The notes under the pieces: generated by a model
The model's input: only the letters and a program-made list of their open reading frames with translations
Told to the model about the DNA's origin: nothing
Databases searched by the model: none
Part shown: piece by piece, positions 1-64,000 of the stretch
Position numbering within the stretch: the first letter of the stretch is position 1
Layout of the letters: every line of letters starts with the position of its first letter
Assembly: GCA_947095585.1 (NCBI GenBank)
Contig: OX352763.1
Location: 33,963,462-34,027,461 of the forward strand
Length of the DNA: 64,000 bases
Origin: Nephrocerus scutellatus
Taxonomy: Eukaryota > Arthropoda > Insecta > Diptera > Pipunculidae
Direction: 5' to 3'
Program-made: the position numbers and the translations under genes

Positions 1-1984
1 TACAAGTTGAGACACTGTCTAAATTAGGGCTTCTGTATATGAAGCAGAAGTAAATGGTATGCTTACGCACTTTGACTTTGTGCCAAATGAAGTTAAATTC
101 CGCGTTGGAACAATGATTGAAATGTGCTTGGGTTTGGTAAGCTATATCATTAAGTACAAATTATTGCGAAACCGCGGTGGGGAAAAAATACTGGTACCAA
201 GTTGTAACCAGACCAACTAAAATCCGAAATGTCAGAATCAGCATTAACCAAGGCTTCTGTTAGTGCCAGAATATCAGAATGACTAGAAAAGGCCAATCTG
301 CTTGCTGTTTTGCCGGATTCTGTTTGCCGCATCTTTTTAAGATGTAAGCTATTTAAGATGTATCTGCACAGACATCTAATCTATTTCTCGGTGGAATTTC
401 CCAACGCCCATGCTGTGCTTAGCATTATAAGTGTGCAAATTCCTTGAGCGAGAGGACTTTAAAAAAGAATTAACATAAATTAAGGCAAAAACTGACTTCA
501 AAACTCGCTTCAAAAATGATTTAGAAGATGCGACTCAGGGACTTGTGGCCGCTAGAGAAAATGTAGTTTTCCTTCCCATGATTGTTGTTTTGTTTATTTG
601 ATTTTGTACATTATACAGATTCATATGCATTTGTAGTGTAGTTTTGTTAATAAAAAAAAATCCCTTAAAAACCTCTTTAAAGATGATGATGATGATGAGA
701 TTCCACGGACTGAAAAATATCGAAAGGAATTTTAATTTTTACTTTTTCCCATTTGACTAATAGAATATAGAGGTAAGTACAACTTTTTATGTTTACAGTT
801 TTTTTAATAGCATCCAAACATTAAAGTAGTTCTTCTCACATTTAAATACCTTATAAATAGTATACTCGTAGCTAATAGTTACCTACATCTTTAAACGGTT
901 GACTCTAGACCATTATTCTCTTTCACTGCATTCGTCACATCATGCCATTTTTTCAAGCAATCAACTTGAATGCTTTTCTTGAATGCAAATTACAATTTTT
1001 TTTTTATTAATTAATGAGAAAAACAAAAAATTGCACAAAGTTCAAAGTAGATGCATCGGAGTGTGATCGTAGAATTTGTTCTCTTGTAGTACGTTGTTTC
1101 CTTTCATCCTTTTTTCAGCATTTAATCTTCCATTGTTGCCATATTCAAAACCAGAAAAACAAAACAAAAAATTTCAGTTTTTCATGCGAATTTTCTTCTT
1201 CTTCTTCTTCTTCTTTTTCTCCCCACCATTCGTTCTTCGTTCGTTTATCCGACTTACGATTCCCAAAACAAAACCCGCACAGCACTCGGTAAGTAAAAGA
1301 ATTATTTGTTTCATTTTCCATAAGAATTCAATTTCTTAGTTAAGGATACGTCGAAAGCTGGAAGCAAAAGTAGGCGGGATAGAAAATTATATACATATAT
1401 ATGTGATATATGATGTATGCATGATGTATATAACGAGGATGGTGTTGGTAAACGTTTTCTGAATTAAATTACTTTTCCGCCCTATATAATGCATATAATT
1501 GAGATACAAAGTTATGTCCTTGTCCTTGACAATGGGCTCATTTTTCCCTTCTTTGCTTACTATTCATATTAAAGCAGAAAACTTACCAGTTCGAACAAGT
1601 AAATGGGGAAAAGGCAGACTTGAAAGTTTCACTACCCTGAAGTGTCATCCCTGATGCGATGCTCGTAACGATGATGGTTGCGTATATCACAGTTTCGTAA
1701 GTAAACAGAGCGTTGTTGACGGATTTTTTAGTTTAAGTCTTGCAATTTTGCGCTACGCACCGTAGTTTCATTTGGGTTCCATCGTCGTTAAATTGTATAT
1801 TAATTGAGGACATTTTTTGTTCTTTTATTATCGTTATCATCATTTTTGGCTCAACAATCGTGTTCCGGTTCTGGCATCCGGCGAAAAGCATCGGAGATTT
1901 CTATCCGATTTCAACTCGTTTTCCTACTGTTTTATGATTTTTTTTAATTTCTTCACGCGTAAAGGGGCTCTTCTTTTTCTTATT
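1..1984. other. Non-coding, AT-rich stretch with small relics
   Basis: No gene is recognised. The stretch has a short (GAT)n run near 681-697, following an A-rich tract, which looks like the 3' end of an old retroelement. It also has a (TTC)n run near 1192-1217 and TA-rich DNA near 1385-1430. Short open frames around 1014-1339 run through the TTC tract and show no family resemblance. A CR1 3' tail at 390-472 is listed separately. Confidence 0.6.
390..472 (+). repeat. CR1-type element 3' tail (solo remnant)
   Basis: About 80 bp match the 3' untranslated end of the CR1-type element at 3942-4036. Both contain the phrase 'ctgtgcttagcattataa' (or close variants) followed by 'gtgcaaat'. Only the extreme 3' end is present, as expected for a severely 5'-truncated target-primed insertion. 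A third copy of the same tail lies on the minus strand at 30531-30595. Confidence 0.6.
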
Positions 1985-2075
1985 AAATCCTTTTACCCAT
2001 CGAGGGACATAGGCCGTCAACAACGCCTACGCGCCATCTTGTTCTGTTTTCTGCAACGCATTTGAGCTGCCTCCT
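1985..2075 (-). mobile_element. RTE-A2 retrotransposon, C-terminal end and 3' end (split copy, distal part)
   Basis: Read on the minus strand, this piece encodes the last ~30 residues of an RTE-type ORF: NRTRWRVGVV, then a short tail and a stop. The same peptide block ends the intact RTE-A ORF at 50681. It appears to be the missing 3' end of the RTE copy at 4040-4690, whose protein stops at the motif EEEAR; here the protein resumes a few residues further on. The 1.96 kb between them is a later insertion. Reading frames are degraded. Confidence 0.65.
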
Positions 2076-2090
2076 AACTCATTTCTAGGA

Positions 2091-2513
2091 AAATTGTTAC
2101 TGTCCTCCAGATAAAGCGTTAGGGTACATCTTTTCATATTTTTCTATATTGAGTAACTTCAAGATTTCCAAGATTTCCAATGCAATTTGGTGCTTTTCTT
2201 TCTTGGAAGAGCTGCGGATAGCAAATTTTATATCTTCTACTAATGTCTTATGAGGAAGTAATGCACAATGCTGAAAAATCATTCCGATATTTCTACGTTC
2301 TATAGCAACTGATGCCTTATTGCATGCAACTAATATAAAAATGGTTCCAAATTTTAGATTTTCTATCCCCGCAATTAACTTCAAAATTGTTGACTTGCCA
2401 CAGCCAGAATGACCCAATAAACATGCAACACTTCCTTTTTTTACTTTAATGTTTATGTTACTTAAAGCAAAGTCGTCTTGATTGTTATAAAAAAAAAACC
2501 AATGTTGCAAGAG
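2091..2513 (-). pseudogene. Bacterial ABC-transporter ATP-binding protein, fragment (laterally acquired)
   Basis: A 137-codon open stretch encodes the first half of a bacterial ABC importer ATPase of the CysA/PotA/FbpC type. Such proteins hydrolyse ATP at the inner membrane to drive import. Visible motifs in order are Walker A (GHSGCGKST, ~residues 33-41), the Q-loop (IGMIFQ followed by LLPHKTLVEDI, ~75-92) and the signature LSGGQ at the very end. A TAA stop then sits where the family has another Gln, so a single C-to-T change in a CAA codon would explain it. Walker B, D-loop and H-switch are absent, so the fragment cannot be functional; whole family proteins are about 220-370 aa. The apparent start is a TTG next to a T10 run, with an in-frame TAG 18 nt upstream, so the true N-terminus is missing. 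Homology ends within a few bases of the 5' end of the CR1 element at ~2514. The Lys/Ile/Asn-rich, AT-rich coding resembles Rickettsiales such as Wolbachia; that donor is inference. Confidence 0.85.
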
Positions 2514-4036
2514 TTGAATCCTCTATGGGCAGATTAACTTCGTACTCGTCAAGTGGCTAGAGTATTCAATAATCTCAACATTCATAAATCTGCTGGGCCT
2601 GATGGCATTCCCCTTATAGTTTTGAAGAGGTGTTTTTCAAAGTTGGCATTACCACTGCGCAGACTTTTCCATTTCTCGTATTCTTCTGGAGTCGTTCCAA
2701 GGAATTGGAAAACAGCCTTTATCCAGCCTGTTCCCAAAAAAAGGCGAAACGTCATCTCTTTCCATGTACCGACCCATTGCACTAACATCTATACTCTCCA
2801 AGGTCATGGAAGTCCTGATCAATCGTAAGCTTATGCAATACCTTGAATCACGTAAAATACTTAGTGACCAGCAGTATGGTTTTCGTAGGCAATGTTCTAC
2901 AGGTGACCTGATGAGTAAAAAGTGGAAAAGAGTCGATTCACAAATTTGGTGAAAGTAAAGTTGTTGCTCTCGACATTTCCAAGGCATTTGACAGAGTCTG
3001 GCATCAAGCTCTGAATACCTATGGAATAAATAACACCCTACCCGATTGGACTAGTAACCACCTTTCTGACCGTTCAATCCAGGTCGTGTTGGACGGATTC
3101 AAATCCATTGTTCACCGCATAAGCGCCGGTGTTCCTCAAGGCTCTGTTTTATCTCCGATTTTCATTAATGATCTCCTATCCACCACCTCTAATCCAATCC
3201 ATTCTTTCGCTGACGACAGCACTCTTAACTTTTCATATGACTTCACGCATTCTGCACGCCCCTCTTCGTCACAAGTGGAACATGAACAACAACGTATGTT
3301 AAGCCAGTTAAATTCTGACCTTGACCTTTACCTTTAACGCTTCTAAAACGCAATGCTGTCTTCTGTCGTCCAAGCGTAATTTAAACCCCCAACCTTTATC
3401 CATGAATGGATCTTGCATCAAAGAAACTGAAAAACACTCAATTCTCGGTATGTGCGTCAACAACAAGCTTCGTTGGAATGACCACATATTTGCCATCGCC
3501 AAAAATGCTGCGGGATGTTTAGGTTTCCCAAAACGGTACAAGATGTACTTCACTCCTTCAGATCTGGCTACTATTTACAAGGCGTATTTTCGTCCTAAAC
3601 TTGAATACAACTGTATTGTCTGGCCAGGTTCCTCCAAGAGCACATTTCATCTACTAGACAGAGTTCAGAACCACGCGTTAAAACTTATTGGTGACGTAAA
3701 TATCGCGAAAACAATCGAATCGCTTGAACATCGTAGGAATGTTTCCTGTCTGTCACTGTTTTATCGCTTTTTCCACAATCGGTGTTCAAAAGAAATATCC
3801 AGTGCATCCCGCCCATTCTCCAACCCATCCGTAATACCCGTGCCTCAACTCGAGCCATTAAGCCTATCTTCTGACTTACTAACCAATTCAGAGATTCGTT
3901 CTTTAGCCGCACTACAGTTATGTGGATTGAATTGCCTGATTCTGTGTTTCCACATTTTTATTATCTGCGCCCACGCTGTGCTAAGCATTATAAGGGTGCA
4001 AATCCCTTTAGCGTGTGTACCTTAATAAAAATAAAG
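2514..4036 (+). mobile_element. CR1/jockey-type non-LTR retrotransposon, 5'-truncated, frameshifted
   Basis: Reverse-transcriptase remnant without its endonuclease. In order it shows KSAGPDGIP (RT block 1, ~2587), MYRPIALTSILSKVME (~2764), SDQQYGFR (~2868), DISKAFDRVWH (~2978), GVPQGSVLSP (~3130), the catalytic FADDST (~3205), and the C-terminal CVNNKLRWNDHI and KYLG-type thumb region to ~3900. The 3' UTR ends in an A-rich AATAAAAATAAA. At least three frameshifts separate these pieces, so it is dead. Homology to the second copy at 9760-10310 starts at about 2514, giving a precise 5' truncation point that abuts the bacterial ABC fragment. The family assignment (CR1 versus jockey) is by motif spelling only. 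Confidence 0.85.
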
Positions 4037-4039
4037 GAC

Positions 4040-4690
4040 CTTGCTTCCTCCTCGCCTGTTCGGCGCCACGTCCTTCTAGCGCGTCCCGCTGTTCTACCTG
4101 CCTGGGTGAGCGGGTTCCACTGCATGGCACATTTCGCAATGGAGTTGTCGTTGTGCCGTAGTGTGTGTCCAATCCACCGCAACTTTCTCCTTCGCACACT
4201 ATAGGTTTTTGGCCGGTTCTCCGATGAAGTTCGTCGTTGGATATACGAGATTGGGCCAGAAGATCAAGATGAGACGTAAGCATTTGTTTACGAAAGATAT
4301 CACCTTGCGCGTGGTAGTACTGCACCCATACAACAGTACTGATTCGACGTTGGAGCGGAACAGTCGAAGCTTAGTTCTTTAACCTGAAAACATTGCTTCT
4401 CCAGACTTTCGATAGCAGTCCGAAGGCAGCCCTTTCTTTCCCGGTTTTGCTGCACACATCCAGTTCGGCGCCACCGCGTTATCCGAGACAACACTTCCTA
4501 GGTATAGAAAGTTGTCAACACTTTCGACTACCTGTCCAGCAATGTTCAGTCGAAAGCGGGTGTTAGAAGTTTTCAGGGCTTTTTTTTTTTGGCAGCGTTT
4601 ATCTTGAGCCCAACTTTGTTTGCTTCGGTTTCTGGATTTTGGGCCATCATATGAAGGTCCATTATCCAATGTGAGAGCAGGCAAATATCG
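4040..4690 (-). mobile_element. RTE-A2 retrotransposon, C-terminal half (split copy, proximal part)
   Basis: Minus-strand RTE relic covering the region after the RT palm: LNIAGQVVESVDNFLYLGS (~4520), then, after frameshifts, RKLRWIGHTLR, AMQWNPLTQ and TWRRTGEEEAR at ~4045. The same blocks occur near residues 770-950 of the intact RTE-A ORF, but with many substitutions, so this is an older subfamily. The copy is 5'-truncated. At its 3' side it is cut by the CR1/ABC insertion, and its last residues lie at 1985-2075. A TGCYTCCTCCT-like string at both edges (2066-2075 and 4040-4052) may be the target-site duplication. Confidence 0.7.
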
Positions 4691-5640
4691 TCACGTAGTC
4701 CAGGTGTTTAAGGTAAGTTGCCATAGTCCATCGAATTACATTGTTCCCTACCGTCAGTGCTGCAAGGAGTACATCGCTGATGACCACTTTGCAATTTCAA
4801 GCTCAATTTTTCTGCAAACTGGAAAATTCACATCACTGCTTTGTTTCTCTTATAGGATGTTTCATCTGGCTCGCGCTAAGCACACAATTGAAATGTCAAG
4901 GACATAAATATTAACTTTTATATATATATATTAGGATTTACCTGTCCCTAAAATCTGAAAATCTCGCCAATGTATATTTTATGCACCAAATATTTCGAAA
5001 TTTCTCCCTGCAAAGGTAGAAGTCATGCCAGCAAGGAAAAATGACACAACAATGAAAAATTACTTTGAGTTATTGTCGAAAATTTATTTTCCTACAATAG
5101 ACACAATGTGGTGCAAGGAGAGTGGTGCAGAGAACCTACTAAACCGTATCGTATTCAACCAACCGTACGTCGTATTTGTATGTAACTCCACTTCATTCCC
5201 AGCTTCGACCACCAAGAGAGCTTCACACATCCACCTCTGTCACTTTCCCTTTCCATAGCATTCGCATAGTTCACGTAATGAATATTTAAGCGCAGTAAAA
5301 TTCCTTGCGCTACGTGTGGAATGGCTTCCAGCATCAGAGGTATAACCAATCAAAAAAACATAATGAGGAACGTTTATTAACCCTTTCTTGGCAGCTCTGC
5401 CGTTTGATGAGGCAATTTTTTTAAGCTTAATAAAGAAAAAGTGAAAACAAAAATTAAATGAAGACTAGTTATGTTTGTCGGGTGAGCTTTGCGAACTTTT
5501 TACAATATCATTGTACATTGTGCAAGGAAGTAGTGAAAACATGCGCGCTATATATACATATATCATAAATACCATGTGCCAATTTATGGTTATAATTTAA
5601 AACGTATAATCTCACCCGTAAAAAAAACTAATACGAAACC
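4691..5640. other. No gene seen
   Basis: AT-rich DNA with a (TA)n tract near 4918-4931. A 77-codon open frame at 5025-5258 has no recognisable domain and is not called. Confidence 0.5.
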
Positions 5641-5644
5641 CCAA

Positions 5645-6190
5645 ATCAGCCTCGGATACACTGATGAACCACGACGACCACGGCAACGAAACGGTTTAAC
5701 GATTTAAGAATTTTCTCATGGAACGTAGCAGATAGCCGATAGCTTGTCTAAATATACTGCTGACATAACATATAACATGCTGACATAAATGTCTAGAGTT
5801 TCAAAACTCACTACACCATAATTTTATAGACTTTAAAGCCGCATAGCATAGCCAGAGTAGAACTTTATAAAGCCTTGAGAGAATTCGGCATCCCAAATAA
5901 ACTGACGCTATTATGTAAGTTGACCATGACCTATGTTATAAGCCAAGTAAAAATATCCGGATCACTAACGGGCTCCATCAAGGGGATGGACTGACCTGCG
6001 TCCCCTTCAACGTGGAGTTGGAGAAAGTAATCCGAGACGCCCTTTGTAACGGCGAGAGGAACAATCATCTATAAGTCCATTCAGATACAGACGATATTGT
6101 CATCGTAGAAACCCAAGAGCTGTACAGAAAGGTTTATCCAGATCGAGCAGGTGGTACAAATTGAGGGCAAAACAAAGTATATTTTCGCAC
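5645..6190 (+). mobile_element. RTE-B retrotransposon, internally deleted relic
   Basis: The first ~150 bp match the 5' end of RTE-B as seen at 21835 and, in reverse, at 45490: the 'cagcctcggatacactgatga' region, then the Met-Arg/Trp-Asn start of the endonuclease. The sequence then jumps to the RT domain (IDFKAA-like, then AKSKISGSL, then the LEKVI block and the start of the palm). Nearly all of the endonuclease is deleted and stop codons are frequent. It retains the uninterrupted target in which the copy at 42-45 kb carries a SINE. Confidence 0.7.
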
Positions 6191-6223
6191 CATGTCATCT
6201 AGAAATTGTGATGGTGAGAGATA

Positions 6224-7400
6224 TCATAGGCATAGTCCAGGTACCCTAGGCGGTGAAGAACATTTCATGGCAAACCCGATGGAGTACGGGTTACTATTTT
6301 CATCACCCAGTCGATGACAATTCGAAAAAGCAATGGTGAGAAGATGCAACCTTGCTTGACTCCAGAGTAGCTGTTGAAAGGTGAGCCATGTTGAGTCGCG
6401 GTACAGCTCCATAATGATATTAATGAGTTTTTCCGGAACACCATAGCTAGACAAAATCTGCCATATCATGTATACAGAGGAGAGCGATACTCAACTGACT
6501 GTTCAATGATTATACGCAGGGTGTTAATTTGATCAGTACAAGAACGGTTTGGGAGAAATCCTGCTTGTTCATTTCTTAAAATTGGCTCTAACGCATTCCG
6601 TAAGCGCCTAGCTATTATAGAGGAGATCACTTTGTTTATGGTGCTTAGCAGGGTAATTCCTCGCCAGTTTTCGCAATTGCTCAAATAACCTTTCTTGGTC
6701 AGTTTGACTATTAAGCCTTCTTTTTACCGCATGATGGAATGGGATCAGATTCGCAGATACCTTGATATATCGCATGCAATGTTCGCGTACTTAACTCGAC
6801 GTCGGCTTGAAAGCAGAGTTCTGCGTAGATGTTGTCATTGCCTGTGATTGCAGTGAACGAATTGTTGTCCTTATCTCATCCAACGAAGGAGTAGCGAAGC
6901 TGATATTAAGTAGCCTATTGGGGTGCATATGTGGGTTGATGGACGTGCCTGGCGAAGTACAATTCAAAACCTTCTAAAAATGTTCTGTCCAGCGGGTTAA
7001 TTGTTGTTCCTCCATAAGGATCACAGAGCCGTCTATTGCCTTAACAGTGTAGTTGATGTGGTGTTTGTTGTTGGCGAGCTTACGAGCGAGTTGGTAGACT
7101 GTGCTGTATTGTCTACTATCAGCGGCTTGCTGTGCTTGTGTTGCGATGTCGCTTAGCCATGCTTGTCTGTCGTTCCTAGCTGAACAGCCAACTTGCCTAC
7201 ACTTCCGCGCTAATGCGCTTCGCACGCCACCAGAGGCCGCGTTTAACTTTACTTTGATGGATTGGCGTTTACGAATGCTTTTCCATGTGCTATCTGATAT
7301 CCATTCTTTTCTAGTTTTGTCGGCATACCCTAAAATTTCATTCACAAACAATAAATGTATCTTACAGTTAAGGTACGGTATCGACAAAATTTTTCGCAAG
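6224..7400 (-). mobile_element. RTE-C retrotransposon, 5'- and 3'-truncated, RT core deleted
   Basis: Minus-strand RTE-type ORF pieces. They include the linker after the endonuclease (GYADKTRKEWISDSTW, then YQLARKLANNK and LTRWTEHF, ~7340-6975), RT blocks NCENWRGITLLSTINKV and NEQAGFLPNRSCTDQINTLR (~6680-6480), and ILSSYGVPEKLINIIMELY (~6450). Between YRSPLYT and MIWQILSSYG the block containing the first catalytic Asp is missing, so an internal deletion removed the active site. This is a third RTE family, distinct from A and B. Confidence 0.75.
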
Positions 7401-7456
7401 TAAAAAATCGTCGAGGTGTACATTTTTTTGATAGCCTTGTTGGTAAGCATAAGCAT

Positions 7457-9340
7457 TCAATACAAAAATATGCTACCAATGCAAAGATACGTTAGGAACA
7501 AATGTAGAAAAACTGCCAAAAATTTGGAATATTTGGAATAAATAAGTGTTTTTCAATTGATACGCCGCATTTTACTAGTAGTACTTATTGGCTTTTCGTG
7601 AAGTTAGCAACGGTTTGCTTGACGTTTCAACTCGGCTATTCTTGTTATTGAAAGCGTAGTTCGGTGGCCGTCTTATATGCAGAAATTGTCCGGACAATTG
7701 ATTACTTCGTTTATGTGATTTGACGCCTTTCTTTGGATTGGACTTTTTTTTTTTTGGGACAATGTTAATTTCACGGTCTATGCCAATAAAACAGATTGTC
7801 AGTATATCCCCCGATTTAGGCGAAAAAATCAGAACAAATTGGATTCAGCGAATTCAATCGTGCAGGTGTTTCTGTGAATGAAGTTTGAATGATATTTTAT
7901 GCCATAACTAGTTGAGGGGTTGGAAAAATATATACTCGACTCTTTTATCGCCCCTACTCTAATCGGCCGACCAACCCCATTGAAATACTTTACGATACCC
8001 AACTTCGACCAACCCACCCCACCGACCACTCCCCATCGATCAACCCTTGTAGCAGGAAAAGTTTTAGTTATTACAGAAAAACACATCTACGGACTGTAAC
8101 ACGGAATCCACTTGTGTAATTCTATAAGGAAACACACGGATGTGTGACTGGGCACGATACCCATATTATCATATCTATAAGTGAAATTAATTGTGATGGT
8201 CTGGATAATGGTTATGATAAGAGATTGCCGTTATATAACTTTTCATTTACAAAGACATTTTTTTAATATAACACGCGTTGGGACTCACATTATTACATTT
8301 CTGCGTTGAGTAACCTCCAATGCACGTAACATGTTTTCCATACCCAGAGGAAGATTCTTTCAATCTACACTGGATATGACCGATGACTTGCTACAGAATG
8401 AGGAATGGAAAATTTTTGCTTTATCTTCGGCAAGGAACTACATCATTTCTATAGACGCACTTCAGTTTGCTCTCCAGCCTTAATATGCTGCGCTTAGCAA
8501 TAATTGGTTCAGAAACTCCTAATTAATTAATCAGCTAATTAGAAAAAACACTCCCCACATTATAATTTCAATTGCAAACACTGAAATTCCATTGCAATTA
8601 AAAATGTCGCAACGCTGGGAGATTGTTGACTTTGGCTTGTCCCAGATGTGTTTTCCAGGCGGACATAATTACTACTGCACTAAGGATACTACATACAAAC
8701 ACATGGATTTAATGAATGTATGACTCAATGGCCTCTGTTTTAGTTCACTTTAATAGAATAGAACACAACACAGTATGCCGGAAAAAAAGTCTCTAGACCT
8801 ACTCCAGGGACAATAGTTAAGTCTCGAATGACATTCGGACAGGACAGGACGTCGTGCGAGGTGAAAAAAATTCAGAGTTCTGTCAAGCGAAATGATGGTA
8901 CAGCCTAATGATTGGAGGACAAAACCTATGTTAATGTAACAATAATTCATTTGAACGTAAACGGGGATCAGTCGAGTGACAGCTGACGTGCATATCAGTG
9001 ACAAATTGTAAAATTCCCGATAAGAGCAACAACAATTGCAGCACACATAGCAAATTGGAGAAGGAAAAACGCTCATCCACCTTAAACATGAATTGTTAGC
9101 ATTAATTAATCGAATATTTTGCTACAATTTGCCACACTTCTGTAAACACGATATCAAGATTCGGTCATTGCATGCATGACATAATATTTGCTGGTACATC
9201 CAGTATAGCTAAATCCAGAATAAAAGGAGTATTGAAGGAGTTTATTGAAATGTACCTAGTACCTACTATGTCCCTTACATAAGAAAGTAGATATCACAAG
9301 TGCAATTATTGAAGAATAACATTAACATTGCCTATAGGAC
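7457..9340. other. No gene seen
   Basis: AT-rich intergenic DNA. Open frames here are short and lack motifs. The C-rich run near 7960-8040 is low complexity. Confidence 0.5.
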
Positions 9341-9344
9341 TTCT

Positions 9345-9715
9345 TTATCGAACCTTGAAGACAGAGTAACTCCATACGCTTAAGTCGATATTGACCCATG
9401 CCAATATGGCTTCATTCCAGAAAAATCAACAACTGATCACCCTTAGGCAGGTGATAGAAAAATATCTAGAGCTCCAAAACTCACAACACCATTTCTCTTT
9501 ATTTATTTTAAATCCGCCTTTAATAGCATAGCCACAATAGACCTTTCTAATGCCATAATAGTAGATTATCTATTAAACCTTATAAGCGAAAGATAAAAAA
9601 GTGATCCAAGTCCCTGATGTAATGGCGAGAGGAAAAATGCTCTATAAATCCATTCAGATACTGACTTGCTGAGACGATATTTTGACATTACTGGTAGAAG
9701 CTCATCTTCGGGGAG
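9345..9715 (+). mobile_element. RTE-B retrotransposon, short RT relic
   Basis: Nucleotide-level match to the RT part of RTE-B, with the blocks QYGFIPEKSTTD (~9405), LRQVIEKYLELQNSQ (~9443) and an IDFKSAFNSIA-like stretch, followed by the palm region in pieces. Frames are broken repeatedly. Confidence 0.6.
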
Positions 9716-9759
9716 TCAAATTCGCCTATGAACAAAAATTGAGGTAAAAAATACTACAA

Positions 9760-10310
9760 TGTCGCAAAGGCAGTAAAAACTTTTGGTCTTTCGTGAAAAG
9801 AAGAAGCCTCGTCGTCGATTCCAACGCTCATTTATAATGACATTCCAGTTATCAGCTTTAAAGACAAGGACAATCTGTTTGCTTCTCATTTTACAGCTAG
9901 CTCCACGCTTCCAGATTGTGCATCCTGTGTGCCTGCACCTCTGAGTATTGAACACTCCATGGGACAGATTTACATTCGCATTCATGCAGTTGCTAGAGTT
10001 TTAAAAGATCTCAACCTCAGAAATCCGCTGGGCCAGATGGTATTTCCTCGTTAGTTATAAGGAGGTGTTCTTCCAAGCTGACATTACCATTGCGTAAGCT
10101 TTTACATCTATCCTATTCTTCTGGACTCTTCCCGAGAAGTTGGAAAACAGCCTTTGTCCAGGCCATATCCAAAAATTGCGAGCCATCGTTTTTTTCTTGG
10201 TGACAGCAAACTCGATATTTCTAAGGCATTTGATAGAGTTTGGCATCAAGCTCTTTTGTCAAAAAGGCGTGCTTATGTGTTTCATTGGATGAGAAGCTAT
10301 CTTTTGAACC
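9760..10310 (+). mobile_element. CR1-type retrotransposon, internal fragment
   Basis: Second copy of the element at 2514-4036. It reads FWSFVK (~9778), SHFTASSTLPDCASC (~9885), APLSIEHSMGQIY (~9945), a VARVLKDLN block (~9988), then after a deletion LDISKAFDRVWHQAL (~10213). It extends further 5' than the first copy and has no bacterial sequence there. This shows that the ABC fragment at 2091-2513 is not part of the CR1 family. Confidence 0.7.
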
Positions 10311-10373
10311 GCTAAATCGCGAATCCCCATGTTTTGTTAAACATACGTTGGCAGGTAAAGTAAGCTTTGTTAG

Positions 10374-11147
10374 CTTTGTTAGGTTAGGTTAGGTTAGGTT
10401 GAAGTGGCCGTCAGTCAAAACCGACGCACTTAGACCGTGAAGGTCCGTTGTTATACCACAAGGATCCAGGAATATTCCACGCCTACTCGTTGAACCACTT
10501 GGAGCTTTGTATAAGGAGCAAGAGACTATTAATATCAATGTGGGTTATATCGTTGAAAAAGAACGCTCCCAGATGGAGCTTCCGCCTATTCGAGAGGGCT
10601 GGGCACGTACAAAGTAGATGGCGAGTGGTTTCCTCTTCCTCCTCATCCATGCAGCTTCTGCAAAAATCATTGGAAAAGACTTCTAGTCTTTCTGCATGCT
10701 TGCCTATGAGACAGTGTCCAGTTATGACACTTATAATGGCACTAATGTACAGTCTGTTTTGAGAGATAAAACACTTGGAGCATTTCGGATCTAGCTTGGG
10801 CCAGATTTGTTTCGTTGCTATGCAAGTTGTGCCGTTTGACCATCTATAATTAGTTTTTACTATAGCATCCCGTGTAACCATCAGCTTGCACGTAGCGATC
10901 GGCATTCCTAGTGAACCATATTCAGGCAATAGGGGTAGTGTAGTTCCATGTTTGGCGAGTTCATCAGCCATACCAAGAACCGAGAATGTCTCTGTGCCCC
11001 GGCACCCAGCACAGGTGAATGTTAAAATGCTTCGTCATCTCCTCAAGAGACGATCGGCAATTCCGGGCTAGAATGTGGAAACTGATTCCATGGACTTTAG
11101 CGCAGCCTGGCTATCCAAGAAAATGTGGATATCCTTAACAGATATAA
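10374..11147 (-). mobile_element. LOA-1 retrotransposon, 5'-truncated copy with RNase H end and (AACCT)n tail
   Basis: Minus-strand 3' end of a LOA-type element. It encodes the RNase H end (DIHIF-DSQAALKSMES, then MADELAKHGTTLPLLPEYGS) and the C-terminal tail with the Cys/His cluster CRSCMDEEEEETTRHLLCTCPAL, stopping at ~10483. The element ends in four AACCT pentamers (10381-10400, TTAGG on the plus strand). An 11-12 bp direct repeat 'aagctttgttag' lies at both ends (10362-10373 and 11148-11159), so the insertion is recent. It disrupts the family D element. It is ~95% similar by eye to the copy at 32741-35095. Confidence 0.85.
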
Positions 11148-11159
11148 AAGCTTTGTTAG

Positions 11160-11570
11160 TAATTTATGATATGTGGCGGTTCCATCTCAGTTTTTTATCA
11201 AACATGACCCCTAGATATCTGGCGTTAATTCAAGGGCCTTGGAATTGTAGAGCTGTAAGCGTTTGATTTTGCCCTTTGTGAAAAGGATATTTTCTGTATT
11301 GACGCTTAGGACAACCTCTTTGCACCAGTCTTTCACTACTTTGAGAGTAAATTGCATCCGTTCTGTTAGCGTGCTCTCGAATTTGCCTCGAACCATTAGA
11401 ACTAGGTTATCTGCATAGCTAAAGTTTGTTAAGCCGTTATTCTTTAGCCTGTCAAGTAGCTGGTCCATGACTAATAGTCACAGAAGAAGCGATAGAACAC
11501 CGCCTTGTGGGCAGCATCTGGTGCCACTATTGTGATGGTTTTGTCACCGAACGAGGCCTAAATTTTGGCT
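11160..11570 (-). mobile_element. Family D non-LTR retrotransposon RT fragment (host of the LOA-1 insertion)
   Basis: Minus strand. Visible blocks are MDQLLDRL, NFSYADNLVLMVRG (catalytic YADD with Asp to Asn), VVKDWCKEVVLSVN and DKKLRWNRHI. The coding continues across the LOA-1 insertion into 10373-10310 as ITNKAYFTC and FNKTWGF, so the two halves belong to one element. The substituted catalytic residue and the stops make it inactive. A second small piece lies at 25395-25505. Confidence 0.7.
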
Positions 11571-12820
11571 CCTTTTTGATGTCCCATCCTAGAATAAAGA
11601 AGTCAATTCCTTTTGATCTAAGTGTAACGTATATAAAGATAGTTTCAAAGCGTTTTAAATGAGACTTCAATATTTAAAAGCGTGTGAAGTTCTTATCTCT
11701 GTTTAATATTGGACAGTCGTGCTATTTGATGTACAAAAAAAAGCCAGTGTCTCAAATACGATAACGTATTCTCCGCACCCGAAGCATAAAGCAATAAAAT
11801 TAAAAGCTCATCACCTGTTCCAACTCTCTCACGGAGTGTATAAGTTAGTTCAGTAATCTCAGAACACGTTCATATACTCTGTATATCGCTTAATACTTTA
11901 ATCGTTCAGACGTTTTAATGTATCTGACATCATATCTACCACTGTCGGTATAACTGCAAACAGTTATACGTGATACTGTGCGATACAAGTGATATTCCAT
12001 AGAATAATAGATATTTGCAATCAGTACAACGATAGGCACGTAACGCAAAGTGAATAATATTTTGTGTGTGTCCTGAAAAGTACAGTTTGTTTGGCAATCA
12101 ACAGGCATAATGAGAAAGTGACAGTGACTGTGACAGATTACAAAAGAGCAGATACTACAACGGCACCTCACATTGTCAGATACAAGTCTAACGACAAAAT
12201 TGAATGTTCTGCGAAAAGGTATACATACTCGTCCTATATTACTTTTTACCAACACATATCAAATATTTTAATGTGAAGATGATCGTAATTTTACTTTTTA
12301 TTTGGCTGACAATTTATCACATCCTTTTCGTGGGATTTGCATATGAATATTAAGTTCATATTCATGTCAAAGTAAAATGTGATACAGCATATTTTTTGAA
12401 ATTAACAAATTCTTTAGGATGGTCCAAATTCCATTCTCTTTATCTTCTGATGAAGAAATTCTATCCGATATTGACATTCCTCAACAATATAAAATATTTC
12501 GTTTTATCCTTTAACCCGCCAAATCCTCCTGTTAATCGGTGGCGAAAATGTGTTTATCGTAATATACGAAAAAATTCGACTCTTTCGAGATTGAACATTG
12601 GACAAAATTATTTGTCCTTAAATCCTTTTCTAAAACTTTTGCTCTTGGCCGTTGATTAAAAGTACAAAAAACATTCCTACAGAGTTGAAGAAAATTAAAT
12701 AAAGCGAACGGAATGAAGGGAGAGTAAATCCTGGGTCAGAGATAACGAGCTAAGAAAGGAAAGTGTTAGAATTACTTTAAAAATATTGGTATTTGTAGTG
12801 ATAACTCAATCTTAAGCAGT
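11571..12820. other. No gene seen
   Basis: AT-rich DNA with a few open frames of 60-120 codons in overlapping directions (11890-12276, 12396-12659). None shows a domain, a convincing start or codon bias. Confidence 0.5.
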
Positions 12821-12824
12821 TGTC

Positions 12825-13425
12825 GTAAAGATCGGAACGACATGTTCGATGATGAATCTAAACTAGCGACTGAAGGAAAGAATGTTGCGTACTTAGCAAT
12901 GATATAATCTCAAATAACACCGCCACGATAAGAAGCATATAAAAGCTTAGAAGATATGAACTGGCGAAAGAAAGCGCCGTAGAAAGAACTCAAACAGTGC
13001 AGAAAACAATGACCGAAATATTTGCTGAAGTTCTACTAAAGAGAACGCCATATGACGCAATGTACACCGCGTCGTACATTCAACAAAGACATAGAAGGCA
13101 AATGGATTGCCGATCTCAGAGGTATCTCGGAGAATTGGGAAGATCAACGCTTAATGGATGGCTACCTGAGAACGTGGAGGCTCCACCTATCATCGAAGAA
13201 AACAGTGTGCTGCCACAACCAAAGAAAGGCAAAGTTAGCGGGGAGATAAATTGGCTTTGAAAGAGTAAGGCCTCCGGATCAGATGACATCCCAGCGGAGC
13301 GCATAATATCGGGAGGGCTAGCATTACACTAAACTATTCATAAATTCATAACCTAATAGTGTAAGAATGAGAGGAAAACACGATGCCAGAGGACTGGATA
13401 AGAGATATCTTCGCACCACAACACC
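12825..13425 (+). mobile_element. RTE-B retrotransposon, linker-RT relic
   Basis: Covers the connecting region after the endonuclease (DRND-FDDESKLATE-KNVAY, ~12835-12890) and the entry to the RT domain (ENSVLPQPKKGKVSGEINWL, then ASGSDDIPAER, ~13200-13300, and EDWIRDI, ~13390). Each block aligns with RTE-B at 44600-44000, where the wording is RNDWFDDECTLATERKNVAY and PESDGIPVEL. Several frameshifts are present. Confidence 0.7.
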
Positions 13426-13489
13426 ATCTGTTCTTAGAATTAAAGGTCTCCTATAAAGGTATCAGCATGAAATAACGCGGACTTGACCG

Positions 13490-13890
13490 GATTTGCTGTT
13501 GCGTCTCATAAATCCTATCTCAAAGGACTTCCCGAGCAGAATCCTCCTCGGTCGTGCGAGCTATATTTCCTGCCTACTACTAGTCTACCGAGTTTAGTGC
13601 TCTTCACGTTGCGGACATCGCGGAAACGCTTGTAGATCTGATCGTTATAGTCTCTACTTGGAATCCGCTCTTCACTATCTTAGTAGAGGCATCAATGTTG
13701 TAACTTCTGATCGCAGTCGGGGCTACCTTGTACCTCACCTATGTGCAGAGCCAGAACTCGTGCCACCCGTTGGATCTAGATGGAAGTATCTTGTGCACAA
13801 TTGTATACCAATGATGTCAATATCGTCGGTGTAAGTCAGTATCTGGATGGACATATAGATGATTGTTTCTCCCGACGTTACACCAGAATT
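13490..13890 (-). mobile_element. RTE-B retrotransposon, 3' region on the opposite strand
   Basis: Matches the minus-oriented 3' region of RTE-B around 42530-43250 ('cgagcagratcctc', 'gtgcagagcc', 'ccaatgatgtcaatatcgtc'). It contains the palm motif TYTDDIDIIG in place of AYADDIDIVG. It abuts plus-strand RTE-B DNA on both sides, so the locus is rearranged. Confidence 0.65.
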
Positions 13891-13924
13891 CAGTTTTACT
13901 CCACTACTCGCTATATAGCTATAT

Positions 13925-14150
13925 CTGGTTATCCAATATTGGAGCAAACATTTCAAGTAGTGCAATCCTTTAACTATCTCGGGTCAATTGTAGCAGGCGA
14001 TAGCAGCATAGAACAAGAAAAATACCAAATAACAAAGCGTACTACATCTGCCAAAACTCTTCAATCCATAATATCCAAGCTGCTGGTATATATGACAATA
14101 GTCACACCAGTACTAACATATAGATCCGAGATTTGGGAGCATAGCAAAAA
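13925..14150 (+). mobile_element. RTE-B retrotransposon, RT C-terminal fragment, inverted relative to neighbour
   Basis: Encodes FQVVQSFNYLGSIVAGDSSIE, then TPVLTYRSEIWE. These are the thumb-region blocks that follow the YADD box in RTE-B (43025-42930 minus reads FEVVQSYNYLGSTVAADNSIE). It directly follows the minus-strand palm box at 13690-13890, so a single RTE-B copy has been partly inverted or two copies joined. Confidence 0.65.
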
Positions 14151-14159
14151 GCATTCTGA

Positions 14160-15840
14160 CCTCTTAGCCACGTCCGAGAGGACTTACGGAGAGTTGTTGT
14201 ACACATATTTTATAATTGGAAAATACACCAAGCCTTGCTGCATGCTTTCCTATAAGACAGTGCCGAGTAATTACACCTATCGTGGCGCTTATGTCCACTC
14301 TATTTAGAGAGTGCATTTCGGATCCAGCTTTGGCCAGATCTGATTTATCGCTGCACAAGTTATACCATTTGGCCATCTCCCTGAGAGATGATCGGCAGTG
14401 TAGTTTTACAATAGAGTTCGTAGAGACTAATTCTAGGGATCTCAAAGCTGCTTGACTATCCGAGAACATGCAAAAAGCCGTAGTATATATGAAGTTTCTC
14501 TTCATCCAAGACTGGACTTCTTTTATCGCGATGATTTATGCTTGAAAAGCACTGCAGTTATTAGGAAGACGGAAAGAGAGGCCTACATTTAGCCTTTTTA
14601 AGATAACACCTCCCCCTACCCCATCATAATTTTTTGACCCGTCAGTATAAAAACTGATTGATTCATCTTCCGAGCTAGCACCTTCTTCCCAGAGTTATCT
14701 GGAGGGGATGGTGACGTAGAAGTTGCTGTTGAAATGTAGTTGCGGACTGCTGTAGTCTATACCTCCTGGTGGAGCCCTGAACGAATACAGAATAGAGGAG
14801 TGTCCGAACTCATTTCTTATCCACTGAGAGGCTGCGTTGAAACGAACAGCCGCGCTAGCAGCAACTTGTCTGCTGAAGTTGTCGAGTGGTGTTAGGTTAA
14901 ACGGTATGTCTAGTGGAGCGAAGGGGGTGGTGCAAAGTGCTCCGATCATACATAGACAAGCCGATATTTGGACTTTTCTTAGTTTGTCGCGGGTTATTGC
15001 TTTCTCTAAAGCAGTCCACCAGACCACCACACTGTACAGAAGTGTAGGTCTTATTACCGTAATATAAAGCAAATGCGTGATATGACGTTGAAGACCACAT
15101 TATCTACCGATGGCCTTTCTACAGGAGAAGAGTGCCACTATGGCTTTACGAACTATTTCGTGTATATTTAGTTTCCAGCTTAGCTTTCTGTCCAGAATGA
15201 TAGCCAGATATTTAGCTATATCAGAGAAGGATAAGCTTGTGCCCTTTATAGGGGGTGCGTCAACATGTGGAATCTTATATTTTCTAATGAAGAGGACAAG
15301 TTCTGTTTTGTGGGGGTTTACTCCCAGACTAAAACGATCTGCCCATTTAGTAAGCTTGTTAAGAGTATTCTGTAAGAGTTCCTTTAGGATAATAAGTTGT
15401 TTTACTGAAACGGCAAAAGCAACGTCATCCAAATAGAAGATCACTGTGCAGACCTCTCATTTCAGATATATCAGCAGCTCGTTCACCACTAAATTCCATA
15501 GATGGGGATATAGAACTCCACCTTGCGGCATTCCTCTGCAGACATATCTATTGGCAGACGCCACACCTTCGCTAGAGGTAGTCCACAAGCTGTCTGCTTT
15601 TTTCAAACAGCTAGGCATTATGGGATTGGTTGAGAGTACTTTCCTAAACCTTGAAGCCTCGGAGGACTCTTCTATTTTTCACAGAAGAGGATCCAGGATA
15701 AACACTTGGCTTTTCTTAGTTATTTTTTATAAACTTTGAGGGATGCTTTGTAGGCGTTCCAGTCTGTCTCTTTCCTTGAAGTTTTGGCTGAGTTGAAAAG
15801 TTTCTGCAGCTGTTTCGGAATTATCCCAAATCAGATCTTT
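14160..15840 (-). mobile_element. LOA-2 retrotransposon, truncated and frameshifted
   Basis: Minus strand. From upstream it shows a linker (SEASRFRKVLSTNPIM, ~15665), GMPQGGVLYPHLWNLVVNELL (~15520), the catalytic box YLDDVAFAV (~15430), NPHKTELVLF, YLAIILDRKLSWK (~15200), the thumb YITVIRPTLLYSVVVWW (~15065) and an RNase H part (FSDSQAALRSLE, ~14465; then GVITRHCLIGKHA). The order agrees with LOA-1 at 32741-35095, but the sequence is clearly diverged and many RT blocks are missing. The usual YADD reads YLDD. Confidence 0.75.
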
Positions 15841-17283
15841 TTTGCTTCTAGGCCGAGTAAGAGAGCAGGAGGAAGACAGTGCTTTGTTGAAAGCCAGAGT
15901 GAGTTCCCTGACTTTACAATTAAACTCATTACAGCTGAAGGGGATTCTTAAGAGTGATCAGTTAAACTGTCGTTTAATTATTTCTCTGTGTTTTCCAGTT
16001 CAGCTTACTTTGATTAATAAAATCGGATACAAAAGTGATGTTTTGGACTTTCTGTCTACTTTTGGTGATGATTTCCAATGTTGGATACAATAAGGTTTGT
16101 ATTTAAAAGATAATCAAAGAGTAACTCACCTCTATCGGTAATGTCGGATTCTTGTTGTTAGGTGCTAATGAGGTAAATGATTCGTTAAAAAGTATTATGA
16201 TCTCAACAATTACTCTGCCACGCCATGAATAAGCTGCTGTGGTAGAGCTTAACAGTTCAAACAACCACATACAGAGTTAACCACATCACTGCCAATTCAT
16301 TTTCAACTGATTACATTAACAATTAAAATCAATTAGAATGGAATTCTCTGCCTTCAACTGCGGTCAAGTGGAACATTACCATTCCAAACGCTCCGCATTG
16401 CCCACTACTTAATCAATGCAATGTAAATTCATTTAAAAGTCATTCGGAAAATAACATCTTGTGGCATTTCACCTTATGCTCTTATACTTCTGATTGTAAC
16501 TTTATTTTAAAAGCATTCAAAGGATACAAGATAGTATATATATTTTTTTTACTCAAACTAAACTTTGATCAAGAAAAAGAAAAAGTGGTTTTCCATAGGT
16601 TGGAATATATTTCGCCAAATAGCGGTGAATGACCTTGTCAGACACACACACGCAGGATACATCCTGGATGTGACATATCACAAATCTTGTTATATTGCTT
16701 CAAACGAAACTGAAACCGGAAAAGAAAAGTTGAACCACCACACGAAACTTCTGAATATCTAAACAGGATCAGCTTTCCGCATTTCCTACCAAAGTGAATG
16801 ACATTTCAAGGATTCTTATATAGTGTTGTCTGTGCCTGTATATACAACAGCGTCTAAGTGGTTTTGTGCATTACAAGAGACAGACACGACGCGCTGACAT
16901 AGTCGAATGTAAAGAATGTGTGTCATGTCAGTCAGTCAGTCAGTGGATGTGGATGAATGTAAAGGATATGATGTGTTCGTTTCCACCCTATCAATAGCAC
17001 ATTATCACACAACATAAACTAATTTGCTACATCTACATACTAGTACACTCTCACAAGGGGATACACTAACCTTCTAAGAGCTTGGATCAAAGGAAAATTG
17101 AAATTTATCGATGTTATGTCAAGCAACGCTAATGCAGGATTTTCAAAATTGCAATCGGGCTATGTTTGAAGTCGTTAGAGAATTTGAAGAATTTCAAGGA
17201 ACTGGCAAATTTCCGGAAACTATTTTACTCGATTATTTTCCCTTCTGTCCCTTCCCTTTTATGGATTCAATTTCATGCCACTT
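15841..17283. other. No gene seen
   Basis: AT-rich sequence with a short (GTCA)4 run near 16927-16942. Open frames are short and unrecognised. Confidence 0.5.
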
Positions 17284-18010
17284 GGAATGCGGTTGATTTT
17301 GTTTGATTTTATCCTGTATCCGCTTGTGGGTCATAGGGCCTCTACTAAGCCTACGTGCCATCTCGTGCGGTTCCTTGCAATGGGCTTTATCTCTCTCACA
17401 CTCTTTCCTAATTTCCGTGACTTCTCCTCAACTGTTCTGCGCATCCATACACTGATTTTGCTTTGCCGGTTCGGCTGACAATGTCCGGTTCGGTTCCACC
17501 TTTGGTCGAGACAATACTCCCAAGATATTGGAAACTCTCTACTCTCTCTACCGGTTGTCCAGCAATGTTAACTTGAGTTACTGAGTTAGTGCCGAGGTTG
17601 ATGATGTCTATTGACACCGTCAAACGCCTTCTCAAAATCGATGAACAGCAGCTGTATTGGTGACCGGAATTCAACGCACTGTTCAAAAATGATCCGCAAG
17701 GTTTTGATGTAGTTTACACAGGAGGATCCAGTGCGGAAACCTGCTTGTTCGGCATCGAGTGTATCTTCCAGATGTTCCTTAATTCGCTCAAGTACTACTT
17801 TGGCAACCTTTGCAACTGCACGAAGAACGCAAATGACTCTCCAGTTTTCGAACTCCAACCATTTTTAGGGAGCTTGACTCTACAAGAGGATATAAAAGCT
17901 CTGCTGATGTCGTTGGAGCGGCACGCAGACGCTCCATGGGTATACCATATAGTCCTACCGAATTCTTGTTCTTTAGTGCGGTATCGATCTCATCTTTATT
18001 GGAAGTTTAT
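17284..18010 (-). mobile_element. RTE-A retrotransposon, multiply deleted copy
   Basis: Minus strand, close relative of the intact copy at 50.7-53.7 kb. It keeps ENWRVICVLRAVAKV, DAEQAGFRTGSSCVNYI, LLFIDFEKAFDGVNR (~17850-17620), then jumps straight to IINLGTNSVTQVNIAGQPVERVESFQYLGS (~17605-17510). The segment with GVRQGC and the catalytic YADD has been deleted. A second deletion near 17440 removes most of the C-terminal region, after which the 3' end of the element follows to ~17284. Confidence 0.8.
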
Positions 18011-18069
18011 TTTTATTTATTTATTTATTATGCATATCGTTGGCGACATGCGATGACGCTACACAGTCT

Positions 18070-18212
18070 CCAATCTCCAAAATATCAGTTCGGGTCTTTT
18101 TCAAAGAATTTTCTTTTTTCCACGCTTCACACGCGCCACATGCGCCACACGCGACTCGCGACACGCGTCAAAAGCGGGATATCAAAACAGGCCCCTGAAA
18201 TTCAGCCCTCTA
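18070..18212 (-). repeat. 137-140 bp dispersed satellite unit, left part (split by mariner)
   Basis: Contains the 'cacgcgccacatgcgccacacgcg' block and 'ctgaaattcagccctcta'. Read on the minus strand these match the tandem units at 63640-64000. The unit resumes at 19221 after the mariner. Confidence 0.65.
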
Positions 18213-19220
18213 CGAGGGTGGGTCTGAAAATTAACACAACTTAATTGATAATGGACGATCGGCGAGTGAAAGTGCTCGAACTTGAAGAGGCCACAGGCTT
18301 AACACATGGATCATTGACTTAGATTTAACATAAATATTTGGACATGAAAATGCTTTCCGCAAGATGGGTGCCGCGTTTGCTCACAATCGACAACAAACGC
18401 ATTCGTTTGACAACTTTAAAAGTGTGTTTGGCGATGTTCCAGAAAAATTCGAAACCTGAATTCACTACAACACACCAGAAACCAAGGAACAGTCAAAACA
18501 ATGCACTTCTCCTGGTGAATCGAATCCGAAGAAGGCCAAGGTGGGTCTATCAACAAGGAAGGTCATGGCGACAGTTTTTTGGGATGCGCGCGGTATTAGT
18601 CACATCGATTACCTTGAAAAGGGTAAAACGATCACCTGCGCAATTTACGCAGAGCTGCTGGATCGAACTCAAGCCGATTTGAAGCAAAAATGGCCGTATA
18701 TGGTGAAGAGAAAAGTTCTTTTTCACCAGGACAACGCACCGAATGGCAAAATTGCATGAGTTAGGCTCCCTTATCCAACATATTCCCCAGATTTAGCCCC
18801 CTGCGACTATTTCTTGTTCCCAAACATAAAAAAGTGGCTTGTAGGTAAGACACAAATGGAAGGGACCTACAATTTAAGGCCGGATCCGAACGGCGAATTG
18901 AAAAGCTTTCCGTGACAAGTTATTACTCTCGATACGTTTGTCACCCATTCGCGAGAGGTGGGACACAGTGAAAAATACCTTTGGTGTTACTGGGATTCGA
19001 ACCACGACCCTCCTGATCAGTAGCGACGCGCATTTCCACTGAGCCACGGCGCGGAAACAAACGCTTATTTTGAGGGGTTCGAGAAATGGTATTATTTGGA
19101 TGGCATCAAAAAGTTGGAGAAACTTTGGATGAAGTGTATCGAGCTAAAAGGAGACTATGTTGAAAAATAAAATTTAAAGTGTTCCTTATTTCATTTGTCA
19201 GGGACTTATTGACCCACCCT
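18213..19220 (+). pseudogene. Mariner transposase element, degenerate
   Basis: Relic of a mariner-family cut-and-paste element (DD34D type). It encodes KVMATVFWDARGISHIDYL, the catalytic VLFHQDNAP, YSPDLAPCDYFLFPN with the third acidic residue, then, after an inserted SINE, NAYFEGFEKW and KCIELKGDYVEK. Termini are 'gagggtgggtc' at the left and 'gacccaccct' at the right. TA is present on both sides (18211-18212 and 19221-19222). Joining the flanks at one TA recreates a normal satellite unit, so the boundaries are secure. Frameshifts, stops and loss of the region between the second and third acidic blocks make it inactive. Confidence 0.9.
18849..19055 (-). repeat. tRNA-derived SINE, copy 1 (3'-truncated), inside the mariner
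   Basis: On the minus strand the element begins with a tRNA-like head containing a pol III A box (TGGCTCAGTGG, ~19049-19039) and a B box (GGTTCGAATCC, ~19000-18990). A unique body follows, including 'tgtcccacctctcgcgaa'. It is nearly the same as 43346-43625. It lacks the last ~80 bp and the ATT-rich tail. No tRNA cloverleaf can be drawn after the B box, so it is not a tRNA gene. Confidence 0.85.
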
Positions 19221-19440
19221 TAGGTCGTGCGAGAGGTGGTTAAAAAAAACCTAGAACAACGAAAAAATGACGCGATTTCAAACAATCACACGAAACGTGA
19301 AACCTGTCGTCATGGAACATAAAAAACGCTATTTTGGACTTAGACACTCACGAAATTTCAGCTCTCTAGGTCGTATGAAAGGTGGTAAAATGGGACCTCA
19401 GAAAAAAAGGGGTCAAGTCAAGTTAAGCAAAAGTTTTAAA
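19221..19440 (-). repeat. 137-140 bp dispersed satellite, right part (about 1.5 units)
   Basis: Starts with 'taggtcgtgcgagaggtggt' and repeats 'ctctaggtcgtatgaaaggtgg' ~146 bp later, ending 'gggacctcagaaaaa'. On the minus strand this reads as the same unit seen at 63640-64000 and 27880-28150. The 72-codon open frame across it is not a gene. Confidence 0.65.
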
Positions 19441-19444
19441 AAAG

Positions 19445-20574
19445 GGTTTGCTCTAGTGAAGTTGGGCGGGTCAGCTGTTGTGTAATAAATTCGAAACAAT
19501 ATATAATACAATCTCCTTCTAAGTTTTGCTGTGCGAGATAGCTGCAGGGGTCTTATCTTATATAATGTCAAAAAATAGAATTCAAAACTTTCGATGCTTA
19601 GAAAATTTATAAACTAAGCTATTATCCTTTCACCTACACTAACTAATTTCATGACTCTTCCGATTTAAATGAAATCTAGTTAGACAGACATGAACAGAAT
19701 GCAAACAAAGTCACAGTCAACGAACAGATAGAGGAGAAAACGAATAAACGTGAACACGAAACTTAAGACTAAGATTGTTTACCATTCCAAAAAGTAATAA
19801 TACCAACGAGTACTTATCCCATACTCTTCCCCAACTTTACGAAAAAAGCTGTTACTGAAAAAATTGCTTACGTCAGAACTGGTTGTGGCAGAGTTAGTCA
19901 ATGCACCATTGATGAAAAGTTATTGGTGCTGTCGTGAGACATGCAACCTTACCTTCGAACTATGAAACTTTTCGCTGATGAACATTACTTACGATGGAAC
20001 CGCGAGACATAATCATAATAATGGAGTGAAAACTTTTCGCGGGAGTGTAGATAAGCTGAAGTTTTCCAATATAAAACTAATGCTCAGTAATTGAGAAATA
20101 TTGACATACCATTAAAGAATTTTTTCAATGCTCGATTATGTAAAATTTCAAAAGAGTTTTAGTTTTATGATTGATATACTGGATATCCCGAGTACGGCAA
20201 TTTCTCGCAATTTCCTTCCATGATTGCTATCTTAACATGTAGCAAAGGTTTGTCCTTTGCGTTATTAATCTTTAATGCCCAGTATGTTTAAAATCTGTTT
20301 TAACTCTTAGAAGAGTTTAAACTCTCGTTTAAAGCAAAGTTGGGTACAAGTTAAACAACACAGAGAATTCCGATGCGGTTTAATTTAATCGCTTATCAAC
20401 AGTTTGTTAAATGCGAACCAGTTGTAGCCGTGATTTCCCAACCGGGGTAAACTCAGCGTGACCAGGGCTTAGCGAAAATAAGGTCGTTACAATAAAATTT
20501 ATAATTTGTTGACTCTTTGACTTAAACTTAACGTTATTTGTCCATAGAAAGTGTATGACACGTCATCTTTTTTT
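19445..20574. other. No gene seen
   Basis: Unremarkable AT-rich DNA without motifs or tandem structure. Confidence 0.5.
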
Positions 20575-21230
20575 TCTGCTGCGTTGGCCGGGCCGACGTG
20601 ACGTTGATTTGCATGCGCTTGGAGAGATCGTGAGCCTGAAAGATGTGCGAGCCTTGCTTGCACGATGCGTGCGACTAAACGATGTGCGAGCCTTGGACGA
20701 GCCTTAAACGAACGTGAGCCTGAACGATAGGCAAGCATCGCACGAGCCTTGAAAGAACGTGATCCTTAACGATCTGTTTGAGCCTGAACGATCCGTGAGT
20801 CTAAACTATGTGTGAGCCTTCAACGATGCGTGAGTTTGAATGATGCGTTGGCTGGACGATGTGTGAGCCTGAACGATGTGCGAGCCTTGCACGAGACTTA
20901 AACGAACATGAGCCTGAACGATATGCAAGCATCGCACGAGCCTTAAAAGAACGTGTTCCTAAACAATGTGTTTGAGTTTGAACGATGCATGAGCTGGAAG
21001 ATGTTTGAGCCTGAACAATGCTTCTAAAAGGACGTAGGAAGCAGAATGGACAAATCGTCGACAGCGAACTCTTGCTATGGACAAACTTTGTGGCCTGAGT
21101 TTCTACTTCAGGTACGCGACTTTGAAATGCGGACATAGTGTCAAACGTCGTCAGCGAACTGATATTATGGCTAAACTTAATGGCCTGAGTCTCTAGTTTG
21201 AGGTTCGCGACTTTGAAACGGGGGTATGCC
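20575..21230. repeat. Minisatellite of 'gagcctgaacgat'-like units with ~194-bp higher-order repeat, plus 90-bp duplicate
   Basis: From 20580 to ~21015 the sequence is built from imperfect 12-15 bp units ('gagcctgaacgatgtgc', 'gagccttaaacgaacg'). A longer phrase beginning 'ttaaacgaac' and including 'gcaagcatcgcacgagcc' occurs at 20704 and again at 20898, giving a 194-bp higher-order period. From 21055 a different block is duplicated with a 90-bp period ('tggcctgagt' at 21091 and 21181). Open frames on the minus strand are by-products of the repeat. Confidence 0.8.
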
Positions 21231-21289
21231 TATTTTTTGAATTCTCTATATTAACCTAGGGTGCCCGTGGTTGGCTGGGTAATATAGTC

Positions 21290-21470
21290 TTGTGATAAAT
21301 TTTTAACCCACTTCCTAAAGGCCGATATTATTCAAACTTTGCACACATGTGTATTTCCAATGACAAAATTTCTATTAAAATTTGAGAGTGATCGGACCGC
21401 GGGGTCCCCCCGCTCCCAAACAAAATTTGTTCCCAAATAGCGGCATCAGATCATTTCATACTATAATGAC
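21290..21470 (+). repeat. Dispersed non-coding repeat R1x
   Basis: A ~180-bp block with 'aacccacttc', 'caaactttgcacacatg' and 'actataatga'. It recurs on the plus strand at 59358-59530 and on the minus strand at 53935-54075. No coding capacity; class unknown. Confidence 0.6.
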
Positions 21471-21474
21471 AGTT

Positions 21475-21740
21475 CTTAAAAAAAGAGTGATAGAAGCTGT
21501 ATTTCTTGATCTTCTGAGAGCTTTTGAAACTATAGACAAGGAAATTCTATCTTTAAAACTCCAAAAACTACGCATCTAAGATAGGGAACTTTCTCAAAGG
21601 ACAATATTAGGTGTGTTTCTATTCCTAATATACATCAATGTTATACAGAAAGTTATTAATTCATGTATAATATTTATTTTTGCTGATGATGCTCTTTTGT
21701 GTGTGGTGTATGATACCGTAGATGGAAGTGCGCTCAAACG
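21475..21740 (+). mobile_element. Non-LTR retrotransposon RT fragment (CR1/L2-like)
   Basis: Encodes VFLDLLRAFETIDKEIL (RT block with the first catalytic Asp), then FLIYINVIQ and the palm box IFADDALLCV within 260 bp. Intervening blocks are shortened. It is a small dead piece of an element not otherwise seen in the window. Confidence 0.65.
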
Positions 21741-21834
21741 TCCACGTGGTGGCCGCCAGTGATTTTCTTGCAAATACAGGAAAAGTTAAATGATCGGGTT
21801 ATTAGGGTTGGCGCGAGGCCAATAACTTCGCCCG

Positions 21835-22810
21835 TAAAAAAACATTATTACGGAACCCAAAATCAGCCTCGGATACACTGATGAAAGACGACGACCACGG
21901 CAACGAAAACGGCTAAACGATTTAAAAACTTTCTCATGGTACGCTCACTGTATAGAGCTCGAGCTGCACAGCAGCTGGCCGATAACCTGTTTAAATATAA
22001 GGCTGACATAACAGCAATCCAGAAGATGCGGTGGACAGGGAATGGTGTCTTACAAAAATCAAAATATGACATATATTACAGCTGTCATACAAGACATCAT
22101 GTGCTCGGGGTGGGGTTTCTATAGTCAGCAAAAGAATGAAACCCACAGTTATGGGCTCTAAGCAGTAAATTAACGGCTATGCACCCTTCGCGTGTGGGCC
22201 AAATGTAAAAACAAAAGCTTCATACGCGCTCGCGCACCAATAGAGGATTTCCCAGATGATAAAAAAGAAGAATTCTTTGAATCAGTCGAACGGGAACTCC
22301 ATCAGTATGATGTAAAAATCATTCTGGGGGATATGAATCCGAAAATAGGTAGGGACCCAGTATTCAGGTAGTCATTGGCATTGGCACCCATAGCTTACAC
22401 GAGAACACTAATGACAATAGACAACGAGTCATAGCGATGGCAGTTAGCAATAATTTGTTCGTTGCGAGTACAAGGTTTGCGCGTAAAAATATCCACAAAG
22501 CCACCTGGATATCTCCTGATAGAGTTACTCGCAACTAGATAGACCACGTGTTGATAGACCGCCGCCACAACCCGAACCTGATGACGGTACGAACATACCG
22601 AGGTGCTCTTAGCAATGGAGAAATGGGCACGCCTTAAGACTACTGTCATTTGTACTGCTAACTTCATCTTAGGCGGTAGTCTTAGAGATCGGAACGACTG
22701 GTTCGATGGCGAATGTTAGCTAGCGACTGAACGTAAGAAAGTGGCGTACCGAGCAATGATTAAAAAGCGATGCCAGAAGACTGGCGAAGAGGCATCCATT
22801 GCGCTTAGGA
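21835..22810 (+). mobile_element. RTE-B retrotransposon, 5' half with internal deletion
   Basis: Carries the 5' end of the family and the APE endonuclease region: MVRSLYRARAAQQLADNLF, KADITAIQKMRWTGNGVLQ, HHVLGVGFL (~21936-22120), a D-M-N block (~22335), HKATWISPDRVTRN-IDHVLIDRR and LMTVRTYRGA (~22495-22610). At ~22770 it jumps to AMPEDWRRG of the RT domain and ends. It is interrupted by several stops. This copy defines the 5' end of RTE-B near 'ttacggaacccaaaatcagcc'. Confidence 0.8.
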
Positions 22811-23075
22811 GGTAGTGCAACGAAGTGCCAGTTTAAAATAATGTTTAACCGCACACACTTTGAAACTGGGATTGACAAATTAGGTTAAAAATGTTACTAC
22901 AACACGCTGAATGCTGACTTATTTACTAAACGTTTCTGTGATTGTAAATTTGAAAAAAAAATGATAATCTCATATTCATCTAAAAGGATGTGAAAATTCA
23001 ATAAGAAATCTCCATTGAGACACCACAAGGAGCGAATTCGTAAAAATCTTTTCGTCGATCTATTAAATTACTCAC
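22811..23075. other. No gene seen (downstream intron side of candidate exon)
   Basis: AT-rich. If 23076-23199 is an exon, this stretch would be the start of its intron on the minus strand. No following exon could be recognised. Confidence 0.35.
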
Positions 23076-23199
23076 CTCTCAAGTAGACGGCGAACGCTCC
23101 ATAAAAAGCTGGCAACTTTATAAATCCAGCGACCGACATTGCCTCAAGGTTTGTTTGTGACGTCAATTGGATCTGTATGGCACCATAGAAAAGCATCAG
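23076..23199 (-). CDS. Candidate internal exon of a membrane-protein gene
   Basis: A 124-bp block on the minus strand is bounded by a good splice acceptor (pyrimidine-rich tract ending in CAG at 23201-23200) and a strong donor (GTGAGT at 23075-23070). It is open in phase 0 in, phase 1 out, and encodes 41 residues starting LMLFYGAIQIQ and ending KLPAFYGAFAVYLR. The last part faintly resembles the LPLFFGTAIFAFEG membrane segment of SLC36-type amino-acid transporters, also near an exon end. That is a weak resemblance, and no neighbouring exon was found. It could be a host exon, an exon relic, or chance. Confidence 0.35.
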
Positions 23200-23201
23200 C
23201 T

Positions 23202-24699
23202 GGAGACGGGGAAAAGTGCAATGTTAACTTTATAGTGACTGCCTGGATAAGCACCTGTTGACCTCTCTAAAATCTCCCACCAAGTCATCACTATTGGTGT
23301 GGTTGTAGTGGTGTTGGCATACAGCAACGGCTGATCGACGCGCCCCAATGTCCGGGATAATAATCCGTTATACTCTGAATAAATTCTATGAATTCTTTTG
23401 GATGAATGTTGTTAACGGTCTTTCGGGTATAATCAGCGAGCTGCATTCAACACGCTATACCTCAATGTAGTATACAACACCGAACAAAACAAAGCAACCC
23501 ACAAACTTGTACGACTATACTCGTATATAACTAAGCAGATCCATACGCTGTTTTGTCCTTCGTACCGTTACACTCAGAGTGCAACGAAACGAGTTCTGTA
23601 TGTATGTGTGCCAACGTGGTTGTCGTTTTGGATGAAAAAGATTCACTTAAAGCTCAGAGCAGGGTAGCGCAATTATTTTTCACGAGACACTCCTGATGGG
23701 AATCATAATGCTTGCTTAGTTGCACCGCCTGGCCACGCTGTACGCCAAATTAAAGCTGAAAATATGGGAAAACTTAAAATTTCTTATTTAGCTTAAGGGT
23801 AATCAGTGCTGTAAGCTAATTCATAACCTGACCTCAAATGCTTAGATCGTTGAAACGTGACTTGGATAAAGTAAGATTAATATATTTATTCTTCCTCCAT
23901 ATTTTGTTGAAGTTCGTAGCCAAAAACCCATCGATTGGGAACCTCTGAAAGTGAAAAGTTTTGCTTTAGAATTCAGCATACGAGCAAATTACTCGTTACT
24001 CATGGGCGATTACAGGCTTAGACATGCGAACATGTGCAGCACACGCGAAGTATGGAATGCACAAATGAATGTCTTTTTCGTAATTAATTTCGAGTTTTTC
24101 AAGGACGAAATTGCATTACATAGTAATTGCAAAAAAGGAAAAGGCAAAGAAAATATCCAACCGACACAACTTTTGTGGCAAACATTCGTAAAGGATACAA
24201 AGGAAGTTTTTTTTTCTCATTGTAAGACACTTGCGTATATAAGCTCGACTTTATGAAATTTACTTATGTCTTTTGGGTGTTGTGTCAATTAAAATGTTGC
24301 AGCACTGAATGTAGTAATTTTTCCACTATTTCCTTTTATACATACGAGTATATGGTTGTTTATTGAATAAGTACTAGATTTTTACAATAAGTTATCAAAT
24401 CTTAGGAACTATAAAAAATTGCCGTTGTCTGTTTGTTTGTCTGTATGGATATAACGCTTTGTCGCCTCATCCAGCCTAAACTACTATATGTATCGAAGCC
24501 ATATTTACAACATATGATCGTTTGGTGCTTCAATAAGTTTAGGTTTTTTTTTATCACCGTTAGGTAGCACTGGAGTCGAGATATTTACGAAAACTTGTAT
24601 TTATGGTTGGATTTAATTCATAGTTACACCATATGTTCGTTTGGTGCTCCGATGAAAAATTGTGTAATGGTTAGGTGGTAGAAAAAAGATTACGTCATT
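23202..24699. other. No gene recognised; short ~120-bp duplication
   Basis: A 101-codon open frame at 23951-24256 has no recognisable domain. Between 24500 and 24660 the phrase 'catatgttcgtttggtgctcc' (and a variant) occurs twice about 120 bp apart, suggesting a small tandem duplication. Confidence 0.4.
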
Positions 24700-25255
24700 T
24701 TGACGGGTTCGTATTCACACAGTACTCCCTTTAGTTTTTTGGATGCAGCAGAAATTAGAAAGTTTTTTTGTTACCGAAATTACAGAATGAATAATGAAAG
24801 TCGAGAAGAACTCAAATTGCCTATGAATCATTTGCGACAGAAGAGATGGAGAGATCGTCAAAGTCAAGATGCGATAAAGTGCTGGGCACAACAGAATACA
24901 AAATACAAACATCAACAGCGTGCACATGAGGACCCTGAATAAGCTGAAGAACATGGAGCTACCAAGTTCGACTACCAAGATCTATTCAAAGAAATAAAGA
25001 ATCGGAGGAGCAGGCTACAGCCCGTCTCTTTGAAGCTTCTCAACAAAGGCAGCAATCAAGAACCAGACAACAAGTCAAAAAATCTGACGAGCAGGCTGCA
25101 GCACGTCGTCAGCGAGCTGTTGACAAAGTTCAGTAAGCAAGATCAACGCGAAAACCTCAAGAATGTGGAGAGCAGGCTGCAGCACGTCATCAACAATATT
25201 CCATACAAAGGCAACGATTGAGAAATCAAAGATTTCCAGTAGTTCCTACTCATTG
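24700..25255 (+). pseudogene. Basic Gln/Arg-rich repeat protein relic, possibly the N-terminus of a Helitron-type protein
   Basis: An open stretch (HLRQKRWRDRQSQDAIK, QQNTKYKHQQRAHEDPEQ) runs into a stop. After a frameshift it continues as SEEQATARLFEASQQRQQ, SDEQAAARRQRA and GEQAAARHQQ. The repeated E-Q-A-A-A-R unit recurs every 20-25 residues. Such Arg/Gln/Glu-rich repeats precede the helicase part of some arthropod Helitron proteins. No replication-initiator or helicase motif is visible here, so that identity is tentative. Confidence 0.4.
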
Positions 25256-25394
25256 TTATGTTTGGAAGAGTGTCAAACGGGCGCCTTGACTATTAATTAA
25301 AAACACAAAAAGGTTGAATTTTTATTTATATAATTTATTTAGTTGTTAGTTCAGTTTTTTACATTCAATTGCCGCGCTTAGTTATCGTAGCAAT

Positions 25395-25505
25395 GGTCTT
25401 TTATAACATTACTAGAACTAGGTCATATGCATAGTTAATATTTGTTAATAATTGTTGTTTGCTAGCCTGGCGAGCAGCTGGTCCATCACTAATAGCTTAA
25501 CGCCA
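25395..25505 (-). mobile_element. Family D retrotransposon, small RT fragment
   Basis: About 110 bp with MDQLLARLANNN and a YADD-region remnant, matching 11470-11390. It is followed on the plus side by an unrelated non-coding dispersed repeat to ~25860. Confidence 0.5.
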
Positions 25506-25865
25506 GAGGATAGATAATGTTTTTGTTTTTTTTGTTTTAACTCCAACTCGGGAGCAAGCGTAAAAACGCAAAAATGAACGGTCGTGAAAAGACCAACATT
25601 ACGAACCCGAACCAACAAGAAGAAGACGACGAAACCTACATTTTCCACCGCCATCTATCGGGACCAAATTTTGCCGAAAACTTTTTTAGTGTGATTTTGA
25701 GCGAAATCGGTCCATAAATAAGAATAAATAAGGCGCTGGGGTCCGCCACCTGTTGATCCGATCGCTACCAAACTTTCACAGGATTACCCGCTGGGCTAAT
25801 CTGAAGATTGCCTGAAAATAGGGAACATACATACATACAGACATCGAGTTTTATATATTGGAAGA

Positions 25866-26095
25866 TAGAGCATCCTTCCTCACATACGGGCCTTTAGTTT
25901 AACCTCTCGAATGCAAGACAGAATGCTTTTGGCTAAGTACCCAAGTCTCGGATCTATATGTAGGTTTTGGTATATCCAAAGCAGCTTAAATGTTAGACTT
26001 GAATTCCAGAATTTGAAGACTTTTGACAGACTATAATAGGGGTTGTTGGCTTTAAGCGATGTTGCGCGTATTTCTGGATCCCCACTGTTACATAA
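25866..26095 (-). mobile_element. RTE-B retrotransposon, 3' segment
   Basis: Close nucleotide match to 42705-42960 of the large RTE-B copy ('cttcctcacatacggg', 'cacccaagtctcggatc', 'tgacagactata'). This is the region between the YADD box and the 3' terminus. No reading frame is maintained. Confidence 0.65.
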
Positions 26096-26099
26096 AAGT

Positions 26100-26985
26100 T
26101 AATTACAGCACACGTATTGCAGGATCCTTCTGATTGAAGTAAATAATAAAAACAATAGCGCCCTGCAATGGGAAATGATCCACACCACCAGCCGAACAAC
26201 ACATCACACTTGGAATGGAAAATAGCAAAATTAACTCACAAACTCTGAGTGCATTGTTGCTGCAGCAACAGTGTAACATCGTCCCGATGTGATAAACTTT
26301 CGACTGTGAAGGACGCATAGAGATGCGACAACATCCTAGTTGTTGTAAATTTACGGCTGTTAGGAGAGATTGCGTTGGAGATAAACTTATTCCACGTTCA
26401 TGATCCCTCAGCAAAGACCCAGTTTGCATTAATTAACAATTTTCTAAGGGGATTTTATCCCCTTCAACATCGACATCGTTGGTTAAATCCACTCAAGTTT
26501 TATCGCACGCTCCACTGTGGCGGTGTCTTATGTGGTCGTCGTACCCTTGGTAATAATTGATGATAGCTTCTGATTACGAACACCCGGAATCACATGGAGA
26601 TTATAGATCGCATAAGCAGTTTCCGTATAACTATTTAGTTGCTGCTGTTACGCGGGAGTACAGGCGGGCATTGACATTTGACAGCACTTGATGAGCATTG
26701 ATGGAGTGATTTGTTTACAGGATGATTGGGTAAAAGAATGTGGTTGCGCAACAGGATATTTGTTTTTGTATAAGGAAGTTTAGGACAGTAGGTGGTCAAA
26801 TATTTAAGGAATTTATCTTCACAGAAACTATGTATTTCATTTTGGCAGTGAGACGTGTTTTTTCCAAAAGAAATTTAAGCTGAAACACGGATTTTATCCT
26901 ACAAATTCTTGCATGGTGTAGGTATATCGTGTTGTGGTTTCAGTGTATTGGTATCATATCTTGCACAATAGACAGGTCCAATGAT
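26100..26985. other. No gene recognised
   Basis: A 108-codon minus-strand frame (26103-26429) is Cys/Leu/Ile-rich but has no identifiable domain. The rest is AT-rich. Confidence 0.4.
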
Positions 26986-26987
26986 TT

Positions 26988-27300
26988 TGAACTCTAAAGC
27001 GGTGTACATCAAGGTTGCAACCTTATACCATCAGTATTTCTGATAATATACATCAGCGATGTTATTTATACTCTTACGACTTATAACAGCGGTATATAAT
27101 GGACACTGACACATGGACTACGCTAATGACACCTGTTTGTTTTTACGTAGAATGATGCAACTGCATAAAAATGACAGTGTAAATAGACAGTGGAATGCAA
27201 AGAAATGGTGTGACTGAGAACAAATGCAGCCAAGACTTAGGCTAGTCGCATATTGAGAGCAGGACAACGCAGTATAGCGTCGCCGATGTTCTTATGGCAT
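26988..27300 (+). mobile_element. RTE-type RT relic
   Basis: Pieces in two frames match the RTE palm: a VxQGCNLIPSVFLIIYIS block (~27010), HMDYANDTCLF (catalytic YADD altered to YAND, ~27112) and LRTNAAKTKAS-like residues (~27225). The spelling is nearest to the RTE-A type (HLDYADDVCLL). It is heavily decayed. Confidence 0.55.
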
Positions 27301-27879
27301 TCAATGTTGTACTAAATGACGCACATTCACATCTCATGCATTCAGTCTAACATTGTGTCCTCTAAAACTTCGGTTACCCTATGCTCTGCTACACTGTACT
27401 GAAGGAATGACAAATGTATTCGCGAACGGAATTGAAACCTTAAGACACCGCAATGGCAATAACATTTATTAACAATTCCAAACAATATGTAATTTAGAGT
27501 TTTCTTTCAATACTCAACAGGATTCTACATAAAAATTTAAAATTTTTAAATCTGTAGAAATAAAAATGAAATTTTGTGCGGTTGTTATTTAATATTCCAT
27601 GGCGGCAATGTATGATGTTAATATCAGGCACATTTACAACCCTAAGGTTTTTTTTTTAAATTTTCAATGTATATTATTGGCAGGTGAATGAAGGTTTTAG
27701 GTTATAGTAGTCGCCCACGGTGGTAGCAGGAAGGTGGAGGTTCTTTTGTGTGGGTAGCGAAGTACCCGGGATCATCTAGTTCTCTATGTTAACTTCGCGT
27801 GTTCTTGTGTTTGTCTGTCTGTCGTGGAATTTTGCGATCAATTTATAACACACTTTCCAAAACTCGGTAGGTTGAAATT
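27301..27879. other. No gene seen
   Basis: AT-rich DNA. The last 100 bp ('ttctctatgttaacttcgcg', 'tgtctgtctgtc') resembles the edge of a dispersed repeat but was not resolved. Confidence 0.4.
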
Positions 27880-28150
27880 TTTGTTTTTCGACTATTTGAG
27901 GTCCTTTTAATCCACCTTCTAGACGACCTAGAGAGTTAGTCGCGTGTCGCGTTTGGGGTGTGCGATGAATTGTATTTTCGACTTTTTGAGGTCCTTTTTA
28001 GCCACCTTCCGCACGATTGAGAGAGTTTTGTGAGTATCTAATAGCACTTTTTATATTCTGCGTGAGACGCGTGTCGCTCGTATAGAAGTTGGTTTAAAAG
28101 GACCTCAAAAAGTCGAAAAAAAAATATTCAACGCATCACACGTGACAAAT
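27880..28150. repeat. 137-140 bp satellite units arranged as an inverted repeat
   Basis: Two plus-oriented unit starts ('tatttgaggtcctttta', 'ctttttgaggtccttttta') are followed by a minus-oriented one ('taaaaggacctcaaaaag'). The strings at 27971-27992 and 28096-28116 are nearly perfect reverse complements ~100 bp apart. The same unit occurs head-to-tail at 63640-64000 and, split by a mariner, at 18070-19440. Confidence 0.65.
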
Positions 28151-28195
28151 GTCAAAAAAATCACCGTACAACTCGTATTAACAAAATGGCGGCAA

Positions 28196-30240
28196 ATTAA
28201 AATCCGGCGCTCTTGTTGGGACACCCTATATTTTTAAAGAAACAGAGAGAGGCAGGTCGACCGGGATGCTTAGGTGGTGTAGACAAAAAATTGGCGGAAA
28301 AAGAAGAAAGGGCTAGGCAAAGACGATTGGAAGAATAGAAAAGGAATGTAAAACAAAGATAGTTATTGGCTCTTGGATCTACTTCCAATACAAATAACTT
28401 GGAATGTCAAGAAGATTCGAAGGAAGAACAGACTTTAAATTCTGAACTCAGCTCGCCAGACGTTCCCTGCCCCCAAAGAAGTAAAAAAGAGAAAGAATCT
28501 CATAACACAACTTTTCGCAGCGTTAGATCGACGCCAGTTATGCATAAGAGACTCCGTTTACATTTTTCATGCGGTCGTAGAAGCGCTTGGTCTGAGCAGG
28601 GTCGATTTCCCTATTAACAAATCCTCCATTCAGCGAATTCGTACTCAGACGAGAAAATCCAGGGCAGAAGAAATAAAAACTGATTTTCAGAACAATGTAC
28701 CTGACGTAGTCAAAGTACATTGGGATGGAAAAGTATTACCCGGATTGGATGTACAAAGTTCAAAAGAAGAACGTTTGCCAACTATTGCTTCATTTGACGA
28801 TAGAGAACAGCTTCTTGCAGTGCCAAGACTACAGGAGAGTTCTGCTGGAAAACATCAAGCTAGAGCCGTCTCAACTGCTCTCTTTGACTGGAACCTTCAT
28901 AATAAGGTATAGGGTTTTTCAATAAGAGCACTTCAACTTTTTTTTTGAATAAAACACAAACTGTTCGACTTTTGAACTAATTTTTCTTTTATTAACGAAC
29001 TTGAACATATACATTTAAGTATGAATCTCGATTTCTTTTTCATGACCACCGCGTGCACTTTTTACAAAGTCCAATCTTTGAACCAAAAATATGGCCCAAT
29101 GACGCCGCCGGCATGTAATCCGCACCAAACAGTGACTTTTTCGGGATGCAACGGTGCCTCATGAATCACGTGTGGGTTGCTTTCTGCCCAGTAACGCATA
29201 TTTTGCTTGTTGACAAATCCTTCTAGCCAAAAGTGAGCCTCATCGTTAAAATTACAGGACCGTAAAATGGCCGTAATGCTCTTAAAGTAGCGGCAACAGA
29301 ACGATTATTTTGATAAAAAATTTGCACGATTTGCAATCGCTGTTCACATGTATTGCATTCCATGATGAAATGTATAATAATCAGGTTTCCAAATAATAAA
29401 AGAACAATAAAAAATATGGCGTCGTTCGCCGTCCCTATCGGAGAATAGTTGAAGCGCACATGTTGAAACACCCGATACAAATAATGTGCTGCGACACAAC
29501 AGCTTCGAATACTGGCCGTTTCAATTGAGCTTGTGCTGTTTTGGAGCAGACTTTAGAAAGAGAATTTTTGTTTTTAGCTTGTCGTCATCATGTTTATGAA
29601 TTGGTCCTAAAAAGTGTCTTCGAAACCAAGATAAAGCAAATTACTAGTAACCCAGATATTCCGATCTTCAAAAAGTTCAGAGACAATTGGAAAAACATCG
29701 ATTCCAATGACATTGAATTATCTCTTGATTTCGCAAAAGAACATGTTGGCGAGACAAACATTACATCTTTGTTAATGTTTTATAAGATAGAACTGGACAA
29801 AGGTTTTATAAGAAACGATTACCGCGAATCGGTTGAACTATGCATAGTGTTTTTGGGAGAAGATACAGAGAGGAAAGTAAAACTCAGGCCCCCCGGAGCT
29901 ATGCATCAGGTACGATGGATGGCGAGAACGATCTGTCTTCTTGGTTTGCTTCAGTCACAAATCAAAATGATTGCAGAGGACAAAAAGACCCTACAAGATG
30001 TTTGCTTATTTATCGTCACATTGTATGTAAAACCTTGGCTCGAATGCACAGTGGCGACTAAAGCACCTAACCAAGTTTTGTGCTTCTTGAAGGCAATAAT
30101 AGAGTACGAAAAGGTTGACGCAACAGATTCTAAAACTTCTATAAGCAAGTTCAGCACTCACTTGTGGTATTTATGTTAAGAGACAGTCATTCTAACACTT
30201 TTTGATGATGAAGTTGATAACCAAACTAAGATGAAAATGA
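28196..30240 (+). pseudogene. RNase H-fold transposase-like protein, pseudogene interrupted by a DNA transposon
   Basis: Decayed single ORF of an uncharacterised protein family that is widespread in arthropods and cnidarians and looks like a DDE/hAT-type transposase. I recognise the family but not a name. In order: a basic coil (LAEKEERARQRRLEE, ~28285), CPQRSKK, IRDSVYIFHAVVEALG (~28540), NKSSIQRIRTQTRK (~28615), VHWDGKVLPGL with a likely first Asp (~28715), CCDTTASNTG with a second Asp (~29490), LACRHHVYELVLKSVFE (~29575), IVFLGEDTERKV (~29845) and PPGAMHQVRWMARTI (~29890), to HLWYL at ~30165 and beyond. Three or more stops and a frameshift are visible. A 566-bp element sits between codons NKV and QIMCC; deleting it at its TA restores frame. 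Confidence 0.75.
28910..29475 (-). mobile_element. Internally deleted Tc1/mariner-superfamily element with transposase ends
   Basis: Terminal inverted repeats of ~28 bp start TAGGGTTTTTCAA at the left and TCGGGTGTTTCAA (complement) at the right. The insertion is flanked by TA (28908-28909 and 29476-29477). On the minus strand the left part of a transposase survives: ECNTCEQRLQIVQIFYQNNRS, a helix-turn-helix start of the DUF4817 type. Then, after a deletion, NDEAHFWLEGFVNKQNMRYW, HEAPLHPEKVTVWCGL and AGGVIGPYF follow. The first catalytic Asp block (NDEAHF) is kept but the later acidic residues are lost. It is a non-autonomous deletion derivative or relic. Confidence 0.85.
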
Positions 30241-30530
30241 TTGCCAACTAAAACAGGGATAAAAGCTCAGATTTTGTTAGAGGCTCCCAAATTAATGCAA
30301 GACTTTAACGAACTTATTACGACTAAAGAAGAGCAAAAACAATTCTTGATGCGCTGTGTCCAGGAACATATTTGTCATATAAGGGACACACTAATACTTG
30401 TTTTTAAATACAGGTTCAGACACATTCCAAAAACTAAGTGTTCGTATTTTCGTGGAATGTCAAATTCCTTTTGAAAATAATTCAGCCTATAGCCTATATT
30501 TCCGAACTGCTTTTCAGTATAGGGGGCTTT

Positions 30531-30595
30531 TTTTATAATTAGCGTACGCTTCAAGCGATTTGCACCCTTGTAATGCCTAGGCACAGCGTGGGCTT
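30531..30595 (-). repeat. CR1-type element 3' tail
   Basis: Reverse complement of the CR1 3' end at 3965-4030: 'gcccacgctgtgcc', then 'aagggtgcaaatc'. Only ~65 bp remain. Confidence 0.6.
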
Positions 30596-30824
30596 GAAAG
30601 AGTTTGTATATAAGAAGGAATGTTTTTTGGTGGTGGAGTGGAGTTCACATCCGAACACTCACAAACTAGAATATTGTGCGTATAAACCCACGATGGATCT
30701 ACATAATATAGATAACTTCATACATCAACTTGACCGTAATGTGTATACGGCAACCATGTACAACATCGTATTATGTGTATAGGGTGCTAGAAAGCAATTC
30801 GTAAATTTCAGAGTCATCTTTGCC
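30596..30824. other. No gene seen
   Basis: Short spacer without recognisable features. Confidence 0.4.
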
Positions 30825-30955
30825 TCTAAAACCTGGGTCCGTGGTAGCCTCCAAAAAAAATATTTTCTCCAGTTTAAGACGAAGTCATCCAGTTTTGCAT
30901 CTCTTAAAAATTTATTCACGCCATCCTTCAGCCCAGTCTTAATGTAAAATAATAT
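30825..30955 (-). mobile_element. RTE-B retrotransposon, 3'-terminal remnant
   Basis: Diverged match to 42405-42530 of the large RTE-B copy: 'tgggtccgt' near the end, 'gtcatccagttttgc' and 'cgccatccttc' in the same order and spacing. Non-coding. Confidence 0.5.
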
Positions 30956-31034
30956 TCCGATCATAGATGTAGAAAATCGCTTGTAACTTTAAGAATATGA
31001 CAGCACAAAACTGATTAACTGTTGGGAAGGAAAA

Positions 31035-31500
31035 CTTCGCCTGGCACAATGGGAAAGTACCCCGGGGCTAAAGCAATCCAAACAACTGATCAGACCCTTC
31101 TCATATAAGGAAATCCTGTATTTAGATAAAGGCAGTATTAGGAAGCTAGTGAGTTTTCTAACTGGCCATTGTGGCTTAAGGTATCATCCTAACAAAATTG
31201 GTGTGGGCTCTGTGACAGAACGTTGGTTCTGTGCGGAGGATGAGGAGTCATCCGAACACATTCTCTGCTAATGTCGAGCACTTATTTGGTTAAGGAGACG
31301 CATATTCAATAAGGAAATATGCTCGGCAGCGGAGTTGAAAATTTCTGCTACTAAGGACATCCTGTCTTTGATTAGGAAAGTTGTATGTCTCTTTGACTAT
31401 TGATACAATAGATCTTTTAGGTCGCAGTGTCTGTCAGTTGGAATAGGGTCATACAAAAAAAAAATATTACAGCCCGGCTCCAAACGAATTAATTGGGTCA
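31035..31500 (+). mobile_element. Non-LTR retrotransposon, RNase H C-terminal region
   Basis: Encodes LKQSKQLIRPFSYKEILYL, KLVSFLTGHCGLRYH and WFCAEDEESSEHILC-CRAL, then LRRRIF. This is the tail with a Cys/His cluster that follows RNase H in LOA/I-type ORFs; the LOA-1 equivalent is ITGHCLIGKHA and CRSCMDEEEEE. It is 5'-truncated and has one in-frame stop. It belongs to a family not otherwise seen here. Confidence 0.65.
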
Positions 31501-32465
31501 AAGATATCCTTATGTCTCAAAAACTTATAAGTAAGGATAAGATCATAAAATCGACTTCAAGAGACTTTAATTGATTGCAGTTCTACAAAGTACGGCATGA
31601 TCCAGAGTGTCGATTGTAATCGTTTACAAGCGAACACTTCTGACCCACTCTTAGCCACTACTTCAAACGAAATTCATCCTAGCTCTTGACATTCTAATTA
31701 AATTCCAACTTATCTTTCCTTAACGATGCTCACTACTTGTGGATGGTGGTGATTCTCACACTTACACCACTTACGCAATTTCACTCACAGAAATACTATG
31801 CTTTCAACTCACGATGATATAGGTCTTGTTTGTTGGTGTTTTTGGGTATTTATTTATTTAATATTTATTTATGAAATTTGAACATAAGACTGGTCTTTGT
31901 CGCTGATAGGTGAATGTGAGGCAAACACGAAACGATGGAGTAGATACCTCATCCTTATACCAATATATATAAGCTCTTCAATTACTTTGAAAAATCTTAG
32001 CAACCTACAAACCACTTACAAGTACATTGTAAGCATAAAAGTACCCAAATGTTCAGATACATGTATACATAATAATCTCCCATACATACACACTGTAATG
32101 TAGCAAAGGTGCAACAAATAAATTGAGGTGGCGGAATACCAGTATTTGCACAATAATTCCGAACAATTGAATTAAAACAAAGAAGCCACCTATATATAAT
32201 AAACAAATAATTAATCCAATTATGGCTCATTTGTGCAGACACACACACAAACGCATGCACCCTTGCCGCATTATAAAATGGGCGTAGAGATTTTTCAGAA
32301 AGGGGCATATACATATTCAGAAGGAAGAAGAAAATATTTATTTTTTATTTAAAATTGCAATTTATGTTTTAATTTTTATCCAAGGTCAGCTTACATAATA
32401 TATTGTGCTCAACTACGAGTATGTTTTTGGAGTGATTTGTCGTGTATAGTTGTACGTCTATAAAC
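31501..32465. other. No gene seen
   Basis: AT-rich DNA with 'tatttatttatttaa' tracts near 31848. Open frames are short. Confidence 0.5.
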
Positions 32466-32469
32466 GTCG

Positions 32470-32740
32470 ATGCCCCGAAGTATGGGATGCTGATAGTGCT
32501 GTCGTCATTCAGCGAATGAATTATATTAGAAATAGAAGACAAGAGATCATTAATGAATATGAGAAAGAGTGTCGGGGACTAAATGGAGCCCTGTGGAAAG
32601 CCAGCAGTTACGCGGTAAATTTTCGACATGAAACCATACAAAACAGCTTATGGTGACCCTTGGCCAACTAAAAATAAACACCCGGTATGAGAAGCTGACA
32701 GTGCTATAGTCAGTCAGAGAATGAATTGAATTAAAAATAG
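32470..32740 (-). mobile_element. CR1-type RT palm fragment, partly duplicated
   Basis: On the minus strand 32635-32470 reads TAGFPQGSI, SPTLFLIFINDLLSSISN and IIHSLNDDSTIS (catalytic ADD altered to NDD). The adjacent 32740-32655 repeats the last part (SIHSLTDYSTVS). The LOA-1 element begins immediately at 32741. It could be the continuation of the CR1 copy at 35215-36455, split by LOA-1. Confidence 0.6.
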
Positions 32741-35095
32741 AGGTTAGGTTAGGTTAGGTTGAAGTGGCCGTCAGTCAAAGCCGACGCACTTAGACCAAGA
32801 AGGACTGTTATGATTCCACAAGGATCTAGGAAAATTCCACGCCTACTCGTTGAACCACTTGGAGCTTCGTATGAAGCGCAATAGACTATTAATGTCAATT
32901 TGGGTTAGATCGTTGAGATCGTTGAAAAAGAACGCTCCCAGATGGAGCTTCCGCCTATTCGATAGGGCTGGGCACGTACAAAGTAGATGAAGAGTGGTTT
33001 CCTCCTCCTTCTCATCCATGCAGCTTCTGCAGAAATCGTTGAGAAGGACTCCTAGTCTTTCTGCATGCTTGCCTATGAGACAGTGTCCAGTTATGACACC
33101 TATAATGGCACTAACGTGTAGTCTGTTTAGAGAGATCAAACACTTGGAGCGTTTCGGATCTAACTTGAGCCAGATCTGCTTCGTTGCTATGCAAACTGCG
33201 ACGTTTGACCATCTATAATTAGTTTTTACTATAGCATCCCGTGTAACCATCAGCTTGCACGTAGCGATCGGCATGCCTAGTGAACCATATTCAGGCAATA
33301 GGGGTAGTGTAGTTCCATGTTTGGCGAGTTCATCAGCCATACAATTACCAGGAATGTTTCTGTGCCCGGCACCCAGCACAGGTGAATGTTGAAATGCTCT
33401 GCCATCTCCTCAAGAGACGATCGGTAATTCCGGGCCAGAACTGAATTTGTAGTGACTGATTCCATGGACTTTAGCGCAGCCTGGCTATCCGAAAAAATGT
33501 GGATATCCTTAACAGATGTGACATTACTCTTCAGCCAAGACAAGGCTTCCATAATAGCCATGATTTCCGCTTGGAAAACACTACAGTGGTCAGGAAGACG
33601 GAAAGAGAGACTTAGATTTAGTCTTTTTCAAAAGACACCTCCGCCAACCCCTTCTTCAGTTTTTGACCCGTCTTTATAGAAATGAATTCCTTCATTTTCC
33701 AAGTTGATACCTTCCTCCCAAGAAGACCTGGAGGGGATGGTAACCTGGAAATTTTTGTTGAAGTGGAGCTGCGGAACGGTGTAGTCTAAATTGACAAGTG
33801 GAGTCCGGACTGAATTCAGGATAGAAGGTCCACTGAGAGATTGCTCTGAGGCGAGTAGCCGCGCTTGCAGCCAGTTGTCTGCCGAAGATGTCGTGTGGAG
33901 CAAGGTTGAGCATGAAATGTCCATAGCAGCAGAGGGAGTTGTACGAAGCGCTCCGCTCACACAAAGACAAGCCCATCTTTGGACTCTGCTTAGTTTGTCG
34001 CGATTGATCGCTTTATCTAATGCAGTCCACAAAACAGCCACATTGTATAGCAGAATGGGTCTGACTACTGCTGTGTACAGCCAATGAGTAATATGCGGTT
34101 GGAGACCCCATTTACTTCCTATGGCTTTGCTTGAGAAGAGTGCGACTGTGGCTTTTCGGACTCTTTCTTGTATCTTGGGCTTCCAGCTCAGCTTCCTTTC
34201 CAGAATAAGACCAAGATATTTGGCCTTATCGGAGAAAGTCAAGCTTGTGCCCTTGATGGACGGAGGGTTGACGAGTGGGATTTTGTACTTCCCCGTTAAG
34301 AGGACAAGTTCGGTTTTTTGGGGGTTTACCTCTAGACCACAATTAGCTGCCCAGCTTATTAGCTTATTTAGAGCAGAAGTTCTTTCAAGGTGTGTGGGTG
34401 CTTTCCTGGGACGGCTATGGCAACGTCGTCCATATAGGCGATCACTCCACATCCCTCCTCCCTCAGGCGAACCATCAGCTCATTCACCGCCACGTTCCAA
34501 AGAAGTGGTGGCAGGCCCCCTCCTTGCGGGGTGCCTCTGCTGACAAATCTTTTGGTAGACGATAAACCAAGTTTTGAATTTATGATACTACTTGTGAGTA
34601 GTGAGTGAGTGAGTCGTTCACCCCCACACTGACGTGTGACTGCTTTTGGAATGAAGGCCACTTTCACTTCTCTCCATAAAACTGGAGTATAGACCAGATC
34701 AAGACAACTTTTGAAAATTGTCTCAAGCAAAGGAAGGATAATGTCCGACTTCCTTTGCAGTTCGGCCGGAATTATGCCGTCTGGTCCTGCAGATTTATGT
34801 GGTTTGAAGCTATGTAGTGCCCAAAGCAGCTTGCCCTTATCAATTATATCTCGAGAGATGGTATTATACCTAATTGATCTATTTAGATCAGTGCTGTAGG
34901 TAGTATGAGAGTTATCTGGGAAATGGGTATCTAGAAGCAGATTAAGAGATTCTTCGCTAGAAGTAGTCCACGAGCCATCAGCTTTTTTCAGACAGCTAGT
35001 CATTATTGGATTCGTTGAGAGGATTTTCCTGAGCCTTGATGCTTCCGAAGTCTCTTCCATTCTGCCGCCGAAGAGTCTCCAGGATGCGCGTTTGG
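32741..35095 (-). mobile_element. LOA-1 retrotransposon with RT, RNase H and (AACCT)n tail
   Basis: Minus-strand LOA-type element, 5'-truncated (no endonuclease). RT starts at MEETSEASRLRKILS and shows PHKSAGPDGIIPAELQ (~34800) and VKVAFIPKA (~34660). It then jumps to GTPQGGGLPPLLWNVAVNEL (~34530), so the middle of RT with the first catalytic Asp is deleted; a (GTGA)n patch marks the junction. The palm box is YMDDVAIAV (~34440), followed by NPQKTELVLL, KYLGLILERKLSWK and RPILLYNVAVLW. RNase H follows: YKDGSKTEEG (~33670), ALSWLKSN, FSDSQAALKSME (~33480), CMADELAKHG (~33340). The tail CRSCMDEKEEETTLHLLCTC ends at ~32843. Four AACCT units end the element at 32760-32741. Frameshifts at ~34410 and ~33380 inactivate it. 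Confidence 0.85.
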
Positions 35096-35214
35096 CTTTG
35101 GCATTAAGTTATTATTAGTAATTATTAATTCATTATTATTAGTAATAGAATAATAAGATATATAAATATGTTATTGTTATACAAACAAAGTGCTTTCACC
35201 AAGTTGATGAATAG

Positions 35215-36455
35215 ACTGGTGCCAATGTTTGGTAAGGTATGCCACAATCAACGGTAACACGATGCTCATAAGTTCCGTAGTGTCGGTCACTAAGGATTTC
35301 GCGATGTTCAAGAAATTTCTTTTTTAACCTTGAATAGAATGGAGGTATATGATATGGGTCGATACGAAGAAGCAGACGGCGGCTTGCCTTTTTTAGTTAC
35401 AGACTTGACAAAGGCTGTTTTCGAACTCTTTTTGAAGAGTCTATCAAAATAAGATATATGGAAAAGTTTATGCAATCGCAGCTCCCGCTTTTAGACCTAA
35501 TGGGAAAATACCAATGGGAGACGACGGCTTGCCTTTTTAGTTACAGACTGGACAAAGGCTGCTTTAGAACTCTTTGGGAAGGGTCTATCAGAATAAGATA
35601 GATGGAAAAGTTTATGCAATAGCAGCTCCCGCTTTTACGACCTAATGGGAAAATACCAATGGGAGACGACGGCTTGCCTTTTTAGTTACAGACTGGACAA
35701 AGGCTGCTTTAGAACTCTTTGGGAAGGGTCTATCAGAATAAGATATATGGAAAAGTTTATGCAATAGCAGCTCCCGCTTTTAGACCTAATGGGAAAATAC
35801 CAATGGGAGACGACGGCTTGCCTTTTTAGTTAGAGACTGGACAAAGGCTGCTTTAGAACTCTTTGGGAAGGGTCTATCAGACTAAGATATATGGAAAAGT
35901 TTATGCAATAGCAGCTCCCGCTTTTAGACCTAATGGGAAAATACCAATGGGAGACGACGGCTTGCCTTTTTAGTTACAGACTGGACAAAGGCTGCTTTAG
36001 AACTCTTTGGGAAGGGTCTATCAGAATAAGATATATGGAAAAGTTTATGCAATAGCAGCTCCCGCTTTTACGACCTAATGGGAAAATACCAATGGGAGAC
36101 GACGGCTTGCCTTTTTAGTTACAGACTGGACAAAGGCTGCTTTAGAACTCTTTGGGAAGGGTCTATCAGAATAAGATATATGGAAAAGTTTATGCAATAG
36201 CAGCTCCCGCTTTTACGACCTAATGGGAAAATACCAATGGGAGACGACGGCTTGCGCCTTTTTAGTTACAGACTGGACAAAGGCTGCTTTAGAACTCTTT
36301 GGGAAGGGTCTATCAGAATAAGATAGATGGAAAAGTTTATGCAATAGCAATTCCCGTTTGGAAGACCACCTTTTCAGGTCCATTGGGAAAATACCATCTG
36401 CATTAGTGTATTTTGAGACTTCTTCGTTACGGAACTCGGTAGGTCGAATCAATAA
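35215..36455 (-). mobile_element. CR1-type RT fragment containing an internal tandem array
   Basis: The right end encodes, on the minus strand, NADGIFPMDLKRWSSK, LHKLFHLSYSDRPFP and SKAAFVQSVTKKA (36400-36260). These correspond to SAGPDGIPLIVLKRC, RLFHFSYSSGVVP and KTAFIQPVPKK in the CR1 copy at 2590-2740. The left end continues in order with DPYHIPPF-type residues and EHREILSDRHYG (~35300; CR1: ESRKILSDQQYG). Between the two, part of the coding sequence has been amplified in tandem. The copy is inactive. Confidence 0.7.
35355..36370 (-). repeat. 144/145-bp tandem array derived from the CR1 RT gene
   Basis: About seven units. The landmark 'gggagacgacggcttgcc' starts at 35516, 35661, 35805, 35949, 36094 and 36239 (steps 145, 144, 144, 145, 145), with a diverged unit to the left from ~35370. 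Internal units differ at only a few positions ('tagac'/'tacgac', 'tagatgg'/'tatatgg'), while both outer edges are more diverged. The unit encodes the CR1 LFHLSYS...KTAFVQPV region on the minus strand. Since the period is not a multiple of three (145), it is not being kept as protein. Confidence 0.9.
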
Positions 36456-37565
36456 AGCTCTTGTCTGAAATTTTCTCCGCGCATAAATTCATTGATTACC
36501 TCTTCATGGTATTACTTCATTTTCCTTTATACCTAAATAGGAGCTTAAAAAAACACTTAAAAAGTCAAGTAAGCATTTAAATCGGTCTGTACGATTTCTG
36601 TTGTGATCAAAGTCATTTTGACATGAATATATGTACTCATATACAGGATGTATCGGAATTTTTTGAAGACAATCAATTTCCTTTGATTATTTGCCCACTC
36701 AAATATGTATGAGTATACCTTATGCATTCTTTGAGAATAAAGGAAAACCCAACCATGTTTTTCTATCACAAAGGATAAAAGGATATGCTTACACTAAACA
36801 CGAATGAAGATTCTTTTTTCTTTTATTTCCGATTCCCACTTACGTTGTGTGCGTTAAATGTTTTTTATTGTTTGTCCCAGAACTCACGAGGGAGCAATAA
36901 ATAATACTTAGGTCGGCATTGTTGGAGCTGAATCTATTTTGCCAACCTAAAGTAAGTCAGACAGGGGCACGGGACGATATTTACAGGCAAGACAGCACTC
37001 TTTTTGCACTGAATGAGAGTGTAGGCAGGCACGCCAGTCTTGAGCACTTTTAAGCGTTTTAGTGTCCTACGCACACCTCTGCTGAATTCAAGAATTACCC
37101 ACTTAGGAGTGGAATTATAAAGCGATATACACTACCATACAGGTCTCTAAAGAACAATGGGCATTAGTAGTCTTTTTTCGTCTGACCCAGCTAGCAGTGG
37201 AAGATGCGAAAGATGTGGAACATGAAAATCTATTAGTCATGTTTTTTATAGCGTCTTTTGAAATATAATACACTGTACTTACGCATTTAATTTACGCTCA
37301 AAGGAACACCTTCTTGTCAGAACAGAAAACGGGATTAATATTAATGGTAATAACAAATACATAAAGTAATTCGCAATCAGAATATTACTCAATTGGTAAT
37401 GCTTATCTCACATAAGTGTTGACAAGTAATTTGAAAATGAATATTTGAATTTTTCCAAATGAAGTTATTCTGCCCATAAACTTCTTAAAGTTGGGATGTG
37501 GTTGCCTTTTTTATGTCAAGTAAACTGCGAAGTACTTAGGTTGTAAAAACTTTTTTAACATCTCT
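36456..37565. other. No gene seen
   Basis: AT-rich DNA with no motif or repeat recognised. Confidence 0.5.
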
Positions 37566-37569
37566 GATC

Positions 37570-37850
37570 TTGTTATCAATAGAAAGCTGCAAGTGTTCCT
37601 GAATCAATGTATGCCAAAAATCTTACGGATCTTCTGGCAAAACCAAATTGCAAACAAGGAGCTCCATATTAGAATGGGTCGCAGTTATATCGACATAACA
37701 ATTCAGAGAAGGAGTATACAGTTAGAAAGGAAAGTATTCACCTTCGTTGCTTGTCGTGCGATGCAATGGAAGGAAGAAGTTAGGCAGATTTGCGATATAT
37801 TTCCAAAAAACGAATACTAAGGCGCGTAGACGTTGTTTTGAAACAAAACT
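37570..37850 (+). mobile_element. RTE-type C-terminal fragment
   Basis: Encodes FLNQCMPKILRIFWQNQIANKE and ITIQRRSIQ with a RAMQW block. This corresponds to FVNRCLRNIIRVFWPNRISNE and TTIQRRKWQW near the C-terminus of RTE-A, but from a different family. Only this end is preserved. It lies just outside the 3' end of the minus-strand RTE-A copy. Confidence 0.6.
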
Positions 37851-37914
37851 GGAGATATAGGACTAAAGTAAAGTGCTCTGGTTAGGTTAGCAATTTTTTT
37901 CTTTAGCCCGAAGC

Positions 37915-40385
37915 ATTCTTCTTCTTATTCTTATGTCCTATATTCACTTGTGGGTCATAGAGCCTCTACTACGCCTACGTGCAATCGCGTGCGGTTTCTG
38001 GAAATGAGCTTCAGCTCTCTCCAACTCTTTCCCAATTTCCGTGACTCCTCCTCGACTGTTCTGCGGCATGTATTTTTCGGACGACCCGTTCTTCTACGAT
38101 CCTGAGATAACGGACTCCATTGCATTGCATAGTTTGCTATGGAACTGTCGCCTTTTCGTAGTGTATGACCAATCCACTGTCACTTCCGTCGTTGGATGGT
38201 TGTGCCTATTGGTTCCTGACCCGTTCTTTGGTAAATATGTTCGTTAGAGATATGATTAGGCCAGAACTTTTAGGATATTCCGTAGGCACCTATTTACGAA
38301 CATTTGTAATCCTTTTGTGTTAGTAGCGGTCACCTTCCAAGTGCTGCACCCATACAACAGCACAGATTCAACATTTGAGCGGAACAGTCGCAGCTTGGTG
38401 TTTAAGCTGATCGCATTGCTTCGCCATATCATGGAAAAAAATGAGTTAGTGCCGAGGTTAATGATTTTAGTATTGGCTGTATTAAACCACAAACGCGCAA
38501 ACTTTTTGCTTCACTTTTCACATTTGTTGTCATTTAGTGCAGCTCCATAATCCTGTTTGAGAGTAAACAAACGTCGTCAGCGTAGTCCAGATGTTTGAGT
38601 TGAGATGTAAGAGTCTAACGAATTCCTCCGTTTCCAGTAGATAAAGCTGCGCGTAGCACATCGGTAATCAGCAACTAAAAAAGTATCGGTGATAGAATGC
38701 AACATTGTCGTACCCCACTTAGGATCTCGAAATCCTCTGACAGCTTTCTTCTATGCACATTCTAAGCACATGACATTTAGAGCCATCATAGGTTGATTTA
38801 TTAATAGCTATTAGTTTACCGGGTATGCCTCTCCTGCGCATGGCGAGCCAGATAAACTGTCTCTTGACACTGTCAAACGCCTTCTCAAAATCGATGAACA
38901 GCAGGTGCAGTGCAGACCGGAATTCAACGCACTGTTCAATAATGATTGCAGGGTGTTGATGTGGTCTACACAGGAGGATCCAGATGTTCCTTAACTGGCT
39001 CAAGTACTATTTTGGCTATTACATTTGCAACTGCAGGAAGAACGCAAATGCCTCTCCAGTTTTCGATAAGACTACCTTTTTTAGGGAGCTTGATAATCAT
39101 TCCCTTCTTTATCTTTATTGGGAGTTGAGGTGCGAATTCGGGAAATTGTTACATCCGGCAGCTCCGTTTGATTTAGGTGCATATCGTTAGCGAATACACG
39201 ATTGAGGACCGTAGAAAAATGCTCCTTCCATCGCTTGAGCTGATCCTCATCGGAAACAAGTGCGGCACGATCTAAGCTTTTCACCGAATGTTGGCTAGAA
39301 CGGTGACCACCTATCAGCTCTTTGGTGATTCTGTAAACGGCTATGCTCTCGCACATGCTCGCTGCTTCCTCTGCTTCTGAGGCCAGGTTTTTAATTTAAT
39401 TGCGTTTGTTACGTCTTACACTACGCTGCATTTCTCTCATTTTTCTTCGATACAGGAACTCAAGTTTGATCCTCGCTGCTGCTGGGGTATTTACAATACG
39501 TGCTTTTAGTAGCTTACGATCTTCAATCCGCCTCCAGGTATCTTCGGTAAGCCACGTGCTATGCCTTGCCTGGCTTCTACCAACAATACTTTCCGCACCA
39601 GATGTGAAAACATTTTTCACAGCCTTTCCAATGTTCTTGGATGGTTGTCGGCAGTGAGCTGCTGATTGCTTTTGCTCCTTGCGATAAATGATCCCTTAAT
39701 TGTTGGCGTACTGAGGGGATCTTTAGCCGGTCGAAGTTATACCTAGACATTCGGATGATATTGCGGATTCTTTGAACTGATGCAGTACGTAACTGGACAG
39801 TAGCTACCATAAGGTGATTGTCCCATACCATACCCATGTCGGCTCCTCCTCTGTTTCGGACGTCTTAAAGACAGCTCCTAAAATGTCGGCTGATCGCCAC
39901 ATGGTCGTTTTGGTTGGATGATGATTGCCTGTCTGTTGACACCAAGCTGACTTTGTGGCAGGTCTTATGCTCAAACATGGTACCTCCTATGACAAGATGG
40001 TTGGTGTTGCATAAGTCAACAAATCTTTCACCAATGTCATTTCGTTCGCCGAGGGCGTGCTTCCCAATCACATGTCTGAGTCTTTCATTGTCGTTGCCTA
40101 CCTTGGCATTCAACTCCCCATCACGATGACGATATCTCCGTTCGGCGTTGCGTTGAATACATCGCTTAGCTTTGTTTTAGCTTTTTGTAGAAATTGTCCT
40201 TTCATCCTCAGTCGAATGGCGTAACACTGCATGATCGTGACGCGCCGTACTCTAGTCCGAAGTCTGGCCGACAAGATCCTATCACCATGTGGGAGCCAGG
40301 AAATTAGGTCCTTGTGTGCTGTTGGCGTTAACAGCAGACCCACCCCAGATTCACGGGGACTGCCGGAGGGTTTGCAGGACATATA
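37915..40385 (-). mobile_element. RTE-A retrotransposon, long degenerate copy
   Basis: Minus strand, collinear with the intact copy at 50.7-53.7 kb. From the endonuclease it has PSGSPRESGVGLLLTP (~40360), RRVTIMQCYA, PNGDIVIVMG (~40135) with the following D-L-N damaged, QSSSNQNDHVAISR (~39920) and MVWDNHLMVATV. From the linker it has SQARHSTWLTEDTWRR (~39570). From RT it has LLFIDFEKAFDSVKRQ (~38900) and GVRQGC-like remnants, with the YADD region deleted or garbled, then NVESVLLYGCSTWKVT (~38390). The 5' ~230 bp of the ORF is absent. At least six frameshifts make it inactive. Confidence 0.85.
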
Positions 40386-42375
40386 CCTTAACGCTGACGT
40401 GGTTGACTCTTGGACACACTCCTTCACACAACGATGCATACGCACGCCACGATCATTTGCGTTACACTAGCGAACCCTTGACAACAGAAAGGTAATGAGA
40501 ACGCGAAAGTCAAATTTTGAAAAAGTTTTTCGATTTTGTGGTGTCTGTCGTACTACCACGTCAGTCGCAGAGGGTTAAAACATTTGAACTCGGAAATTAT
40601 TATATAACAACATATACTATGTATAGCTTTAGAATAGATACCCTCATCTCTGCACTTTAATTGAAGTTGAACGTACACACATAAAAATTAATGTTTGTAA
40701 AGTTGCTAAGCTCAAAACCCTCGCGGCCTTGTAGACGATACAGCCTTCATTTTTTACACTATCAGGAATGACGAGACTATTAGTAAGGGATAACCTCGAA
40801 ATTAAACCCTTAATTTTGCGCAGATGAGGCGACCGTCGACCCATATCATCCATGAAGCAATTAAAGTTCAATGCATAGGCAGAGAGAGAGTCCTAGCATA
40901 AATCATAGAATTATCTGCTATCTTATGAAACACATTCATGAAGTTTTTTCCAACCCCCGCATTAAATTTATATCTGTTTTGCTACATTTTACTTTCATCA
41001 TCATATTAGCTCTACAGTCGAAGTCCTTTCCTAGTCTCCCGTCCGTTTTACTTTACCGCAGCCCAAGGTTGACTTTGTCTTGTGCAAGGATTGTTAACAT
41101 TACAACATTTTTCTAGGGAACCTATTGAACTACAATCGTAGTGATATTTCAAAAAAAAATTTTATCCAATTATCTATCGAATATTTCCAGATGACAAAAC
41201 TTGCCTTTTCCACTTAAGTTGACTTGAGGCAATCTTTTGCCTACGTACAATCTTCCTTTGGGTTCAGCGATTCTCCTGTATGTAGTGCTGTTGTAATTTC
41301 AAACCAGAAGATTTCTCGATATTCCTGTATCAACATCGTTCTTTAAATTTAACGAAATTTTAAAAAAACATCCGGTTTATTTTTAGAGGAGTAATGCCAG
41401 AGCATTACTTGCACGTGCTATTAAAGCTAAACGGAGCGGAGCCAATCCCGCATATCGATTTTCTTGAGTACACGTCAACTGCACACTTTCCCTATCATTT
41501 AGCTTTCCTTTCAACCTTGAAGAGCAAAAAAAAAACATTTCCTTCGTCCTTCGTCTCTATCACTGTGTACTTTTGACAAAATTACAGTCAGCAGAATGGA
41601 TTCGATTTGTTGGAAAAATAAATCACGCAAATTGAATTGCTTGCCAACCTGATTCGCTGCACTTGTTAAGAACTACATTCGCATAAGTTTTTGGCATGGA
41701 ATGCATAACCACATAAGACATAAACATAAGAATCATCACATTTGCGTTAAAGTCAGAAGATTCGATATCAGTGATCGACGGAAAGTTCTTTTACATTCGC
41801 ACATTCAGTCTTCGGATATTCCTTTCGAGGAATCGTAAATCTCAGAAGTCAGTAAATTCGTGCTGACAAGGAATTCTCAACAGACATGCCAGACATAAAA
41901 GTGAACAACCCTTAATGCATTTGATTGAAAGCGAAAAGATTCCAATGCAATTCTCTGTACGTCATTTTGGCGATGTCTGACGGATTTTGGAGTTTTCCTT
42001 GCGAGAATGGGTATACTCGTAACTTTTATATGCGAGGATATTTCGCTTTATGATTCAACCATCATATGGTGCTGGTTTATGAATTTCTGTAGAAATCAGC
42101 TATCTGCTGTTTGTTATAAGGTAATAGATTCTCCATTATTGAGATCTAATAAAGGTGCGACTCGTAAATCGTACCCAGCGTGTTCTGGATTATGATTGGT
42201 TTAATATTTTCCTTTATCTTTTATGCAATTTTTGAGTTAAGTTTATTTGCTTTTAGATGTAGAGAACATTTTACTAAAGAATTTTAATATATAAATAAAA
42301 AAAAAGAAAACTTGTACATAGACCAATTGCATAGATGAAGAGATAAATATTATTAATAAATACCTTTACTGAAAT
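40386..42375. other. No gene recognised
   Basis: AT-rich DNA with small open frames (40871-41116, 41394-41576, 42007-42195) that lack domain signals. No tandem structure seen. Confidence 0.45.
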
Positions 42376-42379
42376 AAAG

Positions 42380-45300
42380 CATATCATCATCATCATATTA
42401 AGCTCTACAACCGGGGTCCGGTCCTGGCCTTCCGCAAAAAGTTTCTCCACCGGTCCCGATTTCGAGCCGATGTCATCCAGTTTGGCAGCCCTAAGCCCTG
42501 GTTTACGCCATCCTTCCAGGGTAGGCTTGGCCGGCCTCGCTGTCGTGTTCCATAATTCTAACCGCAAAGAACTTTCCGAGCAGGATCCTCTTCGCTCATG
42601 CGAGCTAGGTGTACTGCCCACCGGAGCCTACCAAGCTTAATTTTCTTCACGATGTCGACATCGCGGTAACGCTCGTAGATCTCATCAGTATAGAGTCTCC
42701 GGAATCGTCCTTCCTCACATACGGGGCCAACAAGACTCCGTAAGACTTTTCTATCGAAAGCGGCTTAGAGGTCAGAATGATTTTTGCTAAGCACCCAAGT
42801 CTCGGATCCATATGTAAGTACTGGTATGACCATTGTCTTATATATCAGCAGCTTGGATGTTATGGTTAAGTTCCTGAATTTGAAGAGTCTTGACAGACTA
42901 TAGTATTAGGCTTTGTTGCCTTTAAGCAACCGTGCGCGTATTTCTGGTTCTATGCTGTTATCGGCTGCTACAGTTGACCCGAGATAGTTATAGGATTGCA
43001 CTACTTCGAATCCGCGCTCCACTTTTTTGATTGCGGGACCAATGTTGGATCTTCTACTCGCAGACGTGGCCACCATGTCCTTTGTTTTGCTCTCATTTAT
43101 GTGCAGCCCCAGATTTCGTGCCGCCGGCTCTATCTGGATGAAAGCTTCCTCTACAGTTCTTCGGTTTCTACCAACGATGTCAATATCGTCTGCGTAAGCC
43201 AGTATCTGAATGGACTTGTAGAGGATTGTTGCTCTCGCCGTTACGTGAGAGTCTCGGATCACTTTCTCCAACGCCAGGTTGTAGAGGACGTAAGCCAGTC
43301 CATCCCTTTGTCGGAGCCCGTTATAGATGTTGAATGGGCTTGATAATAATAATATTCAGCGCGACAGACCATTGCGGTCCAAGGCCTAACTTCCCGCTAC
43401 CATTTGTGCTGCGCATGTTAATTTTTGGACACAAATGGAAGGGACCTACAATTTAAGGCCGAATCCGAAAGGCGAATTGAGAAGCTTTCCGTGACAAGGT
43501 ATTACTCACGGAACGTTTGTCACCAATTCGCGAGAGGTGGGACACCGTGAAAAATACTTTTGGTGTTGATGGGATTCGAACCTGAACCTCCTGCTCAGCA
43601 GCCATGTGCATTTCCACTGAGCCACGGGCTTGATAGTGATCCGGATATTTTTACTTGGCTTATAACATTGGTCCTGGTCAACCTAAATAGTCGTGTCAGT
43701 TTATTTGGGATGCCGAATTCTCTCATGGCTTTATAAAGTTCTACTCTGGCTATGCTATCATAGGCGGCTTAAAGTCTATAAAAAGAAAGTGTAGTGAGTT
43801 TTAAAACTCTAGACATTTTTCCATCACCTGCCTAAGGGTGTAAATCTGATCAGTTGTTGATTTGCCTGAGATGAAGCCACACTGCTATGGACCAATGATG
43901 TCTTTAGCGTATGGGGCTATCCTGTCTTGAAAGGTAGATGAGAAAATCTTATACGCGGTACTCAACACCGTTATACCACGATAATTGCAGCATTTTGCAA
44001 TTTCTCCTTCTTATGTATGGGGCATAGGATGCCTCTTCGCCAGTCTTCTGGCATCGCTTCTTCCTCCGCTACTTGCACTATTATTTCATGAATTGCTTGT
44101 TGCAATGTGGGGCCTCCTATTTTAGTCAATTCCACTGGGATCCCATCAGATTCCGGGGCCTTATTATTTTTGAGCCGATTTATCGCTCCGCTAACTACGT
44201 CTATGCTTTGTGGCGACAGCACAGTATGGTCTTCGGTCATTGGTCGAGCCTCCAATTCCTCAGTTAGCTCACCATTAGGAAACTCATGAAAGTGCTCTTC
44301 TCATCGCTAAGATGCATTTAAGATCTAAGATGGATCGAGATTCTTCTCGCAGGCTGCTTTCTTTCGCCGGTGAACGTTTTTTTCATATCTTCTAAGCTCT
44401 TTATGCTCATCTTTGCATGCCCGCGTTCTATGAGATTGTTGCATTGCTCGGTACGCAACGTTCTTACGTTCTGTCGCTAGCGTACATTCGTCATCGAACC
44501 AGTCGTTCCGATCTCTACGACTACTGCCTAAGATGGAGTTAGCAGTACTAATGACAGTATTTTTAAGGCGTGTCCATTTCTCTTCTATGCCCGACATCTC
44601 AGCCCCAGTATCGCTTAACCGTAGCTGTCTTTGTTGCGAAGGACAGCCTTGTTGACTCGAATCTGATTCGCGGATGCAGAATTTAGTGATGATTCAATCC
44701 GTGCTGGGAGCTCCATACCAAGAAGATACTGGTTGGCACCTCGGTACGTTCGTACCGTCATCAGCTTCGTGTTGTGGCGGCGGCCTATCAACACGTGGTT
44801 TATCTGATTTCGAGTGGCTCCATCAGTAGATACCCCAGTGGCTTTGTGGATATTTTTACGCCCAAGTCTAGTACTCTCAGCGACCAAATTATTACTTGCT
44901 GCCATCTCCATGACCCGTTGTCATTGTCATTAATGTTCTCGTGTAAGTTATGGGTGCCAATGTACTGCCTGAATATTGGCTCCCTACCTATTTTAGCATT
45001 CATATCCCTCAGAATGATTTTTACATCATATGTACTGATGGCAGGCATGCAGTTCCCGTTCGACTGATTCAAATAATCTTGGGAATCCTCTGAAGGTGCG
45101 TGATCGTTTATGAGGCTTATTTTTTAAATCTGTCCCGCCCGCGAAATGTGCATAGCCGTTCATTTATTGCTTTAAAGCCGATAACGGTGGGTTTCATTCT
45201 TTTGGTGACTAGAACCCCCACTCCGAGCACATGATGTCTTGCATAACAGCTGTAATATATGTCGTATTCTGATTTTTGTAAGACACCATTCCCCGTCCAC

Positions 45301-45490
45301 CGCATCTTCTGAATTTCTGTTATGTCAGCCATATATTTGGACAAGGTATCGGCCAGCTGCTGTGCAGCTCGAGCTCTATACAGTGAGCGTACGTTCCATG
45401 AGAAAATTCTTAAATCGTTCAGCCGTTTTCATTGCCGTGGTCCTTGTCGTTCGTCAGTGTATCCGAGGCTAGTTTTGGGTTCCGTAATAT
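42380..45490 (-). mobile_element. RTE-B retrotransposon, near full-length but degenerate
   Basis: Minus strand, from 5' end ~45490 to a (TGATGA)n-type tail near 42395-42380. Endonuclease blocks: WNVRSLYRARAAQQL (~45395), MADITEIQKMRWTGNGVLQ (~45340), ILRDMNAKIGRE (~45000), HKATGVSTDGATRNQINHVLI (~44850). Linker: RNDWFDDECTLATERKNVAY (~44520). RT: PESDGIPVELTKIGG (~44150), MPEDWRRGILCPIHKK (~44055), GFISGKSTTDQI (~43870), a damaged FIDF block, GLRQRDGLAYVL (~43310), AYADDIDIVG (~43195) and VVQSYNYLGSTVAADNS (~43010). It has multiple stops and frameshifts. A SINE with a 10-bp duplication splits it at 43346-43625. It serves as the reference for the other RTE-B pieces in the window. Confidence 0.85.
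43346..43625 (-). repeat. tRNA-derived SINE, copy 2 (full length), inside RTE-B
   Basis: About 280 bp. On the minus strand it has a tRNA-like head with A box (TGGCTCAGTGG) and B box (GGTTCGAATCCC) at the right end, a unique body, and an ATT-rich tail at the left (43346-43355). It is flanked by perfect 10-bp copies of 'gggcttgata' (43336-43345 and 43626-43635), and joining the flanks restores RTE-B coding. The 3' third is unique to this copy; the rest matches 18849-19055. Confidence 0.92.
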
Positions 45491-47115
45491 TCAACCATAT
45501 TGTAACATTCAGTAGAGCAAAAAATTAATATTTTGGAACATTTGCCGGTACACGCAGACAGCACCTAATAAAATTGTGCATATCTCTTGCGCTTTGTTGC
45601 TCTCAATAGTATTGTAAGAAAAACTTAGTGCTTCCACACGTTTACTGTGTATTATAACCATATTTTACTTTCATGTACACCGATTTTTCTTTACAAATTT
45701 CATGTACATGTACTTTTAAAGCTTTAGCAAATTCCAAAACCATTTTTTTTGTTCTTTAAAAAGCAAAAGTCTCAAAACATCTATCACTTGAATGGCAAAA
45801 CAATATTGGAACCTAAAGCCAGCTAAAAGTTTAAAAAGTTCCCAACTTTTCTAAATTTTCCCAGCTTTCAAGAACTTTCTTATCATTTTTCCTACTTGAG
45901 TTGCTCTTGAGCTTTAATATGGGCTGTGAGAACGGTATAAAAGTTGAGTTAACTTTGAGAAAAAGTTAAAAAGGGGAGCTCTCTTATCGTGTTATCGCCC
46001 ACAATTCATTCGACAAATACTGCGGATACAAACATGCGCTGTCAGGAGTCGTCCCAACTTATTATGACGAGAACGAGGCAGAGTGATTCAGATGTTCGCA
46101 TAAATCATCCGCGTGGTGGAAGTTGTTTGAATGCTAAACGATGCTGCTGCTGCCACTACATTCCAAGAGTACTCGTATGTATCTGTGAATGTGCCCTTTT
46201 GTTTCCGTGAACTTGTGTCACACTTCACCCTTAAGTTTAGCTCGGCATATGGCAAGTTCTTGCCCGCAGACAATAATAATAATGAAAACATGGCTTACGC
46301 CCTTGCAAGTTCATATAAATGTTTGCCTTCACACTATCCCCATAGCGCCACAAAACTACACACACCACTCGCTTTGAAGATGAAGTTAGTTTCGGAATAT
46401 TTCAATGTGATTTCATTATTTGGGTTCATTTCACGCGTCAGTCCGGAAGCCTGTTGCTTCATTCATAACTAGGAGCACAAAAGATCAACAACCTTTTAGG
46501 CCTTTTGTTTGTGACATTCTGAATAATGGAAAAAGTAATCAATATTAATGACCTTGAAATTGAGTTGTTGTTTGTTGGCATATGCCCAATGCCCATGATC
46601 TTTGTCCTCTCCAAGAAGCTTTTTTTATCCAGTTCCAACGTACCAACCTATCACGTTGGTAAGTGCCAATCCGGAAAATTTCCTTTTCTTATCGTGAATC
46701 GTTTTGGCATGCACATGAAATTATTTTTGTTACTTCTTTGTTATGGCTTTATAAGGAAAGTACATGTTACATCAACTACATTTTTAAGGTATTTCAGTTT
46801 TATGCCAGCGATGTGTAATCCATTTGCATTGCATTTGACTTTTTTGACTTGGCTGTGAAACAGAATCGTTTTGCTGGATTTTGCCGTGATAGACGTTAAA
46901 TATGGTTATGTCAACGGCAACAGTATGCTGTAACATCAGTATGTAACTGTGAAACTTGTCACATGACATTTCCATATCCCGATTTACCATTGTATATATC
47001 TGAATATTGTTGGCATTGTTACGAAATTTAGGCTTTCTAGAGTTCGTAATGGATTTTGCCAAATAAAAGATCCTTTACTCACAAATTACAACTTTAACCA
47101 ATAAATAGAAATAGC
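45491..47115. other. No gene recognised
   Basis: AT-rich. A 110-codon plus-strand frame (46526-46858) is hydrophobic and Cys/Phe-rich without a recognisable family. Others are shorter. Confidence 0.45.
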
Positions 47116-47119
47116 TCAC

Positions 47120-47525
47120 AAATTTACACTGGTGATTATTTATAATTCACTTATAACACTTTTTGATCAAAAGGCGGTAGCTATCTCTGTATACTTGTGA
47201 TTACTTATTATTCACTTATAACACTTTTTATTCACATAGGCGGTAGCTATCTCTATATACTTGTGATTACCTATTATTCACTTATAACACTTTTTATTCA
47301 AAAAGGCGGTAGCTTTCTCTAAATACTTGTGATTACTTATTATTCACTTATAACACTTTTTATTCACATAGGCGGTAGCTATCTCTATATACTTGTGATT
47401 ACCTATTATTCACTTATAACACTTTTTATTCAAAAAGGCGGTAGCTTTCTCTATATACTTGTGATAACTTATTATTCACTTATGACACTCTTTATTCAAT
47501 AATGCGGTAGCTCTCTCTCTATACA
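47120..47525. repeat. 66-bp minisatellite with alternating subtypes
   Basis: The landmark 'gcggtagct' recurs at ~66-bp steps (47173, 47239, 47305, 47371, 47437, 47503). Units alternate between a 'cacataggcggtagctat' form and a 'caaaaaggcggtagcttt' form, so the true period is 132 bp. Non-coding. Confidence 0.9.
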
Positions 47526-47535
47526 GGGTATATCC

Positions 47536-47800
47536 GTTAAGGTGGCAAATACTTAAAGGGATAATTCCTTGGTTAATTTCGTGAAAAAAATCGTATGGGA
47601 GTGGGGGGTCTATTTTCAACCCCTGCGGTGTTCGTAGCGTTTAAATGCGAAGAGACGTACTTTTGACCTCACATCACTTCACACCGTGTAATTCTTGAAT
47701 AATTCTAGCAATTAGGTCATTGTTGAAAAAAGACCCCCTCCCATACGATTTTTTTCACGAAATTAATCAAGGAATCACTACTTTAAGTATTTACCACATG
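47536..47800. repeat. Long-inverted-repeat (foldback/MITE-like) element
   Basis: Arms of ~70 bp at 47536-47605 and 47728-47800 are near-perfect reverse complements ('tcgtatgggagtggggggtc' against 'gaccccctcccatacga'). They enclose a ~120-bp loop. The loop alone ('gtgttcgtagcgttt', 'acctcacatcacttc') has a relative at 60880-60965. No coding sequence. Confidence 0.85.
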
Positions 47801-48420
47801 TATACTTTTCACCTTTTCTGGTTGAATCCCAAACATACTGCGATAAAGTTGCTGTAATTATACTTTTAATCAACACAAGCAAAGGATCAAATCTATTCTA
47901 TTCTGCTATATTTTATTCGAACTATAGATGTTTAGAATGTACTATATAATCTCCCTATATAAAAGTTTACATACGAATTCCATACGTTTAACTGTTATAT
48001 ACAAGTTCCTTTGATATAACTTTTATACTCGTATACCTAACTTTTACACACAATATTACTGAGTCTAATTGTATGCCACGATTTTTAGTTATTTCATAAT
48101 TCTAATACAATTCAATGCAAGGCTCATTCTTATACGTATACGATTATTTACAGTACGATAAAAAATTTCTACTTGTAACGTATCTTTCCAGCTGAGGTAT
48201 GACTCAGCGGCTTTCAGGGTCCAAATAATTAGTTAATTGTTCTTTTATTTTTCTTTATTCATTTTTAACCTAATTTAACAGTAAAAAAATTTAATAATAA
48301 CATATTCATATATTTTATCATACTATTACTAATAATAACAAATAACAACTTAATGAGGGTGACCTATGGTCGCAAATGAGACGGCAGTACCAGCGATAAG
48401 CGCGGCTGATAAGGTTGCCC
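47801..48420. other. No gene seen
   Basis: AT-rich spacer. Confidence 0.5.
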
Positions 48421-48422
48421 CT

Positions 48423-48424
<2 letters not shown>

Positions 48425-48466
<42 letters not shown>

Positions 48467-48785
48467 TGATGTCGGTACACGCCCTAACTCAAGTAGAAGA
48501 CGGCGGCAAATAAATGAGTTTGGCCGATGGCCACTATGAAGATAACTTCTTTCGGCTCCTGTTCAGAACATGTCCGATAGTGAGAAAGGGACAGTAGGAA
48601 GCTGTCGGCTGCTGTTCAGAACACGTTAGCGTAGATGAGAGTAGGAGAATGTTGTCGGCTCCTGGTCAGAACACGTCAGCGTAGAGGAGGGAAAGGAAAT
48701 GCTGCCAGTTCCTGGTCAGAACACGTCAGTGTAGAGGAGGGAAAGAGAATGCTGTCGGCTTCTGGTCAAAATACGTCAGCGAGTT
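48425..48785. repeat. (GA)n microsatellite followed by a ~50-bp minisatellite
   Basis: About 19 GA dinucleotides at 48427-48464. Then imperfect units beginning 'cctggtcagaacacgtcagc' or variants at 48558, 48611, 48661, 48711 and ~48761. Related 'agacggtcgcctggtcttttgg' phrases follow to ~48935. Confidence 0.85.
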
Positions 48786-49399
48786 GACGCGGTTTATAGA
48801 CGGTCGTCCGGTCTGGCAGAGAAGAGATATTAGCGTCCTCGTAGGACACTCTTAAAACAAGGGGCGCGATTTCTAGACGGTCGCCTGGTCTTTTGGTATG
48901 CGCGGTTTCGAGACTGTCGCCTATTCTTTTGGAATGTATTTGTGCCTGGAGGCACACACCAACAGCGTCTTATTCACAGGGAATTCGAAAATTTTGCAAT
49001 TGCAAATTACAAATTGCCGAACCTAAGTTTCGAGAAAAACTTAATGGGAATTTTATGACTGGCCGTATACTGGAAACAAAATTATTTTATTATTTTCGTA
49101 TGGTATGTTGTGGTTGCCGGTAGTTATACATGTTTGGTTTTATGTTTGATGCTCTGTTGTGACTGCCGGCAATTACACATGGCATCGGAATTTCAGGGTT
49201 TAGCCTGCATGTGAGGTAGAAGCTCAATGCGCATACATACTGTATGTTTGTTGCTGGGCTATGGTTGCAGGCAATTACCTATGATATCGGCATTTCAGGT
49301 TTATGCTTAGGTGGAGTAATGCCTCAATGTGCTGAGCAAAATTATAACGCAGTCGGACGGACAAAGCGAGAAAATCTGACCGTATGGTGTGTAACGACG

Positions 49400-49500
49400 G
49401 CACTTCGTTACATATGTCTGTATGTCTGTATGTTTGTATGTCTGTATGTCTGTATGCCTGTGTGTCTATAAGTCTGTATGTCTGTATGTCTGTAGGCGCC
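49400..49500. repeat. (TATGTCTG)n-type microsatellite
   Basis: Imperfect octamer repeat of 'tatgtctg' and 'tatgtttg'. The open frames on both strands here are produced by the repeat. Confidence 0.85.
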
Positions 49501-49984
49501 GATGTATCTATATAATAAACATGCATTCACTCCATCCTCGCGTACGCGAAATTTAATGTTAATTTACTCACTCATCATAAAAGGTTTATATAGTGGTTAT
49601 AAATTTCACTCAAATGGTTAAATGAATTATGCTACGGCTACAACATACATACATACATTCAATATGAATTACATTATATGATATTATATTATTTTATTCC
49701 ATTACACTATTTAATAATACTATATTGTACAATATATTCTTACTATTAATTGTAATACATAGATCTTCATTTTGCTACCTACAATAATCTTTGTCATTCT
49801 TGAATTTCATCTTATTTTATCTTCAATTCTTTTTATCATGAAATTTGTTCTAACTAATATACTATTAATATTATAGAATAATTAAATAATTTAATAATGT
49901 TATAAATTAAACTCAATATGGCTTCATAAATTCCTGCTATTTATACAATGTAATTCGATGTAATTTACATAAAATGACCTTGTT
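49501..49984. other. No gene seen
   Basis: Very AT-rich DNA with no recognisable feature. Confidence 0.5.
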
Positions 49985-50668
49985 GTCAAGTTGTACAAAA
50001 TAATACAATACAAAACAATACAGTACAATACAATACAAAACAATACAAAACAATACAAAACAATACAAAACAATACAATACAATACAATACAATAAAATA
50101 CATACAATACAATACAATACAATACAAAACAATACAAAACAATACAATACAATACTACAATACAATATAATACAATACAATACAATACAATACAATACAA
50201 AACAATACAATTCAATACAATACAATACAAAACAATACAATACAATACAATACAATACAATACAATACAATACAATACAATACAATACAATACAAAACAA
50301 TACAATACAATACAAAACAATACTACAATACAATATAATACAATACAATACAATACAATACAATACAATACAATACAATACAATACAACAAAATACAATA
50401 TAATACAATACAAAACAATACAATACAATACAATACAATACAATACAATACAATACAATACAAAACAATACAATACAATACAATACAATATAATACAATA
50501 CAAAACAATACAATACAAAACAATACAATACAATTCAATACAATACAATACAATACAAAACAATACAATACAATACAATACAATATAATACAATACAATA
50601 CAATACAATACAATACAATACAATACAAAACAATACAATACAATACAAAACAATACTACAATACAATA
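49985..50668. repeat. (TATTG)n pentanucleotide array, 3' side of RTE-A
   Basis: About 680 bp of 'atacaata' repeats (TATTG on the minus strand) with variants 'acaaaaca', 'acaatata', 'actacaata' and 'acaattca'. A ~100-bp higher-order pattern ('acaacaaaatacaatataa', 'aaaacaatactacaata') recurs. The pentamer has no stop codon in any minus-strand frame, giving spurious frames of up to 238 codons. Confidence 0.95.
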
Positions 50669-50680
50669 TTTCTTTCTTCT

Positions 50681-53680
50681 TTATGTCCTGTATCCCCTTA
50701 TGGGTCCTAGGGCCTCTACTACGCCTACGCGCCATCGCGTGCGGTTCCTGGCAATGAGCTTCAGCTCTCTCCAACTCTTCCCCAATTGCCGTGCCTCCTC
50801 CTCAACTGTTCTGCGCCATGTATTTCTCGGACGACCCGTTCTTCTACCATCCTGAGATAACGGGTTCCATTGCATTGCGTAGTTTGCTATGGAACTGTCG
50901 CCTTTTCGGAGTGTATGACCAATCCACTGCCACTTCCGTCGTTGGATGGTTGTGCCTATTGGTTCCTGACCCGTTCTCTGGTAAAGATGTTCGTTAGAGA
51001 TACGGTTAGGCCAGAAAACCCTTATGATGTTCCGTAGGCACCTATTTACAAATGTTTGTAATCTTTTTGTGATAGTAGCGGTCACCTTCCAAGTGCTGCA
51101 CCCATACAACAGCACAGATTCAACATTTGAGCGGAACAGTCGCAGCTTGGTGTTTAAGCTGATCGCATTGCTTCGCCATATCATGGACATCATTCCAAAC
51201 ACCGATTTTGCTTTGCCGATTCGGTTGGCAATGTCCTGTTCGGTTCCACCTTCGGTCGAGACAATACTCCCAAGATATTGGAAACTCTCTACTCTCTCTA
51301 CCGGCTGTCCAGCAATGTTAACATGAGTAACTGAATTAGTGCCGAGGTTGATGATTTTGGTTTTGGCAGTATTAATCTTCAAACCCGCAACATTTGCCTC
51401 CCTCTCCACATTTGTTGTCATTTGGTGCAGCTCCATAATTCTATGTGAGAGTAAACAAACGTCGTCAGCGTAATCCAGATGTTTGAGTTGAGATGTAAGA
51501 GTCCAACGAATTCCTCCGTTTCCAGTAGATAAAGCTGCGCGAAGTACATCGCTAATCACCAACAAAAAAAGTATCGGCGATAGAATGCAACCTTGTCGTA
51601 CCCCTCTTAGGATCTCGAATTCCTCTGACAGCTTTCCTCTATGCAGCACATGACATTTAGAGCCATCATAGGTTGCTTTAATAATAGCTATTAGTTTATC
51701 GGGTATACCTCTCCTGCGCAAGGCAAGCCAGATAAACTGTCTGTTGACACTGTCAAACGCCTTCTCAAAATCGATGAACAGCAGGTGCAGTGGTGACCGG
51801 AATTCAACGCACTGTTCAATAATGATCCGCAGGGTGTTTATGTGGTCTACACAGGAGGATCCAGTGCGGAAACCTGCTTGTTCGGCATCGAGTGTATCTT
51901 CCAGATGTTCCTTAATACGTTCAAGTACTACTTTGGCTATTACTTTTGCAACTGCAGGGAGAACGCAAATGCCTCTCCAGTTTTCGCACTCCATAAGACT
52001 ACCTTTTTTAGGGAGCTTGACAATCATTCCCTTCTTCCACTCTTCGGGGAAACTTTCTACCTCCCAAGCTCTCTCTACAAGAGGATATAAAAGCTCAGCT
52101 GATGTCGTTGGAGCTGCACGCAGAAGCTCTGCGGGTATACCATCTAGTCCTACCGACTTGTTGTTCTTTAGTGCGTTAATCGCGGTAGCGATCTCGTCTT
52201 TACTGGGAGTTGAGGTGCGAATTCGGGAAATTGTTACTTCCGGCATTTCCGCTTGATTTAGGTGCATATCGTTAGCAAATACACGGTTAAGGACCGTAGA
52301 GAAATGCTCCTTCCATCGCTTGAGCTGATCCTCATCTGAAACGAGTACGGTACCATCTAGGCCTTTCACCGGATGTTGGCTAGAGCGGTGACCACCTGTC
52401 AGCTCTTTGGTGATTCTGTAAACGGTTCTGCTATCGCACCGGCTCGCTGCTTCCTCTGCTTCTGAGGCCAGGTTGTTAATATAGTTACGCTTGTCACGTC
52501 TTACACTACGCTGCACTTCTCTCATTTTTCTTCGATACATGGACTCTAGCTCGCTCCTCGCTACTGCTGGGATATCTACAATACGAGCTTTAAGTAGTTT
52601 ACGTTCTTCAATCCGCCTCCAGGTATCTTCGGTAAGCCACGTGCTGTGCCTTGCCTGGCTTCTACCAACAATACTTTCCGCTCCAGATGTGAAAACATTT
52701 TTCACAGCCTTCCAATGTTCCTGGATGGTTGTCGGCAGTGAGCTGCTGATTGCTTCCACTCCTTGCGATAAATGATCCCTTAATTGTTGGCGTACTGAGG
52801 GGATCTTTAGCCGGTCGATGTTATACCTAGGCATTCGGATGATATTGCGGATTCTATGAACTGATGCAGTACGTAACTGGACAGTAGCTACCATAAGGTG
52901 ATGATCACGTACCATACCCATGTCGGCTCCTCGTCTGTTTCGGACGTCTAACAGACAGCTCCTAAAACGTCTGCTGATCGCCACATGGTCGATTTGGTTG
53001 GATGATGATTGCCTGTCAGTTGACACCCAGCTGACCTTGTGGCAAGTCTTATGCTCAAACATGGTGCCTCCTATAACAAGGTTGTTGGTGTTGCAGAAAT
53101 CAACAAATCTTTCACCATTGTCATTTCGTTCGCCGAGGCCGTGCTTCCCAATCACATGCTTGAGTCCTTCATTGTCGTTGCCAACCTTGGCATTCAAATC
53201 CCCCATCACGATGACGATATCTCCGTTCGGCGTTGCGTTGAATACTGCGTTTAGTTGATTGTAGAAGTTGTCCTTTTCATCCTCAGTCGAGGGATTCGTT
53301 GGGGCGTAGCACTGTATGATCGTGACGCGCCGTACTCTAGTCCGAAATCTGGCCGATATGATCCTATCACTATGCGGGTGCCAGGAAATTAGGCCTCTAC
53401 GTGCTGTTGGCGTTAGCAGCAGACCCACTCCAGATTCACGAGTACTGCCGGAGGGTTTGCCAGAGTAGAGTAGCACAGTGTTACACGTTGGGGATTGGTA
53501 CTCTCCCGCGTCGAACCATCTTACTTCACTCACTCCCAGTATGTCCAAATTATATCGAAGAAACTCACGTTCCAGTTGAAGAAATCTGGCATTATGAGGT
53601 CCTTCACTTCCAGAGTCAAGGAGCGTCCTCACATTCCAGAAACCAATCTTAGTCCGGGTACAATAGCCAAAAGTCGTCAT
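50681..53680 (-). CDS. RTE-A retrotransposon polyprotein (APE endonuclease + reverse transcriptase), intact ORF
   Basis: Single uninterrupted ORF of ~999 codons from the ATG at 53680 to TAA at 50683-50681. It is the normal length for RTE-clade elements, which encode one protein. Endonuclease: FWNVRTL (14-20), SEVRW (51-55), IVIVMGDLNAKVG (155-167), NQIDHVAISRR (228-238), RDHHLMVATV (258-267). Linker ~280-495. RT: VGLDGIPAELL (510-520), GICVLPAVAKV (570-580), LLFIDFEKAFDSV (633-645, first Asp), GVRQGCILSPILF (693-705), YADD (737-740), KTKIINLG, FQYLGS. C-terminus: WIGHTLRK, TWRRTVEEEAR, NRTRWRVG. All catalytic positions expected for both activities are present, unlike the other copies here, so it may be autonomous or very young. 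The frame also stays open upstream through the pentamer repeat; the chosen ATG is the first after unique sequence begins. The RNA would be nicked-DNA primed in the nucleus; that is family knowledge. Confidence 0.93.
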   Translation of the reverse strand: MTTFGYCTRTKIGFWNVRTLLDSGSEGPHNARFLQLEREFLRYNLDILGVSEVRWFDAGEYQSPTCNTVLLYSGKPSGSTRESGVGLLLTPTARRGLISWHPHSDRIISARFRTRVRRVTIIQCYAPTNPSTEDEKDNFYNQLNAVFNATPNGDIVIVMGDLNAKVGNDNEGLKHVIGKHGLGERNDNGERFVDFCNTNNLVIGGTMFEHKTCHKVSWVSTDRQSSSNQIDHVAISRRFRSCLLDVRNRRGADMGMVRDHHLMVATVQLRTASVHRIRNIIRMPRYNIDRLKIPSVRQQLRDHLSQGVEAISSSLPTTIQEHWKAVKNVFTSGAESIVGRSQARHSTWLTEDTWRRIEERKLLKARIVDIPAVARSELESMYRRKMREVQRSVRRDKRNYINNLASEAEEAASRCDSRTVYRITKELTGGHRSSQHPVKGLDGTVLVSDEDQLKRWKEHFSTVLNRVFANDMHLNQAEMPEVTISRIRTSTPSKDEIATAINALKNNKSVGLDGIPAELLRAAPTTSAELLYPLVERAWEVESFPEEWKKGMIVKLPKKGSLMECENWRGICVLPAVAKVIAKVVLERIKEHLEDTLDAEQAGFRTGSSCVDHINTLRIIIEQCVEFRSPLHLLFIDFEKAFDSVNRQFIWLALRRRGIPDKLIAIIKATYDGSKCHVLHRGKLSEEFEILRGVRQGCILSPILFLLVISDVLRAALSTGNGGIRWTLTSQLKHLDYADDVCLLSHRIMELHQMTTNVEREANVAGLKINTAKTKIINLGTNSVTHVNIAGQPVERVESFQYLGSIVSTEGGTEQDIANRIGKAKSVFGMMSMIWRSNAISLNTKLRLFRSNVESVLLYGCSTWKVTATITKRLQTFVNRCLRNIIRVFWPNRISNEHLYQRTGQEPIGTTIQRRKWQWIGHTLRKGDSSIANYAMQWNPLSQDGRRTGRPRNTWRRTVEEEARQLGKSWRELKLIARNRTRWRVGVVEALGPIRGYRT

Positions 53681-53717
53681 TATTCGATCATTACTTATCC
53701 GAGGCGTTGTGTCAGTT

Positions 53718-53932
53718 TCCACAATACAATATAATACAATACAATACAATACAATACAATACAATACAATACAATACAATACAACAAAATACAATATAAT
53801 ACAATACAAAACAATACAATACAATACAATACAATACAATACAATACAATACAAAACAATACAATACAATACAATACAATATAATACAATACAATACAAT
53901 ACAATAGAATACAATACAATACAATACAATAA
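53718..53932. repeat. (TATTG)n pentanucleotide array, 5' side of RTE-A
   Basis: About 215 bp of the same pentamer as 49985-50668, including the same 'acaacaaaatacaatataa' variant phrase. It begins within ~38 bp upstream of the RTE-A ATG. The repeat thus brackets the element on both sides. Confidence 0.95.
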
Positions 53933-53934
53933 AT

Positions 53935-54075
53935 TATATGGGAGCTCCCGGTCCTGGGGTTAGATTACTTCCAAATTTTAATAGAAAGTATTGTCATTGG
54001 GGATACTCATGTGTGCAAAGTTTGAATAAAATGGGGCTTTAAGAAGTGCGTTAAAACTTTATCGCAAGATTCCAC
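53935..54075 (-). repeat. Dispersed non-coding repeat R1x (minus copy)
   Basis: Reverse complement of 21290-21430: shares 'caaactttgcacacatg' and 'ctattaaaatttg' in matching order. It lies right at the edge of the pentamer array. Confidence 0.65.
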
Positions 54076-54079
54076 CAGC

Positions 54080-55660
54080 CAGCCACCGATAGACAGACAA
54101 CCGAAAGTCAATAAAGAGAATTACAAATTTTTAAAACGAAGCAAGCCCTTGAAAATATACTCTCGGCTTGCCTAATGAAGTTCAAGTTCTATAATAGAAA
54201 TAAGCACAGAGCAATGCTCTATCATGGGTTCGTTAAAGTTTGAATATACCAGTAGACGCTTGTGAACTTCAATACCTTCCGAGCTTCGTAACATGTCCAA
54301 GCAGTGTATTACGCTCAGTGGAGATATCTGCTGGTAGTTAACATAAGTTCCTTTCCTACCTTTGCCAATTGATTGACTCGATTTGTTCTCATGCAGCTCT
54401 TTCACTTGCACCAGTTATCAATAGCTTTCTGATTATTTGCGAGAAGATTTCATTCTACATTTTCTTTAAGCTTGAATTTCTCCTTTATTGAGTTACTTTA
54501 TGTCCTTCAGATTTACCCGTCCGTCCTGTTTTATATGTATGTGCGTCATAATATGGAACGCAACATCAGTGTTTGTTGTGCCTCAGTTTATGGAATGCAA
54601 AAATGTATTTATTTATATGCCAGTATTATGTTTCCCAAATACTCGTACATACGAAATTTCATTATCATACAATAATTTTTGCTACCATGCGATGCTATTC
54701 GTACAGCACAGTAAACTTGGGAGTAAAAACGCAAGAAATTTGATTAAATTTTATATGAGAATTCTTACAAATTCTGTATGTTATGCATTAACGAATATGA
54801 TACCCCCGGAGGATGTACAAAATTGGTATACTCGATGCATGAAGCATATCCCGTATGTGTAGCAGAAATTGATGAAGCAGACAATAAGTAATAAAAGTTC
54901 ACTTATACAAGAGTATCCAAGTAAAGCGCTCTCGAGGAGCGCCTTCTGTTTGGGAGATTAATTTTCAGTTGCAACATTTGATCAGACAATCAATCTTCGC
55001 TTGTTCTGTTGTTGGACATTGCTTTTTAAAAAACAAAAAATTTAAAAATTCCATGAATAATTTATGTGAAATGCATCAATGTGGATGGGGAGAATAAATT
55101 TAAAACATAAGTTATTCCAATGAAACTTTTCGGACCGCATCCACACAAGTGTAACAACGTAAAGTAGAAAGATACTAAAAAAAAACGATAGATGAATATC
55201 TATAGCTATTCCATTAAAAAAATTTAAATGTTTCCCGTGCATGCTGTGCAGTTCTGTGGCAAATAGAAATATGGGTCACTTTTTACATGCGCGTTAACTC
55301 TTCGTTTCGTTTTGGAAACTTCTTGATTGTTAGGAAATTCTCTTCGTGCAGTTTATAGATTTCGTTGTAAGTATTTTGTTACAATAACCGAGGCAGTAAC
55401 CGTGGCATACAGATACTTGTAACTTATAGTTACGTGGCTGTGAATGCAATTACTTTGAGCGTGAAAGGATTTCTTATTGATTATCAATTTTTCGCATTTA
55501 CAACGAAACTTTTAGAGAAGAAATCGATTTCCTAAACATTTAAGAACTAGGATTTTTTGTTTATACAAAGACTCATTGCCAAGGGAGGACTCCCTGAATG
55601 ACTTGCGTAACGGCAATAAGTTGGGCTATACCCTTTATTAAAATTAATAATAAATCAATA
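54080..55660. other. No gene recognised
   Basis: A 124-codon plus-strand frame at 54488-54862 has no domain I can identify. At 55468-55518 lies the source of the 51-bp segment duplicated into the neighbouring LOA-3 element. Confidence 0.45.
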
Positions 55661-55664
55661 TATC

Positions 55665-58055
55665 AGATACGGTGGCAGCTAATGCTTACTTAGACCATTC
55701 GCGGTCATTTGTGTTACCACAGGATCTTATACCTTTCCTCTTTTTAGAAGATCCATTCAGAGCTCTTAATGAATCGAAGTATATCTCGCACTTTGCCGTT
55801 TTCGAGATCTGATAGGTTATTCATTAACCGCTTACCTAAGTGTTTGTGCCTTCTGTACATTAGTGCCGGACATGAGCAGAAAATATGATGATGAATTTCT
55901 TATTTATTATCAATTTTTCGCATTTACAACGAAACTTATAGAGAATAAATTCCTCCTCCTCCTCGTCCATGCAGCTTCTGCAGAAGTCATTATATTCGAC
56001 ACCCATCCTTCTCGCGTGTTTCCCTAGAAGGCAGTTTCCTGTCATTATCCCTACAACAGTTCTTAGTTCACGTCTTTGTAGGGAAATAAACGCAATTGAG
56101 CGCTTCAAGTCCAGCTTCGGCCAGATCTGTCTTGAAATATTACAAGTGTCGCTGTTTTCCCACCTTACATTTGTTACTGTTTCTACCTCTTTTCGAAGCT
56201 TAAATTTCAGTGTCGCGATAGTACTCCCTCTGACTTTCCGGTAGCAGCTGAAGAGACGTACCACGTATAGCTAACTCGTCCGCCCTGCAGTTACCCTCAA
56301 TATCTGTGTGGTTTGGGACCCAAATGATCCTTATATTTAAATGCTCACTCATCTCGTTAAGAGAGGAGTGACAGCTCAATGCCATCTTAGATTTCAGCGA
56401 TACTGCCTACAACGATTTTATGGCCGCATGACTGTCCAAATAAATGACGATCTTCTTTGAAGATAGTACATTATGCTTCAGCCAACTCATAACCTCTTCA
56501 ATCGCTATCACCTCAGGCTGATATACGCTGCAGCGATCAGGTAGACGGACAGAGATGCTTACTTTCAGCTTGTCACAGAAGACTCCTGCTTCTACTTTAC
56601 CATCTAGCTTAGAGCCATCCGTGAAAAACTGATTTGTTTCATTATCAGTTACTGATCCACTCTTCCAGTCTTCTCTGGAGGATATTGTTGTCCGAAAACC
56701 TTTTTGAAAGCATAACACTGATGTTATGCAATCAAGTTTCGTCAGCTCTTGTTTTAGCGATTTAGTTATGATGGAGTGCCTCTTTTGAAGACTTTTATAC
56801 TGATTTACAGCTAACAGTTTCGTAGCTGTAATTGCCGCTTTCTGTTTGCCAAATATTTGTAGTGAGATAAGGTGGAGCATAACATCTAGAGCGCGAGTGT
56901 GTTTAGATCTCAGCGCCCCGCTTATAAGCATACATGCCGCTCTTTGTACCTTCCTCAATATACTTTTATACGTGGTGTTTTCCATAGCTGACCACTATAC
57001 GCTTACCCCTTACAGTAGTATTGGTCTCACTAGCGAAGTGTAGAGCCAGTGTACCAGCTTTGGTTTCAAACCCCATTTTTTACCAATGGCGTTCTTGCAT
57101 GAGTATAAAGCAGTATTCGCTTTATGTTTCAGTGTTGACAGTTTTCTGTCCAAAATCCCAAGAAATCTTGCTTTATCAGAAAAAACTAAGGGGGTACCAT
57201 TTTTTGCTGGCGGATCAACTTTTGGAATTATATATTTCCTGGTTAAAAGGACAAGCTCTGTCTTATTCGGGTTGGTGCCCAGACCGCTTTTATTTGCCCA
57301 TTCTTTAAGGATAAAGAGGGCATTTTGCATAACCTCCTTTATCGTTCTGAGGTATTTTGATAGCCACCGCTACATCATCAGCATATGCTACCACTTTTAT
57401 CCCTTCTACTTCCAGTTTCAACAGTAATATGTTTATTACTATATTCCAGAGGAGAGGGGATAATACCCCTCCTTGCAGTGTTTTTCTTACTGCCTCTTTA
57501 AGATGGACCCCCAGCTCTGCACTAATATTCCTTCCAAGAAGCATAGTATTAAATAGTCTGCTTAGAGGGTAGTCCACCTCTTGGTCTGACAGTCCTTTAC
57601 AGATTGCCTCTGTTTTAACATTATTGAACGCACCCTCGATGTCCAAGAATACAACAAGTGTATACTGATGGGAGTATATTGATTTCTCAATTGTGCTTAC
57701 TAAGGTGTGTAAGGCTGTGTCCACAGACTTCTCCTTGCAGTAAGCATGTTGGGACTTTGCCCAACTGCTAGGTTTTACCTTAGCCCTTATATAAACATCT
57801 ATCAGTCTTTCCAGAGTTTTCAGAAGAAAGGATGATGGAGTTATAGGCCTCAGGTCTTTTGGGTAGCCATGTGAGCTTTTTCCCGCCTTCGGTATAAAAA
57901 CTACCTTGACTTCCTTCCAAGCTTTATTTGGCCTGTGAAAATTGCTTCTAACCATGGGAGTATCCACTCCGAGTTATTCTGAATCTCCGCAGGGATTATC
58001 TCACCTGGGCCAGCCGATTAAAAGGGTTTGAAACCGCTTATCGCCCACTGGATTC
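55665..58055 (-). mobile_element. LOA-3 retrotransposon, RT + RNase H, 5'-truncated
   Basis: Minus strand. RT shows WKEVKVVFIPKAGK (~57920), LRPITPSSFLLKTLERLID (~57855), VVFLDIEGAFNNVKTEAI (~57655, first Asp), LQGGVLSPLLWNIVINILL (~57475), VVAYADDVAVAI (~57390), NPNKTELVLLTRKY (~57265), RFLGILDRKLS (~57165) and LYTSLVRPILL (~57045). RNase H shows FFTDGSKLDGK (~56615), IEEVMSWLKHN (~56495), YLDSHAAIKSL (~56445), WVPNHTDIEGNCRADELA (~56310). The C-terminal tail has GIMTGNCLLGKHARRMG and FCRSCMDEEEEE, then, after a 51-bp foreign segment, FCSCPALMYRRHKHLGK. All catalytic boxes survive, but frameshifts at ~57320, ~56990 and ~56390 separate them. Confidence 0.88.
55893..55945. repeat. 51-bp templated duplicate inserted in LOA-3
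   Basis: The sequence starting 'atttcttatttattatcaat' is a near-identical copy (2-3 mismatches) of 55468-55518, 425 bp away and outside the LOA-3 element, in the same orientation. It interrupts LOA-3 between the EEEEE and CSCPAL codons. Confidence 0.8.
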
Positions 58056-58242
58056 GCGTTTTGTTCGCGATCCCTTTCGTCTGAACCGAGTGAGAATCCA
58101 AATGTTGCCTACTCATTTCTGAGTCACACACCGGAGTTGAGTCACGAAAGTGAGTCTCAATGAGCAGTTACAACGTTTCTGATACTGATACAAAAATAAA
58201 AATATTTGTATTTTTTTTTATATTTATAATTTATAAACAGCT
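58056..58242. other. Spacer
   Basis: Short AT-rich stretch that probably includes the 3' untranslated end of the next element. Confidence 0.4.
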
Positions 58243-59355
58243 TATGAGCACTTCATCCTTCAGGAAGTTCTTAACGGCTAATTTGAAGGCCTGCAGATTA
58301 TAAGATTCGGGAAACACGGGAAACATGGGAAACATCGACGAGACTCTCGAAAAAAAGGAGGATTTAAAGTGTTGGGTTCTACATGAAAAAAGTTTAAAGG
58401 CAAATCTATGTTGATTGGACCTTAAACGTGTGTTTACGTTGCTGACATAAGGACCTGGAACTATAGGACGGATTTCTAAAGCACATATACCGTAGTAAAA
58501 TTTTTAGAAAACAGATAAAGCTCCTACATTTCGTCTGTGCTCCAAAGTATCAAGAGACAAGAGTAATGGTTACATCGTTTATCAAACGGATAACCCTATT
58601 CTGATTCCATCAAGATAAAGCAAATGCGTTCTTGGAGCCCTACCTCACACATACGAATTAAATTCTAAAATTGGTCTAATATAAGATTTATATAATCAGA
58701 GGGAGTAAAGTAGAACTTACAACGTCTTATGAAGCCCAAACATTGGCTAGCTCTTTTTGAAATTTCATAAATATGTTCCTTCCAGGAAAGATCACTTGAT
58801 ACTTTTAAGCCTAACAACTTAAGTGAATCTGATCTCACAATAGGGACACCATTAACAACAGGTGGAACGTAACCTTGAAAGACAGGAATTTATTTGGGTT
58901 AAATTCGACTCTGCCAAAACTGCCAAACTGGATGGACGGCCCGAAATCGGGACCGGTGGAGAGACTTTTTGCGGGAGGCCAGGACCGGACCCCGGTTGCA
59001 GAGCGAAATATGATGATGATGATGAATTCTACTCTATTAGAATTGCCTCAATCGAGAATGACTTGAATATTCGACAGAATAGTCAAATTCATTAATTCAC
59101 GCGAACCAATCAAGCGAGAATTGCATTCTTTTTGACTGACAAACTCAATGGAAGTCGATAGCGTTGTATCATCAGCAAATGAATGGATATCACAGGTTGT
59201 AGAAAACAACAGGTCGTTTATATCAAGAAGAGCGTGGGCGACAAGAATGACCCTTGAGGCACGCCAGCATTGATCCCATGTGTAGCTTTCTTACGTTTCC
59301 ATAAATAATCTCCAATCCATGCAATGAGAGAGGTGTGTAAGTGTCGGTGGAATAT
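58243..59355 (-). mobile_element. CR1/jockey-like family F, RT fragment, split by RTE-B tail
   Basis: Minus strand. Visible blocks are SLIAWIGDYLWKRK (~59325), a GVPQGS-like remnant, DIHSFADDTTLSTSIEFV (~59195, catalytic box intact), ILSNIQVILD-GNSNRVEF (~59070). After a 100-bp insertion it continues as NPNKFLSFKVTFH, VPIVRSDSLKLLGLKVSSDLSWKEHI (~58840), ISKRASQCLGFIRRCKFYFTPSDY (~58760). It ends LQAFKLAVKNFLKDE at ~58260. Stops and a dispersed repeat at its 5' side (59358) show it is an old truncated copy. Confidence 0.75.
58925..59024 (+). mobile_element. RTE-B 3' tail, 5'-truncated insertion in family F
   Basis: About 100 bp matching the last 100 bp of RTE-B ('cgggaccggtggaga', 'ccaggaccggaccccggtt') and ending in (TGA)n. 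Diverged ~23-bp direct repeats at 58902-58924 and 59025-59047 (both beginning 'aattc' and ending 'gcc') mark the target-site duplication. Deleting the insertion joins the family F coding at RVEF. Confidence 0.8.
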
Positions 59356-59357
59356 TT

Positions 59358-59530
59358 CAATAAATTTTTAACCCACTTCACAAAGCCCGATTTTATTGAA
59401 ATTTGCGCATAAGTGTATTTCCGTCGGCAACACTTTCTATTAATTTTTTTGTGATTGGGTCGTTTTCTCCAATACAAAATTTTTAACATCATGCCATATA
59501 GCGGCAACAAATTACGCCATACTATAATGA
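59358..59530 (+). repeat. Dispersed non-coding repeat R1x
   Basis: Shares 'aaatttttaacccacttc', 'gtgtatttcc' and 'catactataatga' with 21290-21470 in the same order. Confidence 0.65.
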
Positions 59531-61184
59531 ATGTGTGCCTGTGACCAGCGCTGCTTTACGTTTTGAACCACAAAATCAGGCATTGCTTCGCATGTGTTTT
59601 TATTTTTTACTATTTATATTTATATATGAAAATTTTAAATATTTTTACTTGTTTTTTAATAATCGTTAAACAATGTTCACGAGTATCTTGCTTCTTCACC
59701 ATACAATGTACCTCCTTTCATCACAGTGCAGATGAGGTATTCAATGCATTTTAAAAACTCTCAACACCGCATGTCACACCGGTTGCGAAAAAAGCTTTTT
59801 CTCAAAAACATTGCAAAAGTGAACCCAGCCGCCGCCGGATGGTAGTTGGTCGTAGGTCACTTTCAGTTCATCCCTCATGGAGCAGATAATTCAGTTCTAT
59901 TGGAGCTTTTGCCGAATCAGGTTCTTTCCAGCCAAGCGCATCTTGCTGTGTAACGTGACGTGATGCTTGAGGAATTATAAGGAAATAGAAGTATACTTCG
60001 TTTTCGTAATGTGATGTGTCGCGCTCTCCCATCTATGTAATTGTATGCGATTTGAAGTTTTCAAGATTCTAATTAAAGGTGATAATTGCGAGGGTTTTTT
60101 TTCTGTCGTTGTAATCCAGTGGCATCACTTGTATCTACTAATGATCTATGAAATTTCATTCCGTAAACTGCAAGAATTTTGAATTCGTTGATCTGTTGAC
60201 AGAAATCCGATTGAAGTGCATAAGTGTGCGTGTGATTATATAGTTTTTAACCTAAGAATTTTGCAATTTTTTAGAAAAAATCATTCGTTAATTGTATTTC
60301 TGTCTCTTCTTTATCTTACTGTGCCAAATCTATTAACCTAGCATGGGAAAAGCAATTAAGAAAGTGTAAAGTGTGCCTTAGGTGTTCGATGCAATTACTA
60401 CTGAAACTTCAATTTCATATAACCAAGTTCAAAACACGCAATGCAGTAAGGCCCTTCTTAATAATCTTCATCACTAAACACGGACACAATGTGATGTTTC
60501 CTCGTCGAGCCACCGTATGTTGCCGCGTCCTCGTTGTGTAACAGAAGTTGCGTGTGCTTCGCAATTTCTGATTCAGTTCGCTTAGCGCAAAATTAACAAT
60601 GGTGGTCACCACAAATATATTAATGATGACCATTCATTTTAAGTTATATTTATATTGGACGAAATTCCTTAGATGAAATAAAAATGCACTCACAAATGCA
60701 TACGCACGAATAACATAAAAAATTGCAATTCTTTTTTTTGGTTTCTTCTTATTATCTGCAGATTGTTTTTGACTTGGAATTAAATTATAAAATCGATAAA
60801 GATAAATCAAAATTTTAACTTTGTCCAAAGAAAATTTTTTATTTGTGATCTCAATATCAAGACAGAATTTCATAGCCTGCGCTGTTCGCAGCGTTTTAAG
60901 GAGATGAAAAGTGGTTTAGACCTTACATCACTTCCCACTCAATAACTCTTGAGCACATCAAGTCACAGTGACAGTTGGGTTTATGTCAGTTTCCTATTTT
61001 AAAGCCCGTCAACAAATCGTTCGAAGAATTCTTCGCTCGAAACGAATAAAGATATCTTCATCCGCCTTAGAGAGAATTGATGTTTTAGTGCCATAGAACT
61101 GGGATGCTTAAGGACTTCTTAGTTTGGTCCAAGTGATAGTTAACTACTTGATTGCCTTCTTAGATGTTATCTAGAGTGGTTTTT
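59531..61184. other. Mostly non-coding; loop-only relative of the foldback element at 60880-60965
   Basis: No gene is recognised. At 60880-60965 the sequence 'gctgttcgcagcgtttt' followed by 'ccttacatcacttccca' resembles the loop of the inverted-repeat element at 47605-47700, without its arms. Confidence 0.45.
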
Positions 61185-62460
61185 TATTCAATTTCTGATC
61201 TGCTGCTATCACATATTATAGCAGTTCCTAGGTAGACAAATTCCCAAAGTTACAGCTGTCTACTATGACGTTCTGACAAATACGTCGATATTGGGTCTCC
61301 ATTTTTGTTGACAGCAAATACTTTATCTTGCCTTAGTAAGTCTCATTCCATTTTCGCTGCTTTTATCACAATGCGGCTAGTTATGATCAGTTAGCGCACG
61401 CTGGGTTCCAGAATTGATATCGATGTTGGAATGTTGCAATCCTCACTTCATTTTGGTCAGATGGTTAGAAATTTTGGCTGTCATCGTCCAGGTTGAATGT
61501 TGATCTTCATCACCGTTTAAAAGTCCACAGAAGTGATCTTCCTGTGTTCTCAGCACAGACTATAATTCCAATAGAAGGTTTACTTCCGTACCTCGACAGG
61601 TTTCTGTTTGAGTTTTAAGCGCTTACATGTTATTTTTACCATTTGATAAAACTGGCGAGCGTTATTCCTTGAGTAGCATCTCTCACTATCTTTGATCGGG
61701 TAAGATTCTTGCTTTTTTCGTTTCACAAAGGTAGTGTTTCCCTTACCTTTTCTGCTCATAAAGCTCAAAAGCTTTTTGCAGCATACCTCTAAGTATGTCT
61801 CTTGTCCACATGCGTCTGTCTACATTCTTCAACGCACCAGGGGCTTCTTTGCGTTCGACGTAATATTTTCTGGCAGTAGTTCTCCCTTGCTTGAGCGTAT
61901 ATGAGCTTGTATATGGTATGTAGTGATTCGCATCAATGTTGACTACTTGGACATTTAAAATACTAGAGACATGGTTGACGGTATTGATCCGGAGACCATC
62001 TGAAGCCCCAATCTGAAAATTAAGACGAAAAAGCCATGTGCTTGATAGAGTGACATATCTCACTAAAGACAATCAGCCCTAATCAGTTTCCAGAAGGGGT
62101 TTTCTATGCTCCGACAGTGTTACCAAAGATATCATCCCATTAAAACAATCTTAGTGTAATAATTTTGAACGTTGCTAGGTGCGTTTCGTTCGAAAGTTCG
62201 TAGAACAAATCTTTATTGTTGTCTACTATTTCATTTGTAGGGGCGTGAGCACATGCTATGCTGATGTTGTCAAATTTTAACCTTAATGCGGATTGTTACA
62301 ATACGTATGTGCGTCGAAAGCTTATCCAAACCTACCGCTTACAACAAAACTGTATCCGAATGAACGCTATGTCTATTCTTCATAGTAGTCACCTTAACAG
62401 TTATCACAGATTTTCATCCCTTTTTTGCCTGACCCATTCCATCGCACTTCCTGTGCGATA
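61185..62460 (-). mobile_element. RTE-G retrotransposon, degenerate fragment
   Basis: Minus strand. An endonuclease piece ISIACAHAPTNEIVDNN (~62255) is followed by SNETHLA. A linker piece reads ERCYSRNNARQFYQMVK (~61680) and CGLLNGDED-like residues (~61520). A thumb piece FVYLGTAII lies at ~61225. The order and spelling match RTE-clade elements, but not families A, B or C here. Heavily decayed, with the RT core missing. Confidence 0.55.
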
Positions 62461-63165
62461 GTTATGACAGCTTTGTATCTGACTGTGGCTAAGCTAATTT
62501 TACTACTAGTCGCGTTGTATTGAGAGTGTGATAATTTCATTTCCAGATTTAGTAGTTTTTGTCCTTATTTTGTTTTGCAGTGCAGTTATTAGTGAACCTG
62601 TCCATACTCGTCGGTTGTACTGTAAAAAAACTTTTTTTTTTCCTGTGGTTAAGTTGTCAACCCTACGTGCAATCCCAACCTGGAAGGTGAGGTCTGTTAA
62701 TGTTCCCTTTGGTCAAAAGAAGCCCGTTATACCTTTCCTTAGATGGTCTGAAGCTACGAATAACTCCATGTAACCCAAATAACATATTAACTAAGTCGCT
62801 CATCTTTGCTAAAACCTGGCACGTCACCCTTGACTCTAACTGGGGAATTCCTCCGTTGCCGCCTTATATTTTGGTAGTGCCTTTGTGGGAACACTCCTTC
62901 ACTGCAGGATAATTGGTAGCTATCTAGATGTTCGCTGTCGTCTTGGTCTAAGATTGTGCACAGACGGCATAAAGTTGCTTACAAAAATTTCCCATTAAAA
63001 TGTTTCCTAGAAGTTGGAGTTTACCTTTTGGAATGGAATCTGCTCTACTGGACCATAAAATTTCTTATTAAAATTGATTGATTGATTAATTAAAAGTAAT
63101 TGATTACTTAAAGTATGGTGATTTTATGGACCTCGATCCATAGCTCGATCTACCTAGTGTTTTGG
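62461..63165. other. No gene recognised
   Basis: GC is slightly higher than the surroundings between 62640 and 62960. Frames of 70-81 codons show no domain. Confidence 0.4.
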
Positions 63166-63167
63166 TA

Positions 63168-63595
63168 TACAGTAATCCCCGTTTAATTGAGTCCCACTTA
63201 AGTGCGTTTCTTGCTTAATTGCGTTTAAAATCAAGCATACAAAATATACTGAACTTTTCCCGTTTAATTGCGCCCCGCTTAATTGCGTTGTCTTCTTCTC
63301 TGACTTTTTCTAAAATAAAAAATTGAGCAAATGTGAGCTCACTCAACTGTGTAAGAAATTTGGATGGTCAAAGTCAACAGTTTTATACAACAAAAGCATC
63401 CTTTGGACAAATCCAAAACATGTAGCATAAAATCCAAGCGGGGCAGAAAAGGAGCATGCAGTAAATTGGAGCGTGCAATTTATGAGAGCCTCGGCTGCTG
63501 CTGTATCTGGCTGAATGGCAAAACAATTTGCCATTCAAATGAACGAAGACTTCAATCCAACTGCAGGCTGGTAGTGGGGCATGACACACCTTTTT
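63168..63595 (+). pseudogene. pogo/Tigger-like element, 5' end with transposase N-terminus
   Basis: Starts at a TA with 'cagtaatccccgtttaatt', which has the CAGT...CCCC form of pogo-type terminal repeats. Internally repeated 'gcttaattgcgtt' motifs follow, also typical. Then fragments of a helix-turn-helix N-terminus (QLCKKFGWSKSTV, ~63335) and of the CENP-B-like second domain (KLERAIYE; MAKQFAIQMNEDFNPTAGW, ~63515) appear in different frames. The catalytic domain and right terminus are missing; the satellite starts shortly after. Confidence 0.55.
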
Positions 63596-63639
63596 AAAAA
63601 CTTTTATTCAACTTGACGCCTTTCTGTCTGTATATGACT

Positions 63640-64000
63640 ACCTAAAGACTATCTAGAGATCTGAAATTTTGTAAGTGTCCAAAACAGCATTTTTTATATT
63701 CCGCGTATGACGAGTGTCGCGTGTGGCACGTGTGAAGGGTTGATATTTTTTGTTTTGACTTCTTTAGGTACTTTTTAACCACCTTCCGACCAAGAGAGCT
63801 GAAATTTTGAGAGAGTCCAAAATAGCATTTTTTATACTAGACATATGACGCGTGTCACGTGTGGCGCGTGTGATGGGTTTAATTTTTTTTTTACTTGTTT
63901 GAGGTCCTTTTTAACCACCTTCGACATAACCTAGAGAGCTGCAATTTTGTGAGTGCCTAAGTCCAATATAGCATTGTTTATATTCCGTGTATGAAGCGTG
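63640..64000 (+). repeat. 137-140 bp dispersed satellite, tandem array running off the window
   Basis: At least 2.5 head-to-tail units. The landmark 'gagagctgaaattttg' (or variant) lies at 63656, 63793 and 63933. Each unit carries 'atgacgcgtgtcrcgtgtgg' and 'gaggtcctttttaaccacc'. The array continues past the window edge. Related units are at 18070-19440 and 27880-28150. Confidence 0.85.

What the first reader, a model, noticed from the sequence alone, without database searches (positions are those of the whole stretch)
2066..4052. Bacterial ABC-transporter gene fragment fused to the 5' end of a retrotransposon insertion
A 0.42-kb piece of a bacterial import ATPase (Walker A, Q-loop, LSGGQ) directly abuts, within a few bp, the 5' truncation point of a CR1-type element. 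Together they form one ~1.96-kb block that splits an older RTE copy. The two are in opposite orientation. A second CR1 copy (9760-10310) covers the same junction without any bacterial DNA, so the bacterial piece was added at the junction. This fits capture of endosymbiont DNA as filler during 5'-end joining of target-primed reverse transcription, or a template switch. Contamination is unlikely because both sides are insect repeat DNA. Seen: the motifs, junction and order. Inference: mechanism and Rickettsiales donor.
Basis: partly seen in the sequence, partly recalled or inferred. Interest (0 to 1): 0.92.

Follow-up and report, generated by a model that had tools for sequence, protein, structure and literature searches.

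The report
Wolbachia fragment joined to jumping gene
A 416-base piece of a gene from the symbiont Wolbachia sits in what looks like insect nuclear DNA, joined back-to-front to a cut-short retrotransposon copy, and both probably arrived in one event, which would show one way that symbiont DNA can enter a host genome.

Summary
Window 2092-2507 (minus) covers codons 4-142 of a Wolbachia ABC-import ATPase gene. The best DNA relative found, a Rickettsiales MAG, is 85% identical over 425 columns (89% without gaps); the closest database proteins that name an organism are Wolbachia. The piece has decayed: a stop right after LSGGQ, 3 residues lost, 3 duplicated, a longer poly-T. Three unassigned bases on, a 5'-truncated, 3'-complete CR1-type copy (2511-4034) follows in opposite orientation. 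Both lie in one older RTE copy that lost nothing: its reading frame runs on across the joined flanks. The limits allow two readings. (A) A 4-bp target duplication, AGGA at 2087-2090 and 4035-4038, around the whole block. (B) A 5-bp overlap, AATTG at 2092-2096, between target and Wolbachia DNA, with no duplication. Controls settle neither. Most likely Wolbachia DNA was patched in by end joining while the 5' end of a CR1 target-primed insertion was closed. Opposite orientation argues against a simple template switch. Rivals: joint capture at an ordinary break, or a fusion made elsewhere and then mobilised. The host genome could not be searched (15 attempts unanswered); the host species is unknown. 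One locus; known ingredients, unusual combination.

The parts
1971..2086 (-). 3' part of the older RTE copy, left side of the insertion (in reading B it runs on to 2096)
   Evidence: Aligns to RTE copies at 50.7, 38.0 and 17.3 kb in the window
2087..2090 (.). candidate left copy of a 4-bp target-site duplication AGGA (reading A)
   Evidence: Identical to 4035-4038; collapsing the two gives the same net spacing (16 nt) as in three other RTE copies and keeps the RTE frame. Chance of such a repeat: 0.5% with fixed ends, 7% with ends free over 4 positions each
2092..2096 (.). AATTG, found both in Wolbachia and in the RTE copy at 50.7 kb at this place (reading B: 5-bp overlap of target and Wolbachia DNA)
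   Evidence: Join 2096/4039 scores best of 342 joins; random L001 10-mers do as well in 87 of 600
2092..2507 (-). Wolbachia-derived 5' part (codons 4-142) of an ABC import ATPase gene (Walker A to LSGGQ), pseudogenised
2508..2510 (.). CAA, assigned neither to Wolbachia nor to CR1 (filler or diverged CR1)
2511..4034 (+). 5'-truncated CR1-type non-LTR retrotransposon, 3' end complete with A-rich tail
   Evidence: RVT_1; 5' limit against copy 9943; 3' end shared with copies at 405 and 30593
4035..4038 (.). candidate right copy of the 4-bp duplication AGGA; its first A could also be CR1 tail
4039..4786 (-). older RTE copy, right side of the insertion
   Evidence: Aligns to RTE at 50789-51561 (65.6%) and 38046-38426 (66.9%), and
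9943..10187 (+). second CR1-type copy covering the same CR1 position without bacterial DNA
   Evidence: 76.4% over 229 columns of 9948-10175

Best explanation
A CR1-type LINE inserted into an old RTE copy by target-primed reverse transcription. Its cDNA stopped early (5' truncation at 2511). Before the free cDNA end was joined to the upstream target end, a 416-bp fragment of Wolbachia DNA was patched in between by end joining. The Wolbachia piece has since decayed as a nuclear pseudogene. Shown here: Wolbachia origin, decay, order and orientation, CR1 3' completeness, target without loss. Suggestive only: a 4-bp target duplication around the block (reading A), or a 5-bp overlap at the left join (reading B). 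Inferred: a single event, DNA rather than RNA as the source, end joining as the step.
For: In one search (120 listed of 7,848), each row above 64% identity to the MAG protein whose name gives an organism is Wolbachia. The fragment is 80% to the MAG protein, 82% to the unnamed P0001 over 135 residues, 58% to Mesenet, 53% to the best Ehrlichia row (first 35 rows printed; names). Tree of 35 rows: it groups with the MAG, P0001-P0004, P0011, P0012 and P0017, support 93/97, just below the tool's star. Decay: 5 of 62 columns invariant in 16 Wolbachia rows are changed in the window; also a loss of 3 residues that the 18 other rows of the alignment have, a 3-residue tandem duplication, CAA to TAA in the codon after LSGGQ, and 2 extra T. 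One site, no target loss: the RTE frame ...TWRRTGEEEAR...RRQLKCVAENRTRWR runs across the joined flanks in reading A (no net length change) and in reading B (+6 nt), but not if 2090 is joined to 4035. CR1 3' end matches two other copies and ends in an A-rich tail. Error-prone joining of cDNA 5' ends in Drosophila: PMC3280974 (abstract and section 7).
Against: The duplication is not certain: the 16 nt at the target match the other RTE copies at only 3-4 of 16 ungapped positions, so the equal spacing needs compensating indels; among 342 joins scored by gapped alignment the collapsed join ranks 94th and join 2096/4039 first. Without a duplication, target priming rests on the CR1 3' end alone. Even with one, duplications of 1-11 nt also arise in numt capture at ordinary breaks (17 of 71 events, PMC2567098, passages). 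dN 0.062 and dS 0.363 against the MAG show that most divergence was gained in bacteria, so nuclear decay is short; one Wolbachia row (P0017) has 4 unique changes against the window's 5, and both indels inside the frame are multiples of 3. No read data. One locus.
Confidence: 0.48

Rival explanations
1. Ordinary double-strand break repair captured two unrelated linear pieces, a CR1 cDNA end fragment and a Wolbachia DNA fragment, as joint filler.
For: Numt capture at breaks shows short overlaps, few added bases and, in 17 of 71 events, duplications of 1-11 nt (PMC2567098, passages). Reading B, a 5-bp overlap without duplication, fits this.
Against: The CR1 piece ends at its natural 3' end with an A-rich tail, as expected of target priming and not of a random fragment.
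Confidence: 0.18
2. The Wolbachia-CR1 fusion arose elsewhere in the genome and was later transcribed and inserted here as one unit (a 5' transduction).
For: A duplication around the whole block (reading A) is what a mobilised fusion would leave.
Against: The ABC piece occurs once in the window; the second CR1 copy lacks it. The host genome could not be searched.
Confidence: 0.1
3. RNA source. Either reverse transcriptase switched from CR1 RNA to a Wolbachia RNA, or the upstream target end primed on a Wolbachia mRNA (as in twin priming, which inverts the 5' part).
For: Opposite orientation fits second-side priming on an mRNA; the piece lies inside a coding region. In reading B the shared AATTG could have been the priming site.
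Against: A simple switch needs an antisense RNA. In the MAG the ORF upstream (1565-2647) is divergent and the ORFs downstream (4243-4899, 4886-6265) are on the same strand; one 112-codon ORF on the other strand overlaps the last of these and is probably no gene. No poly(A) or transcript end is seen at either limit.
Confidence: 0.1
4. Two independent events: a Wolbachia insertion and a CR1 insertion that happen to abut.
For: Wolbachia DNA is common in arthropod genomes (PMC5704228, PMC3798261, passages and PMC3798261's abstract start in the listing).
Against: Needs the second event to fall within 3 bases of the end of the first, with no RTE sequence between them.
Confidence: 0.08
5. Assembly chimera of a Wolbachia read with host repeat DNA.
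For: Repeats on both sides; reads not available.
Against: The piece is broken (stop, loss, poly-T) and changed at sites invariant in the Wolbachia rows compared; the RTE frame runs on across the block.
Confidence: 0.06

Closest known systems
Nuclear Wolbachia transfers (nuwts) of insects and filarial worms
   Same: Wolbachia DNA in a host chromosome, mostly decaying without function; a 350-bp candidate piece, not yet confirmed, is cited for Melitaea cinxia (PMC5704228, passages)
   Different: Here the piece abuts the 5' end of a LINE copy, both at one site
Numt capture at chromosomal breaks (PMC2567098, passages)
   Same: Short overlaps or few added bases at the joins, sometimes short target duplications, organelle DNA as filler
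   Different: A LINE copy that ends at its own 3' end forms most of the block
5'-truncated LINE insertions; linear group II intron retrohoming in Drosophila (PMC3280974, abstract and section 7)
   Same: The cDNA end is joined by an error-prone step like end joining, with truncations and extra nucleotides
   Different: The filler is 416 bp of symbiont DNA; some of the extra nucleotides in that paper were copied from nearby sequence
Bacterial DNA inside Maverick transposons of Curculio weevils (PMC13419823, preprint, abstract and passages)
   Same: Symbiont DNA physically tied to transposable elements in insects
   Different: DNA transposons that proliferated; here a single LINE insertion

Membership tests
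Nuclear Wolbachia transfer (nuwt) | Sequence of Wolbachia origin | tested here: met
Nuclear Wolbachia transfer (nuwt) | Lies between host chromosomal sequences | tested here: met
   RTE on the left, CR1 and then RTE on the right; host species unknown
Nuclear Wolbachia transfer (nuwt) | No longer under the constraint of the bacterial gene | tested here: met
   Stop, 3-residue loss, duplication, 5 of 62 invariant columns changed; excess modest, P0017 has 4
Nuclear Wolbachia transfer (nuwt) | Reads or PCR span the joins | not testable with these tools
   No reads held
LINE insertion by target-primed reverse transcription | 3' end complete with tail, 5' truncated | tested here: met
LINE insertion by target-primed reverse transcription | Target-site duplication | tested here: inconclusive
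   AGGA on both sides; chance 0.5-7% by how free the ends are; another join scores better
CR1 clade | Reverse transcriptase groups with CR1 in a tree | not tested
Template-switch chimera | Second template in the same sense as the element | tested here: not met
   ABC on minus, CR1 on plus
Element family carrying the ABC piece (5' transduction) | The same junction at two or more loci | tested here: inconclusive
   Once in the window; host genome not searchable

The most novel reading that the evidence does not exclude
LINE insertion is a regular door for symbiont DNA into insect germ lines: open 5' cDNA ends are closed with whatever double-stranded DNA is at hand, and in cells full of Wolbachia that is Wolbachia DNA. 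Such blocks would then be a countable class, some of them mobile as fusions.
Probability: 0.1. Interest if true: 0.75.

Novelty: new variant of a known kind. Interest (0 to 1): 0.5.

Why it matters
How short pieces of symbiont DNA get into insect chromosomes is mostly inferred from marks at their ends (my understanding). A Wolbachia piece and a LINE copy at one site, in a target whose empty state can be approached from sister copies, ties a transfer to one identifiable event. It gives a concrete search rule for insect genomes: bacterial DNA directly upstream of a 5'-truncated LINE.

Tried and rejected
Nuclear eukaryotic ABC gene: rejected; the closest relatives are Wolbachia, although distant eukaryotic ABC chains appear among the 60 rows shown of 343 in the PDB list. 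NCBIfam: 165 families matched, the 25 shown all below their cut-offs, as expected of a fragment; the name FbpC comes from a source's name for P0002. Plasmid source: the 5,000 records kept (limit reached) are all below 60% identity. Viral contigs, asked with P0001: 2 pattern matches, 0 confirmed. Naming the MAG's habitat: Zx50 gave 55 papers, the 20 listed unrelated. Naming the host by its RTE protein: best hit 59% and unnamed; named hits among the 120 listed of 869 are from several insect orders, molluscs and a coral, so 'insect or other arthropod' is an inference. Other bacterial genes in the window: of the 27 ORFs of 130 or more codons, 13 were scanned in Pfam; apart from the ABC piece they gave RVT_1 or nothing. 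Smaller ORFs outside 2538-4690 were not scanned. Rfam: none. P0241-P0243 might be other nuclear copies or poor contigs; not resolved. Precedent searches listed no Wolbachia-LINE block; I saw listings only, several were capped (20 of 470, 25 of 82), one search found no paper, and the library lacks most subscription journals.

Claims taken back on checking: the 4-bp duplication, which I first took as the key evidence for one event, is only a candidate. I lowered the main explanation from 0.55 to 0.48, the novel case from 0.12 to 0.10, the fusion-elsewhere rival from 0.12 to 0.10 and the interest from 0.55 to 0.5. I raised joint capture at a break from 0.14 to 0.18, the RNA source from 0.09 to 0.10, two separate events from 0.05 to 0.08 and assembly chimera from 0.05 to 0.06, since these had been held down by the duplication.

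Full report
What is there. The minus strand of 2097-2522 is open for 141 codons and matches ABC_tran (9.4e-20) with Walker A (GHSGCGKST) and LSGGQ. At DNA level the match runs over window 2092-2507: 425 columns, 84.9% identity, 44 mismatches, 20 gap columns. The MAG gene is 247 codons long; the piece covers its codons 4-142. G+C is 0.32 in the piece, 0.42 in the CR1 copy and 0.40 in the window.

Donor. A search with the MAG protein gave 7,848 proteins, 120 listed. The rows above 64% whose name gives an organism are Wolbachia (65-91% to the MAG protein), then come Mesenet (64%) and Ehrlichia (54-56%). The window piece itself is 80% to the MAG protein, 82% to the unnamed P0001 (135 residues), 57-75% to the other named Wolbachia rows printed, 58% to Mesenet and 49-53% to named Ehrlichia rows. 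In a tree of 35 rows it falls in a group of 9 with the MAG, P0001-P0004, P0011, P0012 and P0017 (93/97, not starred); its place within that group is not resolved. So the donor is a Wolbachia; strain and supergroup are not determined.

Decay. Of 131 columns, 62 are invariant in 16 Wolbachia rows; the window differs at 5 of them. The Wolbachia rows, each left out in turn, have 0-4 unique changes (P0017: 4). In addition the window lacks 3 residues that the 18 other rows have, has a 3-residue tandem duplication, a CAA to TAA stop in the codon after LSGGQ, and two extra T near the start. Against the MAG, dN is 0.062 and dS 0.363 over 128 codons: most of the divergence is silent and was gained in bacteria, with a modest non-silent excess. 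This speaks against a live symbiont contig joined by mistake, though less strongly than reads would.

The CR1-type copy. ORFs on the plus strand after 2511 match RVT_1. The 5' limit comes from alignment with a second copy (9943-10187). The 3' end (to about 4034) agrees with two other copies, at 405 and at 30593 (minus), each followed by a different A-rich stretch soon after the shared core. So the copy is 5' truncated and 3' complete. The clade name CR1 was not tested by a tree.

The target. The sequences left of 2087 and right of 4038 are parts of one RTE copy on the minus strand. Two readings of the limits are open. Reading A: AGGA at 2087-2090 and 4035-4038 is a target duplication. With it collapsed, the stretch between two anchors is 16 nt, as in the RTE copies at 50.7, 38.0 and 17.3 kb (4 of 4; 20 if not collapsed), and the RTE frame runs on: TWRRTGEEEARS*K*VRRQLKCVAENRTRWR against TWRRTVEEEARQLGKSWRELKLIARNRTRWR in the open copy. 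Against it: inside those 16 nt only 3, 4 and 3 positions agree with the three copies without gaps, and in gapped scoring of 342 joins it ranks 94th. Reading B: the RTE runs on to 2096, because AATTG (2092-2096) fits both Wolbachia and the RTE at this place; this join (2096/4039) scores best of the 342 and keeps the frame with 6 extra nt (TWRRTGEEEARQFS*K*VRRQLK). Then there is no duplication and AGGA at 4035 is tail or filler. Controls: a 4-bp repeat arises by chance in 0.5% with fixed ends and in 7% with each end free over 4 positions; random L001 10-mers gain as much as AATTG does in 87 of 600 trials. Neither reading is settled. Both say that the RTE lost nothing and that the Wolbachia piece and the CR1 copy fill one insertion point.

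Mechanism. A single event is the simplest reading (inference). Within it, the Wolbachia DNA lies between the upstream target end and the stopped CR1 cDNA, where the cDNA end has to be joined. In Drosophila, joins made there by linear group II introns look like non-homologous end joining, with truncations and extra nucleotides (PMC3280974, abstract and section 7). The CR1-side join has at most three extra bases; the target side has one (reading A) or a 5-bp overlap (reading B). The ABC gene is antisense to CR1, so a simple switch of template would need an antisense bacterial RNA; in the MAG the upstream ORF is divergent and the main downstream ORFs are on the same strand. Second-side priming on an mRNA would give the observed orientation and is not excluded. 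Joint capture at an ordinary break remains possible; numt capture shows short overlaps and, in 17 of 71 events, duplications of 1-11 nt (PMC2567098, passages). A fusion formed elsewhere and then mobilised can be excluded only by a host genome search.

Limits. The genome search did not complete (15 calls), so copy number in the host, the host's identity and the state of sister copies are unknown. The window looks arthropod by its retrotransposons (named relatives of the RTE protein include Colias, Cacopsylla, Periplaneta, Diaphorina and Lutzomyia, but also molluscs and a coral); no species is claimed.

Place among known things. Wolbachia transfers are common and mostly decayed (PMC5704228, PMC3798261, passages and abstract starts). 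In a paper on tsetse flies (PMC3998919) a passage search found nothing on retrotransposons at the insertions beyond a reference. A 2026 preprint reports symbiont DNA inside Maverick transposons of weevils (PMC13419823, abstract and passages). The searches named in Tried and rejected listed no Wolbachia-LINE block of this kind. I file it as a new variant of a known kind.

Noticed in passing
35374-36356: A 144-bp unit repeated 6.8 times (97% matches) resembles, at 70-73%, the minus strand of a piece of the CR1-type copy near its reverse transcriptase start: a satellite-like array made from a retrotransposon fragment.
   Followed up: partly
50681-53959 (-): An RTE copy whose frame is open over its length, sitting inside a (TACAA)n array (49994-50668 and 53721-53931), so that the open frame runs into the array.
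   Followed up: partly
10379-11034 and 32744-33409: Two ORFs of a non-LTR element (minus strand), similar by eye, each lie about 100 bases from a short (TTAGG)n run.
   Followed up: no
47128-47524: A 66-bp unit repeated 6 times, 89% matches.
   Followed up: no
P0241, P0242, P0243 (proteins): Short, broken Wolbachia-like versions of the same ABC gene on contigs of 1.2-2.3 kb; may be other nuclear copies of this gene.
   Followed up: partly
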